From positions 1,651,501 to 1,715,500 of the forward strand of contig NZ_JPOI01000001.1 of the NCBI RefSeq assembly GCF_000733845.1: a stretch of 64,000 bases of DNA, written 5' to 3'. Made by a program: the position numbers and the translations under genes. The notes under the pieces are model-generated. The model saw nothing but the letters and a program-made list of their open reading frames with translations. It was not told the origin of the DNA and ran no database searches. Below, in pieces: positions 1 through 64,000 of this stretch. Position 1 is the stretch's first letter, and each line of letters begins with the position of its first letter. This stretch comes from Geobacillus vulcani PSS1. Its GTDB lineage: Bacteria; Bacillota; Bacilli; Bacillales; Anoxybacillaceae.

Positions 1-2
1 TC

Positions 3-290
3 GGCACCGGCGACGCCGCGTCAACCGGCTTGCTTGTGGGGCTTGGCTGGTCATTGAAATACATGATCATCGGCGCCGCCAGCCGCTGCATGAACATGAA
101 AACGACCCCCGCTGTCGCCGTCATGCCGGCATATGACCGGACTGCCTCGGAAACAATGTTTTTATGTATGATTCACTTTCGAATCGGGCATGCTATGGTA
201 GCAGGATGGCGAGTGATCAAACATTGGCGCGGACGGCAGCCGCCAAAGCGGAATCCATTGGCGGCCAAGCAGGCAAATGAAGGCTACTAG
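3..290 (+). CDS. ytfI: DUF2953 family protein YtfI, C-terminal part
   Basis: Only the last 95 codons are present; the gene begins before the window. The frame opens at base 3 with the sequence GTGDAASTGLLVGL, which I recognise as the conserved C-terminal part of the DUF2953 family (YtfI of B. subtilis). The stop codon at 288-290 lies inside the ribosome-binding site of ytfJ, so the two genes are almost certainly co-transcribed and translationally coupled. The ytfI-ytfJ order is that of B. subtilis. YtfI function is unknown; it is usually a membrane-associated sporulation-cluster protein. Confidence 0.8.
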   Translation, partial: GTGDAASTGLLVGLGWSLKYMIIGAASRCMNMKTTPAVAVMPAYDRTASETMFLCMIHFRIGHAMVAGWRVIKHWRGRQPPKRNPLAAKQANEGY

Positions 291-301
291 GAGGAATGAG
301 C

Positions 302-766
302 ATGACGAACCATCCGATTCAAGGGCTGATGACAACAGCGATGGAAAACTTAAAACAAATGATTGACGTCAATACGATTATCGGTGACCCGGTCGAGACG
401 CCGGATGGCAGCGTCATTTTAACCGTCTCGAAAGTCGGGTTTGGCTTTGCCGCCGGCGGCAGCGAGTTTATGCTTGACGGCCAACAAAATGGCCATCAAG
501 GAACACAAGCCGGCGGAAACGGGCAGGCTCAAGGGAACGGACATCCGTTTGGCGGCGGCAGCGGCGGCGGCGTGTCGATTACGCCGATTGCGTTTCTCGT
601 CGTCAACTCGTCTGGGGTGAAGCTGCTCCATCTGGACGAAAGCACGCACTTATACGAAAAAATTCTCGATGTCGCTCCGCAGGCGTTCGAGAAGATTCAG
701 GCGATGCTGAAGAAAAACAAGAAAGACGGTGTCGCACACGAAAGAGCGAACGACTTTGACATTTAG
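302..766 (+). CDS. ytfJ: GerW family sporulation protein YtfJ
   Basis: 154 aa. The N-terminus (HPIQGLMTTAMENL, then DVNTIIGDPVETPDGSVI) is the hallmark of the YtfJ/GerW family, whose B. subtilis member is a spore protein linked to germination. The middle is a Gly/Gln/His-rich low-complexity stretch (about residues 60-90), followed by a conserved segment starting SITPIAFLVV. The start was chosen at ATG 302, because AGGAGG at 289-294 lies 7 nt before it; an ATG at 296 is only 1 nt from the Shine-Dalgarno (SD) sequence. The gene directly follows ytfI and ends in a hairpin terminator. Confidence 0.9.
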   Translation: MTNHPIQGLMTTAMENLKQMIDVNTIIGDPVETPDGSVILTVSKVGFGFAAGGSEFMLDGQQNGHQGTQAGGNGQAQGNGHPFGGGSGGGVSITPIAFLVVNSSGVKLLHLDESTHLYEKILDVAPQAFEKIQAMLKKNKKDGVAHERANDFDI

Positions 767-792
767 CCGGACCGCTGGCGTCCGGCGTTTTT
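766..792 (+). terminator. Intrinsic terminator after ytfJ
   Basis: A 7-bp stem GCCGGAC / GTCCGGC starts on the last base of the ytfJ stop codon and is followed by GTTTTT. It separates ytfJ from the independently promoted tpx. Confidence 0.75.
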
Positions 793-821
793 CCGTTTGG
801 CGGCGCAACCGGACAAAATCG

Positions 822-850
822 TTGAAAAATTCCGTTCCACGTTTTAGTAT
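822..850 (+). promoter_or_regulatory. Sigma-A type promoter of tpx
   Basis: TTGAAA at 822-827, a 17-nt spacer, then TAGTAT at 845-850, about 40 nt before the tpx start. The -35 is good and the -10 matches 4 of 6. Confidence 0.55.
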
Positions 851-888
851 GGAAGTAGTACATATTTTTCTAAAGGGGGAGAGAGCCC

Positions 889-1389
889 ATGGCCCATGTG
901 ACGTTTAAAGGGCAGCCGGTGACGCTTGTCGGCAACGAAGTGAAAGTCGGCGACAAAGCGCCGGATTTCACCGTGCTTGATCAAAACTTGCAGGAAGTGA
1001 CGCTCGCGGATACGAAAGGGCACGTCCGTCTGATCAGCGTCGTTCCGTCGCTCGATACCGGGGTTTGCGATGCGCAGACGCGCCGATTCAATGAAGAAGC
1101 GGCGAAGCTGGACAACGTGAAAGTGTTGACGATCAGCGTCGATTTGCCGTTTGCGCAAAAGCGGTGGTGCGGCGCCGCCGGCATTGAGAACGTGCAAGTG
1201 TTGTCCGACCATCGCGATGTCTCGTTCGGACAGGCATACGGCGTCTTGATCAAGGAGCTGCGCCTGCTTGCCCGCGCCGTGTTTGTCATCGACAGCAATG
1301 ACACGGTGACGTATGTTGAATACGTGCCGGAAGTGACGAACCACCCGAACTACGAAGCGGCGATTGAAGCGGCGAAAGCGGCGAAATAA
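889..1389 (+). CDS. tpx: Thiol peroxidase (atypical 2-Cys peroxiredoxin)
   Basis: 166 aa, the normal Tpx length. It reduces hydrogen peroxide and alkyl hydroperoxides with thioredoxin as electron donor, in the cytosol. The peroxidatic Cys60 sits in [14 protein letters not shown] and the resolving Cys94 in [12 protein letters not shown], the spacing expected for an intramolecular disulfide. ATG 889 follows a GGGGGAGAG ribosome-binding site. Its neighbours ytfJ and ytxK are the B. subtilis neighbours, and the gene has its own promoter and terminator. Identification is secure. Confidence 0.97.
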
Positions 1390-1437
1390 CGATGAGCGGC
1401 GGACATCCGCCTGCATAGGTTGCTCGCTTTGATCACA

Positions 1438-1466
1438 GCGGCCCCGACTCGTTCGGGGCCTTTTCT
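1438..1466 (+). terminator. Intrinsic terminator after tpx
   Basis: Stem GGCCCCGA / TCGGGGCC with a short loop, then TTTT from 1461. Confidence 0.85.
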
Positions 1467-1486
1467 CGTTTCTATCGGCGCCTTTC

Positions 1487-1515
1487 TTGCGGCGTGAGAC
1501 GGACGGTCGTACAAT
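1487..1515 (+). promoter_or_regulatory. Sigma-A promoter of ytxK
   Basis: TTGCGG at 1487-1492, a 17-nt spacer, then TACAAT at 1510-1515; 40 nt upstream of the ytxK start. Confidence 0.75.
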
Positions 1516-1554
1516 ATACAGAAGGGACGTTGGCAGAAAGGTGGGGACGTATAG

Positions 1555-2544
1555 ATGATGACGCCAGTCGAACGGTTGTTCACCGTATTCGACGAGACGG
1601 CCCAGATTTTGCAAGAAGAATTGCAATGCACGTATTTGGAAGCCGTTGCGGAGACGGGGGAAAATTTGTTTCACGGCGACGTGTTGCAAGACGAAGTGAG
1701 TGAGCTGAACGCGAAACGGTTGAAAAAGCAGTATCGCGAACTGATGCTGGAACGGTTTCAAAACGAAGACATCCGCAAAGCGTTCCAGTTGGCGGTGCTA
1801 AAAGGGATGCGAAAGCATGTCCAGCCGCATCATCAAATGACCCCGGATGCGGTCAGCTTGTTTTTGGCCCATTTAGTCCGCGAGTTTACGCGATCGCATT
1901 TGGCGGTGACGGTCCTCGACCCGGCCGTCGGCACGGCGAATTTATTGACGGCGGTGTTAAACGGCCTTCGGGGCAAACAGGCGGCCAGCTACGGCAGCGA
2001 TGTCGACGACCTGCTCATCAAATTGGCCTATGTCAACGCGAACTTGCAAAAGCATCCGGTGCAACTGTTTAACCAAGACAGTCTAAGGCCGCTGTTTGTC
2101 GAGCCGGTTGATGTTGTCGTCTGCGATCTGCCGGTCGGCTATTACCCGGATGACGACAATGCCGCCCGCTTCGCCTTAAAAGCAAACGAAGGAAAGTCGT
2201 ACGCCCACCATTTGTTCATCGAGCAAAGCTTGCGCTATACGAAAGAGGGGGGCTACTTGTTTTTCCTCATCCCGAATACGTTGTTCTCGAGCCCGCAGGC
2301 GGGGCAGCTGAACGAATTTTTAAAAGAGGCGGCCATCGTCCAAGGAGTCTTGCAGCTGCCGCTGTCGATGTTTAAAAACGATCAGGCGGCCAAAAGCGTG
2401 TTTATTTTGCAAAAGAAAGGGCCGAACGTCAAAAAGCCAAAACACGTGCTGCTTGTCGATTTGCCTAGATTTTCCAACAAATCAGCGATGCAGGCGATGA
2501 TGGCAAAAATCGACGCCTGGATCACCGCGGAAAAAGAACAGTGA
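1555..2544 (+). CDS. ytxK: Class I SAM-dependent methyltransferase YtxK
   Basis: 329 aa. It belongs to the N6-adenine DNA methylase-like fold family (HsdM-related, without specificity domains). SAM-binding motif I is visible as VLDPAVGTANLLTAVL (about residues 118-133). The usual catalytic NPPY motif is replaced by CDLPVGYYPDD (about residues 190-200), as I recall for YtxK homologues, so base methylation is not assured. The substrate is unknown. It lies between tpx and ackA, as in B. subtilis. ATG 1555 or the adjacent ATG 1558 could be used; the ribosome-binding site is AAAGGTGGGG at 1537-1546. Confidence 0.88.
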   Translation: MMTPVERLFTVFDETAQILQEELQCTYLEAVAETGENLFHGDVLQDEVSELNAKRLKKQYRELMLERFQNEDIRKAFQLAVLKGMRKHVQPHHQMTPDAVSLFLAHLVREFTRSHLAVTVLDPAVGTANLLTAVLNGLRGKQAASYGSDVDDLLIKLAYVNANLQKHPVQLFNQDSLRPLFVEPVDVVVCDLPVGYYPDDDNAARFALKANEGKSYAHHLFIEQSLRYTKEGGYLFFLIPNTLFSSPQAGQLNEFLKEAAIVQGVLQLPLSMFKNDQAAKSVFILQKKGPNVKKPKHVLLVDLPRFSNKSAMQAMMAKIDAWITAEKEQ

Positions 2545-2548
2545 CAAG

Positions 2549-2582
2549 AGGGTGTCCCCAATGGCAACGGGACACCCTTTTT
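2549..2582 (+). terminator. Terminator hairpin of the GGTGTCCC repeat type after ytxK
   Basis: Stem GGGTGTCCC (2550-2558) / GGGACACCC (2569-2577) with a 10-nt loop, then TTTTT. Nearly the same hairpin recurs after nrnA and after pyk. Confidence 0.88.
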
Positions 2583-2744
2583 GATCACTGACCCGTCAAG
2601 CCCATTCGCCAAACGGGAAGTTGCCTCTTCCTCCCTCCTTGCGCTCACGCGTGGAAGAGGGGTTTCTCGATGATCAAGGCCGCTCTTTCACCGCCCTTTT
2701 TGATCAGCGTCGTTTTCATTTTTCGCAACATAAAAACTTTTTCT

Positions 2745-2758
2745 TGCAACCGGTTGCG
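2745..2758 (+). promoter_or_regulatory. cre-like site upstream of the ackA promoter
   Basis: TGCAACCGGTTGCG matches 11 of 14 positions of the CcpA consensus TGWAANCGNTNWCA. It is also a perfect 12-bp palindrome nested in a wider TTTCGCAA / TTGCGAAA repeat. Its centre lies about 57 bp before the predicted start of transcription, matching the activating cre position described for B. subtilis ackA. Confidence 0.6.
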
Positions 2759-2772
2759 AAACAAAGCCGCGC

Positions 2773-2801
2773 TTGAAACGGGAAAACGGGAGGCATACAA
2801 T
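2773..2801 (+). promoter_or_regulatory. Sigma-A promoter of ackA
   Basis: TTGAAA at 2773-2778, 17-nt spacer, TACAAT at 2796-2801. The remaining sequence between the ytxK terminator and ackA (about 2583-2887) holds only the cre-like site, this promoter and the leader; I see no gene in it. Confidence 0.8.
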
Positions 2802-2887
2802 GAAAAAGGCATAGTGAAACGGCGCTCAATCGCGCACACTAACGGTAAGCGTGATCGGATTTTGGCAAAAAAGGAGCTGTGTTTTCG

Positions 2888-4078
2888 ATGGCGAAAGTGC
2901 TAGCCATTAATGCAGGAAGTTCCTCGTTGAAGTTTCAGCTGTTTGAGATGCCGGCGGAAACGGTGTTGACCAAAGGGGTTGTCGAACGGATTGGCTTTGA
3001 CGACGCGATTTTCACCATCGTCGTGAACGGCGAAAAACATCAAGAAGTGACGGCGATTCCGGATCATGCCGCGGCGGTGAAAATGCTGCTTGATAAACTC
3101 ATTCGCTACGGCATCATCCGTTCGTTTGACGAGATCGACGGCATCGGGCACCGCGTCGTCCACGGCGGCGAAAAGTTCAGCGATTCGGTGCTCATCACCG
3201 AGGATGTTATCAAGCAAATTGAAGAAGTGTCCGAGCTCGCTCCGCTCCATAACCCGGCCAACCTCGTCGGCATTCGGGCGTTTCAGGAAGTGCTGCCAAA
3301 CGTGCCGGCGGTGGCGGTGTTTGATACGGCGTTTCACCAAACGATGCCGGAACAGTCGTTTTTATACAGCTTGCCGTATGAGTATTACACGAAATTCGGC
3401 ATTCGCAAATACGGCTTCCACGGCACGTCGCACAAATACGTCACCCAGCGGGCGGCGGAGCTTCTCGGCCGGCCGATCGAACAGCTGCGCCTCATCTCGT
3501 GCCATTTAGGCAACGGGGCGAGCATCGCGGCGGTGGAGGGCGGCAAGTCGATCGACACGTCCATGGGCTTTACGCCATTAGCCGGCGTGGCGATGGGGAC
3601 GCGCTCCGGCAACATCGACCCGGCGCTCATCCCGTACATTATGGAAAAAACGGGAATGACCGCCGATGAAGTGATTGAGGTGCTGAACAAAAAGAGCGGC
3701 ATGCTCGGCATATCCGGCATTTCGAGCGATTTGCGCGACTTGGAAAAAGCGGCCGCCGAAGGAAATGAGCGCGCGGAACTCGCGCTTGAAGTGTTTGCGA
3801 ACCGGATTCATAAATACATCGGCTCGTATGCGGCGCGCATGTGCGGGGTCGATGCCATCATCTTCACCGCCGGCATCGGCGAAAACAGCGAAGTCGTGCG
3901 GGCGAAAGTCTTGCGCGGCCTCGAGTTTATGGGAGTTTACTGGGATCCGATCCTCAACAAAGTGCGCGGCAAGGAAGCGTTCATCAGCTATCCTCATTCG
4001 CCGGTCAAAGTGCTCGTCATCCCGACCAATGAAGAGTTGATGATCGCCCGCGATGTGATGCGGTTGGCGAATTTGTAA
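2888..4078 (+). CDS. ackA: Acetate kinase
   Basis: 396 aa, full length. It interconverts acetyl phosphate + ADP and acetate + ATP in overflow metabolism. Visible signatures are [17 protein letters not shown] at the N-terminus, [47 protein letters not shown] and [12 protein letters not shown] 2888 is preferred: AAGGAG at 2871-2876 lies 11 nt upstream and the protein then starts MAKVLAIN, whereas a GTG at 2879 is only 2 nt from the SD. The upstream cre-like site suggests CcpA activation. A strong terminator follows, and the gene is the last of the B. subtilis-like block before the inserted region. Confidence 0.97.
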
Positions 4079-4114
4079 ACAAAGAGCCAAGGAGTTTCAT
4101 AAATCAACAAACAA

Positions 4115-4163
4115 AAGGCTGTTCACAAAAGATCGTATTTTGACCTTTTGGAACAGCCTTTTC
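4115..4163 (+). terminator. Long terminator between ackA and the convergent TetR gene
   Basis: About 16 bp of stem with one bulge: AAGGCTGTTC and CAAAAG pair with CTTTTG and GAACAGCCTT, followed by TTTTC. The A-rich left flank lets it serve the opposite strand too. Confidence 0.85.
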
Positions 4164-4209
4164 ATTATTGAGCAAGCTGAACAGAAAACATGTGGAAAAG
4201 GAACAGCCG

Positions 4210-4815
4210 CTAGGTTGGCAAAGCAAATCCTTTTTCTAAATATCCCAATGCTTCGTCGATTACCTTCATATAGTCCGTTTCATGATGCTGGACACAATAA
4301 AATTGCATTGATAATACTGCTCCCATTAATGCTCCAGTAAGAGTGAGCACAAAAATGTCATCATGCTTGCGGCTCATACGTTCGGCTAACAGTCGAGAAA
4401 TCATTTCCGCGGTTGCGGTGACTTGATGAAATGCCGCTGCCCGCAGTTCCCGCACTGTCAAAGCAAGTTCGATGCGCTCGCGAATGGCAGAACGCTCAGC
4501 TTCAGACAGACTGTTAAACACTTCTTTCAGCGCCAGACGAAACGCTTGAATCGGATGAAGGTGATGTGGTTGTTTCCGGAATGCATCTATGATCAGCGGA
4601 TCATAATCGTCGTCTAACACAACCGATTCTTTTGTTGGAAAATAACGAAAAAAGGTGCTGGGCGAGATTTCGGCCGCATTCGCGATTTGCTCGACTGTTG
4701 TTGCATGGTAGCCTTGCTCGCGAAAGAGGCGCAAGGCGCTTTGTTGAATGAGTGCTCTTGTCTTCGCTTTTTTTCGCTCTCTTAGCCCTGATTGAGGTTG
4801 CTCCTGTGAAGACAT
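4210..4815 (-). CDS. TetR family transcriptional regulator
   Basis: 201 aa. The N-terminal helix-turn-helix (HTH, residues about 12-58) is typical: RKKAKTRALIQQSALRLF, then TTVEQIANAAEISPSTFFRY. The C-terminal ligand-binding half is family-specific (HPIQAFRLALKEVF region). The start was set at 4815 because GGAGG lies 7 nt upstream; an adjacent ATG at 4818 is also possible. It is followed on the same strand by a drug-efflux gene with its own promoter, so it is probably the local repressor of that pump. The pair has visibly lower GC than the flanking genes, suggesting later acquisition. It is not FadR of B. subtilis. Confidence 0.88.
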   Translation of the reverse strand: MSSQEQPQSGLRERKKAKTRALIQQSALRLFREQGYHATTVEQIANAAEISPSTFFRYFPTKESVVLDDDYDPLIIDAFRKQPHHLHPIQAFRLALKEVFNSLSEAERSAIRERIELALTVRELRAAAFHQVTATAEMISRLLAERMSRKHDDIFVLTLTGALMGAVLSMQFYCVQHHETDYMKVIDEALGYLEKGFALPT

Positions 4816-4912
4816 CATTTCACCTCCGCCCCATAGATTGTCTGAGGAAAATAAGAGATATTGTCTTTATCTATAGTGTACAGCTTTTTCATCAGGGGCA
4901 CAAATCCGTCAT

Positions 4913-6424
4913 TTAATGGACTGACATTCTTTGTTTTGATTTGCTAGAGAATTGGTTAGGCAAAAAGGCGAACGACAAAATTGCGCCCAATATCGCGATT
5001 CCGCAACACGTCCATAGCATGGCCTCCATTCCATGAACAAAAGCTTTGCGCACAGAAGAGAGTAGTTGCATCGATTGGATTTGATGTGCTGCTTCCACCC
5101 CTGTTGATACGCTTTGTTTCACTATATGTTTAAGCTGACTCGGCAACTGGATTGCTTCTATACGACTGCGATACTGTGAATTTACAATCGTGCCTAAAAC
5201 GGCTACTCCAATCGACCCTCCGGCTTGCCGCAATGCCATAATGAGTGCTGAACCAACACCGCTTCGTTCCGCCGACAGTTCTCCTAAAGCTGCATCCATG
5301 GCAGTGGGAAGCGCTAATCCTAAGCCGATCCCCACTATCGTGATCCAAAGAGCGATAAATTTGTATGGATGGTCGATCTGCGTCGTTCCGCCGATGCCTA
5401 ACCCGATGGCAAGAAAGACAAAACCGATGAAGGCATTGCTTTTGGGTCCGATTTTTTCCAAGAGGAAATCGGCCGACTTGGCTCCGACGATCAGCCCTCC
5501 AATGAGAGGGAGCAAACGCAAACCTGTTTCCAGTGTATCGTTGCCTTCTACTGATTGGAAATATTGGGGCAACGTGAATAAGAGACCGAACAGCGCATAT
5601 GTGGCCAATGTGGCTAATATCGCCCCGAAAGTAAAGCTGCGGGAGCGAAAAAGGGACAGATCAACAAGTGGATGTTTGACCTTTTTCTCCAATATGGCAA
5701 ACACAGACAGCATGAAGCATCCAATGGCCAGAAAGAGAATGACTTCATTATGGCTCCATCCTTTTTCTCCAGCTTTAATGGCTCCATACGTGATCGATAC
5801 AAGACCGGTGCTTGATGTCAAGACTCCGAGCCAGTCGAGTTTAGAATGATGAGGGCTGCGCGACTCCGGCATGAGCCAAGAGACCGCTGCAAGCGCGACA
5901 ACAACAAAGGGAAGATTCAATAAGAAGACCGATCCCCATTGGTAATGTTCAAGCAACCATCCGCCGACAATGGGGCCAAGCGGAATCCCCAACATATTCG
6001 CTGTCGCCCAAATCATCATTGCCTTCGTGCGCTCCCGTTCGGAAAACAGCACAGGAAGAATGGAGATCGATAATGGGATCAGAAAAGCGGCTCCTAATCC
6101 AAGAAATGCCCTCATCCAGATCAATATTTCCGGAGAATTGGAATAAGCGCAGCCTATAGAAGCCAATCCAAATAAACATAAGGCAAATAACAGCAGCCTT
6201 TTCCGACCGAAACGGTCACCTAGCATGCCGGCTGGAAGAAGGAAGGCGGCCATGGCCAAATTGTACGAATCTACAAACCATTGAAGATCGCTTGTTGACG
6301 CATGGAGTTCTGTGGCTAAAGTTGGCAACGCTACATTCAAAATCGTGATATCTAGCCCTACTGCAATCAAACCTAGTGATAATGAACCAAGAATCCACCA
6401 TCTTTTCATATTGGTGTTTTGCAT
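4913..6424 (-). CDS. DHA2-family (14-TM) MFS drug efflux transporter
   Basis: 503 aa, many hydrophobic segments consistent with 14 transmembrane helices. Motifs of the QacA/EmrB group are present: DITILNVALPTLA in helix 1, GMLGDRFGRKRLLL (motif A) after helix 2, and the antiporter motif C GIPLGPIVGGWL in helix 5. It likely exports lipophilic cations or drugs by proton exchange. The start at 6424 has an AGAGGGA ribosome-binding site 6 nt away; an in-frame ATG 39 nt earlier lacks one. The TetR gene lies immediately downstream. The substrate cannot be read from sequence. Confidence 0.92.
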   Translation of the reverse strand: MQNTNMKRWWILGSLSLGLIAVGLDITILNVALPTLATELHASTSDLQWFVDSYNLAMAAFLLPAGMLGDRFGRKRLLLFALCLFGLASIGCAYSNSPEILIWMRAFLGLGAAFLIPLSISILPVLFSERERTKAMMIWATANMLGIPLGPIVGGWLLEHYQWGSVFLLNLPFVVVALAAVSWLMPESRSPHHSKLDWLGVLTSSTGLVSITYGAIKAGEKGWSHNEVILFLAIGCFMLSVFAILEKKVKHPLVDLSLFRSRSFTFGAILATLATYALFGLLFTLPQYFQSVEGNDTLETGLRLLPLIGGLIVGAKSADFLLEKIGPKSNAFIGFVFLAIGLGIGGTTQIDHPYKFIALWITIVGIGLGLALPTAMDAALGELSAERSGVGSALIMALRQAGGSIGVAVLGTIVNSQYRSRIEAIQLPSQLKHIVKQSVSTGVEAAHQIQSMQLLSSVRKAFVHGMEAMLWTCCGIAILGAILSFAFLPNQFSSKSKQRMSVH

Positions 6425-6458
6425 GTATAATCCCTCTCTTTCTGTAATGATATTATAT

Positions 6459-6485
6459 TTCATTTGGAATTTTATATAAAATGAA
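6459..6485 (-). promoter_or_regulatory. Inverted repeat overlapping the efflux-gene promoter (candidate TetR operator)
   Basis: TTCATTT (6459-6465) and AAATGAA (6479-6485) form a 7-bp dyad with 13 nt between the arms, covering the -10 box of the promoter. This fits a repressor operator for the adjacent TetR protein; the AT-rich composition weakens it. Confidence 0.45.
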
Positions 6486-6497
6486 TGTAAATGTCAA
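6469..6497 (-). promoter_or_regulatory. Sigma-A promoter of the MFS gene
   Basis: On the minus strand a perfect TTGACA (6492-6497), 17-nt spacer, then TAAAAT (6469-6474). This is the strongest promoter seen in the inserted region. Confidence 0.85.
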
Positions 6498-6499
6498 TT

Positions 6500-6930
6500 T
6501 ATATTTTATATCTTTTTTTTGGAGGTAGAATTCAGTGCCTTCCATGGAAGTCAGGCCACCATTGAAAAACAGTTTATCTTCAATCAAGAAAACTAGCCCT
6601 GGAGGTGGTCGAAGCTCGAAAGGAGAGGGGAAAAGAACCAACATGCTTGCAGCATACTTTAGATCTGCCCTCATTGTTTTGCCTAAGAACCGAAAGTATG
6701 GCGCAACCATAATCTGAACCTGGCCAAGCTCGCCGAATTGTGTGGCAACGGTTAGCAGGATGAATGATGTGAGGGATATTTCATATGTGCAGCAACATCG
6801 ATTTTTCGCTTCTGGAGAGGGGGGGCCGGCGGCTATCCCGGTATCTTGGCTGGTTTGTTTCCCCCTCAAAATTCGGAATGGTGCATCGTTTTGTTTTGAC
6901 TTATGGTGGAAGGGGAGAAAGGTATGGAAG
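6500..6930. other. Unassigned sequence between efflux operon and SCP2 gene
   Basis: About 430 bases of intermediate base composition. The minus strand is open for 138 codons (6453-6869) and the plus strand for 60 codons from 6535, but neither has a convincing ribosome-binding site nor any family resemblance I recognise. It may be a decayed gene or the scar of a mobile element. I saw no terminal inverted repeats. Confidence 0.3.
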
Positions 6931-6942
6931 GAGGGAATGGAC

Positions 6943-7455
6943 GTGCCTATTTTTCGTGATGATGTCCATTTTTATCGGGTCATCGGTGAATTCATGAATA
7001 TTGCGACTCGTGAACGAACATGGGAAGAGCTGCGCGCATGGTGGGGGCATCATCCCGCCTATTATGAACAAGGGAACGAATTGGAGCAAATCAATCGCAT
7101 CGGCGAGCAAATCCGCCGTTCCCGCGCCGCGTTCGTCTTTTATTTGACCGATCCGGAGGCGGTCATCAGCATCGATGCGAGGCGGCCAAAGCCCGGCGAA
7201 CATTACGAAGTGCTGTTCGGCCGGGTTCTTGATCAGCCTGATGTCGCCATTCAGACAACCGGGGATGTCGCCCACCAATTTTGGGGCGGCAACATCAACG
7301 TTCCATTGGCGCTCATGACCGGAAAAATGAAGGCAAAAGGATCGAAAGCGAAGGCGCTCCAGCTGTTGTCGCGCATCGTGCCGGCGTTTCCACTTTATCG
7401 GCGCTATTTGGAACTGATTGATGAGCGCGCGCTTCTCCATGCTTTAAAAGCATAA
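6943..7455 (+). CDS. SCP2 sterol-binding domain protein
   Basis: 170 aa. The region after residue 55 has the SCP2 fold pattern: AFVFYLTDPEAVISIDARR, then DVAIQTTGDVAHQFWGG and a C-terminal segment that places lipid-binding helices. SCP2 proteins bind fatty acyl-CoA, sterols or other lipids, so a carrier role for the downstream acyl-CoA enzymes is likely. GTG 6943 lies 8 nt after AGGAGG (6929-6934); the in-frame ATG at 6937 is only 2 nt away. The tail (SRIVPAFPLYRRYLELIDER) is related to the tail of the broken SCP2 gene near 18.9 kb. It is the first gene of the oxidation cluster. Confidence 0.72.
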   Translation: MPIFRDDVHFYRVIGEFMNIATRERTWEELRAWWGHHPAYYEQGNELEQINRIGEQIRRSRAAFVFYLTDPEAVISIDARRPKPGEHYEVLFGRVLDQPDVAIQTTGDVAHQFWGGNINVPLALMTGKMKAKGSKAKALQLLSRIVPAFPLYRRYLELIDERALLHALKA

Positions 7456-7590
7456 AAACATCGGGGAGCGCCGCGCAGGAGGAAAGAAAGTTCCGACGAT
7501 TTTCGGGATAGGACGTGAAACGGAAAGGCGATATAGTAAAAGTACAAAACGAGATTTCAGATAGTTCTAAATTTTAAGGAGGTCATGAAG

Positions 7591-7941
7591 ATGACGACGG
7601 TAAGAGACATTTTCCAACTGATCGATTCGCAATTGAGAGAAGACCCATCCCGCGCTGACGGGATTGTCGCGGTGTACCAGTTTAACTTAAGCGGGTCTGA
7701 TGCGGGGGTGTACCAAGTCGTCCTTCGTCCAGATGCGGGATTTGTCATTGAAGGAGAGCAAGAAACACCGGATTGCACGCTCAGCATGGACAGCGACGAT
7801 TTTAAAAAAATGGTCGACGGCGAGCTCAACGGAACGGAAGCGTTTATGAGCGGGCGGCTTCGCATTGATGGGGATATGGGGCTGGCGCTGCGTCTTCAAG
7901 AAGTGCTGTCCGCCTATAACAGCGCCAATCAAAACCAATAA
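7591..7941 (+). CDS. SCP2 sterol-binding domain protein (small)
   Basis: 116 aa, a single SCP2 domain. Recognisable features are YQFNLSGSDAGVYQVVL, then GFVIEGEQETPDCTLSMDSD and DFKKMVDGELNGTEAFMSGRLRIDGD (quoted in parts), the classical SCP2 'putative sterol carrier' pattern. ATG 7591 is 8 nt after AGGAGG; ATG 7585 is too close. It probably shuttles acyl-CoA between the ligase and dehydrogenases encoded next to it. There is about 135 bp to the acyl-CoA ligase gene, with no clear terminator. Confidence 0.85.
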   Translation: MTTVRDIFQLIDSQLREDPSRADGIVAVYQFNLSGSDAGVYQVVLRPDAGFVIEGEQETPDCTLSMDSDDFKKMVDGELNGTEAFMSGRLRIDGDMGLALRLQEVLSAYNSANQNQ

Positions 7942-8076
7942 GCACACCAAGAAAAACGGCCAGCATGTTGTTCCGTGCATTGACAACAGCACCGACCGTC
8001 AGAAGGAAGGAGACAAAAGGCAGCGGGCTTGGCCTTTTTCGCAGGCCCGCCCAATTTGGTTAAAGGAGACGGGGGA

Positions 8077-9612
8077 ATGGATTTACGAACGGTTTGGACG
8101 AAAAATATCGAGCAGTTCGGTCCTTATCCGGCACTGATTTTTGAGGGAAATGAATATACGAACGTGGACTGCGATGCCCGTTCGTCCCAGCTGGCTCATG
8201 TGTTGATTGAACTTGGGGTCAAGCCGGGCGACCGCGTCGTCGTGACGATGCCAAACAGCCCGGAAGTGGTCGTCGCTTTCAGCGGCGTCTTGAAGGCAGG
8301 AGCCGTTGTCGTGCCGGTGCTGCCGCTGTTGCAGACGCAGGAACTCCATTACATTTTTCAAGATTGCGAACCGAAAGTCGTGCTGACAGCGGAAATGCTG
8401 TGGACGAAGGTGAAAGACGCGGCGAACGGATTGCCGGCGTCTCCGATGATATTTACGCTGGATGATCTTGATTCCCCGCGCTCTTTACGGACAAGAGTGG
8501 AACAAGCTTCTGTCAGCATGCCGCTGGCGGCAGTCACCGAAAACGCTCCTGCCGCCTTGCTTTATACATCAGGAACGACCGGCCAGCCGAAGGGGGTCGT
8601 GCTGACGCATCGCAACTTGTATGCCAACGCGGAAGCAGCGGCCGAGATGGCGAAGCGGCTGCCGACCGAATATGATCGCGTCGGTCTTGGCGTGTTGCCG
8701 ATCTCCCATGCGTTCGGCTTCACGATGATGAATGTCGCGCTGTTGTTGGGCGACAAGATCGTCCTCCTGCCGTATTTCGAGCCGAAAAAAGTGCTGGAGA
8801 CGATCGAACGGTATCGGGTGACGCATACGGCAATGGTGCCGGCGATGTTCCATGCGTTGTGCTATTGCCCCGAGGCGGACCGCTATGACACGTCCAGTTT
8901 GGTCGCGTGCGTGTCCGGGTCGGCGTCATTGCCGCGCTCGTTGGCGGAGCAGTTTCAGCGCAAATTCGGCTGCTTGATTTTGGAAGGATACGGACTGTCC
9001 GAGGCGGCGCCGATTGTGACGGCGACCGATCCGACGAAGCCGATCAAGCCGGGGTCGGTCGGGCTTCCGCTGCCTGGCGTGCAAGTGGCAGTCGTCGATG
9101 AACACGGCAACCGCCTGCCGCCAAACGAAGTCGGAGAACTGATTGTTTCCGGCCCGAATATTTTCCAAGGCTACTACCGAAAAGACGAAGAGACGCGCCA
9201 AGCGTTGCGCGACGGCTGGCTGTATACCGGCGATATGGCGCGCATCGATGAAGACGGGTACGTGTTTATCGTCGACCGGAAAAAAGATGTCATCATCCGC
9301 GGCGGATTCAACGTTTACCCGCGCGATATCGAGGAACTACTCATGTCCCATCCGGATGTGCTGGAAGCCGGCGTCGTCGGCGTTCCTTCGCCGAAAATGG
9401 GCGAAGAAGTCGCCGCATATGTCGTCGTCCGACGTGGGTCCCAAGTGACGGAAGCGGAGCTGATCGAGTTTTGCCAAAAGCGGGTGGCGAAATACAAAAG
9501 CCCACGTTTTTTGAAAAAGGTCGGCTACTTGCCGAAAAACATGATCGGCAAAATCGACAAAAAGAAGCTGCGTGAATGGGCCAGCGAGTTTATTTCCGCT
9601 GTTCAATCGTAA
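8077..9612 (+). CDS. Long-chain-type fatty acid--CoA ligase (AMP-binding)
   Basis: 511 aa. It activates a carboxylic acid with ATP and CoA through an acyl-adenylate. Core motifs in order: LLYTSGTTGQPKGVV (P-loop, about residue 166), GYGLSEAAPIV (A5), WLYTGDMARIDEDGY (A7), FIVDRKKDVIIRGGFNVYP (hinge) and PKNMIGKIDKKKL, whose Lys is the adenylation lysine. ATG 8077 has AAAGGAG 8 nt upstream. The substrate cannot be read directly; the neighbours imply a fatty or branched/cyclic acid. Its stop codon overlaps an ATG of the next reading frame, indicating a tight operon. Confidence 0.92.
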   Translation: MDLRTVWTKNIEQFGPYPALIFEGNEYTNVDCDARSSQLAHVLIELGVKPGDRVVVTMPNSPEVVVAFSGVLKAGAVVVPVLPLLQTQELHYIFQDCEPKVVLTAEMLWTKVKDAANGLPASPMIFTLDDLDSPRSLRTRVEQASVSMPLAAVTENAPAALLYTSGTTGQPKGVVLTHRNLYANAEAAAEMAKRLPTEYDRVGLGVLPISHAFGFTMMNVALLLGDKIVLLPYFEPKKVLETIERYRVTHTAMVPAMFHALCYCPEADRYDTSSLVACVSGSASLPRSLAEQFQRKFGCLILEGYGLSEAAPIVTATDPTKPIKPGSVGLPLPGVQVAVVDEHGNRLPPNEVGELIVSGPNIFQGYYRKDEETRQALRDGWLYTGDMARIDEDGYVFIVDRKKDVIIRGGFNVYPRDIEELLMSHPDVLEAGVVGVPSPKMGEEVAAYVVVRRGSQVTEAELIEFCQKRVAKYKSPRFLKKVGYLPKNMIGKIDKKKLREWASEFISAVQS

Positions 9613-9632
9613 TGGAAAAGGAGAGGGACAAG

Positions 9633-10775
9633 GTGATTTCGTTTCAACCGACTGAAGAAGAACAGGCGTTTTTTCAAGTCGCCCGCAGTCTTGCCGTCGA
9701 GAAAATCCGCCCGGCCGCAAGAGAGTGCGAGAAACGCCGGACTGTTTCGGCTGACTTGATTGCCCGAGTGAATGAGCTTGGCCTGTCAGCGCTCGAGCTT
9801 CCAGAATTGTGGGGAGGTCTGGAACTGCCGCTTCTGTCGCAAGCGATCATTTGGCAAGGGCTCAGCTATGGCGATTTAGGCGTCATTCAAGGGCTTCCCG
9901 GGGCTGGGGAGGCGTCTTCCCTCTTTCGTCTGTCTTCCGAGCACCGTGCATGGCATCGGTACCGGGAGATCGCAAAAGGAGGACAATGGCCGACTGTTGC
10001 CTGGGTCGACGAAGCGGAACAAAAGGAACCGTTGAAGCAACCCATTCGCGTGCGCCGGCGCGGCAGCGGGTACGTGGTGGACGGAGTGTCGTCTCCAGTC
10101 CGCCTGGCGTCGAAAGCCGACTGGGTGGTCATCGCCGCGAGGGATGAAGAAGAAACGGTTTTGCTCGCTTTGGATGAGCGAGTATGGGAGATCGAAGAAG
10201 GGGATATAAGGCTGGGGCTTCTTGCTTCCGGCATCGCTCGCCTTCGATTTGCGGAAGTGTACGCCGGTCCGGAACAACTCGTTGCCCGCGGCCCGGAGGC
10301 GGACGCATGGCTCAATCGGGTGCGCGCCCGAAATCAAGTCATCGAAGCGGCGAAGGAAGTCGGCTTGATGGAGGCGGCGCTTGATTACACCATTGAATAC
10401 ACCGCGGGGAGAAAGGCGTTCGGGCAAGAAATCGCCAAGTTTCAAGGCGTGTCGTTTACGATCGCGGAGATGGCGTTTGCCTGTCGCGGGGCGAAATGTC
10501 TTGTATGGCAAGCCGCTTCTGCGGTTGACCGAGGAGATGAACAGGCGGACGGCTTTGCATGGCGTGCGCTGGCGTGCGCTCATCGTTCGCTGCGCTATGT
10601 CACCGACCAAGCGGTGCAAATGCTCGGCGGACACGGATACGTGCAAGAATATCCAGTCGAAAAATGGATGCGCGACGCCGAGGCGCAAGTGATGCTGTAT
10701 GGCCGGGAGCGAGACTGGCTCATCCGCCGCGGCGAACAGCTGCTCAGCGAACGGAAAGAGAGGGTGGCGCCATGA
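9633..10775 (+). CDS. Acyl-CoA dehydrogenase-like protein lacking the catalytic Glu
   Basis: 380 aa, with the acyl-CoA dehydrogenase (ACAD) N-terminal, middle and C-terminal domains. It keeps FAD-side features: AGRKAFGQEIAKFQG and QMLGGHGYVQEYPVEKWMRD. The catalytic position normally reading Y-E-G-T is LYGRE here (Gly357 instead of Glu), and the middle-domain TEP-GSD motif is replaced by WVDEAEQ. On its own it is unlikely to be a normal dehydrogenase. The next gene overlaps it by 4 nt and has the opposite losses, so a heteromeric enzyme is the best explanation. Start GTG 9633, 9 nt after AAGGAG; an ATG at 9612 is possible. Confidence 0.85.
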   Translation: MISFQPTEEEQAFFQVARSLAVEKIRPAARECEKRRTVSADLIARVNELGLSALELPELWGGLELPLLSQAIIWQGLSYGDLGVIQGLPGAGEASSLFRLSSEHRAWHRYREIAKGGQWPTVAWVDEAEQKEPLKQPIRVRRRGSGYVVDGVSSPVRLASKADWVVIAARDEEETVLLALDERVWEIEEGDIRLGLLASGIARLRFAEVYAGPEQLVARGPEADAWLNRVRARNQVIEAAKEVGLMEAALDYTIEYTAGRKAFGQEIAKFQGVSFTIAEMAFACRGAKCLVWQAASAVDRGDEQADGFAWRALACAHRSLRYVTDQAVQMLGGHGYVQEYPVEKWMRDAEAQVMLYGRERDWLIRRGEQLLSERKERVAP

Positions 10776-11986
10776 TTTCGTTTACCTTATCACCGCAGCA
10801 AAAACAAATGAAAGAGCTCGTCCATTGGTTCGCCAAACATGAAGTGCGTCCGATCGCACTGGAGGCGGACCGGCTGGGACGGGTGCCGGATGAGTGGCTT
10901 GAGAAAGTGAACAAAATGGGCATCCAGCTGAATGCATCCTCGTTCAGCGGGGGACGTGCACCGTCCGTCTCGGACAAGAAAAAGGAAAAAAAAGAGCGCG
11001 AAGGCAACCGCATCGCGGTGATCGCCGCCGAAGAGCTCGCGTGGGGCTGCCCAGCCGTCGCCTTGTCCCTTCCCGGACCTGGCCTTGGGGGACCGCCGGT
11101 TCAATCGAGCGGCACGCCCGAGCAAAAACAGCGGTTTTTGTCGATTTTCACGAAAGATGAACCGCGCTGGGGAGCCTATGCGTTGACCGAACCGGAAGCC
11201 GGGTCGGATGCGTCTGGCATCCGCACGACCGCGAGGAAAGTCGACGGCGGCTATGTATTAAACGGGCAAAAAATTTTCATCACGAACGGAGCCCGCGCTT
11301 CGTGGGTCGTCGTGTTCGCCACCATTGACCCGTCGCTCGGCCGCGCCGGGCACCGGGCCTTTGTCGTCGAAAAAGGAACGCCGGGATTTACGGCCACCCG
11401 CACGGTTCAGAAGATGGGCTTGCGCGCCAATGAAACGGCGGAACTCTTGTTTGAAGACTGTTTCGTCCCTGACGACAATTTGCTTGGCGGCGAAGAGCTG
11501 TACAGCGCCAACGCCAATCGTCCGTCCGGCTTTCAAGTGGCGATGAAGACGTTTGACAGCACGCGGCCGATCGTCGCCGCCATGGCGGTTGGCATCGCCC
11601 GCGCGGCGTACGAATATACGCTTGAGGTCGTCAAACGCGAATATCCAAGGCAAGGTCGTTTGTACTATGAAGCGGCTGAGCTGCTCGCCGAGGCGGAGCA
11701 AGAGATCGAGGCGGCCCGCCTGCTCACCTGGGAAGCCGCGTGGAAAGCCGACATCGGCGAACCGAACGCCATGGAAGCGGCCATCTGCAAGGCCGTGGCG
11801 GGAAAAATGGCGCTTCATGTATGCGCCATGTGCCTTGAGCTGCTTGGCCCGGCCGGTCTTGATGGGCATTTGGTCGAGAAATTGTACCGCGATGTGAAAG
11901 TGTTTGACATTTTCGAAGGCACGCAGCAAATCCAGCGCCTCGTCACCGCCCGACGGCTGTATGCGCCATACGGCGTGCACGTCTAG
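10772..11986 (+). CDS. Acyl-CoA dehydrogenase (catalytic Glu present)
   Basis: 404 aa. The ATG overlaps the previous stop (ATGA), so the two ACAD genes are translationally coupled. It has YALTEPEAGSDASGIRT and IFITNGARASWVVVF in the middle domain, and FDIFEGTQQIQRL at the C-terminus with catalytic Glu382. It lacks the usual R-x-x-F-G segment (REYPRQGRLYYEAAEL instead) and the LLGGxGY motif (LLGPAGLDG instead), both FAD contacts supplied by the partner subunit in homotetrameric ACADs. A Lys/Glu-rich insertion (about residues 60-80) follows the first helices. It introduces the alpha-beta double bond in an acyl-CoA, passing electrons to ETF. Confidence 0.9.
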   Translation: MISFTLSPQQKQMKELVHWFAKHEVRPIALEADRLGRVPDEWLEKVNKMGIQLNASSFSGGRAPSVSDKKKEKKEREGNRIAVIAAEELAWGCPAVALSLPGPGLGGPPVQSSGTPEQKQRFLSIFTKDEPRWGAYALTEPEAGSDASGIRTTARKVDGGYVLNGQKIFITNGARASWVVVFATIDPSLGRAGHRAFVVEKGTPGFTATRTVQKMGLRANETAELLFEDCFVPDDNLLGGEELYSANANRPSGFQVAMKTFDSTRPIVAAMAVGIARAAYEYTLEVVKREYPRQGRLYYEAAELLAEAEQEIEAARLLTWEAAWKADIGEPNAMEAAICKAVAGKMALHVCAMCLELLGPAGLDGHLVEKLYRDVKVFDIFEGTQQIQRLVTARRLYAPYGVHV

Positions 11987-12085
11987 AAGGGAGAGACGGC
12001 GGTCCAAGCATCTCCGCTCGCGGTGGAGAACGATGATCATTTGTGAAGTTGCCGGTTTAATCGAATGAAAAAGGGGGGAATTCCG

Positions 12086-12877
12086 ATGCCTTATGAAACG
12101 TTGCGCATCGAGCGGCGGGCGAAAGGAGTCGCGTGGATTGTCATCGACCATCCGCCGGCCAACGCCATTAGCGAAAAGTTGATGAACGAATTGGAACAAG
12201 CGGCCGATGAGCTGGAAGCCGACAGCAAGGTGCGCGTTATCGTCATCGCGTCGGCCCATCCGAAAACGTTTCTCGCCGGCGCCGACTTAAAGGACATGAT
12301 TCAGCGTGGGAGCCAGTTGGCCGGCAATGAGTCCAGCATCGCCGAACAAAGCGCCCGCATGCAGCGCTGCTTCGACCGCTTCGCCAAAATGCCGAAACCG
12401 GTGATCGCGGCCATCAACGGCTATGCGCTCGGCGGCGGCTGCGAATTGGCGCTCGCTTGCGACTTCCGCATCATGGGCGGAGGCAAAATCGGCTTAACGG
12501 AAGTCTCCCTCGGCTTGATTCCAGGAGCAGGCGGGACGCAGCGGCTGACGCGCCTTATCGGACGGGCGAAAGCGACGGAGCTTATTTTTCTCGCTCGCCG
12601 GCTCGACCCGCAAGAAGCGCTCGAATTCGGCCTCGTTCATCGCGTCGCGCTCCCAGAGCGGCTCGAAGAAGAAGCGGCGGCGTTTGCCGAGCAATTGTCA
12701 GAAGGCGCGGTGCGGGCGATGGGGCTGGCCAAGCGGGCCATCTATGTGGCCGAGGGGCTTCCAGAAGACGGATTTGGCATCGAAGCGTCGTCATTTGCGG
12801 CCACGTTTAAGACGGGAGAGCCGGCGATCGGGCTGGCCGCGTTTTTCCAAAAGAAACAACCGCAATTTTTGCGATAA
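12086..12877 (+). CDS. Enoyl-CoA hydratase (crotonase family)
   Basis: 263 aa. It hydrates trans-2-enoyl-CoA to 3-hydroxyacyl-CoA. The oxyanion-hole sequence KTFLAGADLKDM and YALGGGCELALACD are present, with both catalytic acids: Glu120 in GGGCEL and Glu139 in LTEVSLGLIPGAGGTQRL. ATG 12086 follows AAGGGGGGAA by about 6 nt. It sits 99 bp after the ACAD pair and 15 bp before the SDR, matching the biochemical order of beta-oxidation. Confidence 0.93.
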   Translation: MPYETLRIERRAKGVAWIVIDHPPANAISEKLMNELEQAADELEADSKVRVIVIASAHPKTFLAGADLKDMIQRGSQLAGNESSIAEQSARMQRCFDRFAKMPKPVIAAINGYALGGGCELALACDFRIMGGGKIGLTEVSLGLIPGAGGTQRLTRLIGRAKATELIFLARRLDPQEALEFGLVHRVALPERLEEEAAAFAEQLSEGAVRAMGLAKRAIYVAEGLPEDGFGIEASSFAATFKTGEPAIGLAAFFQKKQPQFLR

Positions 12878-12892
12878 ATGGGGGGAATCTTG

Positions 12893-13735
12893 ATGTCATC
12901 ATGGGCGGAACTGCTGAAAGGAAAAGTAGCGGTCGTCACCGGCGCCTCACGCGGCCTCGGGCGGGCGGACGCCTTGGCGCTTGCCGAGGCGGGAGCGGAT
13001 GTCGTCATCACCGATATTTTGCTTGAATCGGATGAAGAAAGCAAACAAACGGCGCAAAAATATGGGCCGCTCTCCCAAGTGATGCAAAGCACGAACGTCG
13101 TATATGCCGAAAAAACGGCTGAGGAAATCCGCGCCATGGGGCGGCGGGCAATGGCGATCAAAATGGACGTCACCGACCGCGAGCAAGTGAAGGACGTGTT
13201 TGCCCGCGTCAAAGAGGAGTTCGGATCGATCGACATTTTGGTCAACAACGCGGGGACGCTCGATCATGTTTCGCAGATTGAAAAGCAAAATGATGAGTTG
13301 TGGGAGCGCGATTTGCGAGTGAACTTGACCGGCACGTACAATTGCACGAAAGCCGTGTGGCCGTACATGAAGGAGCAAGGATGGGGACGGATCATCAACA
13401 TGTCGTCCGTCGCCGGCACGCTCGGCGGCTTCGGGCAGGCGAGCTACTCGGCGACGAAAGGAGCGGTGTTGAGCTTTACGAAAAGCATGGCGCTGGAAGG
13501 AGCGCGCTACGGCATTACGGTGAACGCCATCGTGCCGGGCATTATCAATACGGAAGCGTTCCGCATGGGCAACCCGAAAATGAACGAACGGATGATCCAG
13601 CGCACGGCGTTCCGCCGCCCGGGTGAACCGGAAGACGTCGCCAACGCCATCGTGTTCCTTTGTTCCGATAAAGCGAAATACATTACGGGGATTGGATTGA
13701 ATGTTTCCGGCGGCATCGAACTGTTTACGTTCTAG
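12893..13735 (+). CDS. SDR-family dehydrogenase, probable 3-hydroxyacyl-CoA dehydrogenase
   Basis: 280 aa, classical SDR: cofactor motif TGASRGLGR (near residue 18), NNAG, and the catalytic Ser-Tyr-Lys in MSSVAGTLGGFGQASYSATK. An acidic residue after strand 2 (TDILLESDEES) favours NAD. There is an insertion of roughly 25 residues between strand 2 and helix C compared with ordinary FabG-like SDRs. Position between hydratase and thiolase implies oxidation of the 3-hydroxyacyl-CoA intermediate. ATG 12893 has only a G-rich upstream site (GGGGGGAA). A FabG-type reductase in the reverse direction cannot be excluded. Confidence 0.85.
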   Translation: MSSWAELLKGKVAVVTGASRGLGRADALALAEAGADVVITDILLESDEESKQTAQKYGPLSQVMQSTNVVYAEKTAEEIRAMGRRAMAIKMDVTDREQVKDVFARVKEEFGSIDILVNNAGTLDHVSQIEKQNDELWERDLRVNLTGTYNCTKAVWPYMKEQGWGRIINMSSVAGTLGGFGQASYSATKGAVLSFTKSMALEGARYGITVNAIVPGIINTEAFRMGNPKMNERMIQRTAFRRPGEPEDVANAIVFLCSDKAKYITGIGLNVSGGIELFTF

Positions 13736-13846
13736 ATGAATCAGCGCCCGATTTGGATAGCGATTGGGACAAGAAGGAGAGGCCTGCAGCGGCTCTGGCC
13801 GCGCAGGGAAAAGGGTTTGATTTTGATACGGAACAGGAGGAGCGGC

Positions 13847-14989
13847 ATGAGGGAAGTCGTCATTGTTGACGCCGTGCGCACGGCGATCGGCAAGAAAAAA
13901 GGAGCGCTTGCCAACGTCCATCCGGTTGACATGCTTGTTCCGGTGCTGCGGGCGCTTGTCGACCGGAATGGGCTGGATGCCGGCCTGGTGGAAGACGTCA
14001 TCGTCGGCTGCGTGACGATGACCGGGGAGCAAGGGGGCAACATCGCCCGCCAAGCGGTGCTCGCCGCCGGATTTCCGGTCGAAGTACCGGCGTTTTCCTT
14101 AAACCGGATGTGTGGTTCGAGCCAACAGGCGATTCACAGCGCGGCGCAGGCGATTTTGGCCGGCGACATCGACATCGCCATCGCCGCTGGGGTCGAAAGC
14201 ATGACGCGCGTGCCGATGGGAAGCGACATGGGACGGTTCAGCCGCCAGCTGACAAGTCGGTACAACATCGTGCCGCAAGGGATTTCCGCCGAGATGATCG
14301 CGAAAAAATGGGGGTTGTCGCGGGAAGAGTTGGATGCGTTTTCACTCGAAAGCCACCAAAAAGCGGCCGCGGCGGCCGACGGCGGGATGTTTGCGCGGGA
14401 AATCATCCCGCTTGAAGTGCGAGGCGAAAACGGAACGATGACATTTGCCCGTGATGAAGGGATTCGGCGCGACACCTCGCTCGAAAAGTTAGCGGCGTTA
14501 ACACCGTCATTCCAGCCGAAAGGCGGCGTCATTACGGCGGGTAACTCAAGCCAAGTGAGCGACGGAGCGGCCGGCGTGCTGCTCATGTCGTCGGATAAAG
14601 CCCGGCAGCTTGGCTTGCGGCCTAGGGCGCGCATCGTCGCCCGCACGGTCATCGGCGAAGATCCGATTCTGATGCTTACGGGCGTCATCCCAGCCACGCG
14701 CCGCGTGCTCGAAAAAGCGGGGCTGCGCCTTGACCAAATCGATGTCATCGAAATCAATGAAGCGTTCGCTTCGGTCGTCAAAGCGTGGGAGCGGGAGCTT
14801 GAGCCGGATATGGCGAAAGTCAATCCGCGCGGCGGGGCGATCGCCCTCGGCCACCCGCTCGGCGCGAGCGGCGCCCGGCTGATGACGACGCTGCTTCATG
14901 AACTCGAGGACATGGACGGGACATACGGACTACAGGTGATGTGCATCGGCTTTGGCATGGCGACCGCCACGATCATCGAGCGGCTGTAA
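13847..14989 (+). CDS. Acetyl-CoA acyltransferase (thiolase)
   Basis: 380 aa. It cleaves 3-ketoacyl-CoA with CoA to acetyl-CoA and a shortened acyl-CoA. Nucleophile Cys89 is in LNRMCGSSQQAIHSAAQAI; the second His336 is in GHPLGASGAR, and the acid/base Cys366 is in CIGFGMATA. NEAFASV is also canonical. ATG 13847 is 6 nt after AGGAGG. It completes the beta-oxidation set. A biosynthetic thiolase (acetoacetyl-CoA formation) has the same motifs; the gene context argues for degradation. Confidence 0.94.
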   Translation: MREVVIVDAVRTAIGKKKGALANVHPVDMLVPVLRALVDRNGLDAGLVEDVIVGCVTMTGEQGGNIARQAVLAAGFPVEVPAFSLNRMCGSSQQAIHSAAQAILAGDIDIAIAAGVESMTRVPMGSDMGRFSRQLTSRYNIVPQGISAEMIAKKWGLSREELDAFSLESHQKAAAAADGGMFAREIIPLEVRGENGTMTFARDEGIRRDTSLEKLAALTPSFQPKGGVITAGNSSQVSDGAAGVLLMSSDKARQLGLRPRARIVARTVIGEDPILMLTGVIPATRRVLEKAGLRLDQIDVIEINEAFASVVKAWERELEPDMAKVNPRGGAIALGHPLGASGARLMTTLLHELEDMDGTYGLQVMCIGFGMATATIIERL

Positions 14990-15008
14990 GCAGAAAGGGG
15001 GGAGCGGG

Positions 15009-16754
15009 TTGCACGCATCACTTGAAACGGCCAAAACAACACCGACGCCCGACTTGGCGGCTATCGGCGCCGCCATTGAAGAGGAACTGGCCGCCATCAC
15101 CATCGGAAGGCGGAGGAGAAAGATTATTGCGACGATCGCCAAAAACGGGCTCGGCATGGTGCTGGGCGATGTCATCGCCCGCAAGCTGCGAGGGAACGAG
15201 GGAGACAAACCATATTTGCACCATATCGGCCGGAGGCTGCGCCTGGCGTTTGAGGAGCTCGGCCCAACGTTCATCAAGCTCGGGCAGGTGCTCGTCACAA
15301 GACAGGACATCTTGCCGGAGCCGATCACGATCGAGCTGGAGAAATTGCTCGACCGGGTGCCGCCGATCGAGTTCGCCAAAATTCAATACATTCTCGAACG
15401 TGAGCTGCCCGACGGTCTCGAGACGTTTGAATGGATCGAAGAAACGCCGCTCGGTTCGGCGTCGCTTGCCCAAGTATACAAAGCCAAGCTGAAAGAAGGG
15501 CCGGTCGTCGCCGTGAAAGTGGTGCGCCCGACGGTCGAAAAGCTGTTTCAAACCGACATCTCCATCATCAAAAAAATGGCCGCCCGCCTGCAAAAGCGAC
15601 TGCCGCCCGAATTGCAGGCCGCCCTTGACCTCGGGGGGCTCGTGCAAGATTACTACAGCAGCGCCATGGATGAGCTGGATATGACGGAAGAAGCGCGAAA
15701 AATGCAAGAGATGAAGCAAAAATACGAAAGGAGGGCCGAACATGTCACGGTTCCGCACGTGTACGAAGCGACGAAAAGCGTCTTAATTATGGAATACATT
15801 GACGGCTGGCTCATTAAAGATTTCCCCGTTGATTTTCTCACCTTTGAAGAGCGGGTCAACATCATGATCGACCTCGTTCACCATTATGTACAGACGATGC
15901 TCGATGGCCATTACCATGCCGATGCTCACGGTTCCAACATCATGATCGACAAGCGAACGAAAAAGGCGGTCATCATCGACTGGGGAATGACCGGGCGGAT
16001 GGACAGCGTGATGGCGCAAATTTTAATGCGCGTCATTTTGCACATCCAGCTCAACCAAGCGGAAGACGCCGCCGAAGTGTTTATGGAGCTCATGTCGCCG
16101 ACCATCTACACCGATGTCGTCAAATTGAAAGATGAACTGCGGACGCTGACGCTGAACTACGTCAACGCCCACCAGGGAAGCAGCCGCTACAATTACGGTC
16201 GCCTCGTCCTTGAAGCGACGGTGATCGGGCTCCGCAACTACTGCAAAGTCCCGAACGGCCTGGCGCTTTGGGCGAAAGGATTTTCCGCCACCGAAGGAAC
16301 GGCGCGCTGGATTTGTCCGGAAATTTCGTACGGCGAAGTCGTCGAGGCGTATGAAATCCCGATTTTAAAAAGCATTCTTGGAAAGCGCTTTAATTTCCGC
16401 GCCAACGCCAGCCTTGTCGCCGAAACGGCGGAAATGATCGCCACCTTCCCGCGCCGGTTCAACAAAGTGCTCGAGACGATGGCCGAAAACAAATGGCGCA
16501 TGACCGTGCAAGTCCAAACCGACCCAGTGACGCGCAACACACTCAACCAAATCGCCAATCGTTTGGCGCTTTCCCTCATCGCGTTTGCCATCATTATGGC
16601 CACCGGGTTCATCATCGCCAGCATCCCGGGCGGAACGTTTCTCGGCATGGAGAAAATGACGATCGCCAACATCGGGTTGGCCGCTTCTGCCATCTTGGTC
16701 GTTTTTCTTGGCTGGCGGCTGTTCCGCACCCGCAAGCAGCGGCCATGGTTTTAA
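15009..16754 (+). CDS. ABC1/UbiB-family kinase-like membrane protein
   Basis: 581 aa. Family signatures are clear: the KxGQ motif in TFIKLGQVLVTRQDILP, the modified glycine-rich loop LGSASLAQVYKAKL, the lysine in VAVKVVRP, YHADAHGSNIMID and the metal-binding IIDWGMTGRM. Two hydrophobic segments at the C-terminus (about residues 515-570) anchor it in the membrane. UbiB/Coq8 proteins are ATPases that assist quinone or lipid metabolism rather than protein kinases. A UbiB member between thiolase and alcohol dehydrogenase genes is unusual. The start is TTG 15009 behind AAAGGGGGGAG; no ATG has a ribosome-binding site. Confidence 0.9.
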   Translation: MHASLETAKTTPTPDLAAIGAAIEEELAAITIGRRRRKIIATIAKNGLGMVLGDVIARKLRGNEGDKPYLHHIGRRLRLAFEELGPTFIKLGQVLVTRQDILPEPITIELEKLLDRVPPIEFAKIQYILERELPDGLETFEWIEETPLGSASLAQVYKAKLKEGPVVAVKVVRPTVEKLFQTDISIIKKMAARLQKRLPPELQAALDLGGLVQDYYSSAMDELDMTEEARKMQEMKQKYERRAEHVTVPHVYEATKSVLIMEYIDGWLIKDFPVDFLTFEERVNIMIDLVHHYVQTMLDGHYHADAHGSNIMIDKRTKKAVIIDWGMTGRMDSVMAQILMRVILHIQLNQAEDAAEVFMELMSPTIYTDVVKLKDELRTLTLNYVNAHQGSSRYNYGRLVLEATVIGLRNYCKVPNGLALWAKGFSATEGTARWICPEISYGEVVEAYEIPILKSILGKRFNFRANASLVAETAEMIATFPRRFNKVLETMAENKWRMTVQVQTDPVTRNTLNQIANRLALSLIAFAIIMATGFIIASIPGGTFLGMEKMTIANIGLAASAILVVFLGWRLFRTRKQRPWF

Positions 16755-16835
16755 CGAGAGCGTCGAAAATGGGAGGGACACTCCACACGAGATCCGATAG
16801 GGAATGAGGAGACGATCAGAGCGGGATTCGCCCTC

Positions 16836-16849
16836 GGCGAACGTTCGCC
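16836..16849. repeat. 14-bp perfect palindrome in the oxidation cluster
   Basis: GGCGAACGTTCGCC lies between the UbiB-like gene and the next small gene. TTCGCC-CTC-GGCGAA directly before it can form an overlapping hairpin. Operator or mRNA-processing hairpin are both possible. Confidence 0.45.
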
Positions 16850-16911
16850 AAAGGGAAAAAGCGCGTCAAGGACGACGGGGACAAACGAGAAGCGGGGAGG
16901 GGGGAGAAAGC

Positions 16912-17244
16912 ATGCGTGACGACGAACAAGAACAACTGACGATGTCCAAACGAATCGAAGCGTTTTACCGGCAAAGCGGCGGACCGGGAAACCCGACGAT
17001 CCGGCGGCTGCTCGATAGACATTTGCTGTATGGGAAAGACCACGGGCTGCCGGGGAAAAAGGAAGAGTTTGAGGATGTCATCCGCGATGTGTTTTTGCAA
17101 GACCATTCGACCCGACCGCTCGTCATCGGCCTTTTCAAGCTGAAAGCAACGCTCAAGCAGGAATGGGACGCCTATTTGGATGCAGTGCGAGGCCGCGGCG
17201 CCGTCCGTGAAGAGGAAGCGGATATGGCCAGCAAGCGGGCGTAA
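16912..17244 (+). CDS. Conserved hypothetical protein
   Basis: 110 aa, soluble, highly charged, without signal peptide or membrane segment. I do not recognise the family. A short motif-like stretch NPTIRRLLDRHLLYGKD is followed by predicted helices. The ribosome-binding site GGGGAGGGGGGAG precedes ATG 16912. It ends 27 bp before the alcohol dehydrogenase gene, so it is probably part of the same transcript. Confidence 0.6.
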   Translation: MRDDEQEQLTMSKRIEAFYRQSGGPGNPTIRRLLDRHLLYGKDHGLPGKKEEFEDVIRDVFLQDHSTRPLVIGLFKLKATLKQEWDAYLDAVRGRGAVREEEADMASKRA

Positions 17245-17271
17245 TGAGGGGATGGAAAAGGAGGAAACGAC

Positions 17272-18378
17272 ATGGCGAAAGCCGCGGTATTGCAACGCTA
17301 TGGGGAGCCGCTGACAATCGAAGAAGTGGAGGTGGCGGGCCCCAAGCGCGGGGAAGTCAAGGTGAAACTGAAAGCGGCCGGCCTTTGCCATAGCGATTGG
17401 CACGTCGTCGAAGGCAAGCTCCCTCTGCCGCTGCCGATCGTGCTTGGCCACGAAGGAGCGGGCGTTGTCGAGGAAGTCGGAGAAGGCGTGACAAATGTCA
17501 AGCAAGGCGACCATGTGGTGCTCAATTGGGTGCCGTCATGCGGCCGCTGCCGCGACTGCCGCACCGGGCGGCCCGATCTATGCGAGGAGGCGGCGCGGCT
17601 GACGGCGACCGGCACGCTGCCGGATGGGACGACGCGTTTTTCGTGGCAAGGGAAGCCCGTGTATCAGTTTTTAACCGCTGGTGCGTTCAGCGAATACACC
17701 ATCGTGCCGGAGCAGGCGGTCATCCCGATCCGCCGGGATGTGCCGTTTGAGCTGGCGGCCTTGATCGGCTGCAGCGTCATGACCGGGGTGGGGGCGGTCA
17801 TTCATACGGCCCGCGTTCGCCCGGGCAGCACAGTTGCGGTCCTTGGCGCCGGCGGCGTCGGATTCAATATCATTCAAGGAGCCGCGTTAGCGGGGGCGAA
17901 ACAAATTATTGCCATTGATGTCGTCGAGGAAAAATTGGCGATGACGAAAACGTTCGGGGCGACGCACACCGTAAACGCCCGCGAGGAAGATGCCGTCAGC
18001 GCCGTGCTCGACTTGACTGACGGCCTTGGCGTCGACTATGCCTTTGAAGCGATCGGCCGTCCAGAGACGATGGCCGACGCATACAACATGACGCGAAAAG
18101 CGGGAACGACGGTCATCGTCGGCATCGCCGCGCCGCATGAAACGGTGGAGATCAACGCCTTTTCGCTGCCGTCCCAATCGAAAACGTTGACCGGTTCTTG
18201 GCTTGGCCAAGGCAATCCGCCGGTTGACTACCCGAAGCTGCTTGATTTGTACGCGGCGGGCAAGTTGAAGCTCGAACCACTCATTAGCGCCGTCTATTCG
18301 CTCGAGCAAATCAACGACGGATTCGCTGCCTTAAAGAGCGGGCAAAACATTCGCGGCCTTATTCGCTTTGAAGAATGA
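17272..18378 (+). CDS. Zinc-dependent alcohol dehydrogenase (class I/III-like MDR)
   Basis: 368 aa. It oxidises an alcohol to an aldehyde with NAD(P) or a related acceptor. Catalytic zinc ligands are visible: Cys39 (GLCHSDW), His60-Glu61 (GHEGAG) and Cys167 (IGCSVMTG). A structural zinc site has four Cys (90, 93, 96, 104). The Rossmann motif is VLGAGGVGFN. The 21-residue stretch between the structural zinc and the mid-domain resembles class III and NDMA-dependent alcohol dehydrogenases rather than the short bacterial ADHs. It is followed by an SCP2 gene and an aldehyde dehydrogenase gene, its likely metabolic partner. Confidence 0.9.
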   Translation: MAKAAVLQRYGEPLTIEEVEVAGPKRGEVKVKLKAAGLCHSDWHVVEGKLPLPLPIVLGHEGAGVVEEVGEGVTNVKQGDHVVLNWVPSCGRCRDCRTGRPDLCEEAARLTATGTLPDGTTRFSWQGKPVYQFLTAGAFSEYTIVPEQAVIPIRRDVPFELAALIGCSVMTGVGAVIHTARVRPGSTVAVLGAGGVGFNIIQGAALAGAKQIIAIDVVEEKLAMTKTFGATHTVNAREEDAVSAVLDLTDGLGVDYAFEAIGRPETMADAYNMTRKAGTTVIVGIAAPHETVEINAFSLPSQSKTLTGSWLGQGNPPVDYPKLLDLYAAGKLKLEPLISAVYSLEQINDGFAALKSGQNIRGLIRFEE

Positions 18379-18531
18379 GACGACAATCCGCCCCCGCGTG
18401 CGTTGGGGTGAACAAACAAGAGAAGCCGTTCGGCGGTCGGAAAGAGAGCGTTTTCTCTGTCCTTGGATGAAAAGTGGGCAAACAAAGGGATCGAAAAAAC
18501 GTAGAACGATCGAGACGAGAGGGGGATTGAT

Positions 18532-18960
18532 ATGCCGGTGTTTCAAAGCGAGCAAGAGTTGTATGATGTGCTCGGCCGCTTTTTTGAAAAGGTGGCGGAG
18601 ACGGACGAGTCGAAGGAATTGATCGCCTCGACAGAGCTAAGCCCCGGCTATGACGCGTATGTCCAATATATTTTTCATAAGCCGGAAGCGAAAATTACGT
18701 GGACACACGAAAACGGGAGGCTGAAAATCGTCTGCGGCGAGACAGACTTGCGGCCGGAGCTCATTTTTGAGCAGACGGCGGATGTCGGGCATAAGTTTTG
18801 GCTTGGGAAGCTCGACTTGCAGCAGGCGCTCGCCCGCCAGCAAATCAAAGTGCAAGGGCCGCTTGTGAACGCCTTGAAAGTATTGCCGTAGCTTGACGCC
18901 ATTTACCCGGCGTACCACGACTATTTGCAGGAAATCGGACGGAGCGACTTGCTGCCATAG
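18532..18960 (+). pseudogene. SCP2-domain protein interrupted by an in-frame amber codon
   Basis: The open frame runs 119 codons from ATG 18532 to TAG 18889-18891. It then continues in the same frame for 22 more sense codons (LDAIYPAYHDYLQEIGRSDL, then LP) to TAG 18958-18960. The tail resembles the C-terminus of the SCP2 protein encoded at 6943 (VPAFPLYRRYLELIDERALL), so the first TAG looks like a nonsense mutation, possibly C to T in a CAG codon. The SCP2 core (RLKIVCGETDLRPELIFEQT, then HKFWLGKLDL) is intact, and the shortened protein might still fold. Three SCP2-type genes occur in this cluster. Confidence 0.75.
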
Positions 18961-19075
18961 CGGCGATCTTGGGAATGCCGGGCGGGATGTCGCCAGGGGC
19001 GCTGTAAGCACTTGGAAACGCGCTGTCTCCATCGGCTTTGCGCCCGATATAGCGGTTGGGAAAGGAGAAACGACA

Positions 19076-20566
19076 ATGATTTCTGTGAAAACAACAGAAG
19101 CAGGTTTATGGATTGGAGGAGAATGGCGGCCGGCGGCGGATGGCGCGCTGTTTGACGTCGTCGACCCGGCGACAGGCCAAGTGACGGCCCGTGTGGCCAA
19201 CGCCGGGGAAAAAGATGTCGACGCGGCGGTCGCCATCGCCGAAGAGGCGTTTTCGGACCGGCGTTGGCTGTCGATTCCGCCGCTCGAGCGCGGGCGCATC
19301 TTGCGCCGAATCGCCGAACTGATCCGCCAGCATCATTACGAGCTCGCGCAGCTCATGACACGGGAAAACGGCATGCCGATCAATCTCGCGTTGTTTATTG
19401 AAATTCCGCTTGCCGCCGACTGCTTCGACTTTTTCGCTTCGCTCGTCGTCAAGCCGCAAGGGGAGGTGCTGCCGTTTTCCGTTGCCGGCTCGGCGCCGGA
19501 TTATATGGCGTGGACGATGAAAGAGCCGATCGGGGTGGCTGGGCTCATCACCCCATGGAATTTTCCGCTGCTCATGCCGACGTGGAAAATCGCCCCGGCG
19601 CTGGCGGCGGGCTGTACGATGGTGGTAAAACCGGCGCCGGAAACGCCACTGACGGCGTTGAAGCTTGCTGAGATTTGCCATGAGGCCGGCGTGCCGGAGG
19701 GCGTCATCAACGTCCTGCCTGGACTCGATGAGGCCGGAAAAGCGCTCGTCAGCCACCCTGGCGTGCCGAAAATCGCGTTTACCGGCGAAACGGAAACCGG
19801 GCGCCGCATCTTGCAAGCGGCCGCTCCCCACATTAAGCGGGTGACGCTCGAGCTTGGTGGGAAGTCGCCGAATATCATCTTTGCGGACGCGGATCTTGAA
19901 CAGGCGGCGAAAAGCGCGCTGTTTGGCGTGTTCTACAATTCAGGGCAAGTCTGCCAAGCGGGAAGCCGCATTTTAGTGGAACGGCCGGTTTACGAAACGT
20001 TTGTCGAGCTGTTGGCCCGCAAAGCGAAAAAGCTGAAAGTCGGGCCCGGCACGGATGCGCGCAACGACCTTGGCCCCGTCATCAGCCGGGAGCAATACGA
20101 GAAAGTATTGCACTACATTGACATCGGCAAGCAGGAAGGGGCGAAGCTCGTTGCGGGAGGGAGCGCTTTAGACGGACTTGGCGGCGGCTATTTTATCGAG
20201 CCGACGGTCTTTGCCGATGTCAAGCCGTCGATGCGCATCGCCCGTGAAGAAATTTTCGGTCCAGTGGCGGCGGTTATTCCGTTCGAGGATGAAGAAGAAG
20301 CCGCTTCCATTGCCAATGATACGATGTATGGCTTGGCGGCCGCGGTGTGGACGAACGACATCAAACGGGCGCTCCGCCTCGCTCGGCGGGTGAAAAGCGG
20401 AACCGTCTGGATCAACACGTACCAAGTGCTGTCGCCGACCGCACCGTTTGGCGGCTACAAGCAAAGCGGCCTCGGCCGCGAGCTCGGGGGGCAGGCGCTT
20501 GAGCCGTATTGGGAGACGAAAACGATCATTTGCGATCTCAACGAACGGCCGATGACCTTGTTTTAA
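19076..20566 (+). CDS. Aldehyde dehydrogenase (NAD(P)-dependent)
   Basis: 496 aa, the usual length. It oxidises an aldehyde to the acid. Motifs: ITPWNFPLLMPTWKIAPAL, MVVKPAPETPL, FTGETETGRRI (cofactor loop), catalytic Glu259 in LELGGKSPN and nucleophile Cys293 in SGQVCQAGSR; EEIFGPV and PFGGYKQSGLGRE near the C-terminus. ATG 19076 has AAAGGAG 8 nt upstream. Placed after the alcohol dehydrogenase, it would feed acids to the ligase encoded at the start of the cluster. Confidence 0.94.
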   Translation: MISVKTTEAGLWIGGEWRPAADGALFDVVDPATGQVTARVANAGEKDVDAAVAIAEEAFSDRRWLSIPPLERGRILRRIAELIRQHHYELAQLMTRENGMPINLALFIEIPLAADCFDFFASLVVKPQGEVLPFSVAGSAPDYMAWTMKEPIGVAGLITPWNFPLLMPTWKIAPALAAGCTMVVKPAPETPLTALKLAEICHEAGVPEGVINVLPGLDEAGKALVSHPGVPKIAFTGETETGRRILQAAAPHIKRVTLELGGKSPNIIFADADLEQAAKSALFGVFYNSGQVCQAGSRILVERPVYETFVELLARKAKKLKVGPGTDARNDLGPVISREQYEKVLHYIDIGKQEGAKLVAGGSALDGLGGGYFIEPTVFADVKPSMRIAREEIFGPVAAVIPFEDEEEAASIANDTMYGLAAAVWTNDIKRALRLARRVKSGTVWINTYQVLSPTAPFGGYKQSGLGRELGGQALEPYWETKTIICDLNERPMTLF

Positions 20567-20617
20567 GGCGGAAACACGACGGCTCACCCATGACGCATTT
20601 CAAGGAGGGAGAACGCG

Positions 20618-21532
20618 ATGGTCCATCATGACGGATTTCAAACGGTGAAAGGAACGATCGATTGGGAGCATCCGATGTACAAATTGTATGAAAAAGCGAA
20701 GCGGAATGGGAAATGGAATCCGGCCGACATCGATTTCAGCCAAGACAAAGAAGATTTCGCCCGTTTGACAAGCGAAGAAAAGATCGCGGCGCTGCCGCTC
20801 GTCGCCGGTTTTTCCGCCGGAGAAGAGGCGGTGACGCTCGATATTTTGCCGATGGCCAACGCCCTCGCGCGCCAAGGGCGGCTTGAGGATGTCCTGTTTT
20901 TAACGACGTTTATGCACGATGAAGCGAAACATGTCGAGATGTTTTCCCGCTGGCAGCAAGCCGTCGGCATTGGACAAATGGACTTGTCCGTCTTCCATAA
21001 CGACCATTACAAACGCATCTTTTACGAAGCGCTGCCGGAAGCGATGAACCGGCTGTATACCGACGATTCGCCGGAAGCGGTCATCCGCGCCGCCACTGTC
21101 TACAACATGATTGTCGAAGGGACGCTCGCCGAATCGGGGTATTATACGTTCCGGCAAATTTACAAAAAAGCCGGGCTGTTCCCAGGGCTGCTCCAAGGCA
21201 TCGACTATTTGAACATGGACGAGGGCCGCCATATTCAGTTCGGCCTGTACACGATCCAGCGGCTCGTCAACGAAGACGAGCGGTATTACGATTTGTTCAT
21301 CCAATATATGGACGAATTATGGCCTCATGTTGTCGGCTATGTCGCTTATTTGACCGAGCTCGGACAGCGCCAGCAGCAGCTCGCCCGCACATATGCGTTG
21401 GAAATCGACTATGAGATGCTGAACAACTATGTCATCAAGCAGTTCAACATTCGCAAAAAACAAATCAGCCGAGCGAAGCGGTATGACAGCGTCGAGGAGC
21501 TGGAAAAAACGTTGAGCGAGGCGGAACGTTGA
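20618..21532 (+). CDS. R2-like ligand-binding oxidase (R2lox)
   Basis: 304 aa. This is the ferritin-like oxidase group related to ribonucleotide reductase R2, not a ribonucleotide reductase subunit. All metal ligands are at the numbering I recall for the G. kaustophilus enzyme: Glu69, Glu102, His105, Glu167, Glu202 and His205. Val72 and Tyr162, which form the Tyr-Val ether cross-link in the crystallised protein, are both present. Such proteins assemble a Mn/Fe cofactor and hold a long-chain fatty acid in the active site; their cellular substrate is unknown. GGAGGG precedes ATG 20618. It lies 51 bp after the aldehyde dehydrogenase, within the oxidation cluster. Confidence 0.95.
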   Translation: MVHHDGFQTVKGTIDWEHPMYKLYEKAKRNGKWNPADIDFSQDKEDFARLTSEEKIAALPLVAGFSAGEEAVTLDILPMANALARQGRLEDVLFLTTFMHDEAKHVEMFSRWQQAVGIGQMDLSVFHNDHYKRIFYEALPEAMNRLYTDDSPEAVIRAATVYNMIVEGTLAESGYYTFRQIYKKAGLFPGLLQGIDYLNMDEGRHIQFGLYTIQRLVNEDERYYDLFIQYMDELWPHVVGYVAYLTELGQRQQQLARTYALEIDYEMLNNYVIKQFNIRKKQISRAKRYDSVEELEKTLSEAER

Positions 21533-21566
21533 AAACCGGAGCAAGGCTGCCGACAGGGGGATGAAG

Positions 21567-22805
21567 ATGGCGGAACGCTTGAGAAAACTTGTTGCCCTTT
21601 CCGTTGTGACCGTTTTGGCTGCCGTTGCCGGCTGGCTGTTGGGCGGCGCCGGCCGGGCGGCAGCGGAAGGACAGGAACCAGAAGGATTTGTCATTCATGC
21701 CGATAAAGTGGTAGGGACGATTGATTTGGGTGGAATCATTCTTAAGGTCCCGGTCATTTTCAAGGGAGATATGCCGATCGCCTTTATGCAAGCGAAAATA
21801 TATGGGATGACATTGACGAAACAACAAACGATGGCCGGGCGCACCGTGTCGTTTACGTTCCACACCGATCAAGTTGCGCGGACGAAATGGATGAAAGTGA
21901 GAGTGAAAAAAATGGAGATCGGTGGGCTGTGCACAGACGGCATGCCGCTTGTTGAGCAATGTTTGAAAGATGTAACGGTCGTGGCGACGGAACTGACAGC
22001 GGATGAGCTTGCCATTCCGCAGCTATCGGCGCAGGCATCGTTTGGAACGGCTTCCGTGGATGGTGGCAGTTCGATGGAATCGGATGGGGGTCAACTGCCA
22101 GAGACGTCAACGAAAACCGATCAGCCGACTGGGCCGTCATCAGAACAAAAGCCAACCGCGCCATCGGAACCGAGCGCGTCACCGAACGAACCGGCTTCTA
22201 CAACGCCGAGCAGGAAACCGGCGGACAGAAGCAGCAACGGATCAGGGGATGGAAGCGATCCATCATCCGCTCCACCGACGCCTGGAAACGAAGAAGCGCC
22301 CCCAAGCCCGACTGCTCCTGCCGCGCCGCCGTCAACCATCCCTCCTCCAGCGCCTGACTCGGTGGGCGGGTTGATCGAGGAAGTGAAAGACGAACAGAAA
22401 AAAACGAGCGAGCTGATCGATCAAATCAGCGACGCGGTGAAATCCTCGGCAAGCGAGAAGACGCTCGATGGCATCGAGCAGCTGATCCGCAGCCAGACGG
22501 ATCGGCTGACTGAACAGCTGGAACAAATCGATGCTATCTGGCAACAGACAAATGAACAGTGGAAGAACATGCAGCAGGAGTTAAGAGAGCATAAGCCGCC
22601 GGATGAGGCAGGGAGCGGACAACAGCCGCCGACGCAGGAATTGCCTGCGCCGCTTTCCGATGCGGGAGAAGGAAAGGGGATGATCGAACAGGTGTCGGAA
22701 CGCATTCAACAGTATGAAGCGCAGCTTGAACAGCTTGAGAAAGTGAAACAACAGCTCGAACAACAGAAGAATGAGCTGAAACGCTGGATGCGGGTGCTGC
22801 CCTAA
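21567..22805 (+). CDS. Secreted protein with Pro/Ser-rich linker and coiled-coil C-terminus
   Basis: 412 aa, function not recognised. The N-terminus has a signal peptide (basic start, hydrophobic core ALSVVTVLAAVAGWLLGG, then AAAEG as likely cleavage site). Residues about 35-150 form a compact domain with CTDGMPLVEQC, which could make a disulfide. A Pro/Ser/Thr-rich linker (about 170-270) leads to long amphipathic helices (IEEVKDEQKKTSELIDQISD and the QLEQLEKVKQQLEQQ region) likely to coil. ATG 21567 is 6 nt from AGGGGG; ATG 21561 is too close. It begins 34 bp after R2lox and is co-directional. It may act at the cell surface with the cluster. Confidence 0.75.
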   Translation: MAERLRKLVALSVVTVLAAVAGWLLGGAGRAAAEGQEPEGFVIHADKVVGTIDLGGIILKVPVIFKGDMPIAFMQAKIYGMTLTKQQTMAGRTVSFTFHTDQVARTKWMKVRVKKMEIGGLCTDGMPLVEQCLKDVTVVATELTADELAIPQLSAQASFGTASVDGGSSMESDGGQLPETSTKTDQPTGPSSEQKPTAPSEPSASPNEPASTTPSRKPADRSSNGSGDGSDPSSAPPTPGNEEAPPSPTAPAAPPSTIPPPAPDSVGGLIEEVKDEQKKTSELIDQISDAVKSSASEKTLDGIEQLIRSQTDRLTEQLEQIDAIWQQTNEQWKNMQQELREHKPPDEAGSGQQPPTQELPAPLSDAGEGKGMIEQVSERIQQYEAQLEQLEKVKQQLEQQKNELKRWMRVLP

Positions 22806-23178
22806 AAGCTTGGCGAAGGGCAAAGGCCTTCTCAAAGCAACAGACGGGCGCGCAAAAAGAGAATCCTGTGCGTAGCGGCGTGTCCGCTTCCCTTCCCATC
22901 TTTTCTGGAAGACTGGTGAAACACGATTATTTCTGCCGGATCGATGGAGTTCTTCAGGAAGGAAGAGCTGATGTTACAAAGCTTCTCAACTTGAGAAAGA
23001 CCTGCTTTGAGCTGCTTTTTCATGAAATGAAATCACCGTCTTTCTGGAGCAAGAAAAGGCAGTGCGCCGGATTCGCGCTGCGCTAGCCGCCGAAAAGAGG
23101 CGTTTCCCTTTCGATGGCGGCGCATGACGAAAAACAAGCGGCGCGCTGCCTTTTTCTCGCGCTAAGGAGGAAAGCGCT
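22806..23178. other. Intergenic stretch between convergent genes
   Basis: About 370 bases between the secreted-protein gene and the oppositely oriented LuxR-type gene. I see no convincing coding frame. On the minus strand GCGCTTTCCTCCTTAGCGC (23161-23179 read in reverse) followed by GAGAAAAA is hairpin-like and could terminate one of the genes. Confidence 0.4.
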
Positions 23179-24690
23179 TCAAATAATGCCGTCGCGGATC
23201 GCTTTCACAATGGCTTCCGTCCGGTTTTTGGCGTTCATTTTTTGCAAAATGGCCGACACATAGTCGCGCACCGTATACTCGCTCAAATGGAGCCGTTTCG
23301 CGGCCTCATAGGTCGACGCCCCTTCGGCGACGAGCTTCAGCACCTCGATTTCCCGCGGCGACAGGTGAGGCGTCGATGGAACGAGCTCCGGACGGCCGCC
23401 GCTGAATTTCGCCAGCACTTCGCCGGCGCTTTGGCCGAATTTCATGACCGCGGTGAAAATGTCGCTCGATAACGTGAACGGGCGTCCGGGGCCTTGATCC
23501 AAAATGGCCGCACCGATGAGCCGGTTTTCTGACGGGGCGTAAATCGGGGCGATGACGATCGATTCGAGCTGGAACTGCTCGATGTATTTGGTGGGCAGCC
23601 CTTCCGACGCATCGGGCAAGTAGATGGGCGGCACATTCGCCATATGATTGCCGAGCAGCTGCAGCTGCTGCACGTACTGTTTAATAAGCGGCAAAGCGTT
23701 GATGTTCTCGCGAATGTTTTTGATTTGTTTGTTATCAAGCTTGTATCCGTAAAGACCGAATCCGCTTTCATTCTCACTCGAGTAGGCGAACAGCGCGCAG
23801 CGTTCAAACGGCAAATAGGCGACAAAACCGGACGAAATGTATTCCACCGCCTGCTGCAATGATTTCGCGCGCATGATCCATCGATCGAATAAAATGACGG
23901 CATCTTTCCAAAGTTGGTCTTGTTTCGTTTGCTCAAGCGCCATTCCCCCGGCGTGAAACAGTTCGAACGAATGAAGGAGAAACGGAAGGACTTGATGATC
24001 CGTTTCATCTGTGCAAAACAAGAAAACGCTTTCTTCCCATGGAAGCGGAATGACGCGTTTCTTTCCTCTCGCCTTTGGCATATAGGCAAGCAACTGTTCA
24101 CCTAAGGAAAAAATGGTGTCAGCTTCCAATACGTGAATAGCTGTCGGCAGCCACTCTGTTTCTCCGTATAGTTTTTTAACGTAAAAGCGGCCGTCCATCT
24201 TGTCCAGTTCGGCGATCCAATGGATGGGCATTTGTCTTGAGGCGGCAAGCTGTTCCAAAAACCGCCCGATGTCCGGCTGGTTGTCGACCGTTGGGGAAAA
24301 AACGGCCTCATACAGTTTGGAAAACAAATATTGAACGGCTTGATGATCATGAAATGTGCTGCCGGGGATGGCTTGAACGACTTCATGAACCGCATTTTCG
24401 AGCATCGTAAAGACAAACGTCATTTTGTTAGACGGCGAAAAACATGAATGGCTGCGCCATGCTTCACCGACGGTTTTCAGCCATTCGCGCGCCTCGCCAT
24501 TCGCTTCCGCTGTGTGTTCGCAAAGCAGTTCAATGGCCGCTTCAAGCGAAGGGGCCGCGATATGCTGCTTTTTCCTTAGTTCGCATAATTTTGCATTCCA
24601 ACGGGAAACGATCGATTCGCGGTGCCGTCCGATGATCGCCATCCCATCTTGCAAAATGGCCTGCAGCTTTTCACTTAGCGTACGATGCAC
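23179..24690 (-). CDS. LuxR-type transcriptional regulator with large sensory N-terminus
   Basis: 503 aa. The C-terminal 65 residues form a LuxR/FixJ helix-turn-helix: LSPREIEVLKLVAEGASTYE, then LHLSEYTVRDYVSAILQKM. Residues about 290-425 look GAF-like (FERCALFAYSSENESGFGLY; SIVIAPIYAPSENRLIGAAI). The N-terminal 250 residues are not assigned. There is no receiver domain, so it is probably ligand-controlled. The start is GTG 24690 with GGAGGG 7 nt upstream. It is divergent from moaB and convergent with the oxidation cluster, and is the best candidate regulator for that cluster. Confidence 0.88.
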   Translation of the reverse strand: MHRTLSEKLQAILQDGMAIIGRHRESIVSRWNAKLCELRKKQHIAAPSLEAAIELLCEHTAEANGEAREWLKTVGEAWRSHSCFSPSNKMTFVFTMLENAVHEVVQAIPGSTFHDHQAVQYLFSKLYEAVFSPTVDNQPDIGRFLEQLAASRQMPIHWIAELDKMDGRFYVKKLYGETEWLPTAIHVLEADTIFSLGEQLLAYMPKARGKKRVIPLPWEESVFLFCTDETDHQVLPFLLHSFELFHAGGMALEQTKQDQLWKDAVILFDRWIMRAKSLQQAVEYISSGFVAYLPFERCALFAYSSENESGFGLYGYKLDNKQIKNIRENINALPLIKQYVQQLQLLGNHMANVPPIYLPDASEGLPTKYIEQFQLESIVIAPIYAPSENRLIGAAILDQGPGRPFTLSSDIFTAVMKFGQSAGEVLAKFSGGRPELVPSTPHLSPREIEVLKLVAEGASTYEAAKRLHLSEYTVRDYVSAILQKMNAKNRTEAIVKAIRDGII

Positions 24691-24759
24691 CGCTTTTCCC
24701 TCCTTTTGCCGACTTGTCCGTTATCCATAAGTGAACCATTTGGTTTTTTATGTGTTAAT

Positions 24760-24789
24760 ATTATAACAATTCTGTCTATTATATCACAA
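24760..24789 (-). promoter_or_regulatory. Promoter of the LuxR-type regulator
   Basis: On the minus strand TTGTGA (24784-24789), 18-nt spacer, TATAAT (24760-24765). The region is very AT-rich, so other boxes are possible. Confidence 0.55.
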
Positions 24790-24821
24790 ATAGTTTTGTC
24801 CAAAAGTGTACAAAAAAGATG

Positions 24822-24916
24822 GCCGTCTGAAAACGGCCGAGCGCGCCTTCGGAACAGCTCATTGATGGTCTTCATAGGTCATAGATCGAAGACCTCGATT
24901 TCAAGATGGGGTCTTT
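24822..24916 (+). promoter_or_regulatory. Inverted-repeat cluster upstream of moaB
   Basis: A hairpin GGCCGT / ACGGCC (24822-24839) is followed by three segments: GGTCTTC (24867-24873), GAAGACC (24888-24894) and GGTCTTTTCC (24910-24919). The middle segment can pair with either neighbour; the second pairing ends in a T-rich run. This could be a terminator/antiterminator leader, or a set of operator sites for the LuxR-type regulator. Confidence 0.35.
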
Positions 24917-24955
24917 TCCTTTCGTTTCGCCGGCGAGAAGCAAAGGGCCGCTTTT

Positions 24956-24964
24956 TGCTATACT
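24956..24964 (+). promoter_or_regulatory. Extended -10 promoter of moaB
   Basis: TGC-TATACT forms an extended -10 box 41 nt before moaB. No good -35 is visible at the usual distance. Confidence 0.45.
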
Positions 24965-25004
24965 ATAGCCAACGGCACAATTGAAAAACAAGGAGAGAGA
25001 ACGA

Positions 25005-25517
25005 ATGAGCACCATCGAACATAAACAAGAAGCCCCCAAAACCGTCCGCTGCAAAGTCATCACCGTCAGCGACACGAGAACCGAGGAAACCGACCACAGC
25101 GGCCGGCTGATGATTGAGCTGCTGACTGAGGCCGGTCATGACGTTGTTGGCTATGAAATTGTAAAAGACGAGGAAGCGGCCATTCGCGAGGCGGTGCTCG
25201 ACGGCTGCCGCCGCCTTGATGTCGACGCGGTGCTCACCAACGGCGGCACCGGCATCGCCAAACGCGATGTGACGATCGAAACGGTGAGCGCGCTGCTGGA
25301 GAAAGAACTCGTCGGCTTTGGCGAGCTGTTCCGCTTCCTCAGCTACACCGAAGACATCGGCGCCGCCGCCATGCTGTCGCGCGCTGTCGCCGGCGTGGCG
25401 ATGGACACCGCCATCTTTTGCACCCCCGGCTCCACCGGAGCGGTGCGCCTGGCGATGACGAAGCTCATTTTGCCGGAATTGGGGCATGTCATAAGAGAGA
25501 TTCGGAAAGACCGGTGA
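25005..25517 (+). CDS. moaB: Molybdenum cofactor biosynthesis protein MoaB
   Basis: 170 aa. MogA/MoaB fold, involved in molybdopterin adenylylation. Signatures are CKVITVSDTRTEETDHSG, TNGGTGIAKRDVTIE (nucleotide-binding) and FCTPGSTGAVRLAMTKLI. ATG 25005 has AAGGAGAG upstream. In B. subtilis moaB adjoins ackA and argG; here it is separated from ackA by about 21 kb and from argG by the second acyl-CoA ligase gene, so it marks the right edge of the inserted segment. Confidence 0.94.
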   Translation: MSTIEHKQEAPKTVRCKVITVSDTRTEETDHSGRLMIELLTEAGHDVVGYEIVKDEEAAIREAVLDGCRRLDVDAVLTNGGTGIAKRDVTIETVSALLEKELVGFGELFRFLSYTEDIGAAAMLSRAVAGVAMDTAIFCTPGSTGAVRLAMTKLILPELGHVIREIRKDR

Positions 25518-25524
25518 AGAAACA

Positions 25525-25552
25525 CGTGTCCGTTCGGGTGAGAACGGACACG
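25525..25552. terminator. Bidirectional terminator between moaB and the convergent ligase gene
   Basis: A perfect 11-bp stem CGTGTCCGTTC / GAACGGACACG with a 6-nt loop. The T-run is short on both strands. Confidence 0.75.
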
Positions 25553-25560
25553 AAGTTTGA

Positions 25561-27219
25561 TCAGGCGTTTTTCTGTTTTTCCCTTTCTTGATTGCGAAGG
25601 ATGAAGCGTTGGATTTTGCCGCTCGGCGTTTTCGGGAGTTCGGCGACAAATTCGACTTCGCGCGGGTATTCATGTTTGGATAAGCGCGTTTTGACGAACA
25701 AAGACAGCTCTTCGGCCAGCTCGTCCGACGGCGCAAAGCCTTCTTTCAGCACGACAAACGCTTTGACGATCTCTCCTTTGATGGGATCCGGCTTCCCGAC
25801 GGCGGCCGCTTCGACGACGGCCGGATGCTCAAGGAGGCAGCTTTCGATTTCAAATGGTCCGATGCGGTAGCCGGCGCTTGAAATGATGTCATCCGCCCGC
25901 CCTTGAAACCAGAAATACCCGTCTTCGTCTTTGGTTGCTAAATCGCCGGTCAAAAACCAATGGCCGACAAGCCGTTCGGCTGTTTTTTCAGGATCTTTCC
26001 AATACCCCTTAAAGACGTTTGGAATCGAGTCGGTGTTAAAGGCAATTTGTCCGACTTGGCCGTCGGCGACCGGATTCCCATTCTCATCGAGCAAGGCGAT
26101 GTCAAAGCCCGGAAGCGGCCATCCCATCGAGCCTGGACGGATGTCCATCGCGGCGGCGTTGAGGTTTCCAATCAGCATCAACGTTTCCGACAAGCCATAA
26201 TGGTCGTGGATCGTGACCCCCACGTGCTCTTGGAAAAAGCGAATGACTTCCGGATTGAGCGGTTCGCCGGCTGAGCTCATGGCGCGCACGTTCAGCTGAT
26301 AGCGGCGAATGACGTCCGCGCCGGCCGCCGCCATCGCCCGGTACGCGGTCGGGGCGTACGCGAAATTGGTCACCCGGTATTTTTCCATCAAGGAATAGCA
26401 CGTTTCCGGTTGAAACGGCCCTTCATAAAAGACGATCGGCACGCCGAACGCCATCGGCGCAAAGGTGCAAAAGATCAACCCGTACGCCCAGCCCGGATCC
26501 GCCCCGCCGAAAAAGACATCATCATCGCGCAGGCCGATCGCATAGCGCATATACGGATAAATGTTGATGAGCACGTTGTGCGGCCACATGGCGCCTTTGG
26601 GCATTCCGGTGGAGCCGGACGTATACTGAATCGCAAGCAGATCGTCGACCGTCGTTTCTTCGATCGAGTGCTCAGTCGACTCTTTTGAAAGCGTTTCCCA
26701 AAACGGCTGGTCTTGATCATGAGACGGCTCATCAATGACAAAAATGTGTTCGAGCGTCGGCATTTTTTCCTTTTCCGGCAGTTTGGCGCGCTGTTCCTTG
26801 TTCGTCAAGAGGACTTTCGCCTCGGAATGGTTGATGCGATATTCGATTGCCTGCGGGCCAAACGCGGTAAAGAGCGGCACATACACGGCGCCGACTTTCC
26901 AAGCCGCCAAAATGTAGACGACAAGAGCCGGGTTTTTCGGCATGAGCGCGCAGACGCGATCCCCTTTTTTCACCCCGAGTTTGCGGAACACGTTCGCCAT
27001 TTGGTTGGACCAATCGCGCAATTGCCGATAGGTGATCGTTTTTTGCTCTCCTAAAGCGTTTTCATAAAAGAGCGCAATGCGGTTCGGATCCTCGGCATAC
27101 CGGTCGCATACTTCGTGAGCGGCGTTGAACCGGCTGCGGGGATCCCAGTCGTAATGAGCAAATGCATGATCCCAAGAAAACGATTGAATGATTGAAACAG
27201 GTGATGGATGGTTGGTCAT
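25561..27219 (-). CDS. Acyl-CoA synthetase (acetyl/medium-chain type)
   Basis: 552 aa, AMP-binding superfamily. Motifs: IQYTSGSTGMPKGAMWPHN, DHYGLSETLML, WFLTGDLATKDEDGYFWFQG, GYRIGPFEIES and PKTPSGKIQRFILR with the adenylation Lys. The acetate-pocket Trp context of true acetyl-CoA synthetases is not seen, and the protein is about 100 residues shorter, so a medium-chain or branched acid is more likely than acetate. The start at 27219 follows CGGAGGGATC. It faces moaB across a shared terminator and may extend the function of the nearby oxidation cluster, though it has its own promoter. Confidence 0.9.
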   Translation of the reverse strand: MTNHPSPVSIIQSFSWDHAFAHYDWDPRSRFNAAHEVCDRYAEDPNRIALFYENALGEQKTITYRQLRDWSNQMANVFRKLGVKKGDRVCALMPKNPALVVYILAAWKVGAVYVPLFTAFGPQAIEYRINHSEAKVLLTNKEQRAKLPEKEKMPTLEHIFVIDEPSHDQDQPFWETLSKESTEHSIEETTVDDLLAIQYTSGSTGMPKGAMWPHNVLINIYPYMRYAIGLRDDDVFFGGADPGWAYGLIFCTFAPMAFGVPIVFYEGPFQPETCYSLMEKYRVTNFAYAPTAYRAMAAAGADVIRRYQLNVRAMSSAGEPLNPEVIRFFQEHVGVTIHDHYGLSETLMLIGNLNAAAMDIRPGSMGWPLPGFDIALLDENGNPVADGQVGQIAFNTDSIPNVFKGYWKDPEKTAERLVGHWFLTGDLATKDEDGYFWFQGRADDIISSAGYRIGPFEIESCLLEHPAVVEAAAVGKPDPIKGEIVKAFVVLKEGFAPSDELAEELSLFVKTRLSKHEYPREVEFVAELPKTPSGKIQRFILRNQEREKQKNA

Positions 27220-27256
27220 GTCTGATCCCTCCGTTGTGTGAAAAGGAGTCAAATTA

Positions 27257-27285
27257 ATAATAATTCAAATAGAACTAAAATTCAA
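27257..27285 (-). promoter_or_regulatory. Promoter of the second acyl-CoA synthetase
   Basis: On the minus strand TTGAAT (27280-27285), 17-nt spacer, TATTAT (27257-27262), about 40 nt before the start codon. Confidence 0.65.
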
Positions 27286-27415
27286 CATATTGTTAAAGAA
27301 CAGTGTCATGGCAAGTGAATCTGTTTGCACACAACACAGGCAAAGCAGATGGTCTCGAAAGCTCCGGCAACGATGGCAGGCGAGGCCATGGACAAAAAAG
27401 AGGCGGCCGGTTTCG

Positions 27416-27751
27416 TCAGCGTGTTTTGCTTTTTACCGCCGCTGCTTTTTCAAAGGAAATAGTAGGACTGATCCGATACCAAATCCACAAATCATTGATG
27501 ATGGAAGCGAGTTCGGCCACTTCCGCATTCAGCCGGCACGAGCGCTCGAAGTCGGTTTCGCGGCCGAGCGCGTCTTGCTTTTCATTGATTTTCCGTTCCA
27601 ATGCGGCGATGCGGTCAGGGATCAAGCCGCGGATCGCTTCCCACTCGAGCAAAATCGCCTCCTGTTCCTCGGCGCTGTAGTCTTCCCAATGTTTGTCCAA
27701 CTGCGGCACGCGGATGCCGAGCCGTTTGTCTTCGACGAAGATGCCGTTCAT
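27416..27751 (-). CDS. Conserved hypothetical protein
   Basis: 111 aa, acidic, mostly helical, no signal peptide. The sequence is regular and codon use is like the neighbours, so the gene is probably real, but I do not recognise the family. Conserved-looking stretches are VPQLDKHWEDYSAEEQEA and the Trp-rich end IINDLWIWYRISP. The start at 27751 lies 8 nt from GGGGG; an ATG at 27757 is 2 nt away. It is divergent from argG. Confidence 0.6.
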   Translation of the reverse strand: MNGIFVEDKRLGIRVPQLDKHWEDYSAEEQEAILLEWEAIRGLIPDRIAALERKINEKQDALGRETDFERSCRLNAEVAELASIINDLWIWYRISPTISFEKAAAVKSKTR

Positions 27752-27831
27752 TCTCATGTCCCCCTTTTCCTCTATTATACAAAACGTCTCCTTAGAGCGT
27801 GGTGGAATTTTTATGCTTTTTCATGAATACG

Positions 27832-27849
27832 TATTGCAAAATGAGCCGA
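27832..27849 (+). promoter_or_regulatory. ARG box (ArgR/AhrC operator) overlapping the argG -35
   Basis: CATGAATACGTATTGCAA resembles the Bacillus ARG box CATGAATAAAAATTCAAG. It covers the -35 element of the argG promoter. A second weaker half, TTTGAATATTTAT, lies near 27888-27900. Arginine-dependent repression is therefore likely. Confidence 0.65.
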
Positions 27850-27872
27850 AAGCTGATAAAGTGATTAATGTA
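27844..27872 (+). promoter_or_regulatory. Promoter of argG-argH
   Basis: TTGCAA (27844-27849), 17-nt spacer, TAAAGT (27867-27872), about 60 nt before argG. Confidence 0.65.
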
Positions 27873-27932
27873 TCCAATTTGAATATTTATTTATATTTAA
27901 GTATATTTATGTGACAGGAGAGGAGAACGACC

Positions 27933-29153
27933 ATGGCAAATCCGAAATTGGTGCTGGCATACTCTGGCGGTTTAGATACATCGGTGGCGATCAAGTGGCT
28001 GCAGGAGCGCGGGTATGATGTGATCGCGTGCTGTCTGGACCTTGGGGAAGGAAAAGATCTTGATTTCGTGAAAGAAAAAGCGCTCAAAGTCGGGGCGATC
28101 AAATCGTACGTCATCGACGTCAAAGACGAGTTTGCAAACGAATATGCGCTCATCGCTTTGCAGGCGAACGCGCTGTATGAAGGGAAATATCCGCTCGTCT
28201 CGGCGCTGTCGCGTCCTCTCATCGCGAAAAAACTCGTCGAAATCGCCGAGCTCGAAGGCGCCGTGGCGGTCGCCCACGGCTGCACGGGGAAAGGGAACGA
28301 CCAAGTGCGTTTTGAAGTGTCGATCAAAGCGCTCAATCCGGATTTGGACGTCATCGCCCCCGTGCGCGAATGGAGCTGGTCGCGCGAGGAAGAAATCGAA
28401 TACGCGAAAAAACACGGCATTCCGATCCCGGTTGATCTGGACAGCCCGTTTTCGATCGATCAAAACTTATGGGGCCGCAGCAACGAATGCGGCATTTTGG
28501 AAGATCCGTGGGCCGCGCCGCCGGAAGAGGCGTACGAGCTGACGGCTTCGCTTGAAAACGCGCCGGATGTGCCGGATGTCATCGAGATCGGCTTTGAACA
28601 AGGCGTGCCGGTGACGTTAAACGGAAACGCGTACCCGCTTGCGCAATTGATTTTGGAGTTGAACGCGCTCGCCGGCAAGCACGGCGTCGGTCGCATCGAC
28701 CATGTTGAGAATCGCCTTGTCGGCATTAAGTCGCGCGAAGTGTACGAATGCCCAGGGGCGATCACGCTGATCAAAGCGCATAAAGAGCTGGAAGACTTGA
28801 CGCTTGTGCGGGAAGTCGCCCATTTCAAACCGCTCATCGAGCAAAAAATCGCCGAAGTCATTTACAACGGCCTTTGGTTCTCGCCGCTTAAAGACGCGTT
28901 GGTCGCGTTTTTGAAAGAAACGCAGAAAAACGTCACCGGCGTTGTGCGCGTGAAGCTGTTTAAAGGCCATGCGATCGTCGAAGGGCGTAAATCGCCGTTC
29001 TCGCTCTACGATGAGAAATTGGCGACGTACACGTCGGAAGATGAATTTGACCATCAAGCGGCGGTCGGCTTCATTTCGCTGTACGGCTTGCCGACCAAAG
29101 TCAACAGCATCGTGAACAAGCAAAACAAAGCGTCGGTGTCGACCGGCCAATAA
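27933..29153 (+). CDS. argG: Argininosuccinate synthase
   Basis: 406 aa. It condenses citrulline and aspartate with ATP to argininosuccinate. The N-type ATP pyrophosphatase loop [13 protein letters not shown] is at the N-terminus; [28 protein letters not shown] and [16 protein letters not shown] follow. ATG 27933 has GGAGAGGAG upstream. It forms an operon with argH, and the promoter carries an ARG box. Confidence 0.97.
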
Positions 29154-29202
29154 ACCATCGGGAATAGGAAGGAGGAAGTCGCATTCCTCTGCGGCGTGAG
29201 GC

Positions 29203-30582
29203 GTGAAAAAGCTTTGGGGTGGACGGTTTACGAAAACAGCGGAAGAATGGGTCGACGAGTTTGGCGCGTCGATCCCGTTCGACCAAGAGCTCGTCGAAGA
29301 AGATATTGAAGGCAGCCTCGCCCATGTGACGATGCTCGGCGAGTGCGGCATCCTGCCGGCGGACGACGTCGAAAAAATTAAAGGCGGGCTTTTGCGCCTG
29401 CTCGAAAAAGCGAAGCGGGGGGAGCTCGAGTTTTCCGTCGCGTATGAAGACATTCATTTAAACATTGAAAAAATGTTGATTGACGACATCGGCCCGGTCG
29501 GCGGCAAGCTGCACACCGGACGGAGCCGGAACGACCAAGTGGCGACCGATATGCATCTATATTTGCGCAAGCGCGTCGAAGAGATTCTCGGCCTCATCCG
29601 CGGGCTGCAGCGGGCGTTGGCGGCTCAGGCCGAGAAGCATGTTGAAACGATCATGCCGGGGTATACGCATTTGCAGCGGGCGCAGCCGATTTCGTTTGCC
29701 CACCATCTGCTGGCGTATGTTTGGATGTTGGAGCGCGATTATGAGCGGTTTTCTGAGTCGCAAAAGCGCATCAACAAGTCGCCGCTTGGCGCCGGTGCGC
29801 TCGCCGGCACGACGTTTCCGATCGACCGGCAGCGGACGGCGGAGCTTTTGGGCTTTGCCGATAGTTACGAAAACAGCTTGGACGCCGTGAGCGACCGCGA
29901 TTTCATCATCGAATTTTTAAGCAACAGTTCGATGCTCATGATGCACTTGTCGCGGCTCGCTGAGGAACTCATCCTTTGGTCAAGCCAAGAGTTCCAGTTC
30001 ATTGAGCTCGATGACGCATTCGCGACCGGCAGCAGCATTATGCCGCAAAAGAAAAACCCGGACATGGCCGAGCTCATCCGCGGCAAAACGGGCCGCGTGT
30101 ACGGCCACTTAATGGCGCTCCTCACGGTGATGAAAGGGCTGCCGCTTGCTTACAACAAAGATATGCAAGAGGATAAAGAAGGCATGTTTGATACGGTGAA
30201 GACGGTCATCGGGTCGCTGAAAATTTTCACTGGCATGATTGAAACGATGAACGTGCGCGCGGACGTCATGGAGCGGGCGACGAAACAAGACTTTTCGAAC
30301 GCCACGGAGCTCGCCGACTACTTGGCCGCCAAAGGCGTGCCGTTCCGCGAAGCGCATGAAATCGTCGGCAAGCTCGTCTTGCGCTGCATCGAACAAGGCG
30401 TCTTTTTGGCCGATTTGCCGCTTGAGGTGTATCAAGAAGCGTCGCCGCTCTTTGAAGAAGACATTTATGACGCCTTGAACCCGCGCACGGCCGTCAACCG
30501 CCGCAACAGCGCCGGCGGCACCGGTTTTGCCGAAGTGCGCGCGGCGCTGGCGAAGGCGAAACAGTTGTTTAGCACCCCGTAA
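29203..30582 (+). CDS. argH: Argininosuccinate lyase
   Basis: 459 aa. It splits argininosuccinate into arginine and fumarate. Signatures: [40 protein letters not shown] and the fumarase/aspartase signature [12 protein letters not shown]. Translation must begin at GTG 29203 because a stop lies just upstream in frame. The best Shine-Dalgarno (AAGGAGG, about 29169-29175) is nearly 30 nt away, which is abnormal. CCTC / GAGG between them could bring it closer. The gene is 49 bp downstream of argG. Confidence 0.95.
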
Positions 30583-30602
30583 CGGCGGGGTGTTCTTTTT
30601 TG
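30573..30602 (+). terminator. Intrinsic terminator of argG-argH
   Basis: Stem CACCCCG / CGGGGTG that spans the argH stop codon, followed by TTCTTTTTTT. Confidence 0.88.
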
Positions 30603-30624
30603 GCCGTATCAATGGGGGCAACTT

Positions 30625-31071
30625 TTACTCTTTTGGCGTCCGGACAACGAGCACGTCACATTCCGCATGGCGGACGATGTTTTCTGAGACGCTGCCAATG
30701 AGCAGCCGTTCGACGGTGTTTAACCCGGTTGCCCCGCAAATGATCAAATCGGCTTTGTATTTCGGAGCCACCTCTTTCGCGATTTTCGCTTTCGGCGAGC
30801 CGAATTCGATGTCGGTCTCGACATCGTTGAGTCCGGCGGCGATGACCTCGTTTTTATACCGTTCGAGCAGCTCGTTCGCATATTGCTCCGACCGTTCGGC
30901 GAGGATGTAATCGTGCGCTTGAACGGTTGTGAACCCGCGCACATCGATGATGTGGGACAAAATGAGTTTCGCTCCGTTTCGTTTGGCGATTTGGATCGCT
31001 TTTTTCAACGCCCATTCCGCTTCTTTTGACCCATCGACGGCGACGACGATCGTTTGGTACGTCATGGTCAT
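30625..31071 (-). CDS. Universal stress protein (UspA family)
   Basis: 148 aa. The ATP-binding type is indicated by the conserved G-2x-G-9x-G-S pattern (CGATGLNTVERLLIGSVSEN) and by VVAVDGSKEAEWAL at the N-terminus. It usually acts as a cytosolic dimer in stress survival. GAGGAG precedes ATG 31071; ATG 31065 (MTYQTIV) is an alternative start. It is convergent with argH. Confidence 0.92.
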   Translation of the reverse strand: MTMTYQTIVVAVDGSKEAEWALKKAIQIAKRNGAKLILSHIIDVRGFTTVQAHDYILAERSEQYANELLERYKNEVIAAGLNDVETDIEFGSPKAKIAKEVAPKYKADLIICGATGLNTVERLLIGSVSENIVRHAECDVLVVRTPKE

Positions 31072-31184
31072 GCTCTCCTCTCCCTTTGGTGAAAAATGCT
31101 ATCTCTATATATGGTATACCCATCGCCCTTTGACGAGAAACTAGGCCATATAATTGAGATTTTGTGAACAGGGGAGGAAGAGCA

Positions 31185-31325
31185 ATGGAAAAGCGGTATA
31201 ACGACTGGCAGTACGACGAGGAGGAAGTGCGGACGATCACCGAGCAAATTACTGAGTCGTATGAAAGCGGCATGGTTGACGATGATGAATCGCATTACGA
31301 CCCGCGCCGCGAAGTCGGTGAATAG
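31185..31325 (+). CDS. Small acidic conserved protein (positional counterpart of ytzD)
   Basis: 46 aa, very acidic with an Asp/Glu-rich core (YDEEEVRTITEQITESYESG) and a C-terminal DPRREVGE. The start ATG 31185 has GGGGAGG 6 nt upstream. It lies directly before ytkK, where B. subtilis, as I recall, has the small gene ytzD. No function is known to me. Confidence 0.6.
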   Translation: MEKRYNDWQYDEEEVRTITEQITESYESGMVDDDESHYDPRREVGE

Positions 31326-31421
31326 CCATAGCGCCTATGCGTTATGGTTATTTTTTTGTATTCGCCCCGGTTTGTAGTAAAGTAAAAATGAGACAGCAAA
31401 TCGCGACGAGGAGGGAGAAGG

Positions 31422-32186
31422 GTGCGGCACGCCTTGATTACGGCCGGAGCGAAAGGATTGGGGAGAAAAGTGACCGAGCTGCTGCTTGATAAAGGCTACT
31501 CGGTGACGGTGAACTACCGGAGCGATGAACAGGCGGTGCGCTCGCTTGCCGAGAAGTACCGCGGCGCCGCTGACCGCCTCCAGTTTGTGCAAGGCGATGT
31601 GACGAACAAAGAGGATTTATCACGGATCGTGGACGCCGCCATGGAGCAGTTCGGCCGCATTGACTGTTTGATTAACAACGCGGGACCGTACATTTTCGAG
31701 CGGAAAAAGCTGGCCGATTATACGGAAGACGAATGGTATGAAATGATTGAAGGCAATTTGAGCTCGGTCTTCCATTTAGTGAGACGGACGATCCCGATTA
31801 TGCGAAAACAGAGGTTTGGCCGCATCATTACGTACGGATTTCAAGGAGCGGCGGATGCCCCGGGCTGGGTGCACCGCTCGGCGTTCGGCGCGGCGAAAGT
31901 CGGGTTGGTGTCGTTGACGAAAACGATCGCCCTCGAAGAGGCGGAGTACGGCATCACCGCCAATATGGTGTGCCCGGGCAACATTGTCGGCGAGATGAAA
32001 GAGGCCGGGATCGCCGATGCCCGCAAAAAGCGCGACGACGAAACGCCCATTGGACGCCCGGGCACCGGCGAAGATATCGCCCGCGTCATCGCGTTCTTGT
32101 GCGACGACGATTCCGACTTCATCACCGGCGCCGTCATTGACGTCACCGGTGGAGCGAACGTCATTTACCGCCACTTTTTCCGTTGA
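31422..32186 (+). CDS. ytkK: SDR-family protein YtkK with Phe in place of catalytic Tyr
   Basis: 254 aa. The Rossmann motif TAGAKGLGR and NNAG are intact, but the YxxxK motif reads SAFGAAK (Phe155, Lys159), and no Ser is at the usual catalytic spot (GFQGAAD). I recall the same substitution in B. subtilis YtkK, so it is a family trait, not a mutation. It may be non-catalytic or use a different mechanism. The start is GTG 31422 behind GAGGAGGGAG. A ytkK-ytkL order is kept in B. subtilis; here ald and a peptidase gene intervene. Confidence 0.85.
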
Positions 32187-32271
32187 GAACAGCGCCTCCT
32201 TTTTCGTTTGCTTTCGCGCGAAACGGGGCACAATAAAAGGAGAAGCGGGAAGGAAAAAGGAGGAAAAAGCG

Positions 32272-33390
32272 ATGAAGATCGGCATTCCAAAAGAAATCAA
32301 AAACAATGAAAACCGCGTCGCCATCACCCCGGCTGGCGTGATGACGCTCGTCAAAGCCGGGCATGACGTGTATGTGGAGACAGAAGCCGGCGCTGGGTCG
32401 GGGTTTTCCGATTCCGAGTATGAAAAAGCCGGAGCGGTGATCGTGTCGAACGCGGAAGATGCCTGGGCGGCGGAGATGGTGTTGAAAGTGAAGGAGCCGC
32501 TCCCGGAAGAGTTCCGCTATTTCCGTCCTGGGCTCATTTTGTTTACGTATTTGCACTTGGCCGCGGCCGAAGCGCTCACGAAAGCGCTCGTCGAGCAAAA
32601 GGTGGTCGGCATCGCTTACGAGACGGTGCAGCTTGAGAACGGATCGCTGCCGCTGTTGACGCCGATGAGCGAAGTCGCCGGCCGCATGTCGGTGCAAGTC
32701 GGCGCCCAGTTTCTCGAGAAGCCGCACGGCGGGAAAGGTGTTTTGCTTGGCGGCGTCCCCGGGGTGCGGCGCGGCAAAGTGACGATCATCGGCGGCGGAA
32801 CGGCGGGAACGAACGCGGCGAAAATCGCAGTCGGCCTTGGGGCGGATGTGACCATTTTGGACATTAACGCTGAGCGGCTGCGCGAGCTCGATGATTTGTT
32901 CGGCGATCAGGTAACGACATTGATGTCCAACTCGTACCATATCGCTGAATGCGTGCGCGAATCGGATTTGGTCGTCGGTGCTGTTCTCATCCCAGGGGCG
33001 AAAGCGCCGAAGCTGGTGACGGAAGAAATGGTGCGCTCGATGATGCCAGGCTCGGTGTTGGTCGACGTCGCCATTGACCAAGGCGGCATTTTTGAAACAA
33101 CCGACCGCGTCACGACGCACGACGATCCAACATATGTCAAGCACGGCGTCGTCCATTACGCGGTTGCCAACATGCCGGGCGCTGTCCCGCGCACGTCGAC
33201 ATTCGCGCTGACGAACGTCACGATCCCCTATGCTTTACAAATCGCCAACAAAGGCTACCGCGCCGCTTGCCTTGACAATCCGGCGCTGTTGAAAGGGATC
33301 AACACGCTTGACGGGCACATCGTGTATGAAGCAGTGGCGGCGGCGCACAACATGCCGTATACGGATGTTCATTCGTTGCTGCGAGGATGA
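32272..33390 (+). CDS. ald: Alanine dehydrogenase
   Basis: 372 aa, family-standard length. It interconverts L-alanine and pyruvate + ammonia with NAD, important for alanine use and sporulation. Motifs: [31 protein letters not shown] (substrate Lys), LFTYLHLAA (catalytic His) and the NAD-binding [21 protein letters not shown] 32272 follows AAGGAGGA by about 7 nt. It has its own terminator. In B. subtilis ald is elsewhere on the chromosome, so this placement is lineage-specific. Confidence 0.97.
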
Positions 33391-33414
33391 ACCGGGTTCG
33401 ACAGCGGCTAGGCC

Positions 33415-33457
33415 AGGCCTCTCGCCCTTGATTCAAAAAAGGGGAGAGGCCTTTTTG
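33415..33457 (+). terminator. Intrinsic terminator after ald
   Basis: Stem AGGCCTCTC / GAGAGGCCT followed by TTTTTG. Confidence 0.85.
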
Positions 33458-33550
33458 CGCTTGTCTATTGACGGTCGAGATCGGACAGAGCCGGCGGACA
33501 GCTTTTTTGATGCGCTCATTCGCGGCCGCCTTTGCCAGTGCCCCCTCTTG

Positions 33551-34645
33551 TTAGACAATAAGCAATTCCTTCGAAAACGACGTCAACACCTCAACTCCGT
33601 GATCCGTAACCGCGACGTCGTCTTCAATGCGCACGCCGCCGATGGACGGAATGTAAATGCCCGGTTCGATCGTAAACACCATGCCGGGGGCAAGCGGTTC
33701 GGTGTTGGCGCCATGAAGTGACGGGTATTCGTGGATTTCGATCCCTAAGCCGTGGCCGACGCGGTGGGTGAAATACGGGCCGTAGCCGGCTTGTTCGATG
33801 ATGTTGCGGGCGGCGCGGTCGATCTCCTTCATCGCGGTTTGCGGGCAGCAGGCGTCGATCGCTGCCTGCTGGGCGCGCCGGACGGTGTCGTAAATGAGCC
33901 GCTGTTCGTCGCTTGCCGTCTGGCAGACGACGGTGCGGGTAATGTCGGAGCAATACCCGTCCACGATGACGCCTAAATCGAACAAGACGAAATCACCCGG
34001 TGCGATCGCCGTCGTTCCCGGTACGCCGTGCGGGTCGGCCGTTTTCGCGCCCGTGAGCACAGTCGTGGGGAACGACATCCCTTCGACGCCGAGTTTTTTC
34101 AGCTCATATTCAATGACGGCGACAAGTTCGAGCTCCGTCACGCCGGGGCGGATGGCCGATACGCCGATTTCGACCGCCTTGTCGGCCAACTTCGCCGCCT
34201 GGCGCAAAAGCGCCATTTCCTGTTCGTCTTTTAAGAGGCGAAGCTGGCGCAGTTTTTCTTCGGCGTCGTGCCATTTGGCGTTTGGAAACAACGCCGAGAG
34301 CCGCTCGAAGCGGGCGAACGACAAATCGTTTTTTTCGACGGCAATCGAGACAGCCTTGATGCCGCGCGCTTCGAGATGGCGGCGGATCTCGTCCCACGGG
34401 TCGGCGCTGTCGTCATAGCCGATCACCGTACACCCAAAGCCGCTCCGGCGGGCGCGCGTGACCTCCATTTGCGGGCAAACGAGCGCCGGTTCGCCGTCAG
34501 GGAAAACCAAAAGCGCCAACAGCCGTTCGTGCGGGTCGCACCAAAATCCGCTCAAATAAAACACGTTCGCGCTTGACGTGATGAAGGCGAATGAACTATG
34601 TTGATGTTGAAGCCAAGAGGAAAATGCTTGCAGCCGTTTGTTCAT
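33551..34645 (-). CDS. Xaa-Pro peptidase (M24B family)
   Basis: 364 aa. The creatinase-like N-domain (residues 1-125) is followed by the pita-bread catalytic domain. Metal ligands: Asp in [18 protein letters not shown] (two Asp), His in [13 protein letters not shown], Glu in FTIEPGIY and Glu in [10 protein letters not shown]. It removes residues from peptides with proline in position 2 or acts as a prolidase. GAAGGGAACG precedes ATG 34645. It is divergent from ytkL. Confidence 0.93.
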
Positions 34646-34785
34646 CGTTCCCTTCCTTCCTTATTTTTGCTGTTGTCCATTTTGAGCGTACCAAGAAACA
34701 GGCCACTTGTAAATGGGCAGGCGGGAAAAGAAGGAAATGGATGGGCGGCGGCGAAACATGTGTAGTGGAAAGGAGAGATGTGGCG

Positions 34786-35466
34786 ATGAAAATCAGCTAC
34801 CACGGCCATTCGGTTGTCCGCATTGAGACGAACGGAAAAACGATTTTGATCGACCCGTTCATCACCGGCAATACGACGACCGATTTAAACGCAGCGGATG
34901 TGAAAGCGGATGTCATTTTGTTGACTCATGGGCACGGGGATCATGTCGGCGATACGGTGGAGATCGCAAAGCGGAACAACGCCCTTGTCGTGGCGACGTT
35001 TGAGTTGGCGACGTATTTAAGCTGGCAAGGCGTCGAGACGTTTGGCATGAACATCGGCGGGGCGCGCGAATTTGACTTTGGCACGGTCAAGTTTACGCAG
35101 GCGTTCCACAGTTCCGGGTTTGTGACGAATGACAAGCAAATCATTTATTTAGGCATGCCGACCGGCATTTTGTTCACTGCCGAAGGCAAAACGATTTACC
35201 ATGCCGGCGACACCGGACTGTTTTCCGACATGAAACTGATCGGCGAGCGCCATCACATCGATGTCGCTTTCCTGCCGATTGGGGACAGCTTCACGATGGG
35301 GCCGGAAGATGCGGCTGTTGCCGCCGAGTGGCTCGGAGCCAAACTGGTCGTGCCGATCCATTACAACACGTTCCCGCCGATTGCCCAAGATCCCGAGCGG
35401 TTCATCTCGCTCCTTCCGCCGGGCGTTGGCCGCGCGTTGAAACCAGGAGAAAGCATCGAGCTGTAA
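34786..35466 (+). CDS. ytkL: Metal-dependent hydrolase YtkL (UPF0173, MBL fold)
   Basis: 226 aa. Metallo-beta-lactamase fold with [31 protein letters not shown] and PIHYNTF. The substrate of this small family is unknown. ATG 34786 has AAAGGAGAG upstream. The gene directly precedes ytoI as in B. subtilis. Confidence 0.93.
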
Positions 35467-35582
35467 CAGAGGCGCTCTTCCCGCTTTGGGAAGGGCGCTT
35501 TCTAATGGTCGGCGCGACCGTTGAATCCCCGCCGCTTGGCCCGGTATAATGAAAGTAACAACGCGTAAAGGGTGAAGAACCG

Positions 35583-36890
35583 TTGGCGACAAAACACGAG
35601 CAAATTTTGGAATATATCCACCGGCTGCCGATTGGTGAAAAAATTTCTGTCCGGCAAATTGCCAAGGAAATGGGCGTGAGCGAAGGAACGGCGTACCGGG
35701 CGATCAAGGATGCCGAGAACAAAGGGTATGTGAGCACGATTGAACGCGTCGGCACGATCCGGATTGAGAAGAAGCGGAAGGAAAACATTGAGAAGCTCAC
35801 GTATGCCGAGGTCGTCAACATTGTGGACGGGCAGGTGCTTGGCGGACGTGAAGGGCTGCATAAGACGCTCAACCGCTTTGTCATCGGCGCCATGCAGCTT
35901 GAGGCGATGATGCGCTATACCGGTGCAGGGGATCTGTTGATCGTCGGCAACCGGACGAAGGCGCACGAGCTGGCGCTTCAAGCCGGGGCGGCGGTGCTCA
36001 TCACGGGCGGGTTTGACACGGCCGACCACGTCAAAAAGCTCGCCGATGAGCGGCAGCTGCCGATCATTTCGACGAGCTATGACACGTTTACGGTCGCGAC
36101 AATGATCAACCGGGCGATTTACGACCAGCTCATCAAAAAAGAAATTGTGTTGGTCGAGGATATTCTCATTCCGCTTGACAAGACAGCATACTTGCGCGTC
36201 AATGATCCGGTTGAGCGCTGGTACGCACTAAACAAGGAAACACGCCACAGCCGATTCCCGGTCGTCGATGATGAGTTGAAAGTGCAAGGGGTTGTGACGG
36301 CAAAAGACGTGCTGGATGTCGATCGGCAGCTGCCGATCGAAAAAGTGATGACGAAGCAGCCGATTACGGTGAACGGGAAAACATCCGTTGCGTTCGCTTC
36401 TCATATCATGGTATGGGAAGGAATTGAGCTTCTCCCGGTGGTGGATGACTATAACCGGCTGCAAGGAATCATCAGCCGTCAAGACGTGTTAAAAGCGCTG
36501 CAAATGGCGCAGCGCCAGCCGCAAGTCGGGGAGACGATCGATGATCTCATCACTGCTCAGTTTCGTGAGTCAGGCGACAAAGAAACGCTGTTCCGCTGCA
36601 CGATCACGCCGCAGATGACGAACTATTTAGGGACGCTCTCGTACGGCGTGTTTACGACGATCGTCACCGAAGCGGCGGCGCGCATGCTTCGGGCGTACAA
36701 ACGCGGCGATTTGGTGATGGAAAACATCACCGTCTACTTCATCAAACCGGTGCAAATCGACAGCACGGTCGACGTGCGGGCAAAGCTTTTAGAGCTCGGG
36801 CGCAAGTTCGGGAAAGTGGATGTCGAAGTGTATAACGAAGGCGATCTTGTCGGCAAAGCGATGATGATGTGCCAGCTGATCGACCGGTAA
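35583..36890 (+). CDS. ytoI: YtoI: HTH-DRTGG-CBS-hotdog protein
   Basis: 435 aa with four parts: an N-terminal winged helix (SVRQIAKEMGVSEGTAYRAI), a DRTGG domain (about residues 80-185), a pair of CBS domains (HSRFPVVDDELKVQGVV; IELLPVVDDYNRLQGII), and a C-terminal hotdog (4HBT-like) domain (GTLSYGVFTTIVTEAAA). This suggests a nucleotide- or acyl-CoA-sensing regulator; no target is known to me. The start is TTG 35583 with AAAGGGTG about 8 nt upstream. Confidence 0.92.
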   Translation: MATKHEQILEYIHRLPIGEKISVRQIAKEMGVSEGTAYRAIKDAENKGYVSTIERVGTIRIEKKRKENIEKLTYAEVVNIVDGQVLGGREGLHKTLNRFVIGAMQLEAMMRYTGAGDLLIVGNRTKAHELALQAGAAVLITGGFDTADHVKKLADERQLPIISTSYDTFTVATMINRAIYDQLIKKEIVLVEDILIPLDKTAYLRVNDPVERWYALNKETRHSRFPVVDDELKVQGVVTAKDVLDVDRQLPIEKVMTKQPITVNGKTSVAFASHIMVWEGIELLPVVDDYNRLQGIISRQDVLKALQMAQRQPQVGETIDDLITAQFRESGDKETLFRCTITPQMTNYLGTLSYGVFTTIVTEAAARMLRAYKRGDLVMENITVYFIKPVQIDSTVDVRAKLLELGRKFGKVDVEVYNEGDLVGKAMMMCQLIDR

Positions 36891-36905
36891 ACGGGAAGGC
36901 AAACG

Positions 36906-36942
36906 AAAAGGATGCCCACTTTCTTATGGGGACATCCTTTTC
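36906..36942. terminator. Bidirectional terminator between ytoI and ytpI
   Basis: Stem AAAAGGATGCCC / GGGGACATCCTTTT with one mismatch, A-rich on the left and T-rich on the right. It is a diverged member of the GGTGTCCC hairpin group. Confidence 0.8.
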
Positions 36943-36977
36943 CTTGTACCGTTGGCCGGTGTATACGCCAAACGGCA

Positions 36978-37286
36978 TTACCTTTGTTTGGCCGCCTCCT
37001 CCGCCTCTTCGACCGCCTGCGGCAAGTAGTAGCGGTAGGCGCGGTAGCCGGCCCAGACGCTGCCGAAGCCTAAGATGATAAAAATGGCGGAGATGATATA
37101 CGTCACCATTGTCTGATACAAAAACAATTGGTTGATCCCGAACAAGGCGACGAACAGTCCGAGCGCCATGCTCGATTTCGCCGAGAGAAAGCGGCGCTCG
37201 ATCGGACGTTCGGAACGGACGTAGCGGATTTTATAATAGACGTAAAACGAAAAGGAAAATATAATGAAAATAACCAGGGCTGGCAT
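36978..37286 (-). CDS. ytpI: Small membrane protein YtpI
   Basis: 102 aa with three hydrophobic segments (start to 18, about 40-60 and 62-82) and a charged C-terminus rich in Glu. Function unknown; it lies between ytoI and nrnA as in B. subtilis. CGGAGGGATC precedes ATG 37286. Confidence 0.85.
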   Translation of the reverse strand: MPALVIFIIFSFSFYVYYKIRYVRSERPIERRFLSAKSSMALGLFVALFGINQLFLYQTMVTYIISAIFIILGFGSVWAGYRAYRYYLPQAVEEAEEAAKQR

Positions 37287-37385
37287 GGTTGATCCCTCCG
37301 TTGTCCATTTCTTTTTCCATTGTACATAGAAGCAGGGAAAAAGGCCAGCGGTTGACTATGACAGGTGACTAAAGGGGAAAAACAA

Positions 37386-38333
37386 ATGAAACCGGTTCAT
37401 CAACAAATTCTTGATGCGATTCGTGAATTTGACACGATCATCATCCACCGCCACGTGCGTCCGGATCCGGACGCGTACGGGTCGCAGGGCGGGTTGGCGG
37501 CGCTGCTGCGGGCGTCGTTTCCAAAAAAGCGGGTGTATGCGGTGGGGACGGACGACCCGTCGTTGTCATTTTTACGCCAAATGGATGTCATTGACGATGC
37601 GGTCTATGAGCAGGCGCTCGTCATCGTCTGTGACACAGCCAACGAGGAACGGATTTGCGACAGCCGCTATCGGCTCGGGCGAAAGCTCATTAAAATCGAT
37701 CATCATCCGAACGACACGCCGTATGGCGACATCATGTGGGTCGACACCGACGCCAGTTCGACCAGCGAGATGATTTATGAGTTGTATTTGGCGGGGAAAG
37801 ATGAAGGGCTGACGATGACCGCTGAGGCGGCGCGCCTCATTTACGCCGGCATTGTCGGCGATACGGGCCGCTTTTTATTTCCGCGCACGAGCGAAAAAAC
37901 GTTCCGCTACGCTGGGGAGCTCATTTCGTACGGCTTTTCGCTGACGGAATTGTACGACGGATTGTATCGAACGAGCTTGCCGCTTGCCCGCTTAAGCGGC
38001 TATGTGCTGTCGAACTTTACGATCGAGGAAGGAGTGGCGGCCGTCAAAATGCCGCGGGCGCTGCTTGAGGAATATGGAGTCACCCCGCTTGAGGCGTCGC
38101 AGCTCGTCAGTTTGCTCGGCAATATTGACGGCATCGTCGCTTGGGTGTTTTTTGTAGAGGAAGAACGGGAAATCCGCGTCCGCTTCCGTTCCAAAGGCCC
38201 CATCATCAATGTCGTTGCCAAACGCTACGGCGGCGGCGGCCATCCGCTCGCAGCCGGCGCGTCCATTGCTTCTTGGGAGGAAGCGGATCGCGTGATGGAA
38301 GATGTAAAAGAAGTCTGCCGGGCTGAGCGGTGA
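37386..38333 (+). CDS. nrnA: Oligoribonuclease / pAp phosphatase NrnA (DHH family)
   Basis: 315 aa. It degrades nanoRNAs to mononucleotides and dephosphorylates 3',5'-pAp. DHH motifs: HRHVRPDPDAYGSQGG, VIVCDTANEER, KIDHHPND, and VGDTGRFLF; the DHHA1 domain ends in GGGGHPLAAGA. ATG 37386 is 8 nt after AAAGGGG. Its B. subtilis name is ytqI. Confidence 0.94.
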   Translation: MKPVHQQILDAIREFDTIIIHRHVRPDPDAYGSQGGLAALLRASFPKKRVYAVGTDDPSLSFLRQMDVIDDAVYEQALVIVCDTANEERICDSRYRLGRKLIKIDHHPNDTPYGDIMWVDTDASSTSEMIYELYLAGKDEGLTMTAEAARLIYAGIVGDTGRFLFPRTSEKTFRYAGELISYGFSLTELYDGLYRTSLPLARLSGYVLSNFTIEEGVAAVKMPRALLEEYGVTPLEASQLVSLLGNIDGIVAWVFFVEEEREIRVRFRSKGPIINVVAKRYGGGGHPLAAGASIASWEEADRVMEDVKEVCRAER

Positions 38334-38385
38334 CGAACCCGGATGGTTTTAGAAAATGTTGTTTCGGCGAAGCGTCATGTTGATA

Positions 38386-38424
38386 AGAGAAGGTGTCCCG
38401 AAGGCTTTCAGGACACCCTCTTTT
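38386..38424 (+). terminator. Terminator hairpin of the GGTGTCCC type after nrnA
   Basis: Stem GGTGTCC / GGACACC with 11-nt loop, then CTCTTTTCC. Confidence 0.85.
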
Positions 38425-38471
38425 CCCTCAAGACGCGCTTGTTTGGCATCGCCGCGGCGGCAAGGAGCGCT

Positions 38472-38975
38472 CTATGGAAGCGGCGTCAGCTTGACTTCGA
38501 CGGCCAACAAGGTAAAGATCGTGAGTGTGTGGAGTTCAAGCCGGTATCGCTTCTCGTGGATCGTATACGTTTTGTTTTCAATCGCCCGCTCAATCAGTTC
38601 GCGGCTGTTGTACACCGTTTCGATATCTTTCGTAATCAAATGGGACAAATCTTCTTTGACGCTGTCTTCAATGCGAAACGTCGTGTATGAATCAAGTTTA
38701 TATTGCTCGGCGTTGGCGAGATGGACGGAAACGTCCTGCACGGTCAGCTTTTTTTTCATTTCCTTGTTGTAATGAATATAGTCTTCCTGCCAAATGCGAA
38801 TTTCGTTTTGCAAATCGGCGATCTGTTCGTTGAGCTCATTGACGTGCCGCACTTGTTTTTCCTGCAAGACGCCGAAAACATACAAAAAGACAAACCAGCT
38901 GATGAGCGCTCCGATCGCCGCGCCGGCGAAAAAGCGTTGCCATGACGGGAATTGGTAGTACGGAGGAATTCTCAT
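38472..38975 (-). CDS. ytrI: Sporulation membrane protein YtrI
   Basis: 167 aa. A single transmembrane segment (FFAGAAIGALISWFVFLYVF) near the N-terminus is followed by a coiled-coil-like region (VNELNEQIADLQNEIRIW). The B. subtilis protein is made in the mother cell and needed for normal spores. ATG 38975 overlaps the ytrH stop by 4 nt (ATGA), and AGGAG is upstream. Confidence 0.88.
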   Translation of the reverse strand: MRIPPYYQFPSWQRFFAGAAIGALISWFVFLYVFGVLQEKQVRHVNELNEQIADLQNEIRIWQEDYIHYNKEMKKKLTVQDVSVHLANAEQYKLDSYTTFRIEDSVKEDLSHLITKDIETVYNSRELIERAIENKTYTIHEKRYRLELHTLTIFTLLAVEVKLTPLP

Positions 38976-39313
38976 GGCGAAATGTGCTCCTGTGTCAGCC
39001 ACGTAATGATGGCCACTCCCGTCTGTGCTCCGCCCATAGCGGACAAAATGAGCAAAAATTGCCGCACGATGTCTTTCGTTTCCCCTAAAAACAGCCCTCG
39101 CTCAACGACGTAAAACGTGTCAAACGTCCCGCCGATGGCGGCGACGACCGCCCAAATGCGCAAATCGCCGGCAAATCGGTACATGGCCGTCAACGGCTGG
39201 CCGCCGCTCAAAAACGCGCCGAGCGCGCCGATGATGGCGCCGCCAAGCAGCACGCCGACGGCGATAAAATAGCTTTGAATAAACGCCGGCAAAAAAGCCG
39301 CTTTTTCGTTCAT
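38972..39313 (-). CDS. ytrH: Sporulation membrane protein YtrH
   Basis: 113 aa with three hydrophobic segments (FIQSYFIAVGVLLGGAIIGA; IWAVVAAIGG; LLILSAMGGAQTGVAIITWL). It forms an operon with ytrI, divergent from dnaE, as in B. subtilis where sigma-E drives the pair. A weak sigma-E-like arrangement (ACATACT, then ATATACATA) is visible upstream of 39340 on the minus strand. Confidence 0.88.
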   Translation of the reverse strand: MNEKAAFLPAFIQSYFIAVGVLLGGAIIGALGAFLSGGQPLTAMYRFAGDLRIWAVVAAIGGTFDTFYVVERGLFLGETKDIVRQFLLILSAMGGAQTGVAIITWLTQEHISP

Positions 39314-39431
39314 GCGTTTTCCCGTCCTTTCTTTCTCTCTTATCTATGTATATCGATAGGGTGGACGGAGTATGTAGCCGAAAGAGAAGTTTTCGCCCGT
39401 CAAGCGCACGGATGAGGGAGGGATGGTCACT

Positions 39432-42400
39432 ATGTTCGTCCACTTGCATGTGTTGAGCGGATACAGTTTGTTTCAAAGTGCGGCGACGGTGGAGGCGCTT
39501 GTAGCGAGGGCGAAGCAACTTGGCTATCAAGCGCTTGCGCTCACTGACCGGAATGTGCTGTATGGCGCCGTTTCCTTTTACCGGGAATGCCAGCGCCACG
39601 GCATCCGCCCGATCATCGGCATGACGGCTGATGTCGCTCTTTTTGGGGACGAGGCGTTTCCGCTCGTGCTGTTGGCCGCCAATGAAGAGGGATACCGGCA
39701 TTTGCTTGAAATCAGCACCATGATGCAAATGGGGGAAACAAAGTATGTTGAGGAAGCTGCTCTTGTACGTTTAAGCGGTGGAATCATCGCCATCACTCCC
39801 GGAAGCGAGGGACGCGTCGAGTCGCTTGTGGCCGCTGGGGAATGGGAGCGGGCGAAAGAGGCGCTTGTTCGCTACCAGCGGTTGTTTCCTGGACGGCTGT
39901 ATGTCGCCGTTCAGCGCGGCGAGCAAACGCGCGCCCTGTATGAAGCAGGGTTGTTGCAACTGGCGGAGGAAACTGGCGTGCCGATCGTGGCAACGAACGA
40001 CGTCCGTTATGTGGAGCGCAGTGATGCCGTGGCGTGGCGCTGTTTGCAGGCCATCGACCGCGGCGCGCTGCTCGCTGACATTGAGGACGATGACAGCCGC
40101 TATTTGGCGGGGCGAGAGGAGATGGCGCGGCGGTTTGCCGACTTGCCCGAGGCGCTGAAGAACAGCTTGGCGATCGCTGATCAATGCGAGCTGCAGATCG
40201 AGTTTGGCGGCTGGCGGCTGCCGGCGTACCCCGTTCCGGACGGAGAAACGGCCGACCGTTATTTGCGCAGCCTGTGCGAACAAGGGCTCGCCCGCCGTGT
40301 GCCGTCGGCCGATGAGCGCTATCGGCGGCGCCTCGCGCATGAGCTTGACATCATTCAGTCGCTTCATTTCAGCGACTATTTTTTGATCGTCGCCGATGTG
40401 GTCGACTACGCCCGCCGGCGCGGCATCTTAACCGGCCCGGGCCGAGGTTCGGCGGCCGGGTCTCTCGTCGCCTATGCTCTGTCAATCACCGACGTTGACC
40501 CGATCAAGTACGGACTTTTGTTTGAACGGTTTTTAAACCCGGAGCGGGTGTCGGTGCCTGATATTGACCTCGATTTTCCCGATGACCGGCGCGAGGAAGT
40601 GATTCGCTATGTGGCAGATAAATACGGGCGCGATCGCGTCGCGCAAATCATTACGTTCGGCACGTTCGGCGCCAAGGCGGCGCTGCGCGAGACGGCCAAA
40701 GCGCTTGGCATCCCTGTGGGGGAGGTGGAACAGATCGCTTCACTGCTGCCGAACAAACCAAATGTGACGCTCCGCCAATGGCATGCCGAGTCCGCCGCGT
40801 TTCGCCGCGCGATGGCTGCCGTTCCTCAAGGGGAAGAATGGTTCGCTGTCGCGCAAAAACTGGAAGGGCTGCCGCGCCATACGTCGATTCACGCCGCCGG
40901 CGTCATCATCAGCCCGGAGCCGCTTGTGCGCCTTGTGCCGTTGCAGCCAAGCCATGGCGAATGGCCGTTGACGCAATACGCCATGGGGGCGCTTGAAGCG
41001 CTCGGATTGTTGAAAATTGACTTTCTCGGTTTGCGCACGCTCACGTTGATCGGGCAGATCGCGCGCTTGATCGAGCGGCAGACGGGAAAGCCGTTTGACA
41101 TCCGCACGCTGCCGCTCGATGATAAAAAAACGTACGCACTGCTTGGCGCTGGGGATACAAACGGCGTTTTCCAGCTCGAATCAAGCGGGATGAAACGCAT
41201 TCTCGCCGAGCTGCAGCCGTCCGAGTTTGAAGATGTCGTCGCCGTCAATGCTTTGTATCGACCGGGGCCGATGCAAATGATCCCCGTTTACATCCGGCGC
41301 AAGCGCGGCGAGGAGCCGGTCGAGTACATCCATCCCGACCTTGCGCCGATTTTGGCGCCGACATACGGGGTATTGATCTATCAGGAGCAAATTATGCAAA
41401 TCGCCGCCCGGCTTGCCGGCTTTTCGCTCGGACAAGCGGACGTGCTGCGCCGGGCGGTGGCGAAAAAAGAAAAAGCGCTGCTTGATGAGCGGCGCCAGGC
41501 GTTTATCGCCGGTTGCGCGGCGAACGGCTATCCGCAAGAAATCGCTGAAGAATTGTATCAGCACATCGCCCGTTTCGCCGATTACGGCTTCAACCGAAGC
41601 CACGCGGTCAGCTATGCGCGGTTGTCCTATGCCATGGCTTATATGAAAGCCCATCACCCGCTCTGTTTTTATGCGGTCATGCTTGATGGCGCTTCCGGAG
41701 ACCGGGAAAAAGCCGCGTTGTACTATCGGGAGGCGGCGCATAAAGGCATCCGCGTTCTCTCGCCATCGGTCAATGAAAGCGGGGTTCATGCTTCGATCGA
41801 AGGGGGCGCCATTCGCCTGGGGCTCGCGATGGTCAAGCAAGTCGGCCAAGCGGCGAAGGTGATTGTCCGAGAGCGGAACGCGAACGGGCCGTTTGCTGAT
41901 TTCTTCGATTTCGCCGTCCGCCTGCTGCCAAAAGGCCTCGGGCGCCCGGCGCTCGAGGCGCTGATTTCCGTTGGGGCGTTTGACGAGTTCGGCACAGATC
42001 GGGCTTCGCTTCTTGCCAGCATTGACGTTGCGATCGAACATGCGCAATGGGTTCAGGCGCTGCAAGCCGGAGGGCTGTCGTTAAAGCCGAAATGCGCTGA
42101 TGCGCCTCCCCTATCGCCGGCTGAGCGGCGTCGGCGGGAAGCGGAGTTTCTTGGCTTCGCCGTCACCCCGCACCCGGCGGTGGTGCTTCGCCCGTTGCTG
42201 CAAGCGGCTGGAGCGGCGCCTGTTGCTGAGGTGCAACGGTCGTCGGCGTTTGTCGGCGGATCAATCATCCGTCTGCGGAAAACGAGAACGAAATTTGGTG
42301 AAGAGATGGCGTTTCTGACGGTGAGCGATGAAAGTGGGGAATTGGAGGCGGTGGCGTTTCCGGCCGTTTATCACCGGGCGTCCGATGAACTCAAGGAAGG

Positions 42401-42704
42401 AAATTTCGTGTTGCTTGCTGGAACGGTCGACGCGCGTGGCGGACGGCCCCAGCTCATCATCCGCCGAGCCGAACGCTTGACGGCGTCGGCGCTGTATATC
42501 GACGTCAGCCGCCAAGACAAAGAGCGTCTTGCCGCGCTGAAGCCGCTGTTGGAACGACACCGAGGCCGCACCCCGGTGTATTTGTACGACGAAGCAAAGC
42601 GGAAGCTTCTCCGTCTTCCCGAACGGTACGCGGCCGATCTCACCGCGCTGCTTGTCGATGAACTGCTTTCCTTGTTCGGCTTCGGACGCGTGGCCGTCAA
42701 GTAA
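39432..42704 (+). CDS. dnaE: DNA polymerase III alpha subunit DnaE
   Basis: 1090 aa. It is the second replicative polymerase of low-GC Gram-positives, extending primers before PolC. The PHP domain is at the N-terminus (MFVHLHVLSGYSLFQSAA). Catalytic aspartates lie in PDIDLDFPDDRR (Asp377, 379, 381) and GPGRGSAAGSLVAY. Helix-hairpin-helix and OB-fold parts are at the C-terminus. ATG 39432 is about 9 nt from GGGAGG; an ATG at 39423 is too close to the SD. The start sequence matches B. subtilis DnaE. Confidence 0.95.
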   Translation: MFVHLHVLSGYSLFQSAATVEALVARAKQLGYQALALTDRNVLYGAVSFYRECQRHGIRPIIGMTADVALFGDEAFPLVLLAANEEGYRHLLEISTMMQMGETKYVEEAALVRLSGGIIAITPGSEGRVESLVAAGEWERAKEALVRYQRLFPGRLYVAVQRGEQTRALYEAGLLQLAEETGVPIVATNDVRYVERSDAVAWRCLQAIDRGALLADIEDDDSRYLAGREEMARRFADLPEALKNSLAIADQCELQIEFGGWRLPAYPVPDGETADRYLRSLCEQGLARRVPSADERYRRRLAHELDIIQSLHFSDYFLIVADVVDYARRRGILTGPGRGSAAGSLVAYALSITDVDPIKYGLLFERFLNPERVSVPDIDLDFPDDRREEVIRYVADKYGRDRVAQIITFGTFGAKAALRETAKALGIPVGEVEQIASLLPNKPNVTLRQWHAESAAFRRAMAAVPQGEEWFAVAQKLEGLPRHTSIHAAGVIISPEPLVRLVPLQPSHGEWPLTQYAMGALEALGLLKIDFLGLRTLTLIGQIARLIERQTGKPFDIRTLPLDDKKTYALLGAGDTNGVFQLESSGMKRILAELQPSEFEDVVAVNALYRPGPMQMIPVYIRRKRGEEPVEYIHPDLAPILAPTYGVLIYQEQIMQIAARLAGFSLGQADVLRRAVAKKEKALLDERRQAFIAGCAANGYPQEIAEELYQHIARFADYGFNRSHAVSYARLSYAMAYMKAHHPLCFYAVMLDGASGDREKAALYYREAAHKGIRVLSPSVNESGVHASIEGGAIRLGLAMVKQVGQAAKVIVRERNANGPFADFFDFAVRLLPKGLGRPALEALISVGAFDEFGTDRASLLASIDVAIEHAQWVQALQAGGLSLKPKCADAPPLSPAERRRREAEFLGFAVTPHPAVVLRPLLQAAGAAPVAEVQRSSAFVGGSIIRLRKTRTKFGEEMAFLTVSDESGELEAVAFPAVYHRASDELKEGNFVLLAGTVDARGGRPQLIIRRAERLTASALYIDVSRQDKERLAALKPLLERHRGRTPVYLYDEAKRKLLRLPERYAADLTALLVDELLSLFGFGRVAVK

Positions 42705-42752
42705 ATCGCTCTTTACTATTTCATTATTTTGTTATATCGTATAACCATTAGG

Positions 42753-42763
42753 TGGTCAGACCA
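42753..42763. promoter_or_regulatory. FadR-subfamily GntR operator (TNGTNNNACNA)
   Basis: TGGT-CAG-ACCA matches exactly the half-site pattern known for the FadR subfamily of GntR regulators. It lies 27 nt before the ATG of the neighbouring GntR gene, just after a TATAAC box, suggesting autoregulation. Confidence 0.6.
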
Positions 42764-42824
42764 GTGAATAAAGCGAAGGAAGAGGGATCATGGTATCAAA
42801 GATGAGAACGTATATGCGGAGACG

Positions 42825-43448
42825 TTGAAACATATCCGCCGCATGATGGTGGAAGACAACCTAGCCCCTGGCGACAAGCTGCCGTCGGAGCGCGAGCTGG
42901 CCGAACGGCTCGGCGTCGGGCGTTCATCAGTGCGCGAGGCGTTGCGGGCGCTTGAATTTCTCGGCTTGATTGAAACGCGGCGAGGCGAGGGGAGGTATAT
43001 GCGTGAGGTCGGCAGCCACCAGCCGATCGACCTGTTGGCGATGTTTTTGTTGGAAAACGAACGGGCGAAGGACGATTGGGCGGAAACAAAATGGCTCATT
43101 GAGCGCCTGTTGCTTGTGCTTGCGTGCCGACGCCGGAGCGCAGCGGACGTAAACGAGTTAAAAAAAATCGTTCGTCAAAAACCGATTGATTTCGCGCGAT
43201 TTTTCGAGACGGTGGCCGAAGCGGCTGGCAATGTTTTGCTCGCCCGCATTTGGTGGGTGCTGTCGGGGTTTGCTGCTTCGTTTGCGTCCGAGCCGCCCCT
43301 TGACGACGCCGGCTATGAACAGCTGCTCGCCGCGTTGGAAAGGCAAGATCCGGCGGAGATTGCCGCCGTCTGGGAGGCGCAGCGGCCTTCGCCGTTGTCG
43401 AAACAGGCCAGACATCGTTTGACAAACAATGATGTCCATTTTCGATAA
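42825..43448 (+). CDS. GntR/FadR-family regulator, 5' end probably frameshifted
   Basis: 207 aa from TTG 42825. The winged helix is clear: DKLPSERELAERLGVGRSS, then VREALRALEFLGLIETRRGE; a shortened FCD-like helical domain follows. Homology should extend upstream: in the same frame the codons before TTG read KDENVYAET, typical of GntR starts, but no start codon exists in that frame. ATG 42790, with AAGGAAG 6 nt upstream, reads in another frame. One extra A in the run at 42798-42800 would join them as MVSKDENVYAET. Either the gene is damaged or it uses TTG. It precedes accD, so it may govern fatty-acid synthesis. Confidence 0.75.
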   Translation: MKHIRRMMVEDNLAPGDKLPSERELAERLGVGRSSVREALRALEFLGLIETRRGEGRYMREVGSHQPIDLLAMFLLENERAKDDWAETKWLIERLLLVLACRRRSAADVNELKKIVRQKPIDFARFFETVAEAAGNVLLARIWWVLSGFAASFASEPPLDDAGYEQLLAALERQDPAEIAAVWEAQRPSPLSKQARHRLTNNDVHFR

Positions 43449-43487
43449 AGTAGTAGAGAGGCGAAAACGCAAAGGAGGAGCTCCCTC

Positions 43488-44360
43488 GTGTGGAAAGACT
43501 TGTTTGGGAAAAAGAAAAAGTATGCACCGCTGCCTTCAGAACAAGTGAGGCATGAAGTGCCGGAGGGCGTGATGACGAAATGTCCGCAATGCAAGAAAAT
43601 TATGTATACAAAAGAGTTGGTCAAAAACTTGCGCGTTTGCCTAAGCTGCGGCTACCATCACCCGATGCCGGCGCGTGAACGGATTGCAAGCCTTCTGGAT
43701 GACGGCAGCTTCCGCGAGTATGACGCCGATATGATCTCGGTCAATCCGCTCGGCTTTCCGGGCTACATAGAAAAACTGGAAGAAGACCGGCGCAAGTCGG
43801 GACTGAACGAGGCGGTCGTCACCGGCGAAGGGACGCTTGACGGCCATCCGCTCGTCATTGCCGTCATGGATTCGTCGTTCCGCATGGGCAGCATGGGATC
43901 GGTTGTCGGCGAAAAAATCACCCGCGCCGTCGAGCGGGCGCGTGAACAGCAGATGCCGTTTCTCATTTTCACCGCTTCCGGCGGCGCCCGCATGCAAGAA
44001 GGGGTGTTAAGCCTCATGCAAATGGCGAAAACGAGCGCGGCGCTCAAACGGTTCAGCAACGACGGCGGCTTGTTCATCTCCGTCATGACCCATCCGACGA
44101 CCGGCGGTGTATCGGCGAGCTTTGCCTCGCTTGGGGATTATAACTTTGCCGAACCGGGGGCGCTCATTGGTTTTGCCGGCCGCCGCGTCATCGAGCAGAC
44201 GGTGCGCGAAGAGCTGCCGGAAGACTTCCAGACGGCGGAGTTTTTGCTGAAGCACGGGCAGTTGGATGCTGTCATTCACCGCCACGAGCTGAAAGAAACG
44301 CTTGCGGTCGTCTTGGATCTTCATCAAAAAGGAGGGGAAGAGGGATGGTGGCGGAATTAG
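43488..44360 (+). CDS. accD: Acetyl-CoA carboxylase carboxyltransferase subunit beta
   Basis: 290 aa. With AccA it transfers carboxyl from biotin to acetyl-CoA, giving malonyl-CoA. The N-terminal zinc ribbon has Cys32, 35, 51 and 54; the crotonase-fold part includes [19 protein letters not shown] and [13 protein letters not shown]. The start is GTG 43488, 9 nt after AAAGGAGG. It overlaps accA by 16 nt. In B. subtilis the malic enzyme gene ytsJ lies between dnaE and accD; here a GntR gene does. Confidence 0.96.
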
Positions 44361-45322
44361 AATTCGAAAAACCGCTTGTCGAGCTGCGCCGCAAAATTCA
44401 AGAGTTGAAAGAGTTCATGAAAACGGCAGACGTTGACTTATCGGCGGAAATCGAAAAGCTTGAGGCGCGCCTCGCCAAGCTGGAAAACGAGATTTATGCG
44501 AATTTGACGCCATGGGATCGCGTGCAAATCGCCCGCCATCCGCAGCGGCCGACGACGCTCGATTACATCGAGCGGCTGTTTACGAACTTTCTTGAGTGCC
44601 ACGGCGACCGCTGCTTTGGCGATGACGAAGCGATCGTCGGCGGCATCGCCAAATACGATGGACTCCCCGTGACGGTCATCGGCCACCAGCGCGGCAAAGA
44701 TACGAAAGAAAATTTGCGCCGCAACTTTGGCATGCCGCATCCGGAAGGATACCGGAAGGCGCTGCGGCTCATGAAACAGGCGGAAAAGTTTTCTCGGCCG
44801 ATCATCTGCTTTATCGACACGAAAGGCGCCTATCCGGGGAAAGCGGCGGAAGAGCGCGGGCAAAGCGAGGCGATCGCCCGCAACTTGTTTGAAATGGCGG
44901 GGCTCACCGTGCCGGTTGTCTGCATCGTCATCGGAGAGGGCGGAAGCGGCGGGGCGCTGGCGCTTGGCGTCGGCAACCATATTCATATGCTGGAAAACTC
45001 CACGTACTCGGTCATCTCGCCGGAAGGGGCGGCGGCGATTTTGTGGAAAGACGCCTCATTGGCGCAGCGGGCGGCGGAAACGATGAAAATCACCGCCCAT
45101 GACTTAAAAGCGCTTGGCGTCATTGATGAAATCATCCCAGAAGTGAAAGGCGGCGCTCACCGCGACGCTGACGAGCAGGCAAAGGAAATTGACCGCGTGC
45201 TGCGTCGTTCGCTCAAGCAGCTGTTGGCGCTTGACGGCGAAGAGCTCGTCCGGCAGCGCTACGAAAAATTTAAACAAATGGGCCAAGTGTCGTTTTTGCC
45301 GGAAACGATTCGGGCAAGATAG
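44345..45322 (+). CDS. accA: Acetyl-CoA carboxylase carboxyltransferase subunit alpha
   Basis: 325 aa. Partner of AccD in the alpha2-beta2 carboxyltransferase. Signatures: [54 protein letters not shown] and [18 protein letters not shown] 44345 lies inside accD behind GGAGGGGAAGAGGG, implying coupled translation. A terminator separates it from pfkA. Confidence 0.97.
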
Positions 45323-45324
45323 GG

Positions 45325-45357
45325 AAAAAGCTGTCTCCATCTGCGGGGCAGCTTTTC
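45325..45357 (+). terminator. Intrinsic terminator after accA
   Basis: Stem AAAAGCTG / CAGCTTTT extended by weaker pairs, ending in TTTTC. Confidence 0.75.
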
Positions 45358-45484
45358 TCATCAGCGAGGTTTTGTCCCAGTGGGATGGCGTGATCGACAA
45401 GCAGGCCGCTTGTTTTCCAACCTCTCTTCCGCCCGCACTGGTGGAAAGAACAAGAGGACCAACCGGAGAAAACTGCGTTTGTAA

Positions 45485-46561
<1,077 letters not shown>

Positions 46562-46588
46562 TTCCCGATGGGAAAGGAAGAAGAAGTG

Positions 46589-48352
46589 ATGAAGCGGAAA
46601 ACGAAAATCGTCTGTACGATCGGGCCGGCAAGCGAGAGCGTAGACAAGCTCGTGCAATTGATCGAAGCGGGGATGAACGTGGCGCGCCTCAACTTTTCGC
46701 ATGGCGATCACGAGGAACACGGGCGGCGCATCGCCAACATTCGCGAGGCGGCGCGGCGAACGGGCCAAACGGTTGCCATTTTGCTCGATACGAAAGGACC
46801 GGAAATCCGCACGCACAATATGGAGAACGGCGCCATCGAACTGAAGGAGGGGGCCAAGCTCATCATTTCGGTGAGCGAAGTGCTTGGCACGCCGGAAAAA
46901 ATCTCGGTCACCTATCCGGGGCTGATTGATGATGTGTCCGTTGGTTCGAAAATTTTGCTCGACGATGGACTGATCGGCCTTGAAGTCAACGCGGTCGACA
47001 AGCAAGCTGGGGAAATTGTCACGACCGTGCTCAACAGCGGCGTGCTCAAAAACAAAAAAGGAGTCAATGTTCCGGGCGTGCGTGTCAATTTGCCGGGCAT
47101 CACCGAGAAAGATCGAGCGGATATTTTGTTTGGCATCCGCCAAGGCATCGACTTCATCGCTGCCTCGTTTGTGCGTCGGGCGTCTGATGTGCTCGAAATC
47201 CGTGAGCTGCTCGAGGCCAATGACGCCTTGCACATCCAAATCATCGCGAAAATTGAAAATGAAGAAGGCGTCGCCAACATCGATGAAATTTTGGAAGCCG
47301 CCGACGGCCTCATGGTGGCGCGCGGTGACCTTGGCGTGGAGATTCCCGCTGAGGAAGTGCCGCTCATTCAAAAAATGCTTATTAAAAAGTGCAACATGCT
47401 TGGCAAGCCGGTCATCACGGCGACGCAAATGCTTGATTCGATGCAGCGAAATCCGCGGCCGACGCGGGCGGAGGCAAGCGATGTCGCCAACGCCATTTTT
47501 GACGGCACGGACGCCGTCATGCTTTCCGGGGAAACGGCAGCCGGCCAGTATCCGGTCGAAGCGGTAAAAACGATGCACCAAATTGCCCTCCGCACCGAGC
47601 AGGCGTTGGAGCATCGGGACATTTTGTCCCAGCGCACGAAAGAGAGCCGAACGACGATCACCGATGCCATCGGCCAATCGGTCGCTCACACGGCGCTCAA
47701 TTTGGATGTGGCGGCCATCGTGACACCGACGGTGAGCGGGAAAACACCGCAGATGGTGGCGAAATACCGCCCGAAAGCACCGATCATCGCCGTGACATCG
47801 AACGAAGCAGTATCGCGCCGCTTGGCGCTCATTTGGGGCGTGTATACGAAAGAAGCCCCGCATGTCAATACAACCGATGAAATGCTCGATGTGGCGGTCG
47901 ACGCAGCGGTGCGCTCCGGCTTGGTCAAGCACGGCGACTTGGTCGTCATCACCGCCGGCGTGCCGGTCGGCGAAACAGGATCGACCAACTTAATGAAAGT
48001 GCACGTCATCAGCGACTTGCTTGCCAAAGGGCAAGGCATCGGCCGCAAGTCGGCGTTCGGCAAGGCGGTCGTTGCCAAAACGGCAGAAGAGGCATGCCGA
48101 AAAATGGTAGAAGGTGGCATTTTAGTCACCATCAGCACCGATGCTGATATGATGCCGGCGCTCGAAAAAGCGGCGGCGATCATCACCGAGGAAGGCGGAT
48201 TGACGAGCCATGCGGCGGTCGTCGGCTTAAGCCTTGGCATTCCAGTCGTCGTCGGGGTGGAAAATGCCACCAACTTGTTTAAAGATGGGCAAGAGATCAC
48301 GGTTGATGGCGGCTTTGGCGCCGTTTACCGCGGCCATGCAAGCGTGTTGTAA
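46589..48352 (+). CDS. pyk: Pyruvate kinase with extra C-terminal domain
   Basis: 587 aa. It makes pyruvate and ATP from PEP. Core motifs: [34 protein letters not shown] (active-site Lys) and [16 protein letters not shown]. The last about 110 residues form the PEP-utiliser-like domain typical of bacilli ([20 protein letters not shown]). ATG 46589 follows AAAGGAAG. It ends in a strong terminator. Confidence 0.97.
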
Positions 48353-48369
48353 CGGACGATGCAGCAAAA

Positions 48370-48404
48370 AAAGGGTGTCCCAAAAAGCAGCGGGACACCC
48401 TTTC
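48370..48404 (+). terminator. Terminator hairpin of the GGTGTCCC type after pyk
   Basis: Perfect 12-bp stem AAAGGGTGTCCC / GGGACACCCTTT with a 10-nt loop. Confidence 0.9.
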
Positions 48405-48492
48405 GTATCGCCATATATATGCATTAAGCACTTTTATTAAACGATCGATATCCATTGAGAGAAAGCCGAGCTTTTGAGACAGCTCCCTTCGA

Positions 48493-49611
48493 TTACGCGG
48501 TCGGTTTGCCGATAATAAAGCGCCAAAGATCGCGAAACACATTGGCGCTATGGAGCGTGCGGATGATGACAAGCGTGACAGGACCGGCAATCAAGCCGAG
48601 AAAACCGAGCAGCTTGAAACCGACGAACAAGGCGATGAGCGTGGCGAGCGGGTCGAGGCCGATCGTTGAAGAAAGCACTTTTGGCTCCATGATTTGCCGT
48701 TGGACGAGGACAACGATATACAGCACGCCAAGCCCAATCGCAAACGGAATGTTGCCGCTCACAGCCGCGTAAATGATCCAAGGAACAAATACAATCCCCG
48801 TTCCCAAATATGGCAAAAGATCGACGAACCCGATGATCAACGCGATCGTAATCGCGTAATCAACGCGCAAAATCAGCAGGCCGATCAGCACGATGACGGT
48901 CGTAATCGAAATGAGCGTCGCCTGCGCTTTGATAAAGCCAAACAGCGCCCGCTTTAAGTCGAGAAACACCGTTTTTCCACTTGTGCGAGCTTTCGCCGGT
49001 AGCCATTGCTGGGCCATGCGCATTAAGCGGTGCCAGTCTTTGCTGATGAAAAACGTCGCCAGCAGCGAAAAAATAAATACGGTCGCGGCATTCGGCAGCC
49101 AAGCGAGGAGCTGCGGAATGTTTTGCAGGATGCTCTGGACAAATTCGCCAACCGTCGTTCCAATTTTTTTTCCGACGGCTTGAATATTTTGCATAATCGT
49201 ATCCTGTTGGGCGGCGCTTAAACTTTTAAACATCCCGGCCAAATCTTTGTAAATCGGGATGATTTGGTCGGCGACGAACGTCTCCATGTATGTGATCAAT
49301 GTTTGAAATTTTTCTGGCACGACGTTGGCTAAATATTGCGTTCCCGAAACAATTTCAGCAACGAGAAGCGTGACCAAACCGGCGACTGCGGCAAACAAAA
49401 TGATGAGCGTGACGCTGACTGCGAGCCACCGCGGCATTTTCGCCTTCCGTTCCAAAACATCGACGAGCGGGTTGATGATCATCGCGATGAAAAAGGCGAT
49501 GATGAACGGATACGTTACGGTCGAAATGTAGTATGCGGCGATGATGCCAAGGACTAGAGCGGCGACGACGAGAAAAAAGCGCAAAAGACGCTCAGCGTAT
49601 ATTCGGGACAA
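48493..49611 (-). CDS. ytvI: AI-2E family membrane protein YtvI
   Basis: 372 aa with about seven to eight transmembrane segments. Family landmarks: FIIAFFIAMIINPLVDVLER near the N-terminus and ALIIGFVDLLPYLGTGIVFV in the C-terminal half. Members export small molecules or ions; the substrate here is unknown. The start is TTG 49611 behind GGAGGTG, giving the length of the B. subtilis protein. The fxsA-like gene expected between pyk and ytvI is absent. Confidence 0.9.
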   Translation of the reverse strand: MSRIYAERLLRFFLVVAALVLGIIAAYYISTVTYPFIIAFFIAMIINPLVDVLERKAKMPRWLAVSVTLIILFAAVAGLVTLLVAEIVSGTQYLANVVPEKFQTLITYMETFVADQIIPIYKDLAGMFKSLSAAQQDTIMQNIQAVGKKIGTTVGEFVQSILQNIPQLLAWLPNAATVFIFSLLATFFISKDWHRLMRMAQQWLPAKARTSGKTVFLDLKRALFGFIKAQATLISITTVIVLIGLLILRVDYAITIALIIGFVDLLPYLGTGIVFVPWIIYAAVSGNIPFAIGLGVLYIVVLVQRQIMEPKVLSSTIGLDPLATLIALFVGFKLLGFLGLIAGPVTLVIIRTLHSANVFRDLWRFIIGKPTA

Positions 49612-49704
49612 TGTTTCACCTCCAACGATGTTCCATATTGATATATTACACGTTTTCTTACGGGGAAGCAAAAAGACAAGTTTCATAGGAAAGGATGGAC
49701 GAGC

Positions 49705-50160
49705 GTGAACGAACCGGTATGGTTTTTGCTTTTGTTGCTCGCACTCGGTTTTCTGGCGAAAAACGAATCGCTTATTGTGGCGGTCGCTGTGCTACTGGCC
49801 GTCAAATTCACGGGGTTGGATCAAAAAATGCTGCCAATCATTCAAGCGAAAGGCATCCATTGGGGGGTGACGGTCATTACGATCGCTGTGCTCGCTCCCA
49901 TCGCTTCGGGGGAGATCGGCTTTAAGCAGCTTGTCAGCTCTCTGCAGTCGTTGTCGGCCTGGGTCGCTCTTTTATCCGGCGTTTTCGTCGCCTTGATCGC
50001 CAAAGAGGGGGTGGAGATGCTGGCCAATGACCCCCATATGACGGCAGCGCTTGTGTTCGGCACCATCATTGCCGTATCCTTGTTTCACGGGGTGGCGGTT
50101 GGGCCCTTGATCGGCGCCGGCATTGCCTATACGGTCATCAAAATGATAGAATATTTTTGA
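49705..50160 (+). CDS. ytwI: DUF441 membrane protein YtwI
   Basis: 151 aa with about four transmembrane segments (WFLLLLLALGFLAKN; VITIAVLAPIASGEIGF; ALVFGTIIAVSLFHGVAVGP). Function unknown. The start is GTG 49705 after AAAGGATGG. It lies before citZ as in B. subtilis. Confidence 0.9.
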   Translation: MNEPVWFLLLLLALGFLAKNESLIVAVAVLLAVKFTGLDQKMLPIIQAKGIHWGVTVITIAVLAPIASGEIGFKQLVSSLQSLSAWVALLSGVFVALIAKEGVEMLANDPHMTAALVFGTIIAVSLFHGVAVGPLIGAGIAYTVIKMIEYF

Positions 50161-50247
50161 TCATCAGGCGGTGCGTCGGATCCTCTGTTTTGAAACGAAT
50201 GGATTTCCATTTTGTTCCTGATCATCATTTCTTTTGACGTGTGACAG

Positions 50248-50276
50248 CTGACAAAAGTCTGATAATTGTTTATAAT
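50248..50276 (+). promoter_or_regulatory. Promoter of citZ
   Basis: CTGACA (50248-50253), 17-nt spacer, TATAAT (50271-50276). The transcript would have a leader of about 170 nt. Confidence 0.7.
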
Positions 50277-50346
50277 AATGAACGAGAGTGAGTTTTCGGC
50301 CAAGCATTGTGCAGCTGTTGCAACGGAGCGGTTGTCGCCGGCGCCA

Positions 50347-50360
50347 TGTAAGCACTTTCG
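50347..50360 (+). promoter_or_regulatory. cre site in the citZ leader
   Basis: TGTAAGCACTTTCG matches 12 of 14 positions of the CcpA site TGWAANCGNTNWCA. Its position about 75 nt after the promoter fits repression by roadblock. Confidence 0.55.
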
Positions 50361-50451
50361 CGCGCGTTTGTTTTTGCCTCCATTTCGAGCAGGCGCTCAC
50401 CGGCCATTCGTCATCATGGCCGGAACTTATGAAAAGAAGGGGAGATTGAAC

Positions 50452-51570
50452 ATGACAGTAACCCGTGGTTTAGAAGGAGTCGTGGCCACGACGTCAAGCA
50501 TCAGTTCGATCATCGATGACACGTTGACGTATGTTGGCTATGACATTGATGATTTAGCCGAAAACGCTTCCTTCGAAGAAGTCGTTTATTTGCTTTGGCA
50601 TCGCGAACTGCCGACGAAAGAGCAGCTTGAGGAATTAAAGCAGCAATTAGCGGAAAACGCTGAAATTCCAAACGAAATCATTGAACATTTCAAGCTGTAT
50701 CCCATTGACAAAGTGCATCCGATGGCGGCTTTGCGCACCGCGGTATCGCTTCTCGGCTTGTATGACGAAGAGGCGGATGTCATGACGAAAGAGGCGAACT
50801 ATCGGAAAGCGATTCGGCTGCAGGCGAAAATCCCGACGATCGTCACCGCCTTCGCCCGCGTGCGCAAAGGGCTGGAACCGGTTGCGCCGCGCAAAGATTT
50901 GAGCTTTGCTGCCAATTTCTTGTACATGCTGACCGGCAAAGAACCAGATCCCATTGCTGTGGAAGCGTTCAACAAGGCGCTCGTGCTGCATGCCGACCAC
51001 GAGTTGAACGCGTCGACATTCACAGCGCGCGTCTGCGTCGCCACGCTGTCCGATATGTATTCTGGCATCACCGCGGCGATCGGCGCCTTGAAAGGGCCGC
51101 TTCACGGTGGGGCGAACGAAGCGGTGATGAAAATGTTGAAGGAAATCGGCACCGTCGACAACGTCGAGCCATACATCCGCGCCAAGCTGGCCAACAAAGA
51201 AAAAATTATGGGCTTCGGCCACCGCGTTTACCGAAAAGGCGACCCGCGCGCCAAACATTTGAAAAAAATGTCGGAAAAACTGACGAAGCTCGTCGGCGAG
51301 CCGCATTGGTATGAAATGTCGACGAAGATTGAAGAAATCGTCACATCGGAAAAAGCGTTGCCGCCGAACGTTGACTTTTATTCCGCCTCGGTTTACCATT
51401 GTTTAGGAATCGATCATGATTTGTTTACGCCGATTTTTGCCGTCAGCCGCACGTCTGGATGGTTGGCCCACATTTTAGAGCAATATGACAACAACCGTCT
51501 CATCCGTCCGCGCGCCGAGTACACCGGCCCGGGCAAACGGGTGTACGTGCCGATCGACGAGCGCGGCTAA
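50452..51570 (+). CDS. citZ: Citrate synthase
   Basis: 372 aa. It condenses acetyl-CoA with oxaloacetate. Catalytic residues: His in GPLHGGANEAVMKML, His in MGFGHRVYRKGDPRAK and Asp in NVDFYSASVYH. ATG 50452 has AAGGGGAG upstream. It is the first gene of the TCA operon citZ-icd-mdh. Confidence 0.96.
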   Translation: MTVTRGLEGVVATTSSISSIIDDTLTYVGYDIDDLAENASFEEVVYLLWHRELPTKEQLEELKQQLAENAEIPNEIIEHFKLYPIDKVHPMAALRTAVSLLGLYDEEADVMTKEANYRKAIRLQAKIPTIVTAFARVRKGLEPVAPRKDLSFAANFLYMLTGKEPDPIAVEAFNKALVLHADHELNASTFTARVCVATLSDMYSGITAAIGALKGPLHGGANEAVMKMLKEIGTVDNVEPYIRAKLANKEKIMGFGHRVYRKGDPRAKHLKKMSEKLTKLVGEPHWYEMSTKIEEIVTSEKALPPNVDFYSASVYHCLGIDHDLFTPIFAVSRTSGWLAHILEQYDNNRLIRPRAEYTGPGKRVYVPIDERG

Positions 51571-51590
51571 AACACGTGGACAAGGCGGTG

Positions 51591-51613
51591 AAGGCGTGCC
51601 TTCACGCCTTTTT
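51591..51613 (+). terminator. Intercistronic hairpin between citZ and icd
   Basis: AAGGCGTG-CCTT-CACGCCTT followed by TTTTT, inside the 72-bp gap. It would stop part of transcription, giving more citZ than icd-mdh mRNA. Confidence 0.7.
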
Positions 51614-51642
51614 ATAAAAAAATGGCATTGGGGGTTTTGCTC

Positions 51643-52914
51643 GTGACGCAAGGAGAAAAAATTACAGTCCAAAATGGTGTGCTCAACGTTCCGAACAACC
51701 CGATCATCCCGTTTATCGAGGGGGATGGAACCGGCCCGGACATCTGGGCGGCCGCTTCGCGCGTGCTCGAAGCAGCAGTGGAAAAAGCATACAAAGGCGA
51801 GAAAAAAATCGTCTGGAAGGAAGTGCTCGCCGGCGAGAAAGCATACAAGCTGACGGGCAACTGGCTTCCGGATGAAACGCTCGAGACGATCCGCGAATAC
51901 ATAATCGCCATTAAAGGGCCGCTGACGACGCCGGTTGGCGGAGGCATCCGCTCGCTGAACGTCGCGCTTCGCCAAGAGCTCGACCTGTTTGTCTGCCTGC
52001 GCCCGGTCCGCTACTTTCCAGGCGTTCCGTCGCCAGTGAAACGCCCGGAAGACACCGATATGGTCATTTTCCGGGAAAATACGGAAGACATTTACGCCGG
52101 CATTGAATATGCCAAAGGGACGCCGGAAGTGAAAAAAGTCATCGACTTTTTGCAAAACGAAATGGGCGTGCGCAAAATCCGCTTCCCGGAAACGTCCGGC
52201 ATCGGCATTAAGCCGATTTCCGAACAAGGGACGAAACGGCTTGTGCGCGCGGCGATCAACTACGCGATCGAACACGGCCGCAAGTCGGTGACGCTCGTTC
52301 ATAAAGGGAATATTATGAAATTCACTGAAGGCGCGTTTAAAAACTGGGGTTATGAATTGGCGGAGGAAGAATTCGCCGACAAAGTGTTCACGTGGGCGCA
52401 ATACGACCGCATCGTCGAGTCGGAAGGAAAAGAAGCGGCGAACAAAGCGCTTGCTGATGCGGAAGCGTCCGGCAAAATCATTATCAAAGACGTCATCGCC
52501 GACATCTTCCTGCAACAAATTTTGACGCGTCCGCGCGAATTTGACGTCATCGCGACGATGAACTTAAACGGTGACTACATTTCCGACGCGCTCGCGGCTC
52601 AAGTCGGCGGCATTGGCATCGCGCCGGGGGCCAACATCAACTATGAAACTGGCCACGCCATTTTCGAAGCGACGCACGGCACGGCGCCGAAATACGCAGG
52701 GCTTGACAAAGTCAATCCGTCCTCCGTCATTCTCTCGGGCGTCATGATGTTTGAGCATCTCGGCTGGAACGAGGCGGCGAAATTGATCATCAAAGCCATG
52801 GAGAAAACGATCGCCGCGAAAATCGTCACCTATGACTTCGCCCGCCTGATGGAAGGGGCGACGGAAGTGAAATGCTCCGAATTTGCTGATGCGCTCATCC
52901 GCAACATGGACTAA
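51643..52914 (+). CDS. icd: Isocitrate dehydrogenase (NADP)
   Basis: 423 aa, same length as B. subtilis Icd. It oxidises isocitrate to 2-oxoglutarate. Signatures: [36 protein letters not shown] with the phosphorylatable-type Ser, and the ICDH signature [19 protein letters not shown]. Start GTG 51643 (protein begins TQGEKITV) was chosen by homology; the ribosome-binding site TTGGGGG is weak. Confidence 0.95.
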
Positions 52915-52938
52915 TTTAACGAAGGGAATGGCAAAACG

Positions 52939-53877
52939 ATGGCGATGAAACGGAAAAAAATCTCGGTGATCGGCGCCGGATTCACGGGGGCGACGACGGC
53001 ATTCCTGTTGGCGCAAAAAGAGCTTGGCGACGTCGTGTTGGTTGACATTCCGCAGCTCGAAAACCCAACGAAAGGAAAGGCGCTCGACATGCTGGAGTCG
53101 AGCCCGGTGCTTGGGTTTGACGCGAACATCGTTGGCACATCGGATTACGCTGACACAGCCGATTCGGACATCGTCGTCATCACAGCTGGCATCGCCCGCA
53201 AACCGGGAATGAGCCGCGACGATTTGGTGACGACGAACCAGAAAATTATGAAGCAAGTGACGAAAGAAGTCGTCAAATACTCGCCGAACTGCTACATCAT
53301 TGTCTTGACGAACCCGGTTGATGCCATGACATACACGGTGTTTAAAGAGTCCGGGTTTCCGAAAAACCGCGTCATTGGGCAGTCAGGCGTTCTCGATACG
53401 GCGCGCTTCCGTACGTTCGTCGCCCAGGAGCTGAACATTTCGGTGAAGGATGTCACCGGGTTTGTGCTCGGCGGCCATGGCGACGACATGGTGCCGCTCG
53501 TCCGCTATTCGTACGCCGGCGGCATCCCGCTTGAAAAACTCATTCCGAAAGATCGTTTGGACGCCATCGTTGAGCGGACGCGCAAAGGCGGCGGTGAAAT
53601 CGTCAACCTGCTCGGCAACGGCAGCGCCTACTATGCACCGGCTGCGTCGCTTGCCGAAATGGTCGAAGCGATTGTGAAAGACCAGCGCCGCATTTTGCCG
53701 GCCATCGCCTACCTTGAAGGCGAATACGGCTATGACGGCATTTATTTGGGTGTGCCGACGATCCTTGGCGGCAACGGCATCGAGAAAGTGATCGAACTCG
53801 AGCTGACCGAAGAGGAAAAAGCGGCGCTCGCTAAATCCGTCGAATCCGTCAAAAATGTCATGCGTATGCTGGAATAG
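52939..53877 (+). CDS. mdh: Malate dehydrogenase (LDH-like)
   Basis: 312 aa. It oxidises malate to oxaloacetate with NAD. Motifs: [32 protein letters not shown] (substrate Arg residues), [22 protein letters not shown] and catalytic His in [14 protein letters not shown] 52939 follows GAAGGGAATGG. It ends the TCA operon 24 bp after icd. Confidence 0.97.
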
Positions 53878-53882
53878 CAGCA

Positions 53883-53918
53883 GGGCAAAAATTCGGGCAT
53901 TGTCCCGGGTTTTTGCCC
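53883..53918 (+). terminator. Terminator after mdh
   Basis: Stem GGGCAAAAA with CGGG pairs to CCCG with TTTTTGCCC around a CATTGT loop. The A/T part makes it work on either strand. Confidence 0.75.
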
Positions 53919-53926
53919 ACAGTCAA

Positions 53927-53940
53927 TGAAAGCGCTTTCT
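53927..53940 (+). promoter_or_regulatory. Strong cre site upstream of the MaoC-like gene
   Basis: TGAAAGCGCTTTCT matches 13 of 14 positions of TGWAANCGNTNWCA and contains the palindrome AAAGCGCTTT. It lies 22 nt before the MaoC start, so CcpA binding would block it. Confidence 0.7.
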
Positions 53941-53961
53941 AGAAAGCAAAGGGGTGGGAAC

Positions 53962-54429
53962 ATGTTGAAAAAACGAAAAATCGGAAGAAGGATCGGGGAA
54001 ATTCAAGCGGGGGAAAAGCTCGTGTTCCAAGCCGCCATCGAAGACAAAGATTTGCTTCTTTATCTTGGACTGACCGATGACGCCAATCCGCTTTACATTC
54101 AGCACGATTATGCTTCACAGACGCCGTTTGGAAAACCAGTCGTTCCGCCGGTCATGTTGACGGGGATGATCACGTCGGCGGTTTCTAAATATTTGCCAGG
54201 TCCGGGCAGCTATATTACACGGCAGGACATTCGCTTTCTCCGGCCAGTGTATCATTATGAAACGCTCGAATTTTTGCTCGAAGTCGCCGATGTCGATGAG
54301 GCGGGTCATTGCGTGACGTTGTCCGTCATGGCGACGCGCGGCGCAGAGACGGTGTTGGAAGGGGCGTTGTCCGTTTGTCCGCCGCATACCCTCCCGCGCC
54401 TAGACGGGCGTGTGTTCGAGAACTTTTAA
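53962..54429 (+). CDS. MaoC-like (R)-hydratase/dehydratase domain protein
   Basis: 155 aa, hotdog fold. The motif DDANPLYIQHDYASQTPFGK corresponds to the MaoC hydratase motif with a catalytic Asp and a His, and VVPPVMLTGMITSAV to the central helix. Members hydrate enoyl-CoA/ACP or act in lipid modification. ATG 53962 follows AAAGGGGTGGG. It lies between mdh and phoP, where B. subtilis has no gene. The cre site suggests a catabolic role. Confidence 0.85.
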   Translation: MLKKRKIGRRIGEIQAGEKLVFQAAIEDKDLLLYLGLTDDANPLYIQHDYASQTPFGKPVVPPVMLTGMITSAVSKYLPGPGSYITRQDIRFLRPVYHYETLEFLLEVADVDEAGHCVTLSVMATRGAETVLEGALSVCPPHTLPRLDGRVFENF

Positions 54430-54514
54430 CGTCATTTCCGAAAGAAGTTCTTCACTTCGAAACAAAGGGGAAGTTTCGTGCCGTTTTCCGCCAAAAGAAG
54501 CCAACAAAACGCGA

Positions 54515-54563
54515 GGGTCAGTTTTCCGCGGGTGACCGGTCTGCAGGAAAACTCCCTTTTTTT
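54515..54563 (+). terminator. Terminator upstream of phoP
   Basis: Stem GGG-AGTTTTCC / GGAAAACT-CCC with an 18-nt loop, followed by TTTTTTTC. Confidence 0.75.
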
Positions 54564-54637
54564 CTTTTTTGTCCGAATCAAAGCGTCAATTGTGGTATCA
54601 TAAAGGCAGAAACCATTGATTGGGATGGAGGAGCGGC

Positions 54638-55345
54638 ATGGGACGAAAAATTTTAGTTGTCGATGACGAACAGCCAATCGTGACTCTGTTGTCGTACAAT
54701 TTGGAGAAAGCCGGATTTCATGTCGTGACCGCTCACGATGGGGAAGAGGCGCTTGCGAAAGTGGCGTCCGAACAGCCGGCGCTCATCATTTTGGATTTGA
54801 TGCTGCCGAAGCTTGACGGCGTGGATGTATGCAAGCGGCTTCGCCAGCAGCAAATCATGACGCCGATTTTAATGTTGACGGCTCGAGATGATGAATTTGA
54901 CAAAGTGCTTGGCCTTGAGCTTGGCGCTGACGATTATATGACGAAGCCGTTCAGCCCGCGCGAAGTCATTGCGCGCGTGAAGGCGATTTTGCGCCGCACG
55001 GAGCTCGTTCAGCCGGCGGCTGAATCGAGTGAGCGACTTGTTGTTGGTGAGCTGGAAATTTTTCCAGATCGCTATGAGGCGACCATAGGAGGCAAGCCGC
55101 TTGAGCTGACACCGAAAGAGTTTGAGCTGCTCCTTTATTTGGCTCGCCATAAAGGGCGGGTGTTGACACGCGACCAGTTGCTCAGCGCTGTATGGAACTA
55201 TGAGTTTGTCGGCGATACACGCATTGTCGATGTCCATATCAGTCACTTGCGTGAGAAGATTGAAACCGATACGAGAAAACCGATATATATTAAAACGGTG
55301 CGCGGCCTTGGTTACAAATTGGAGGAACCGAAGCGGCATGAATAG
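54638..55345 (+). CDS. phoP: Phosphate-regulon response regulator PhoP
   Basis: 235 aa. The receiver domain has VDDEQP, the phosphoacceptor Asp in IILDLMLPKLDG and the switch Lys in GADDYMTKPFSP. The OmpR-type winged helix is at the C-terminus (LTPKEFELLLYLARH; YIKTVRGLGYKLEEP). ATG 54638 has GGAGGAG upstream. It overlaps phoR by 8 nt. Confidence 0.95.
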   Translation: MGRKILVVDDEQPIVTLLSYNLEKAGFHVVTAHDGEEALAKVASEQPALIILDLMLPKLDGVDVCKRLRQQQIMTPILMLTARDDEFDKVLGLELGADDYMTKPFSPREVIARVKAILRRTELVQPAAESSERLVVGELEIFPDRYEATIGGKPLELTPKEFELLLYLARHKGRVLTRDQLLSAVWNYEFVGDTRIVDVHISHLREKIETDTRKPIYIKTVRGLGYKLEEPKRHE

Positions 55346-57086
55346 CTTCCGCACTCGCCTTTTGTTTTGGCTTGTGACGCTCATTGCTACGGTGTTGATT
55401 GCCCTCGGGCTTTTGCTTGGGCAATTGCTGAAAGACTTTTACACCGAGACGATGAACAAGCGTATGGAAAAAGAGGCCCAAGCGCTTGCGATTTTGCTTG
55501 AAAATGAACCGCTCGAGCAAATCCGCGCCGATTTGCAGGAAATGGGGAATGAGCTGTCGTCCCGCATCACCGTGCTCGATAAAGAAGAACGGGTGAGGTT
55601 TGACAGCGGTCGCGTCGCAACGATCAGCGACAAAGACCATGAGCGCATCGTCCGGGCGATTTTGCGCAAAAAGCAGTTTCCTCGCTTTTCCGTAATTGAA
55701 AAAACAAACGACGTCTATTACTACATCGTCCCGTACGAGCGCGGTGAACGGAGCGGGTACGTCGTTTTAAGCACACCGACGAGCTCACTTCAAAAAGTAA
55801 ACGAGCAAATTTGGGGTGTGCTCACGAGCAGCCTCGGAATGGCGCTCGTTGTCATCATCGCCCTTGTCTGGAAAATCGCTAATCAATATATGAAGCCGAT
55901 TGAAGAAGCGACGAAAGTGGCGTTTGAGCTGGAAAAAGGCAATTACGCCGCCCGTGTGCCTGATGGTGAATATAACGAGGCTGGTATGCTTGTGCGTTCG
56001 ATCAACCGACTGGCTCGCCATTTGCAGGAGATGAGCAGGGCGCGCGAAATTCAGACCGATCGGCTTCATACGCTCATTGAAAACGTCGGCAGCGGCCTGC
56101 TGTTTATTGACCACCGCGGACATATTTCTCTCATCAATCGGGCGTTCCAGACTCAGTTTCATATCGATCCGTCGGATTGTTTGTACCGTCCGTATGCCGA
56201 TGTGCTGCCGCACCGTGACATCGTCCGGTTTATCGACGATATTTTCATCACCGAAACGACGATGCGTCAGCATATGCGGCTGACGGTTGGCATCGAGGGG
56301 AAACATTTCGATGTATACGGGGCCCCGATCATCGGCACGAACGCCGAATGGACAGGGATTGTCGTCGTGTTTCACGATATTACGGAGCTGAAGCGGCTCG
56401 AGCAAATCCGCAAAGACTTTGTCGCCAACGTGTCGCACGAATTGAAAACGCCGGTGACGTCCATTAAAGGATTCGCCGAAACGTTATTGGATGGCGCTAT
56501 GAAGGATGAAGAGGCGCTCGAACATTTTTTGACCATCATCTTAAAAGAAAGCGAACGGCTGCAAACGCTCGTTGAGGAACTGTTGGACTTGTCGAAAATC
56601 GAGCAACACGGGTTTCAGCTGCAACTCGAAGACGTGGATATCGCTCAAGTCATCGCCGAAGCAGCTGCTGTGTTTCGCCAAAAAGCGGCGGAAAAACAAA
56701 TTGATTTGCATATCGCATCGCCACCCGGGCTTGTCATCCGCGGTGACAGAAATCGGATGAAGCAAATTTTGCTGAACTTGCTCGCCAACGCCATTACGTA
56801 TACGCCGGAGCGGGGGAGGGTTGCCGTCGAGGCGGAAGAGGCAGAGAAAGAAGTGCGGATCTATGTGAAAGACACCGGCATCGGCATTGAGGAAAAGGAA
56901 ATCCCGCGCATTTTTGAACGTTTTTACCGCGTCGACAAGGCGCGCAGCCGCGATTCCGGCGGAACGGGGTTGGGCCTTGCGATTGTGAAACATTTGGTTG
57001 AGGCTCACCACGGATATATTACCGTAGCGAGCCAAGTGGGGCGTGGCACCGTGTTTACCATTCATTTTCCAAAGCCGGGGCGGTAG
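55338..57086 (+). CDS. phoR: Phosphate-regulon sensor histidine kinase PhoR
   Basis: 582 aa. Two transmembrane segments (LLFWLVTLIATVLIALGLLL near the start; about residues 155-180) enclose an extracytoplasmic PAS-like domain; HAMP and a cytoplasmic PAS follow. The H-box NVSHELKTPVTSIKG (phospho-His near residue 365), N-box LLANAITYTPE, and G-boxes DTGIGIEEKEIPRIF and GGTGLGLAIVKHL are intact. It phosphorylates PhoP at low phosphate. Confidence 0.95.
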   Translation: MNSFRTRLLFWLVTLIATVLIALGLLLGQLLKDFYTETMNKRMEKEAQALAILLENEPLEQIRADLQEMGNELSSRITVLDKEERVRFDSGRVATISDKDHERIVRAILRKKQFPRFSVIEKTNDVYYYIVPYERGERSGYVVLSTPTSSLQKVNEQIWGVLTSSLGMALVVIIALVWKIANQYMKPIEEATKVAFELEKGNYAARVPDGEYNEAGMLVRSINRLARHLQEMSRAREIQTDRLHTLIENVGSGLLFIDHRGHISLINRAFQTQFHIDPSDCLYRPYADVLPHRDIVRFIDDIFITETTMRQHMRLTVGIEGKHFDVYGAPIIGTNAEWTGIVVVFHDITELKRLEQIRKDFVANVSHELKTPVTSIKGFAETLLDGAMKDEEALEHFLTIILKESERLQTLVEELLDLSKIEQHGFQLQLEDVDIAQVIAEAAAVFRQKAAEKQIDLHIASPPGLVIRGDRNRMKQILLNLLANAITYTPERGRVAVEAEEAEKEVRIYVKDTGIGIEEKEIPRIFERFYRVDKARSRDSGGTGLGLAIVKHLVEAHHGYITVASQVGRGTVFTIHFPKPGR

Positions 57087-57101
57087 CCGGCCTCTTTTTT
57101 T
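57072..57101 (+). terminator. Terminator at the end of phoR
   Basis: GCCGG / CCGGC stem spanning the stop codon, followed by CTCTTTTTTT. Confidence 0.7.
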
Positions 57102-57185
57102 ATCCTCTCCGACCGAGAAACCCCGCTTTTCAGCGGGAATGTCAGTGGGGAGTGAATGGGCACCGCTCATCGTGATGGGTGAGCG

Positions 57186-57214
57186 TTCAAGACAGGGGGC
57201 GGGCATGGTACAAT
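57186..57214 (+). promoter_or_regulatory. Promoter of polA
   Basis: TTCAAG (57186-57191, weak -35), 17-nt spacer, TACAAT (57209-57214). A hairpin CGCTCA / TGAGCG lies immediately upstream. Confidence 0.5.
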
Positions 57215-57245
57215 AGGACAAGGAAGCATCCGAGGAGGGATGAGA

Positions 57246-59876
57246 TTGAAAAAAAAGTTGGTTTTAATCGATGGCAATAGCGTGGCGTACCGCGCGTTTT
57301 TCGCTTTGCCGCTGCTGCATAACGACAAAGGCATCCATACGAACGCCGTCTACGGATTTACGATGATGTTGAATAAAATTTTGGCGGAAGAAGAGCCGAC
57401 CCATATGCTTGTCGCGTTTGACGCGGGGAAAACGACGTTTCGGCATGAAACGTTTCAAGCTTATAAAGGCGGGCGGCAACAGACGCCGCCGGAACTGTCG
57501 GAACAGTTCCCGCTGTTGCGCGAGCTGCTGAGGGCGTATCGCATCCCCGCCTATGAACTTGACCTCTACGAAGCGGACGATATTATTGGGACGCTCGCCG
57601 TCCGCGCCGAGCAGGAAGGGTTTGAGGTGAAAGTCATTTCCGGCGACCGCGACCTGACCCAGCTCGCTTCCCCCCATGTGACGGTGGACATTACGAAAAA
57701 AGGGATTACCGATATTGAATCGTACACGCCGGAGACGGTCCGCGAAAAATATGGCTTAACCCCGGAGCAAATCGTCGATTTGAAAGGATTGATGGGCGAC
57801 AAGTCGGACAATATTCCTGGGGTGCCGGGCATCGGGGAAAAAACGGCGGTCAAGTTGCTCAGGCAATTCGGCACGGTTGAAAACGTGCTCGCCTCCATTG
57901 ATGAGATCAAAGGCGAAAAGTTGAAAGAAACGCTGCGCCAACACCGCGAGATGGCGCTGTTAAGCAAAAAGCTCGCCGTCATTCGCCGCGACGCCCCGGT
58001 CGAGCTCTCGCTTGATGACATTGCCTATCAAGGCGAAGACCGGGAGAAAGTGATCGCGTTATTTAAAGAGCTTGGGTTTCAATCATTTTTAGAGAAAATG
58101 GATTTGCCATCATCAGAAGAGGAAAAACCACTCGCGGAGATGGCCTTCGCGATGGCCGATCGCGTAACAGAGGAGATGCTTGCCGACAAGGCGGCGCTTG
58201 TCGTTGAGGTGGTCGAGGAAAATTATCATGATGCGCCGATCGTCGGCATCGCTCTCGTCAATGAACATGGACGGTTTTTCCTGCGCCCGGAGGCGGCGCT
58301 TTCTGATCCGCAGTTTGTGGCTTGGCTTGGCGATGAAACGAAGAAAAAAAGTATGTTTGACTCAAAGCGCGCGGCAGTCGCCTTAAAATGGAAAGGAATT
58401 GAGCTATGCGGCGTTTCCTTTGATTTATTGCTGGCCGCCTATTTGCTTGATCCGGCCCAAGGTGCTGATGACGTGGCTGCCGCAGCAAAAATGAAACAAT
58501 ACGTAGCGGTGCGGCCGGATGAAGCGGTGTATGGCAAAGGGGCGAAGCGGGTCGTGCCGGATGAGTCAGTGCTCGCCGAGCATCTCGTTCGCAAGGCGGA
58601 GGCGATTTGGTCGCTCGAACGGCTGTTTTTGGATGAGCTGCGCCGCAATGAACAAGATGGGTTGCTTGTCGAGCTCGAGCAGCCGTTGTCTTCAATTTTG
58701 GCGGAAATGGAATTTGCCGGGGTGAAAGTGGACACGAAGCGGCTCGAACAGATGGGAGAAGAGCTCGCCGAGCAGCTGCGCACGGTCGAGCAGCGCATTT
58801 ATGAGCTCGCCGGCCAGGAGTTCAACATCAATTCTCCGAAACAGCTCGGCGTCATTTTATTTGAAAAACTGCAGCTGCCGGTGTTGAAAAAAACGAAAAC
58901 CGGCTACTCCACTTCGGCGGACGTGCTGGAAAAATTGGCGCCGTATCATGAAATTGTCGAAAACATTTTGCATTACCGCCAGCTTGGCAAACTGCAATCG
59001 ACGTACATTGAAGGGTTGTTGAAAGTCGTGCGCCCCGATACAAAGAAGGTGCATACGATTTTCAACCAGGCGCTGACGCAGACCGGGCGGCTCAGCTCGA
59101 CGGAGCCGAACTTGCAAAACATTCCGATTCGGCTTGAGGAAGGACGGAAAATCCGCCAAGCGTTCGTGCCGTCGGAGCCGGATTGGCTTATTTTCGCCGC
59201 TGACTACTCGCAAATTGAGTTGCGCGTTCTCGCCCATATTGCCGAAGATGACAATTTAATAGAAGCGTTCCGCCGCGATTTGGACATTCATACGAAAACC
59301 GCGATGGACATTTTCCATGTAAGCGAGAATGAGGTGACGCCCAATATGCGCCGCCAGGCAAAAGCAGTCAACTTCGGCATCGTTTACGGGATCAGCGATT
59401 ACGGCTTGGCGCAAAACTTAAATATTTCGCGCAAAGAAGCGGCCCACTTCATCGAGCGCTATTTCGAAAGCTTCCCTGGGGTGAAGCGGTATATGGAACA
59501 TATTGTGCAAGAAGCGAAACAAAAAGGGTATGTGACGACGTTGTTGCACCGGCGCCGCTATTTGCCGGATATTACAAGCCGCAACTTCAATGTCCGCAGC
59601 TTTGCCGAGCGGACGGCGATGAACACGCCGATTCAAGGAAGCGCGGCTGACATTATCAAAAAGGCGATGATCGATTTGCACGCGAGGCTGAAGGAAGAGC
59701 GGCTGCAAGCGCGCCTTTTGCTGCAAGTGCATGACGAGCTCATTTTGGAAGCGCCGAAAGAAGAGATCGAACGACTGTGCCGGCTCGTTCCCGAGGTGAT
59801 GGAGCAAGCCGTTGCGCTTCGCGTGCCGCTCAAAGTCGACTACCATTACGGGCCGACGTGGTATGACGCGAAATAA
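57246..59876 (+). CDS. polA: DNA polymerase I
   Basis: 876 aa, same length as the G. stearothermophilus (Bst) enzyme. The 5'-3' exonuclease domain spans about 1-300 (KKLVLIDGNSVAYRAFFALP; GDKSDNIPGVPGIGEKTA). The 3'-5' exonuclease domain is degenerate: the first acidic pair falls in VVEVVEEN rather than D-x-E. The polymerase domain has FAADYSQIELRVLAHIAEDD, the O-helix RRQAKAVNFGIVYGIS and LLQVHDELILE. Start TTG 57246 is 7 nt from AGGAGG; ATG 57240 is too close. It repairs and processes Okazaki fragments; mutM and coaE follow. Confidence 0.96.
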   Translation: MKKKLVLIDGNSVAYRAFFALPLLHNDKGIHTNAVYGFTMMLNKILAEEEPTHMLVAFDAGKTTFRHETFQAYKGGRQQTPPELSEQFPLLRELLRAYRIPAYELDLYEADDIIGTLAVRAEQEGFEVKVISGDRDLTQLASPHVTVDITKKGITDIESYTPETVREKYGLTPEQIVDLKGLMGDKSDNIPGVPGIGEKTAVKLLRQFGTVENVLASIDEIKGEKLKETLRQHREMALLSKKLAVIRRDAPVELSLDDIAYQGEDREKVIALFKELGFQSFLEKMDLPSSEEEKPLAEMAFAMADRVTEEMLADKAALVVEVVEENYHDAPIVGIALVNEHGRFFLRPEAALSDPQFVAWLGDETKKKSMFDSKRAAVALKWKGIELCGVSFDLLLAAYLLDPAQGADDVAAAAKMKQYVAVRPDEAVYGKGAKRVVPDESVLAEHLVRKAEAIWSLERLFLDELRRNEQDGLLVELEQPLSSILAEMEFAGVKVDTKRLEQMGEELAEQLRTVEQRIYELAGQEFNINSPKQLGVILFEKLQLPVLKKTKTGYSTSADVLEKLAPYHEIVENILHYRQLGKLQSTYIEGLLKVVRPDTKKVHTIFNQALTQTGRLSSTEPNLQNIPIRLEEGRKIRQAFVPSEPDWLIFAADYSQIELRVLAHIAEDDNLIEAFRRDLDIHTKTAMDIFHVSENEVTPNMRRQAKAVNFGIVYGISDYGLAQNLNISRKEAAHFIERYFESFPGVKRYMEHIVQEAKQKGYVTTLLHRRRYLPDITSRNFNVRSFAERTAMNTPIQGSAADIIKKAMIDLHARLKEERLQARLLLQVHDELILEAPKEEIERLCRLVPEVMEQAVALRVPLKVDYHYGPTWYDAK

Positions 59877-60066
59877 AAAGAGTCCTTGGCATGAAACGCT
59901 GGCACTCCGTGAAGAATCTTTCAAGGCGACGATTCGCGGCCGAGGGCCGATGAATGGGCGCGAAACGGCCGCCGCCTCATGAAAAATCTTTCTCACGTTG
60001 GCTGGACCGGCGTCCATGCGAAAGCATCGGCTGAAGCGATGCAAAGGAAGGAAAGGAGGGGGAATC

Positions 60067-60891
60067 ATGCCGGAATTGCCGGAAGTGGAAACGATCCGCC
60101 GGACGCTTTTGCCGCTTGTGGTCGGCAAAACGATTGAGGATGTGCGCATCTTTTGGCCCAACATCATCCGCCATCCACAAGACCCCAAGGTGTTCGCGGC
60201 CAGAATGATCGGACAGACGGTGCGCGGTGTGGAGCGGAGAGGAAAATTTTTAAAATTTCTGCTCGACCGAGATGTGCTCATTTCCCATTTGCGCATGGAA
60301 GGACGCTATGCTGTCGCTTCTGCTCTGGAGCCGCTCGAACCGCATACGCACGTGGTGTTTCGCTTCGCTGACGGCAGCGAACTCCGTTACCGCGACGTGC
60401 GCAAGTTCGGCACGATGCACGTTTATGAGAAAGAGGAAGCTGACCGCCGGCCGCCGCTTGCTGAGCTTGGGCCGGAGCCGCTTTCCCCGGCGTTTTCTCC
60501 GGCCGTATTGGCCGAGCGGGCGATGACAACGAAGAGGCCGGTCAAGGCGCTGCTCCTTGACCAGACGGTTGTCGCCGGATTCGGCAACATTTATGTCGAC
60601 GAATCGCTGTTTCGCGCCGGCATTCTTCCCAGACGGCCAGCCGCCTCGCTCTCCGGCAAAGAGATCGAGCGCCTGCATAAGGAAATGGTGGCGACGATCG
60701 GCGAGGCGGTCATGAAAGGGGGGAGCACGGTGCGCACGTACGTGAACACGCAAGGTGAGGCCGGCACGTTTCAACATCATTTGTACGTGTATGGCCGCCA
60801 AGGCCAGCCGTGCAAACGATGCGGCACGTCGATTGAAAAAATAGTCGTCGCCGGCCGCGGCACGCATTATTGTCCGCGCTGCCAGCGCTAG
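60067..60891 (+). CDS. mutM: Formamidopyrimidine-DNA glycosylase
   Basis: 274 aa, same length as the structurally known Bst MutM. It removes 8-oxoguanine and formamidopyrimidines. After the initiator Met the catalytic N-terminal Pro-Glu (PELPEVETIRRTL) is intact; the zinc finger is at the C-terminus (CKRCGTSIEK, then HYCPRCQR). ATG 60067 follows GGAGGGGG. About 190 bp of sequence without a recognisable gene separates it from polA. Confidence 0.97.
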   Translation: MPELPEVETIRRTLLPLVVGKTIEDVRIFWPNIIRHPQDPKVFAARMIGQTVRGVERRGKFLKFLLDRDVLISHLRMEGRYAVASALEPLEPHTHVVFRFADGSELRYRDVRKFGTMHVYEKEEADRRPPLAELGPEPLSPAFSPAVLAERAMTTKRPVKALLLDQTVVAGFGNIYVDESLFRAGILPRRPAASLSGKEIERLHKEMVATIGEAVMKGGSTVRTYVNTQGEAGTFQHHLYVYGRQGQPCKRCGTSIEKIVVAGRGTHYCPRCQR

Positions 60892-60918
60892 GCGGCGCGT
60901 AAAAAGGAGAGAGAGACC

Positions 60919-61524
60919 ATGACGTTGACGATCGGGCTGACCGGTGGGATCGCCAGCGGCAAAAGCACGGTGAGCGCGATGATGCGCGAGCTCGGCCTTC
61001 CCGTCATCGATGCTGACGAAGCGGCGCGCGCCGTCGTCCGGCCGGGGGAAGAGGCCTACCGACAGATTGTCGCTGCCTTCGGTCCGGACATCGTGCAGGC
61101 CAACGGAGAGATCGATCGGGTGAAACTCGGGGCGATCGTGTTCCACGACGAAGAAGAACGGAAAAAGCTAAACGCCATCGTTCACCCGGCCGTGCGTCGG
61201 AAAATGCTGGCGGAGAAAGAAGCGCTCGTCCGCTCTGGGGCGAAAACGGTCGTGCTGGACATTCCGCTTTTATTTGAAAGCGGGTTGACTGCTTGGGTTG
61301 ATAAAATATTGGTCGTCTACGTCGATGATGATGTCCAGCTCCGTCGGCTGATGGAGCGGAACGGGTTTACAGAGGAAGAAGCGCGCGCCCGCATCCGCGC
61401 CCAATGGCCTTTGGCGGAAAAAATCAAACAGGCCGACGCAGTCATCAACAATAACGGGACGAGGGAAGAGACACGTCGTCAGCTATTGGCGATTTTGAAA
61501 CAATGGGACGCCTTGGAAAAATAG
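60919..61524 (+). CDS. coaE: Dephospho-CoA kinase
   Basis: 201 aa. Last step of coenzyme A synthesis. P-loop GLTGGIASGKSTVSAM at the N-terminus, DADEAARAVV, and LDIPLLFESGL. GGAGAGAGAG precedes ATG 60919. It is 27 bp after mutM; the ytaF gene found between mutM and coaE in B. subtilis is absent. Confidence 0.96.
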   Translation: MTLTIGLTGGIASGKSTVSAMMRELGLPVIDADEAARAVVRPGEEAYRQIVAAFGPDIVQANGEIDRVKLGAIVFHDEEERKKLNAIVHPAVRRKMLAEKEALVRSGAKTVVLDIPLLFESGLTAWVDKILVVYVDDDVQLRRLMERNGFTEEEARARIRAQWPLAEKIKQADAVINNNGTREETRRQLLAILKQWDALEK

Positions 61525-61536
61525 GCGTCTTTTTTG
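61507..61536 (+). terminator. Terminator at the end of coaE
   Basis: GACGCCT / AGGCGTC stem including the stop codon, then TTTTTTG. Confidence 0.85.
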
Positions 61537-61575
61537 TTTCGTTTTGATTATTTTGTTCTCCACATTTCCTAAAAA

Positions 61576-61586
61576 TATGATATACT
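61576..61586 (+). promoter_or_regulatory. CcpN-type site I overlapping the gapB -10
   Basis: TATGATATACT is an exact match to the CcpN operator consensus TRTGHYATAYW as I remember it. It covers the extended -10 (TGA-TATACT, 61578-61586) of the gapB promoter. Confidence 0.7.
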
Positions 61587-61610
61587 ATTTATACGGAAAC
61601 AAGAAAATAG

Positions 61611-61621
61611 TATGACATATA
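61611..61621 (+). promoter_or_regulatory. CcpN-type site II downstream of the gapB promoter
   Basis: TATGACATATA also matches TRTGHYATAYW exactly. It is arranged with site I in a 16-nt inverted repeat (61575-61590 and 61605-61620, 2 mismatches). Confidence 0.65.
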
Positions 61622-61640
61622 TGAAGGGAGAACAAAGTCA

Positions 61641-62669
61641 ATGAAGGCGAAAGTGGCGATTAACGGTTTCGGACGAATCGGACGGATGGTCTTTCGGCGC
61701 GCCATCCATTCTTCTGAACTCGACATTGTGGCGGTAAACGCCAGCTACCCGCCGGAAACGTTAGCCCATTTAGTGAAATATGACTCCAACCACGGCAAAT
61801 TTGACGGCGAGGTCATCGCTTTGGAAGACGGCCTGCTGGTCAACGGCAAAAAAGTGAAGCTAGTAAACTCGCGCGATCCAAAACAGCTGCCGTGGAAAGA
61901 GCTTGATATTGATATGGTGATTGAAGCAACAGGAAAATTCAACGACCGCGAAAAGGCAAGCCTTCACCTTGAGGCTGGGGCCAAACGCGTCATTTTAACT
62001 GCCCCGGGCAAAAATGAAGATGTAACGATCGTCATTGGCGTCAACGAGCATATGCTGGACATCGACCGCCATTTTATCATTTCGAACGCTTCGTGCACGA
62101 CCAACTGCTTGGCTCCGGTCGTCAAAGTACTCGATGAAGCGTTTGGGATTGAAAACGGCCTGATGACGACGGTTCATGCGTATACGAACGACCAAAAAAA
62201 CATCGACAACCCGCATAAAGATTTGCGCCGCGCTCGCTCATGCGCGCAGTCGATCATCCCGACGACAACGGGAGCGGCGAAAGCGCTTGGGCTCGTTTTG
62301 CCGCATTTAAAGGGAAAATTGCACGGCATGGCGCTCCGCGTCCCGACGCCGAACGTCTCGCTTGTCGATTTGGTTGTGGATTTGAAGCGCGACGTGACGG
62401 TTGATGAGGTGAACGAAGCGTTCATCCGCGCCGCTAACGGTCCGCTCAACGGCATTTTGGATTTCACATTGGAACCGCTTGTCTCGATCGATTTCAACAC
62501 GAATCCGCACTCTGCCATCATTGATGGCTTGTCGACGATGGTGATGGAAGGACGAAAAGTGAAAGTGCTTGCCTGGTATGACAACGAGTGGGGCTATTCG
62601 TGCCGCGTCGTCGATTTAGCTCACCTTGTCGCAGCCAAAATGAATGAGCGCCTCAGCGTCAATGCGTAA
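61641..62669 (+). CDS. gapB: Glyceraldehyde-3-phosphate dehydrogenase, gluconeogenic
   Basis: 342 aa. The B. subtilis GapB type, which runs toward gluconeogenesis with NADP. The N-terminus KVAINGFGRIGRMVFRRA is followed by the catalytic Cys in NASCTTNCLAPVVKVL and YDNEWGYSCRVVD. No Asp is seen at the usual NAD-specifying position after strand 2 (AVNASYPPETLAHL), which fits NADP use. GAAGGGAG precedes ATG 61641. CcpN-type operators suggest repression by glucose. Confidence 0.95.
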   Translation: MKAKVAINGFGRIGRMVFRRAIHSSELDIVAVNASYPPETLAHLVKYDSNHGKFDGEVIALEDGLLVNGKKVKLVNSRDPKQLPWKELDIDMVIEATGKFNDREKASLHLEAGAKRVILTAPGKNEDVTIVIGVNEHMLDIDRHFIISNASCTTNCLAPVVKVLDEAFGIENGLMTTVHAYTNDQKNIDNPHKDLRRARSCAQSIIPTTTGAAKALGLVLPHLKGKLHGMALRVPTPNVSLVDLVVDLKRDVTVDEVNEAFIRAANGPLNGILDFTLEPLVSIDFNTNPHSAIIDGLSTMVMEGRKVKVLAWYDNEWGYSCRVVDLAHLVAAKMNERLSVNA

Positions 62670-62670
62670 T

Positions 62671-62784
62671 GGACCCCCCGCCTTGGCGGCGGTCCGATGC
62701 GAAGCGCGCTGCCCGCGCTATGGCCTTTGCGATCCGCACAAACGGATCGGGCCACGGCGCGGGTGTGGCGCTTTTTCTTTTTTT
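62671..62784 (+). terminator. Complex terminator after gapB
   Basis: A first hairpin GGACC..CGCC / GGCG..GGTCC (62671-62695) is followed by a long GC-rich stem-loop in which AGCGC and CCCGCGC (62704-62718) pair with GCGCGGG and GCGCT (62757-62772), with GATCCG / CGGATC at its tip, then TTTTTCTTTTTTT. Confidence 0.75.
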
Positions 62785-62809
62785 CATGCAAAAAAATTAA
62801 AAAAGCCTG

Positions 62810-62838
62810 TTGCAAAAAAAACCTAAACAAAGTATACT
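62810..62838 (+). promoter_or_regulatory. Promoter of speD
   Basis: TTGCAA (62810-62815), 17-nt spacer, TATACT (62833-62838). Transcription should start near 62845, leaving a leader of about 155 nt. Confidence 0.75.
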
Positions 62839-62844
62839 ATGTCT

Positions 62845-63000
62845 CGTGAACTTCTTAACGGCAAGGGTAATGTGACTACTTAAAGGGTTAGGACCTCTTA
62901 GGACTAACTTTCCCCCGTGGTAGTTATACATGCCATTTTGCAGCTCACTTTCTGTTTTTTTATTTGTTTGAGAAAATTGGTTAAAAGGGGGATTCTTTTC
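62845..63000 (+). other. Long structured leader of speD
   Basis: The leader can fold: ACTAC (62875-62879) pairs with GTAGT (near 62920), enclosing AAGGGTTAG paired with CTAACTTT (8 bp with two G-U pairs). No known riboswitch consensus (including SAM-I) is recognised. I see no small open frame with a ribosome-binding site. Confidence 0.35.
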
Positions 63001-63375
63001 ATGGACACGATGGGTCGTCACGTTATCTCGGAACTTTGGGGATGCGACTTTGACAAACTGAATGATATGGATTTTATTGAAAAAACGTTCGTTGACGCCG
63101 CGTTAAAGTCGGGAGCGGAGATTCGTGAAGTGGCGTTCCATAAATTCGCTCCGCAAGGCGTAAGCGGAGTTGTCATTATTTCGGAATCGCATTTGACGAT
63201 TCATACGTTTCCCGAACACGGCTATGCGAGCATTGATGTGTATACATGCGGCCATTTAGACCCGACGATTGCCGCCGATTACATTGCCGAAATGCTGGGC
63301 GCGCAAACGCGGGAAACGATTGAACTTCCGCGCGGCATGCGCCCGATCGAAGTGAAAAAGGCGCAGGCGCTGTAA
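63001..63375 (+). CDS. speD: S-adenosylmethionine decarboxylase proenzyme
   Basis: 124 aa, the short prokaryotic type (SpeH/SpeD of B. subtilis). It self-cleaves before Ser63 ([13 protein letters not shown]) to create the pyruvoyl group; the other active residues His68 and Cys83 (DVYTCG) are present. It provides decarboxylated SAM for spermidine. ATG 63001 has AAAAGGGGGA 8 nt upstream. It lies after gapB as in B. subtilis and has its own promoter and terminator. Confidence 0.96.
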
Positions 63376-63395
63376 TGGAATAAGGATGGAACCAA

Positions 63396-63426
63396 AAGGA
63401 GCGTAAGCGAGACGCTCCTTTTTTTG
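63396..63426 (+). terminator. Terminator after speD
   Basis: AAGGAGCGT / ACGCTCCTT stem, then a T-run. Confidence 0.9.
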
Positions 63427-63501
63427 CGTCCTTGGCGGTGCAACGGCGGCGAAAATCATGGTATGATGGAAGAAAAAGAATGACTTTAGGGAGACGTGGC
63501 C

Positions 63502-63900
63502 ATGAGCATGTGGAAAACACTGAAATACGCCTTCACAAACCATTGTGAAACGCGGGAAAATCATGAAGACGAAGAGCTAAGGAGCCATTATTACAAAGCG
63601 ACGAACCGCGCCGTCATCGATGCGGTCAAAGAGCTGCTCTCGTCGTTGCCCGGCGCCGAGCTCGTTTCTGTTTCCGAAGAGCGCGGTGAAATTTGTGCGC
63701 AAACAAGGCGCGGCAAAAAGTTGTTCATCGTCGCTACCGTCATTTCTGTGCGGCCGTTTGAAACGGCAGTCGACTTTTCCGTGACGACGGAGACGAAGCT
63801 ATTGCCGTTTGATTTTGGGCATAGCCGAGCGGTCATTCTCGATTTGTATCGGAAGCTCAACGCCCGCTTGCCATATATCGGTTCTGGACTGAACAGCTAA
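63502..63900 (+). CDS. Conserved hypothetical cytosolic protein
   Basis: 132 aa, no signal peptide or membrane segment. An alpha/beta composition with a C-terminal segment FDFGHSRAVILDLYRKLNAR. The family is not one I can name; a similar gene sits between speD and nrdR in other Bacillaceae as far as I recall. ATG 63502 is 9 nt from AGGGAG; GTG 63496 is also in frame. Confidence 0.7.
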   Translation: MSMWKTLKYAFTNHCETRENHEDEELRSHYYKATNRAVIDAVKELLSSLPGAELVSVSEERGEICAQTRRGKKLFIVATVISVRPFETAVDFSVTTETKLLPFDFGHSRAVILDLYRKLNARLPYIGSGLNS

Positions 63901-63907
63901 CTCTATC

Positions 63908-63936
63908 TTGTCTGCTTTCGTCCATTCCGGTATGAT
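63908..63936 (+). promoter_or_regulatory. Promoter of nrdR
   Basis: TTGTCT (63908-63913), 17-nt spacer, TATGAT (63931-63936), 32 nt before the nrdR start. Confidence 0.6.
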
Positions 63937-63967
63937 AGAGAATAAGAAAATCAACGGAGTGGATGTT

Positions 63968-64000
63968 ATGCGATGTCCTTCATGCCATCATCAAGGTACG
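63968..64000 (+). CDS. nrdR: Transcriptional repressor NrdR, first 11 codons
   Basis: The window ends after MRCPSCHHQGT, the start of the NrdR zinc ribbon (first Cys pair CPSC). NrdR represses ribonucleotide reductase genes by sensing ATP/dATP. The position after gapB-speD is that of nrdR (ytcG) in B. subtilis. CGGAGTGG is the likely ribosome-binding site. Confidence 0.85.
   Translation, partial: MRCPSCHHQGT

What the first reader, a model, noticed from the sequence alone, without database searches (positions are those of the whole stretch)
17272..21532. R2-like Mn/Fe oxidase placed at the end of a complete alcohol/acid oxidation cluster
Seen: R2lox with all six metal ligands (Glu69, Glu102, His105, Glu167, Glu202, His205) and the Val72/Tyr162 pair is co-directional with and 51 bp after an aldehyde dehydrogenase. 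A Zn alcohol dehydrogenase, SCP2 carriers, acyl-CoA ligase and beta-oxidation enzymes lie upstream. Known: R2lox binds a long-chain fatty acid and can do C-H oxidation on itself, but its natural substrate is unknown. Inference: R2lox may hydroxylate or desaturate a lipid or hydrocarbon whose product passes through ADH, ALDH, ligase and beta-oxidation. This gene context is a concrete hint for an orphan enzyme.
Basis: partly seen in the sequence, partly recalled or inferred. Interest (0 to 1): 0.85.

Follow-up and report, generated by a model that had tools for sequence, protein, structure and literature searches.

The report
Mn/Fe oxidase in hydrocarbon-type oxidation cluster
A little-understood metal enzyme, R2lox, travels with genes that turn alcohols into fatty acids and burn them, and in related bacteria it stands in place of a known alkane-oxidising P450, which suggests that it carries out the first, oxygen-inserting step.

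Summary
R2lox (20618-21532) with all metal ligands lies 51 bp after an aldehyde dehydrogenase (ALDH), in a cluster with a zinc alcohol dehydrogenase (ADH), lipid carriers, CoA ligase and beta-oxidation genes. For the orthologous Geobacillus kaustophilus cluster this context, and the claim that R2lox is an alkane monooxygenase, are in print (PMC10867098, 2024), on thin biochemistry.

I ran the survey with matched controls: within 3 kb, 45 of 73 R2lox loci of the order have both ALDH and ADH, against 0 of 55 control sites. Three kinds of ADH fill that place. The 20.8 kb block is gained or lost as a unit.

Apparently new: on actinobacterial plasmids the same carrier-ligase-ADH cassette (78-87% identical proteins in one pair) holds either R2lox or the alkane hydroxylase CYP153. 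In another pair the R2lox-reductase-ferredoxin triplet is exactly what is missing where CYP153 is present.

Best reading: R2lox is an aliphatic C-H hydroxylase equivalent to CYP153. Against it: Chloroflexota loci and the haloarchaeal loci opened lack the context, and the eight nearest R2lox outside the family (61-71% identical) have no ALDH or ADH within 3 kb, only beta-oxidation genes.

The parts
4210..4818 (-). TetR-family regulator (PF17754 C-terminal domain); first gene of the block that is absent from the empty site
   Evidence: Pfam; block edges
4913..6463 (-). MFS transporter
   Evidence: Pfam
6742..7455 (+). SCP2-like protein, paralogue of the one before ALDH (start uncertain)
   Evidence: second match of the SCP2x alignment in all 13 genomes that have the cluster; no Pfam hit
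7585..7941 (+). SCP2 lipid carrier
   Evidence: PF02036, 80 bits
8029..9612 (+). Acyl-CoA ligase
   Evidence: PF00501; NF004837 498 bits (cut-off 476)
9576..10775 (+). Acyl-CoA dehydrogenase 1 (start uncertain)
   Evidence: Pfam
10559..11986 (+). Acyl-CoA dehydrogenase 2 (start uncertain)
   Evidence: Pfam
12065..12877 (+). Enoyl-CoA hydratase
   Evidence: PF00378
12878..13735 (+). SDR; possible 3-hydroxyacyl-CoA dehydrogenase step
   Evidence: PF13561/PF00106; below cut-off for TIGR03971
13736..14989 (+). Thiolase
   Evidence: PF00108/PF02803
14952..16754 (+). UbiB/ABC1-type atypical kinase (start uncertain)
   Evidence: PF03109
16804..17244 (+). Small conserved protein 'c19' that follows ABC1 in most relatives with this cluster
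   Evidence: no Pfam; pair seen
17272..18378 (+). Zn alcohol dehydrogenase, closest to the NDMA-dependent type but below its cut-off
   Evidence: TIGR03989 421 bits against 440; 44% to Rhodococcus NDMA-ADH
18532..18891 (+). SCP2-like carrier 'SCP2x', shortened by an in-frame TAG that relatives lack
19076..20566 (+). Aldehyde dehydrogenase (ORF listed from 18893; ATG with RBS at 19076)
   Evidence: PF00171 608 bits
20618..21532 (+). R2lox (GkR2loxI orthologue), Mn/Fe oxidase
21561..22805 (+). Probably secreted, coiled-coil protein 'c46'; in several relatives a DUF6230 (P21-like) and a DUF6114 gene stand between it and R2lox
   Evidence: secretion read by eye from the N-terminus
23179..24690 (-). 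LuxR-type regulator that recurs beside R2lox
   Evidence: PF00196; 34 of 73 loci within 3 kb against 0 of 55 controls

Best explanation
R2lox is the oxygen-using first enzyme of this cluster: a Mn/Fe C-H hydroxylase doing the job that cytochrome P450 CYP153 does in other bacteria. A hydrophobic aliphatic substrate (most likely an n-alkane or another long alkyl chain), handed on by SCP2-type carriers, binds in the tunnel above the metals. O2 and two electrons, brought by a ferredoxin and its reductase (encoded beside R2lox in Rhodococcus, presumably elsewhere in Geobacillus), insert a hydroxyl group. The alcohol goes through ADH and ALDH to the acid, and the ligase and beta-oxidation enzymes degrade it. 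Shown here: gene content, linkage, unit gain and loss, exchange of ADH types, exchange with CYP153. Inferred: the reaction, the substrate, the electron path. Read in papers: the fatty-acid-filled tunnel and the two-electron chemistry of the cofactor.
For: Linkage beyond chance: within 3 kb, ALDH 46 of 73 loci against 2 of 55 controls, ADH 54 of 73 against 1 of 55, both 45 of 73 against 0 of 55, ligase 24 of 73 against 1 of 55; both ALDH and ADH in at least one locus of 14 of 25 genera. Own genome: 2 of 2 R2lox genes have an ALDH within 55 bp, with 17 ALDH genes in 3.39 Mb. Three kinds of ADH beside R2lox: NDMA-like Zn-ADH, another Zn-ADH at about 31% identity, iron ADH. Unit behaviour: R2lox, SCP2x and the ADH orthologue occur in the same 13 of 41 family genomes, and window 4079-24989 is missing between intact flanks in G422. 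Exchange: R. erythropolis pREL1, M. aubagnense and M. intracellulare subsp. chimaera plasmids carry a CYP153-type P450 with the cassette where R2lox plasmids carry R2lox. L089 (R2lox) and L249 (CYP153) share SCP2x 84%, ligase 78%, ADH 87%. L088 7873-10533, which is R2lox-FAD reductase-ferredoxin, is the part absent from L250. All 4 Rhodococcus R2lox stretches opened have the reductase and ferredoxin. Biochemical claim: PMC10867098. No P450 in the window genome.
Against: The eight R2lox nearest to the window's outside its family (61-71% identical) have no ALDH or ADH within 3 kb (0 of 8), though thiolase is there in 8 of 8 and ligase in 5 of 8; this would fit an acid substrate as well as an alkane. 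18 of 73 loci and 7 of 25 genera have neither ALDH nor ADH within 3 kb, and 13 of 58 Bacillota loci of the first set have neither within 6 kb, four of them on short contigs. 0 of 21 Chloroflexota loci have either within 6 kb, 2 of 21 a Zn-ADH within 10 kb; 4 haloarchaeal loci opened have other neighbours, although the residues are conserved in those checked. No ferredoxin-like gene looked credible within 6 kb in a Bacillota locus by motif scan of the 88 loci. The two mycobacterial R2lox plasmids have no ALDH, reductase or ferredoxin in the stretch and a P450 not of CYP153 type about 4 kb upstream. The ALDH of pREL1 is only 31% identical to those of the R2lox plasmids. In the 2024 work the E202A/H205A mutant kept much of the activity and no product was identified. 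The window genome has two genes over the cut-off of TIGR03860, the flavin monooxygenase family in which LadA is placed (placement recalled).
Confidence: 0.67

Rival explanations
1. R2lox oxidises a long-chain acid, alcohol or lipid (omega- or in-chain hydroxylation or desaturation) rather than an alkane; ADH and ALDH then make a dicarboxylic or oxo acid, or serve other alcohols.
For: Structures hold a long-chain fatty acid on the metals and a desaturase role has been proposed (passages of PMC6399176 and PMC4118035). The eight nearest R2lox outside the family keep thiolase (8 of 8) and often ligase (5 of 8) but no ADH/ALDH within 3 kb. One haloarchaeal R2lox sits with ferredoxin, ACP and fatty-acid synthesis genes. 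CYP153 is also used for fatty-acid omega-hydroxylation (abstract of PMC3815936 in listing).
Against: The exchange partner CYP153 is best known for alkanes (passages), and PMC10867098 argues that the bound hydroxy fatty acid is not a substrate.
Confidence: 0.35
2. R2lox is a passenger or accessory (lipid sensor, oxygen or metal buffer, single-turnover self-modifying protein) in a beta-oxidation cluster whose oxygenase is elsewhere.
For: No multi-turnover activity with an identified product is reported in what I read; no electron donor gene seen near Bacillota R2lox; Chloroflexota R2lox in a different context.
Against: The replacement relation with CYP153, together with a private reductase and ferredoxin in Rhodococcus, is hard to explain for a passenger; all metal ligands are kept in 70 of 73 loci, the rest being two fragments and one variant.
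Confidence: 0.13
3. The linkage reflects shared ancestry and hitch-hiking of neighbours in a few lineages, not function.
For: Loci of one genus are not independent; p-values treat them as such. ADH at 300 bp is not above the within-locus null. The unit gain and loss in the family are few events.
Against: Linkage recurs with different kinds of ADH, different gene orders, in several R2lox clades and in two phyla; the fewest changes of ALDH presence on the tree are 18.
Confidence: 0.07

Closest known systems
GkR2loxI / GK2771 and cluster GK2769-GK2782 of Geobacillus kaustophilus HTA426 (PMC10867098; PDB 4hr0)
   Same: Orthologous R2lox (91% identity to the HTA426 protein) in a cluster with ADH, ALDH, ligase, acyl-CoA dehydrogenases, hydratase, reductase and thiolase genes; alkane hydroxylase role already proposed there.
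   Different: Another genome of the genus; here the DUF6230/DUF6114 genes after R2lox are missing and SCP2x carries a TAG. The parts of the paper that I read (1-3 of 4) have no controlled neighbourhood survey, no CYP153 exchange and no ferredoxin partner gene.
CYP153 alkane hydroxylase cassette (R. erythropolis PR4 pREL1 and M. aubagnense plasmids)
   Same: SCP2-like carrier, CoA ligase, NDMA-dependent ADH, ferredoxin and FAD reductase around the oxygenase.
   Different: Heme P450 and 2Fe-2S ferredoxin instead of Mn/Fe R2lox and a 4Fe-4S-type ferredoxin; no BLAST match between the reductases compared.
Class I ribonucleotide reductase R2 (NrdB/NrdF)
   Same: Fold family PF00268 and metal ligand pattern.
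   Different: Scores far below RNR family cut-offs; the genome has a separate, better R2 match at 124526; Val72/Tyr162 and Ala171 are R2lox features (passages of PMC6399176).
GkR2loxII (GKP26, plasmid pHTA426)
   Same: R2lox residues conserved; ALDH and iron ADH on the same stretch.
   Different: About 31% identity over the matched part; UbiD, MFS and a xanthine dehydrogenase-type set nearby.

Membership tests
[quoted passage not shown]
   NF006200 509 bits, cut-off 194
[quoted passage not shown]
[quoted passage not shown]
   A171 invariant in A1; statement
[quoted passage not shown]
   needs purified protein
Alkane hydroxylase (functional class) | Identified alcohol product from an alkane | not testable with these tools
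   published assay measured substrate loss only
CYP153-type cassette | P450 in the genome or cluster | tested here: not met
   0 P450 in the window genome; it works like, but is not, that cassette
CYP153-type cassette | SCP2-like carrier, ligase, NDMA-type ADH and ALDH together | tested here: met
   homologues of the window's proteins at 24-32%, 31-33%, 44-46% and 47-48% (ALDH 30% to pREL1)
NDMA-dependent (mycofactocin-linked) ADH TIGR03989 | Curated cut-off | tested here: not met
   421 bits against 440
Mycofactocin system | MftC radical SAM enzyme in the genome | tested here: not met
   only a 45-bit match below cut-off 265
SCP2 lipid carrier (gene before ALDH) | Pfam SCP2 match | tested here: not met
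   no Pfam family (window form and L007 form)
SCP2 lipid carrier (gene before ALDH) | SCP2 fold | tested here: met
   model of the full-length relative L007, pLDDT 89, best PDB matches SCP2, E about 1e-5; the shortened window form was not modelled

The most novel reading that the evidence does not exclude
R2lox is a general, ferredoxin-driven Mn/Fe aliphatic hydroxylase that bacteria exchange with the heme enzyme CYP153 in one and the same alkane-oxidation cassette: a small single-protein oxygenase needing no multicomponent methane-monooxygenase-type partners, with a dedicated reductase-ferredoxin pair in Rhodococcus and a dedicated LuxR-type regulator in Bacillota.
Probability: 0.53. Interest if true: 0.88.

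Novelty: new member of a known kind. Interest (0 to 1): 0.7.

Why it matters
R2lox has been a structural and spectroscopic model for Mn/Fe cofactors without an agreed function. The 2024 alkane claim rests on crude lysates. The CYP153 exchange gives independent evidence for a hydroxylase role, names a substrate class to try first, and supplies what the earlier work lacked: a specific reductase and ferredoxin (R. opacus B4 pROB01) with which to test turnover. If it works, a non-heme Mn/Fe enzyme of about 300 residues would join the few enzymes that activate unactivated C-H bonds.

Tried and rejected
Mycofactocin link: the ADH and SDR resemble mycofactocin-coupled families and a TetR has an MftR-type C-terminus, but neither enzyme passes its cut-off and no MftC over the cut-off is in the genome; dropped. 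Ferredoxin near Bacillota R2lox: the motif scan of the 88 loci gave only chance-looking frames, judged by eye. Ribonucleotide reductase role: rejected on family scores and a separate R2 gene. Within-locus null for ADH at 300 bp: no enrichment, since an ADH usually lies one gene further out. P450s near the cassette that are not of CYP153 type (L248, L251, L252) were not counted as CYP153 exchanges. Of 26 plasmid records with SCP2x and no R2lox (34 less 8), 8 were opened; 7 show a P450 in the stretch, 1 does not. Of those 7, 3 are CYP153-type by PDB match; the P450 of L254 was not typed. Of 8 actinobacterial R2lox plasmids, 6 were opened. Actinobacterial chromosomes could not be reached. Chloroflexota neighbours were listed but not annotated. 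In one search, 73 of the 86 matches were used: 11 of the window's own genus (the window's two among them) and 2 fetched earlier were left out. Known biases: the family models were built loci, 11 of the 73 cases carry the same R2lox as one of those loci, and the LuxR-type and metallo-hydrolase families were picked. L032, titled Chryseobacterium, was counted as Bacillota because of its neighbours. After the recount I lowered the main confidence from 0.70 to 0.67 and the novel case from 0.55 to 0.53, and raised the passenger rival from 0.12 to 0.13.
Full report
1. What is there. The window lies in a 3.39 Mb single-contig genome at 1651501-1715500. R2lox (20618-21532) is an orthologue of GkR2loxI, whose structure is solved; it passes the R2lox family cut-off and keeps all ligands and the Val/Tyr pair. 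It starts 51 bp after the ALDH ORF and is followed after 28 bp by a coiled-coil protein gene. The consensus scan shows no terminator- or promoter-like site in the 51 bp before R2lox; this is weak evidence. A second, divergent R2lox in the same genome (39% identity) stands 37 bp from another ALDH, followed by an iron-type ADH. The genome has 17 ALDH genes in all (18 matched stretches, two in one frame).

2. Already in print. PMC10867098 (2024; abstract and parts 1-3 of 4 of the text read) describes the orthologous cluster in G. kaustophilus HTA426 and proposes that GK2771 is an alkane monooxygenase. Its evidence: strain HTA426 degrades C10-C24 alkanes; lysate of E. coli making GK2771 lowers alkane amounts; an E202A/H205A mutant differs by 11-21 percentage points; no product is reported. 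It also notes that R2loxII on pHTA426 has ADH and ALDH genes nearby, and that the gene after GK2771 is the orthologue of the alkane-inducible protein P21. What follows tests and extends it.

3. Controlled neighbourhood survey. In Bacillota an ALDH lies within 300 bp in 32 of 58 and within 3 kb in 37 of 58, any ADH within 3 kb in 40 of 58, both in 35 of 58; 13 of 58 have neither within 6 kb, four of these on short contigs. In Chloroflexota 0 of 21 have ALDH or ADH within 6 kb and 2 of 21 a Zn-ADH within 10 kb. A within-locus null on 50 full loci gave a mean of 6.3 and a maximum of 15 for ALDH at 300 bp against 29 observed, and 6.2 and 14 for ligase against 19; ADH at 300 bp was not above it (8 against 5.9). 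As a sample drawn evenly, 397 genomes of the order were searched: 71 have R2lox. I fetched 73 of the 86 matched places and 55 control places on the same contigs by a fixed rule. Within 3 kb: ALDH 46 of 73 against 2 of 55; ADH 54 of 73 against 1 of 55; both 45 of 73 against 0 of 55; ligase 24 of 73 against 1 of 55; the LuxR-type regulator 34 of 73 against 0 of 55. Control L222 lies about 10 kb from an R2lox. The family models come from the loci, and 11 of the 73 cases carry the same R2lox as one of them. Related species make the loci dependent; by genus, 14 of 25 genera have a locus with both enzymes and 7 of 25 have neither.

4. Where the pattern fails. Eighteen of 73 loci have neither ALDH nor ADH within 3 kb. 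Eight of these are the R2lox most like the window's outside its family (L120-L124, L126, L127, L181; 61-71% identical): thiolase is within 3 kb in 8 of 8 and ligase in 5 of 8, ALDH or ADH in 0 of 8. One of them, L121, has the same R2lox as L008, which falls in the window's clade on the tree. So beta-oxidation genes are the steadier partner of this R2lox type, and ADH and ALDH come in Geobacillus and its relatives and in the 51-53% identical loci L125, L129 and L130.

5. The partner is a function, not one gene. Beside R2lox the ADH is a Zn enzyme close to the NDMA-dependent type (window clade; L010, L012, L013; Rhodococcus and Mycobacterium at 44%), another Zn-ADH at about 31% identity (L056, L073, L082, L084, L109, L110), or an iron ADH. 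Gene order also differs: ADH-SCP2x-ALDH-R2lox in the window, ligase-R2lox-ALDH-FeADH in many Bacillaceae, ALDH-FeADH-R2lox in divergent copies such as L183-L188. L039 has the iron ADH inside a cluster that otherwise has the window's ABC1-c19 pair and beta-oxidation genes.

6. Gained and lost as a unit. In the 41 genomes of the family, R2lox, SCP2x and the ADH orthologue occur in exactly the same 13. The 11 fetched relatives with the window type of cluster and both sides present (L092-L102) keep one order from enoyl-CoA hydratase to the LuxR-type gene, apart from the DUF6230/DUF6114 pair, present in 7 of the 11. In four genomes of the same two genera without R2lox, window 4078 joins on to 24990 (G422) or 24888 (G425) with flanks intact; G419 keeps scraps matching 12763-12975 and 18167-18268, so there the block was deleted; G435 has about 8.7 kb of other DNA. 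The unit thus runs from the TetR gene (4210) to the LuxR-type gene (24690). These are few events.

7. Exchange with CYP153. Of 8 actinobacterial R2lox plasmids, 6 were opened. All 4 Rhodococcus stretches: NDMA-ADH with R2lox, an FAD reductase and a ferredoxin; three of them also ALDH, SCP2, ligase and MlaE-type permease genes. The two mycobacterial plasmids, nearly the same: R2lox, SCP2-like protein, ligase, NDMA-ADH, but no ALDH, reductase or ferredoxin in the stretch. The window's ADH, ALDH and SCP2x are homologous to these (44%, 47%, 28-30%). I then searched plasmids for the Rhodococcus SCP2x: 34 records, 8 of them the R2lox plasmids. Of the other 26, eight were opened: seven have a P450 in the stretch, one does not. 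Three of these P450s are of CYP153 type by PDB match, with chains named CYP153A7, CYP153D17 and 'P450 alkane hydroxylase' among the best; three are not, and L254's was not typed. Between the R2lox plasmid L089 and the CYP153 plasmid L249, SCP2x is 84%, ligase 78% and ADH 87% identical over one collinear 3.3 kb match at 76%; the ALDH of L249 is another type (31% to the R2lox plasmids). Between R. opacus B4 (L088) and the M. intracellulare subsp. chimaera plasmid (L250), ADH and ALDH-SCP2x-ligase align at 81% and 78%, and what lies between in L088, 7873-10533, is R2lox, FAD reductase and ferredoxin; L250 has about 275 bp there and a CYP153 beyond the two regulator genes. L089 also has a P450 about 4 kb upstream that is not of CYP153 type.

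8. Reading. A cofactor that makes a two-electron oxidation joining a tyrosine to a valine side chain (PMC6399176, passages), in a protein that co-purifies with C16 or C18 hydroxy fatty acids (PMC10867098), stands where CYP153, an alkane-oxidising P450 working with ferredoxin and ferredoxin reductase (passages of PMC8918992 and PMC5607502), stands in other plasmids. That makes a catalytic hydroxylase the best reading. The substrate is less sure, for the reasons in paragraph 4. SCP2 fold: the full-length relative models at pLDDT 89 and matches SCP2 structures.

9. Limits. Actinobacterial chromosomes were not searched. Fisher p-values ignore relatedness. Statements that the exchange and the ferredoxin pairing are not in print rest over openly licensed PMC papers, inspected as listings; one search listed 15 of 231, 12 of 22, 15 of 17. 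The window genome has no P450, one FA_desaturase-family gene and two genes over the TIGR03860 cut-off, so another alkane hydroxylase is possible.

Noticed in passing
window 18532-18891: SCP2-like carrier gene ends at an in-frame TAG; relatives read on for about 22 residues at that point, and the tail is still in frame after the stop.
   Followed up: partly
window 21532-21561; L092, L093, L097-L100, L102, L111: A DUF6230 (P21-like) and a DUF6114 gene stand between R2lox and c46 in these eight loci and are absent in the window, L094, L095, L096 and L101.
   Followed up: partly
window 23179-24690; L120-L192: A LuxR-type regulator lies within 300 bp of R2lox in 30 of 73 loci and 0 of 55 controls; short and long forms exist. 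Possible dedicated regulator of R2lox.
   Followed up: partly
window 14952-17244: UbiB/ABC1 kinase followed by a small unknown protein (c19) in most clusters of this type, not all (L084 and L109 lack c19).
   Followed up: no
window 17272-18378 and 12878-13735: ADH and SDR resemble families that depend on mycofactocin in Actinobacteria (recalled), yet the genome has no MftC over the cut-off; their electron acceptor is open.
   Followed up: partly
L119 (Natronorubrum bangense plasmid): R2lox between a 2Fe-2S ferredoxin and a quinone oxidoreductase, ACP, ketosynthase, holo-ACP synthase, malonyltransferase and FabG genes; hints at an R2lox acting on acyl chains during synthesis.
   Followed up: no
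Chloroflexota loci such as L043, L046, L053, L079: R2lox recurs with what look like a glycosyltransferase, a methyltransferase, CorA-type transporter, SMP30-like and, in others, NUDIX genes (names by eye from sequence); a different role is likely.
   Followed up: no
L085 (pHTA426): R2loxII next to UbiD decarboxylase, MFS, a ligase and a xanthine-dehydrogenase-type set.
   Followed up: no
L114 (G419): Scraps of the cluster remain at the otherwise empty site, marking a past deletion.
   Followed up: yes
G395, G715, G784 (TGA), G459 (TAA), L127: R2lox matches with one internal stop in four genomes, and one R2lox with Gln at the position of ligand E102: probable decaying or variant copies.
   Followed up: no
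L128, L135-L138 and others: A metallo-beta-lactamase-fold hydrolase recurs upstream of ligase-R2lox-ALDH-FeADH: 11 of 73 loci within 3 kb against 0 of 55.
   Followed up: no
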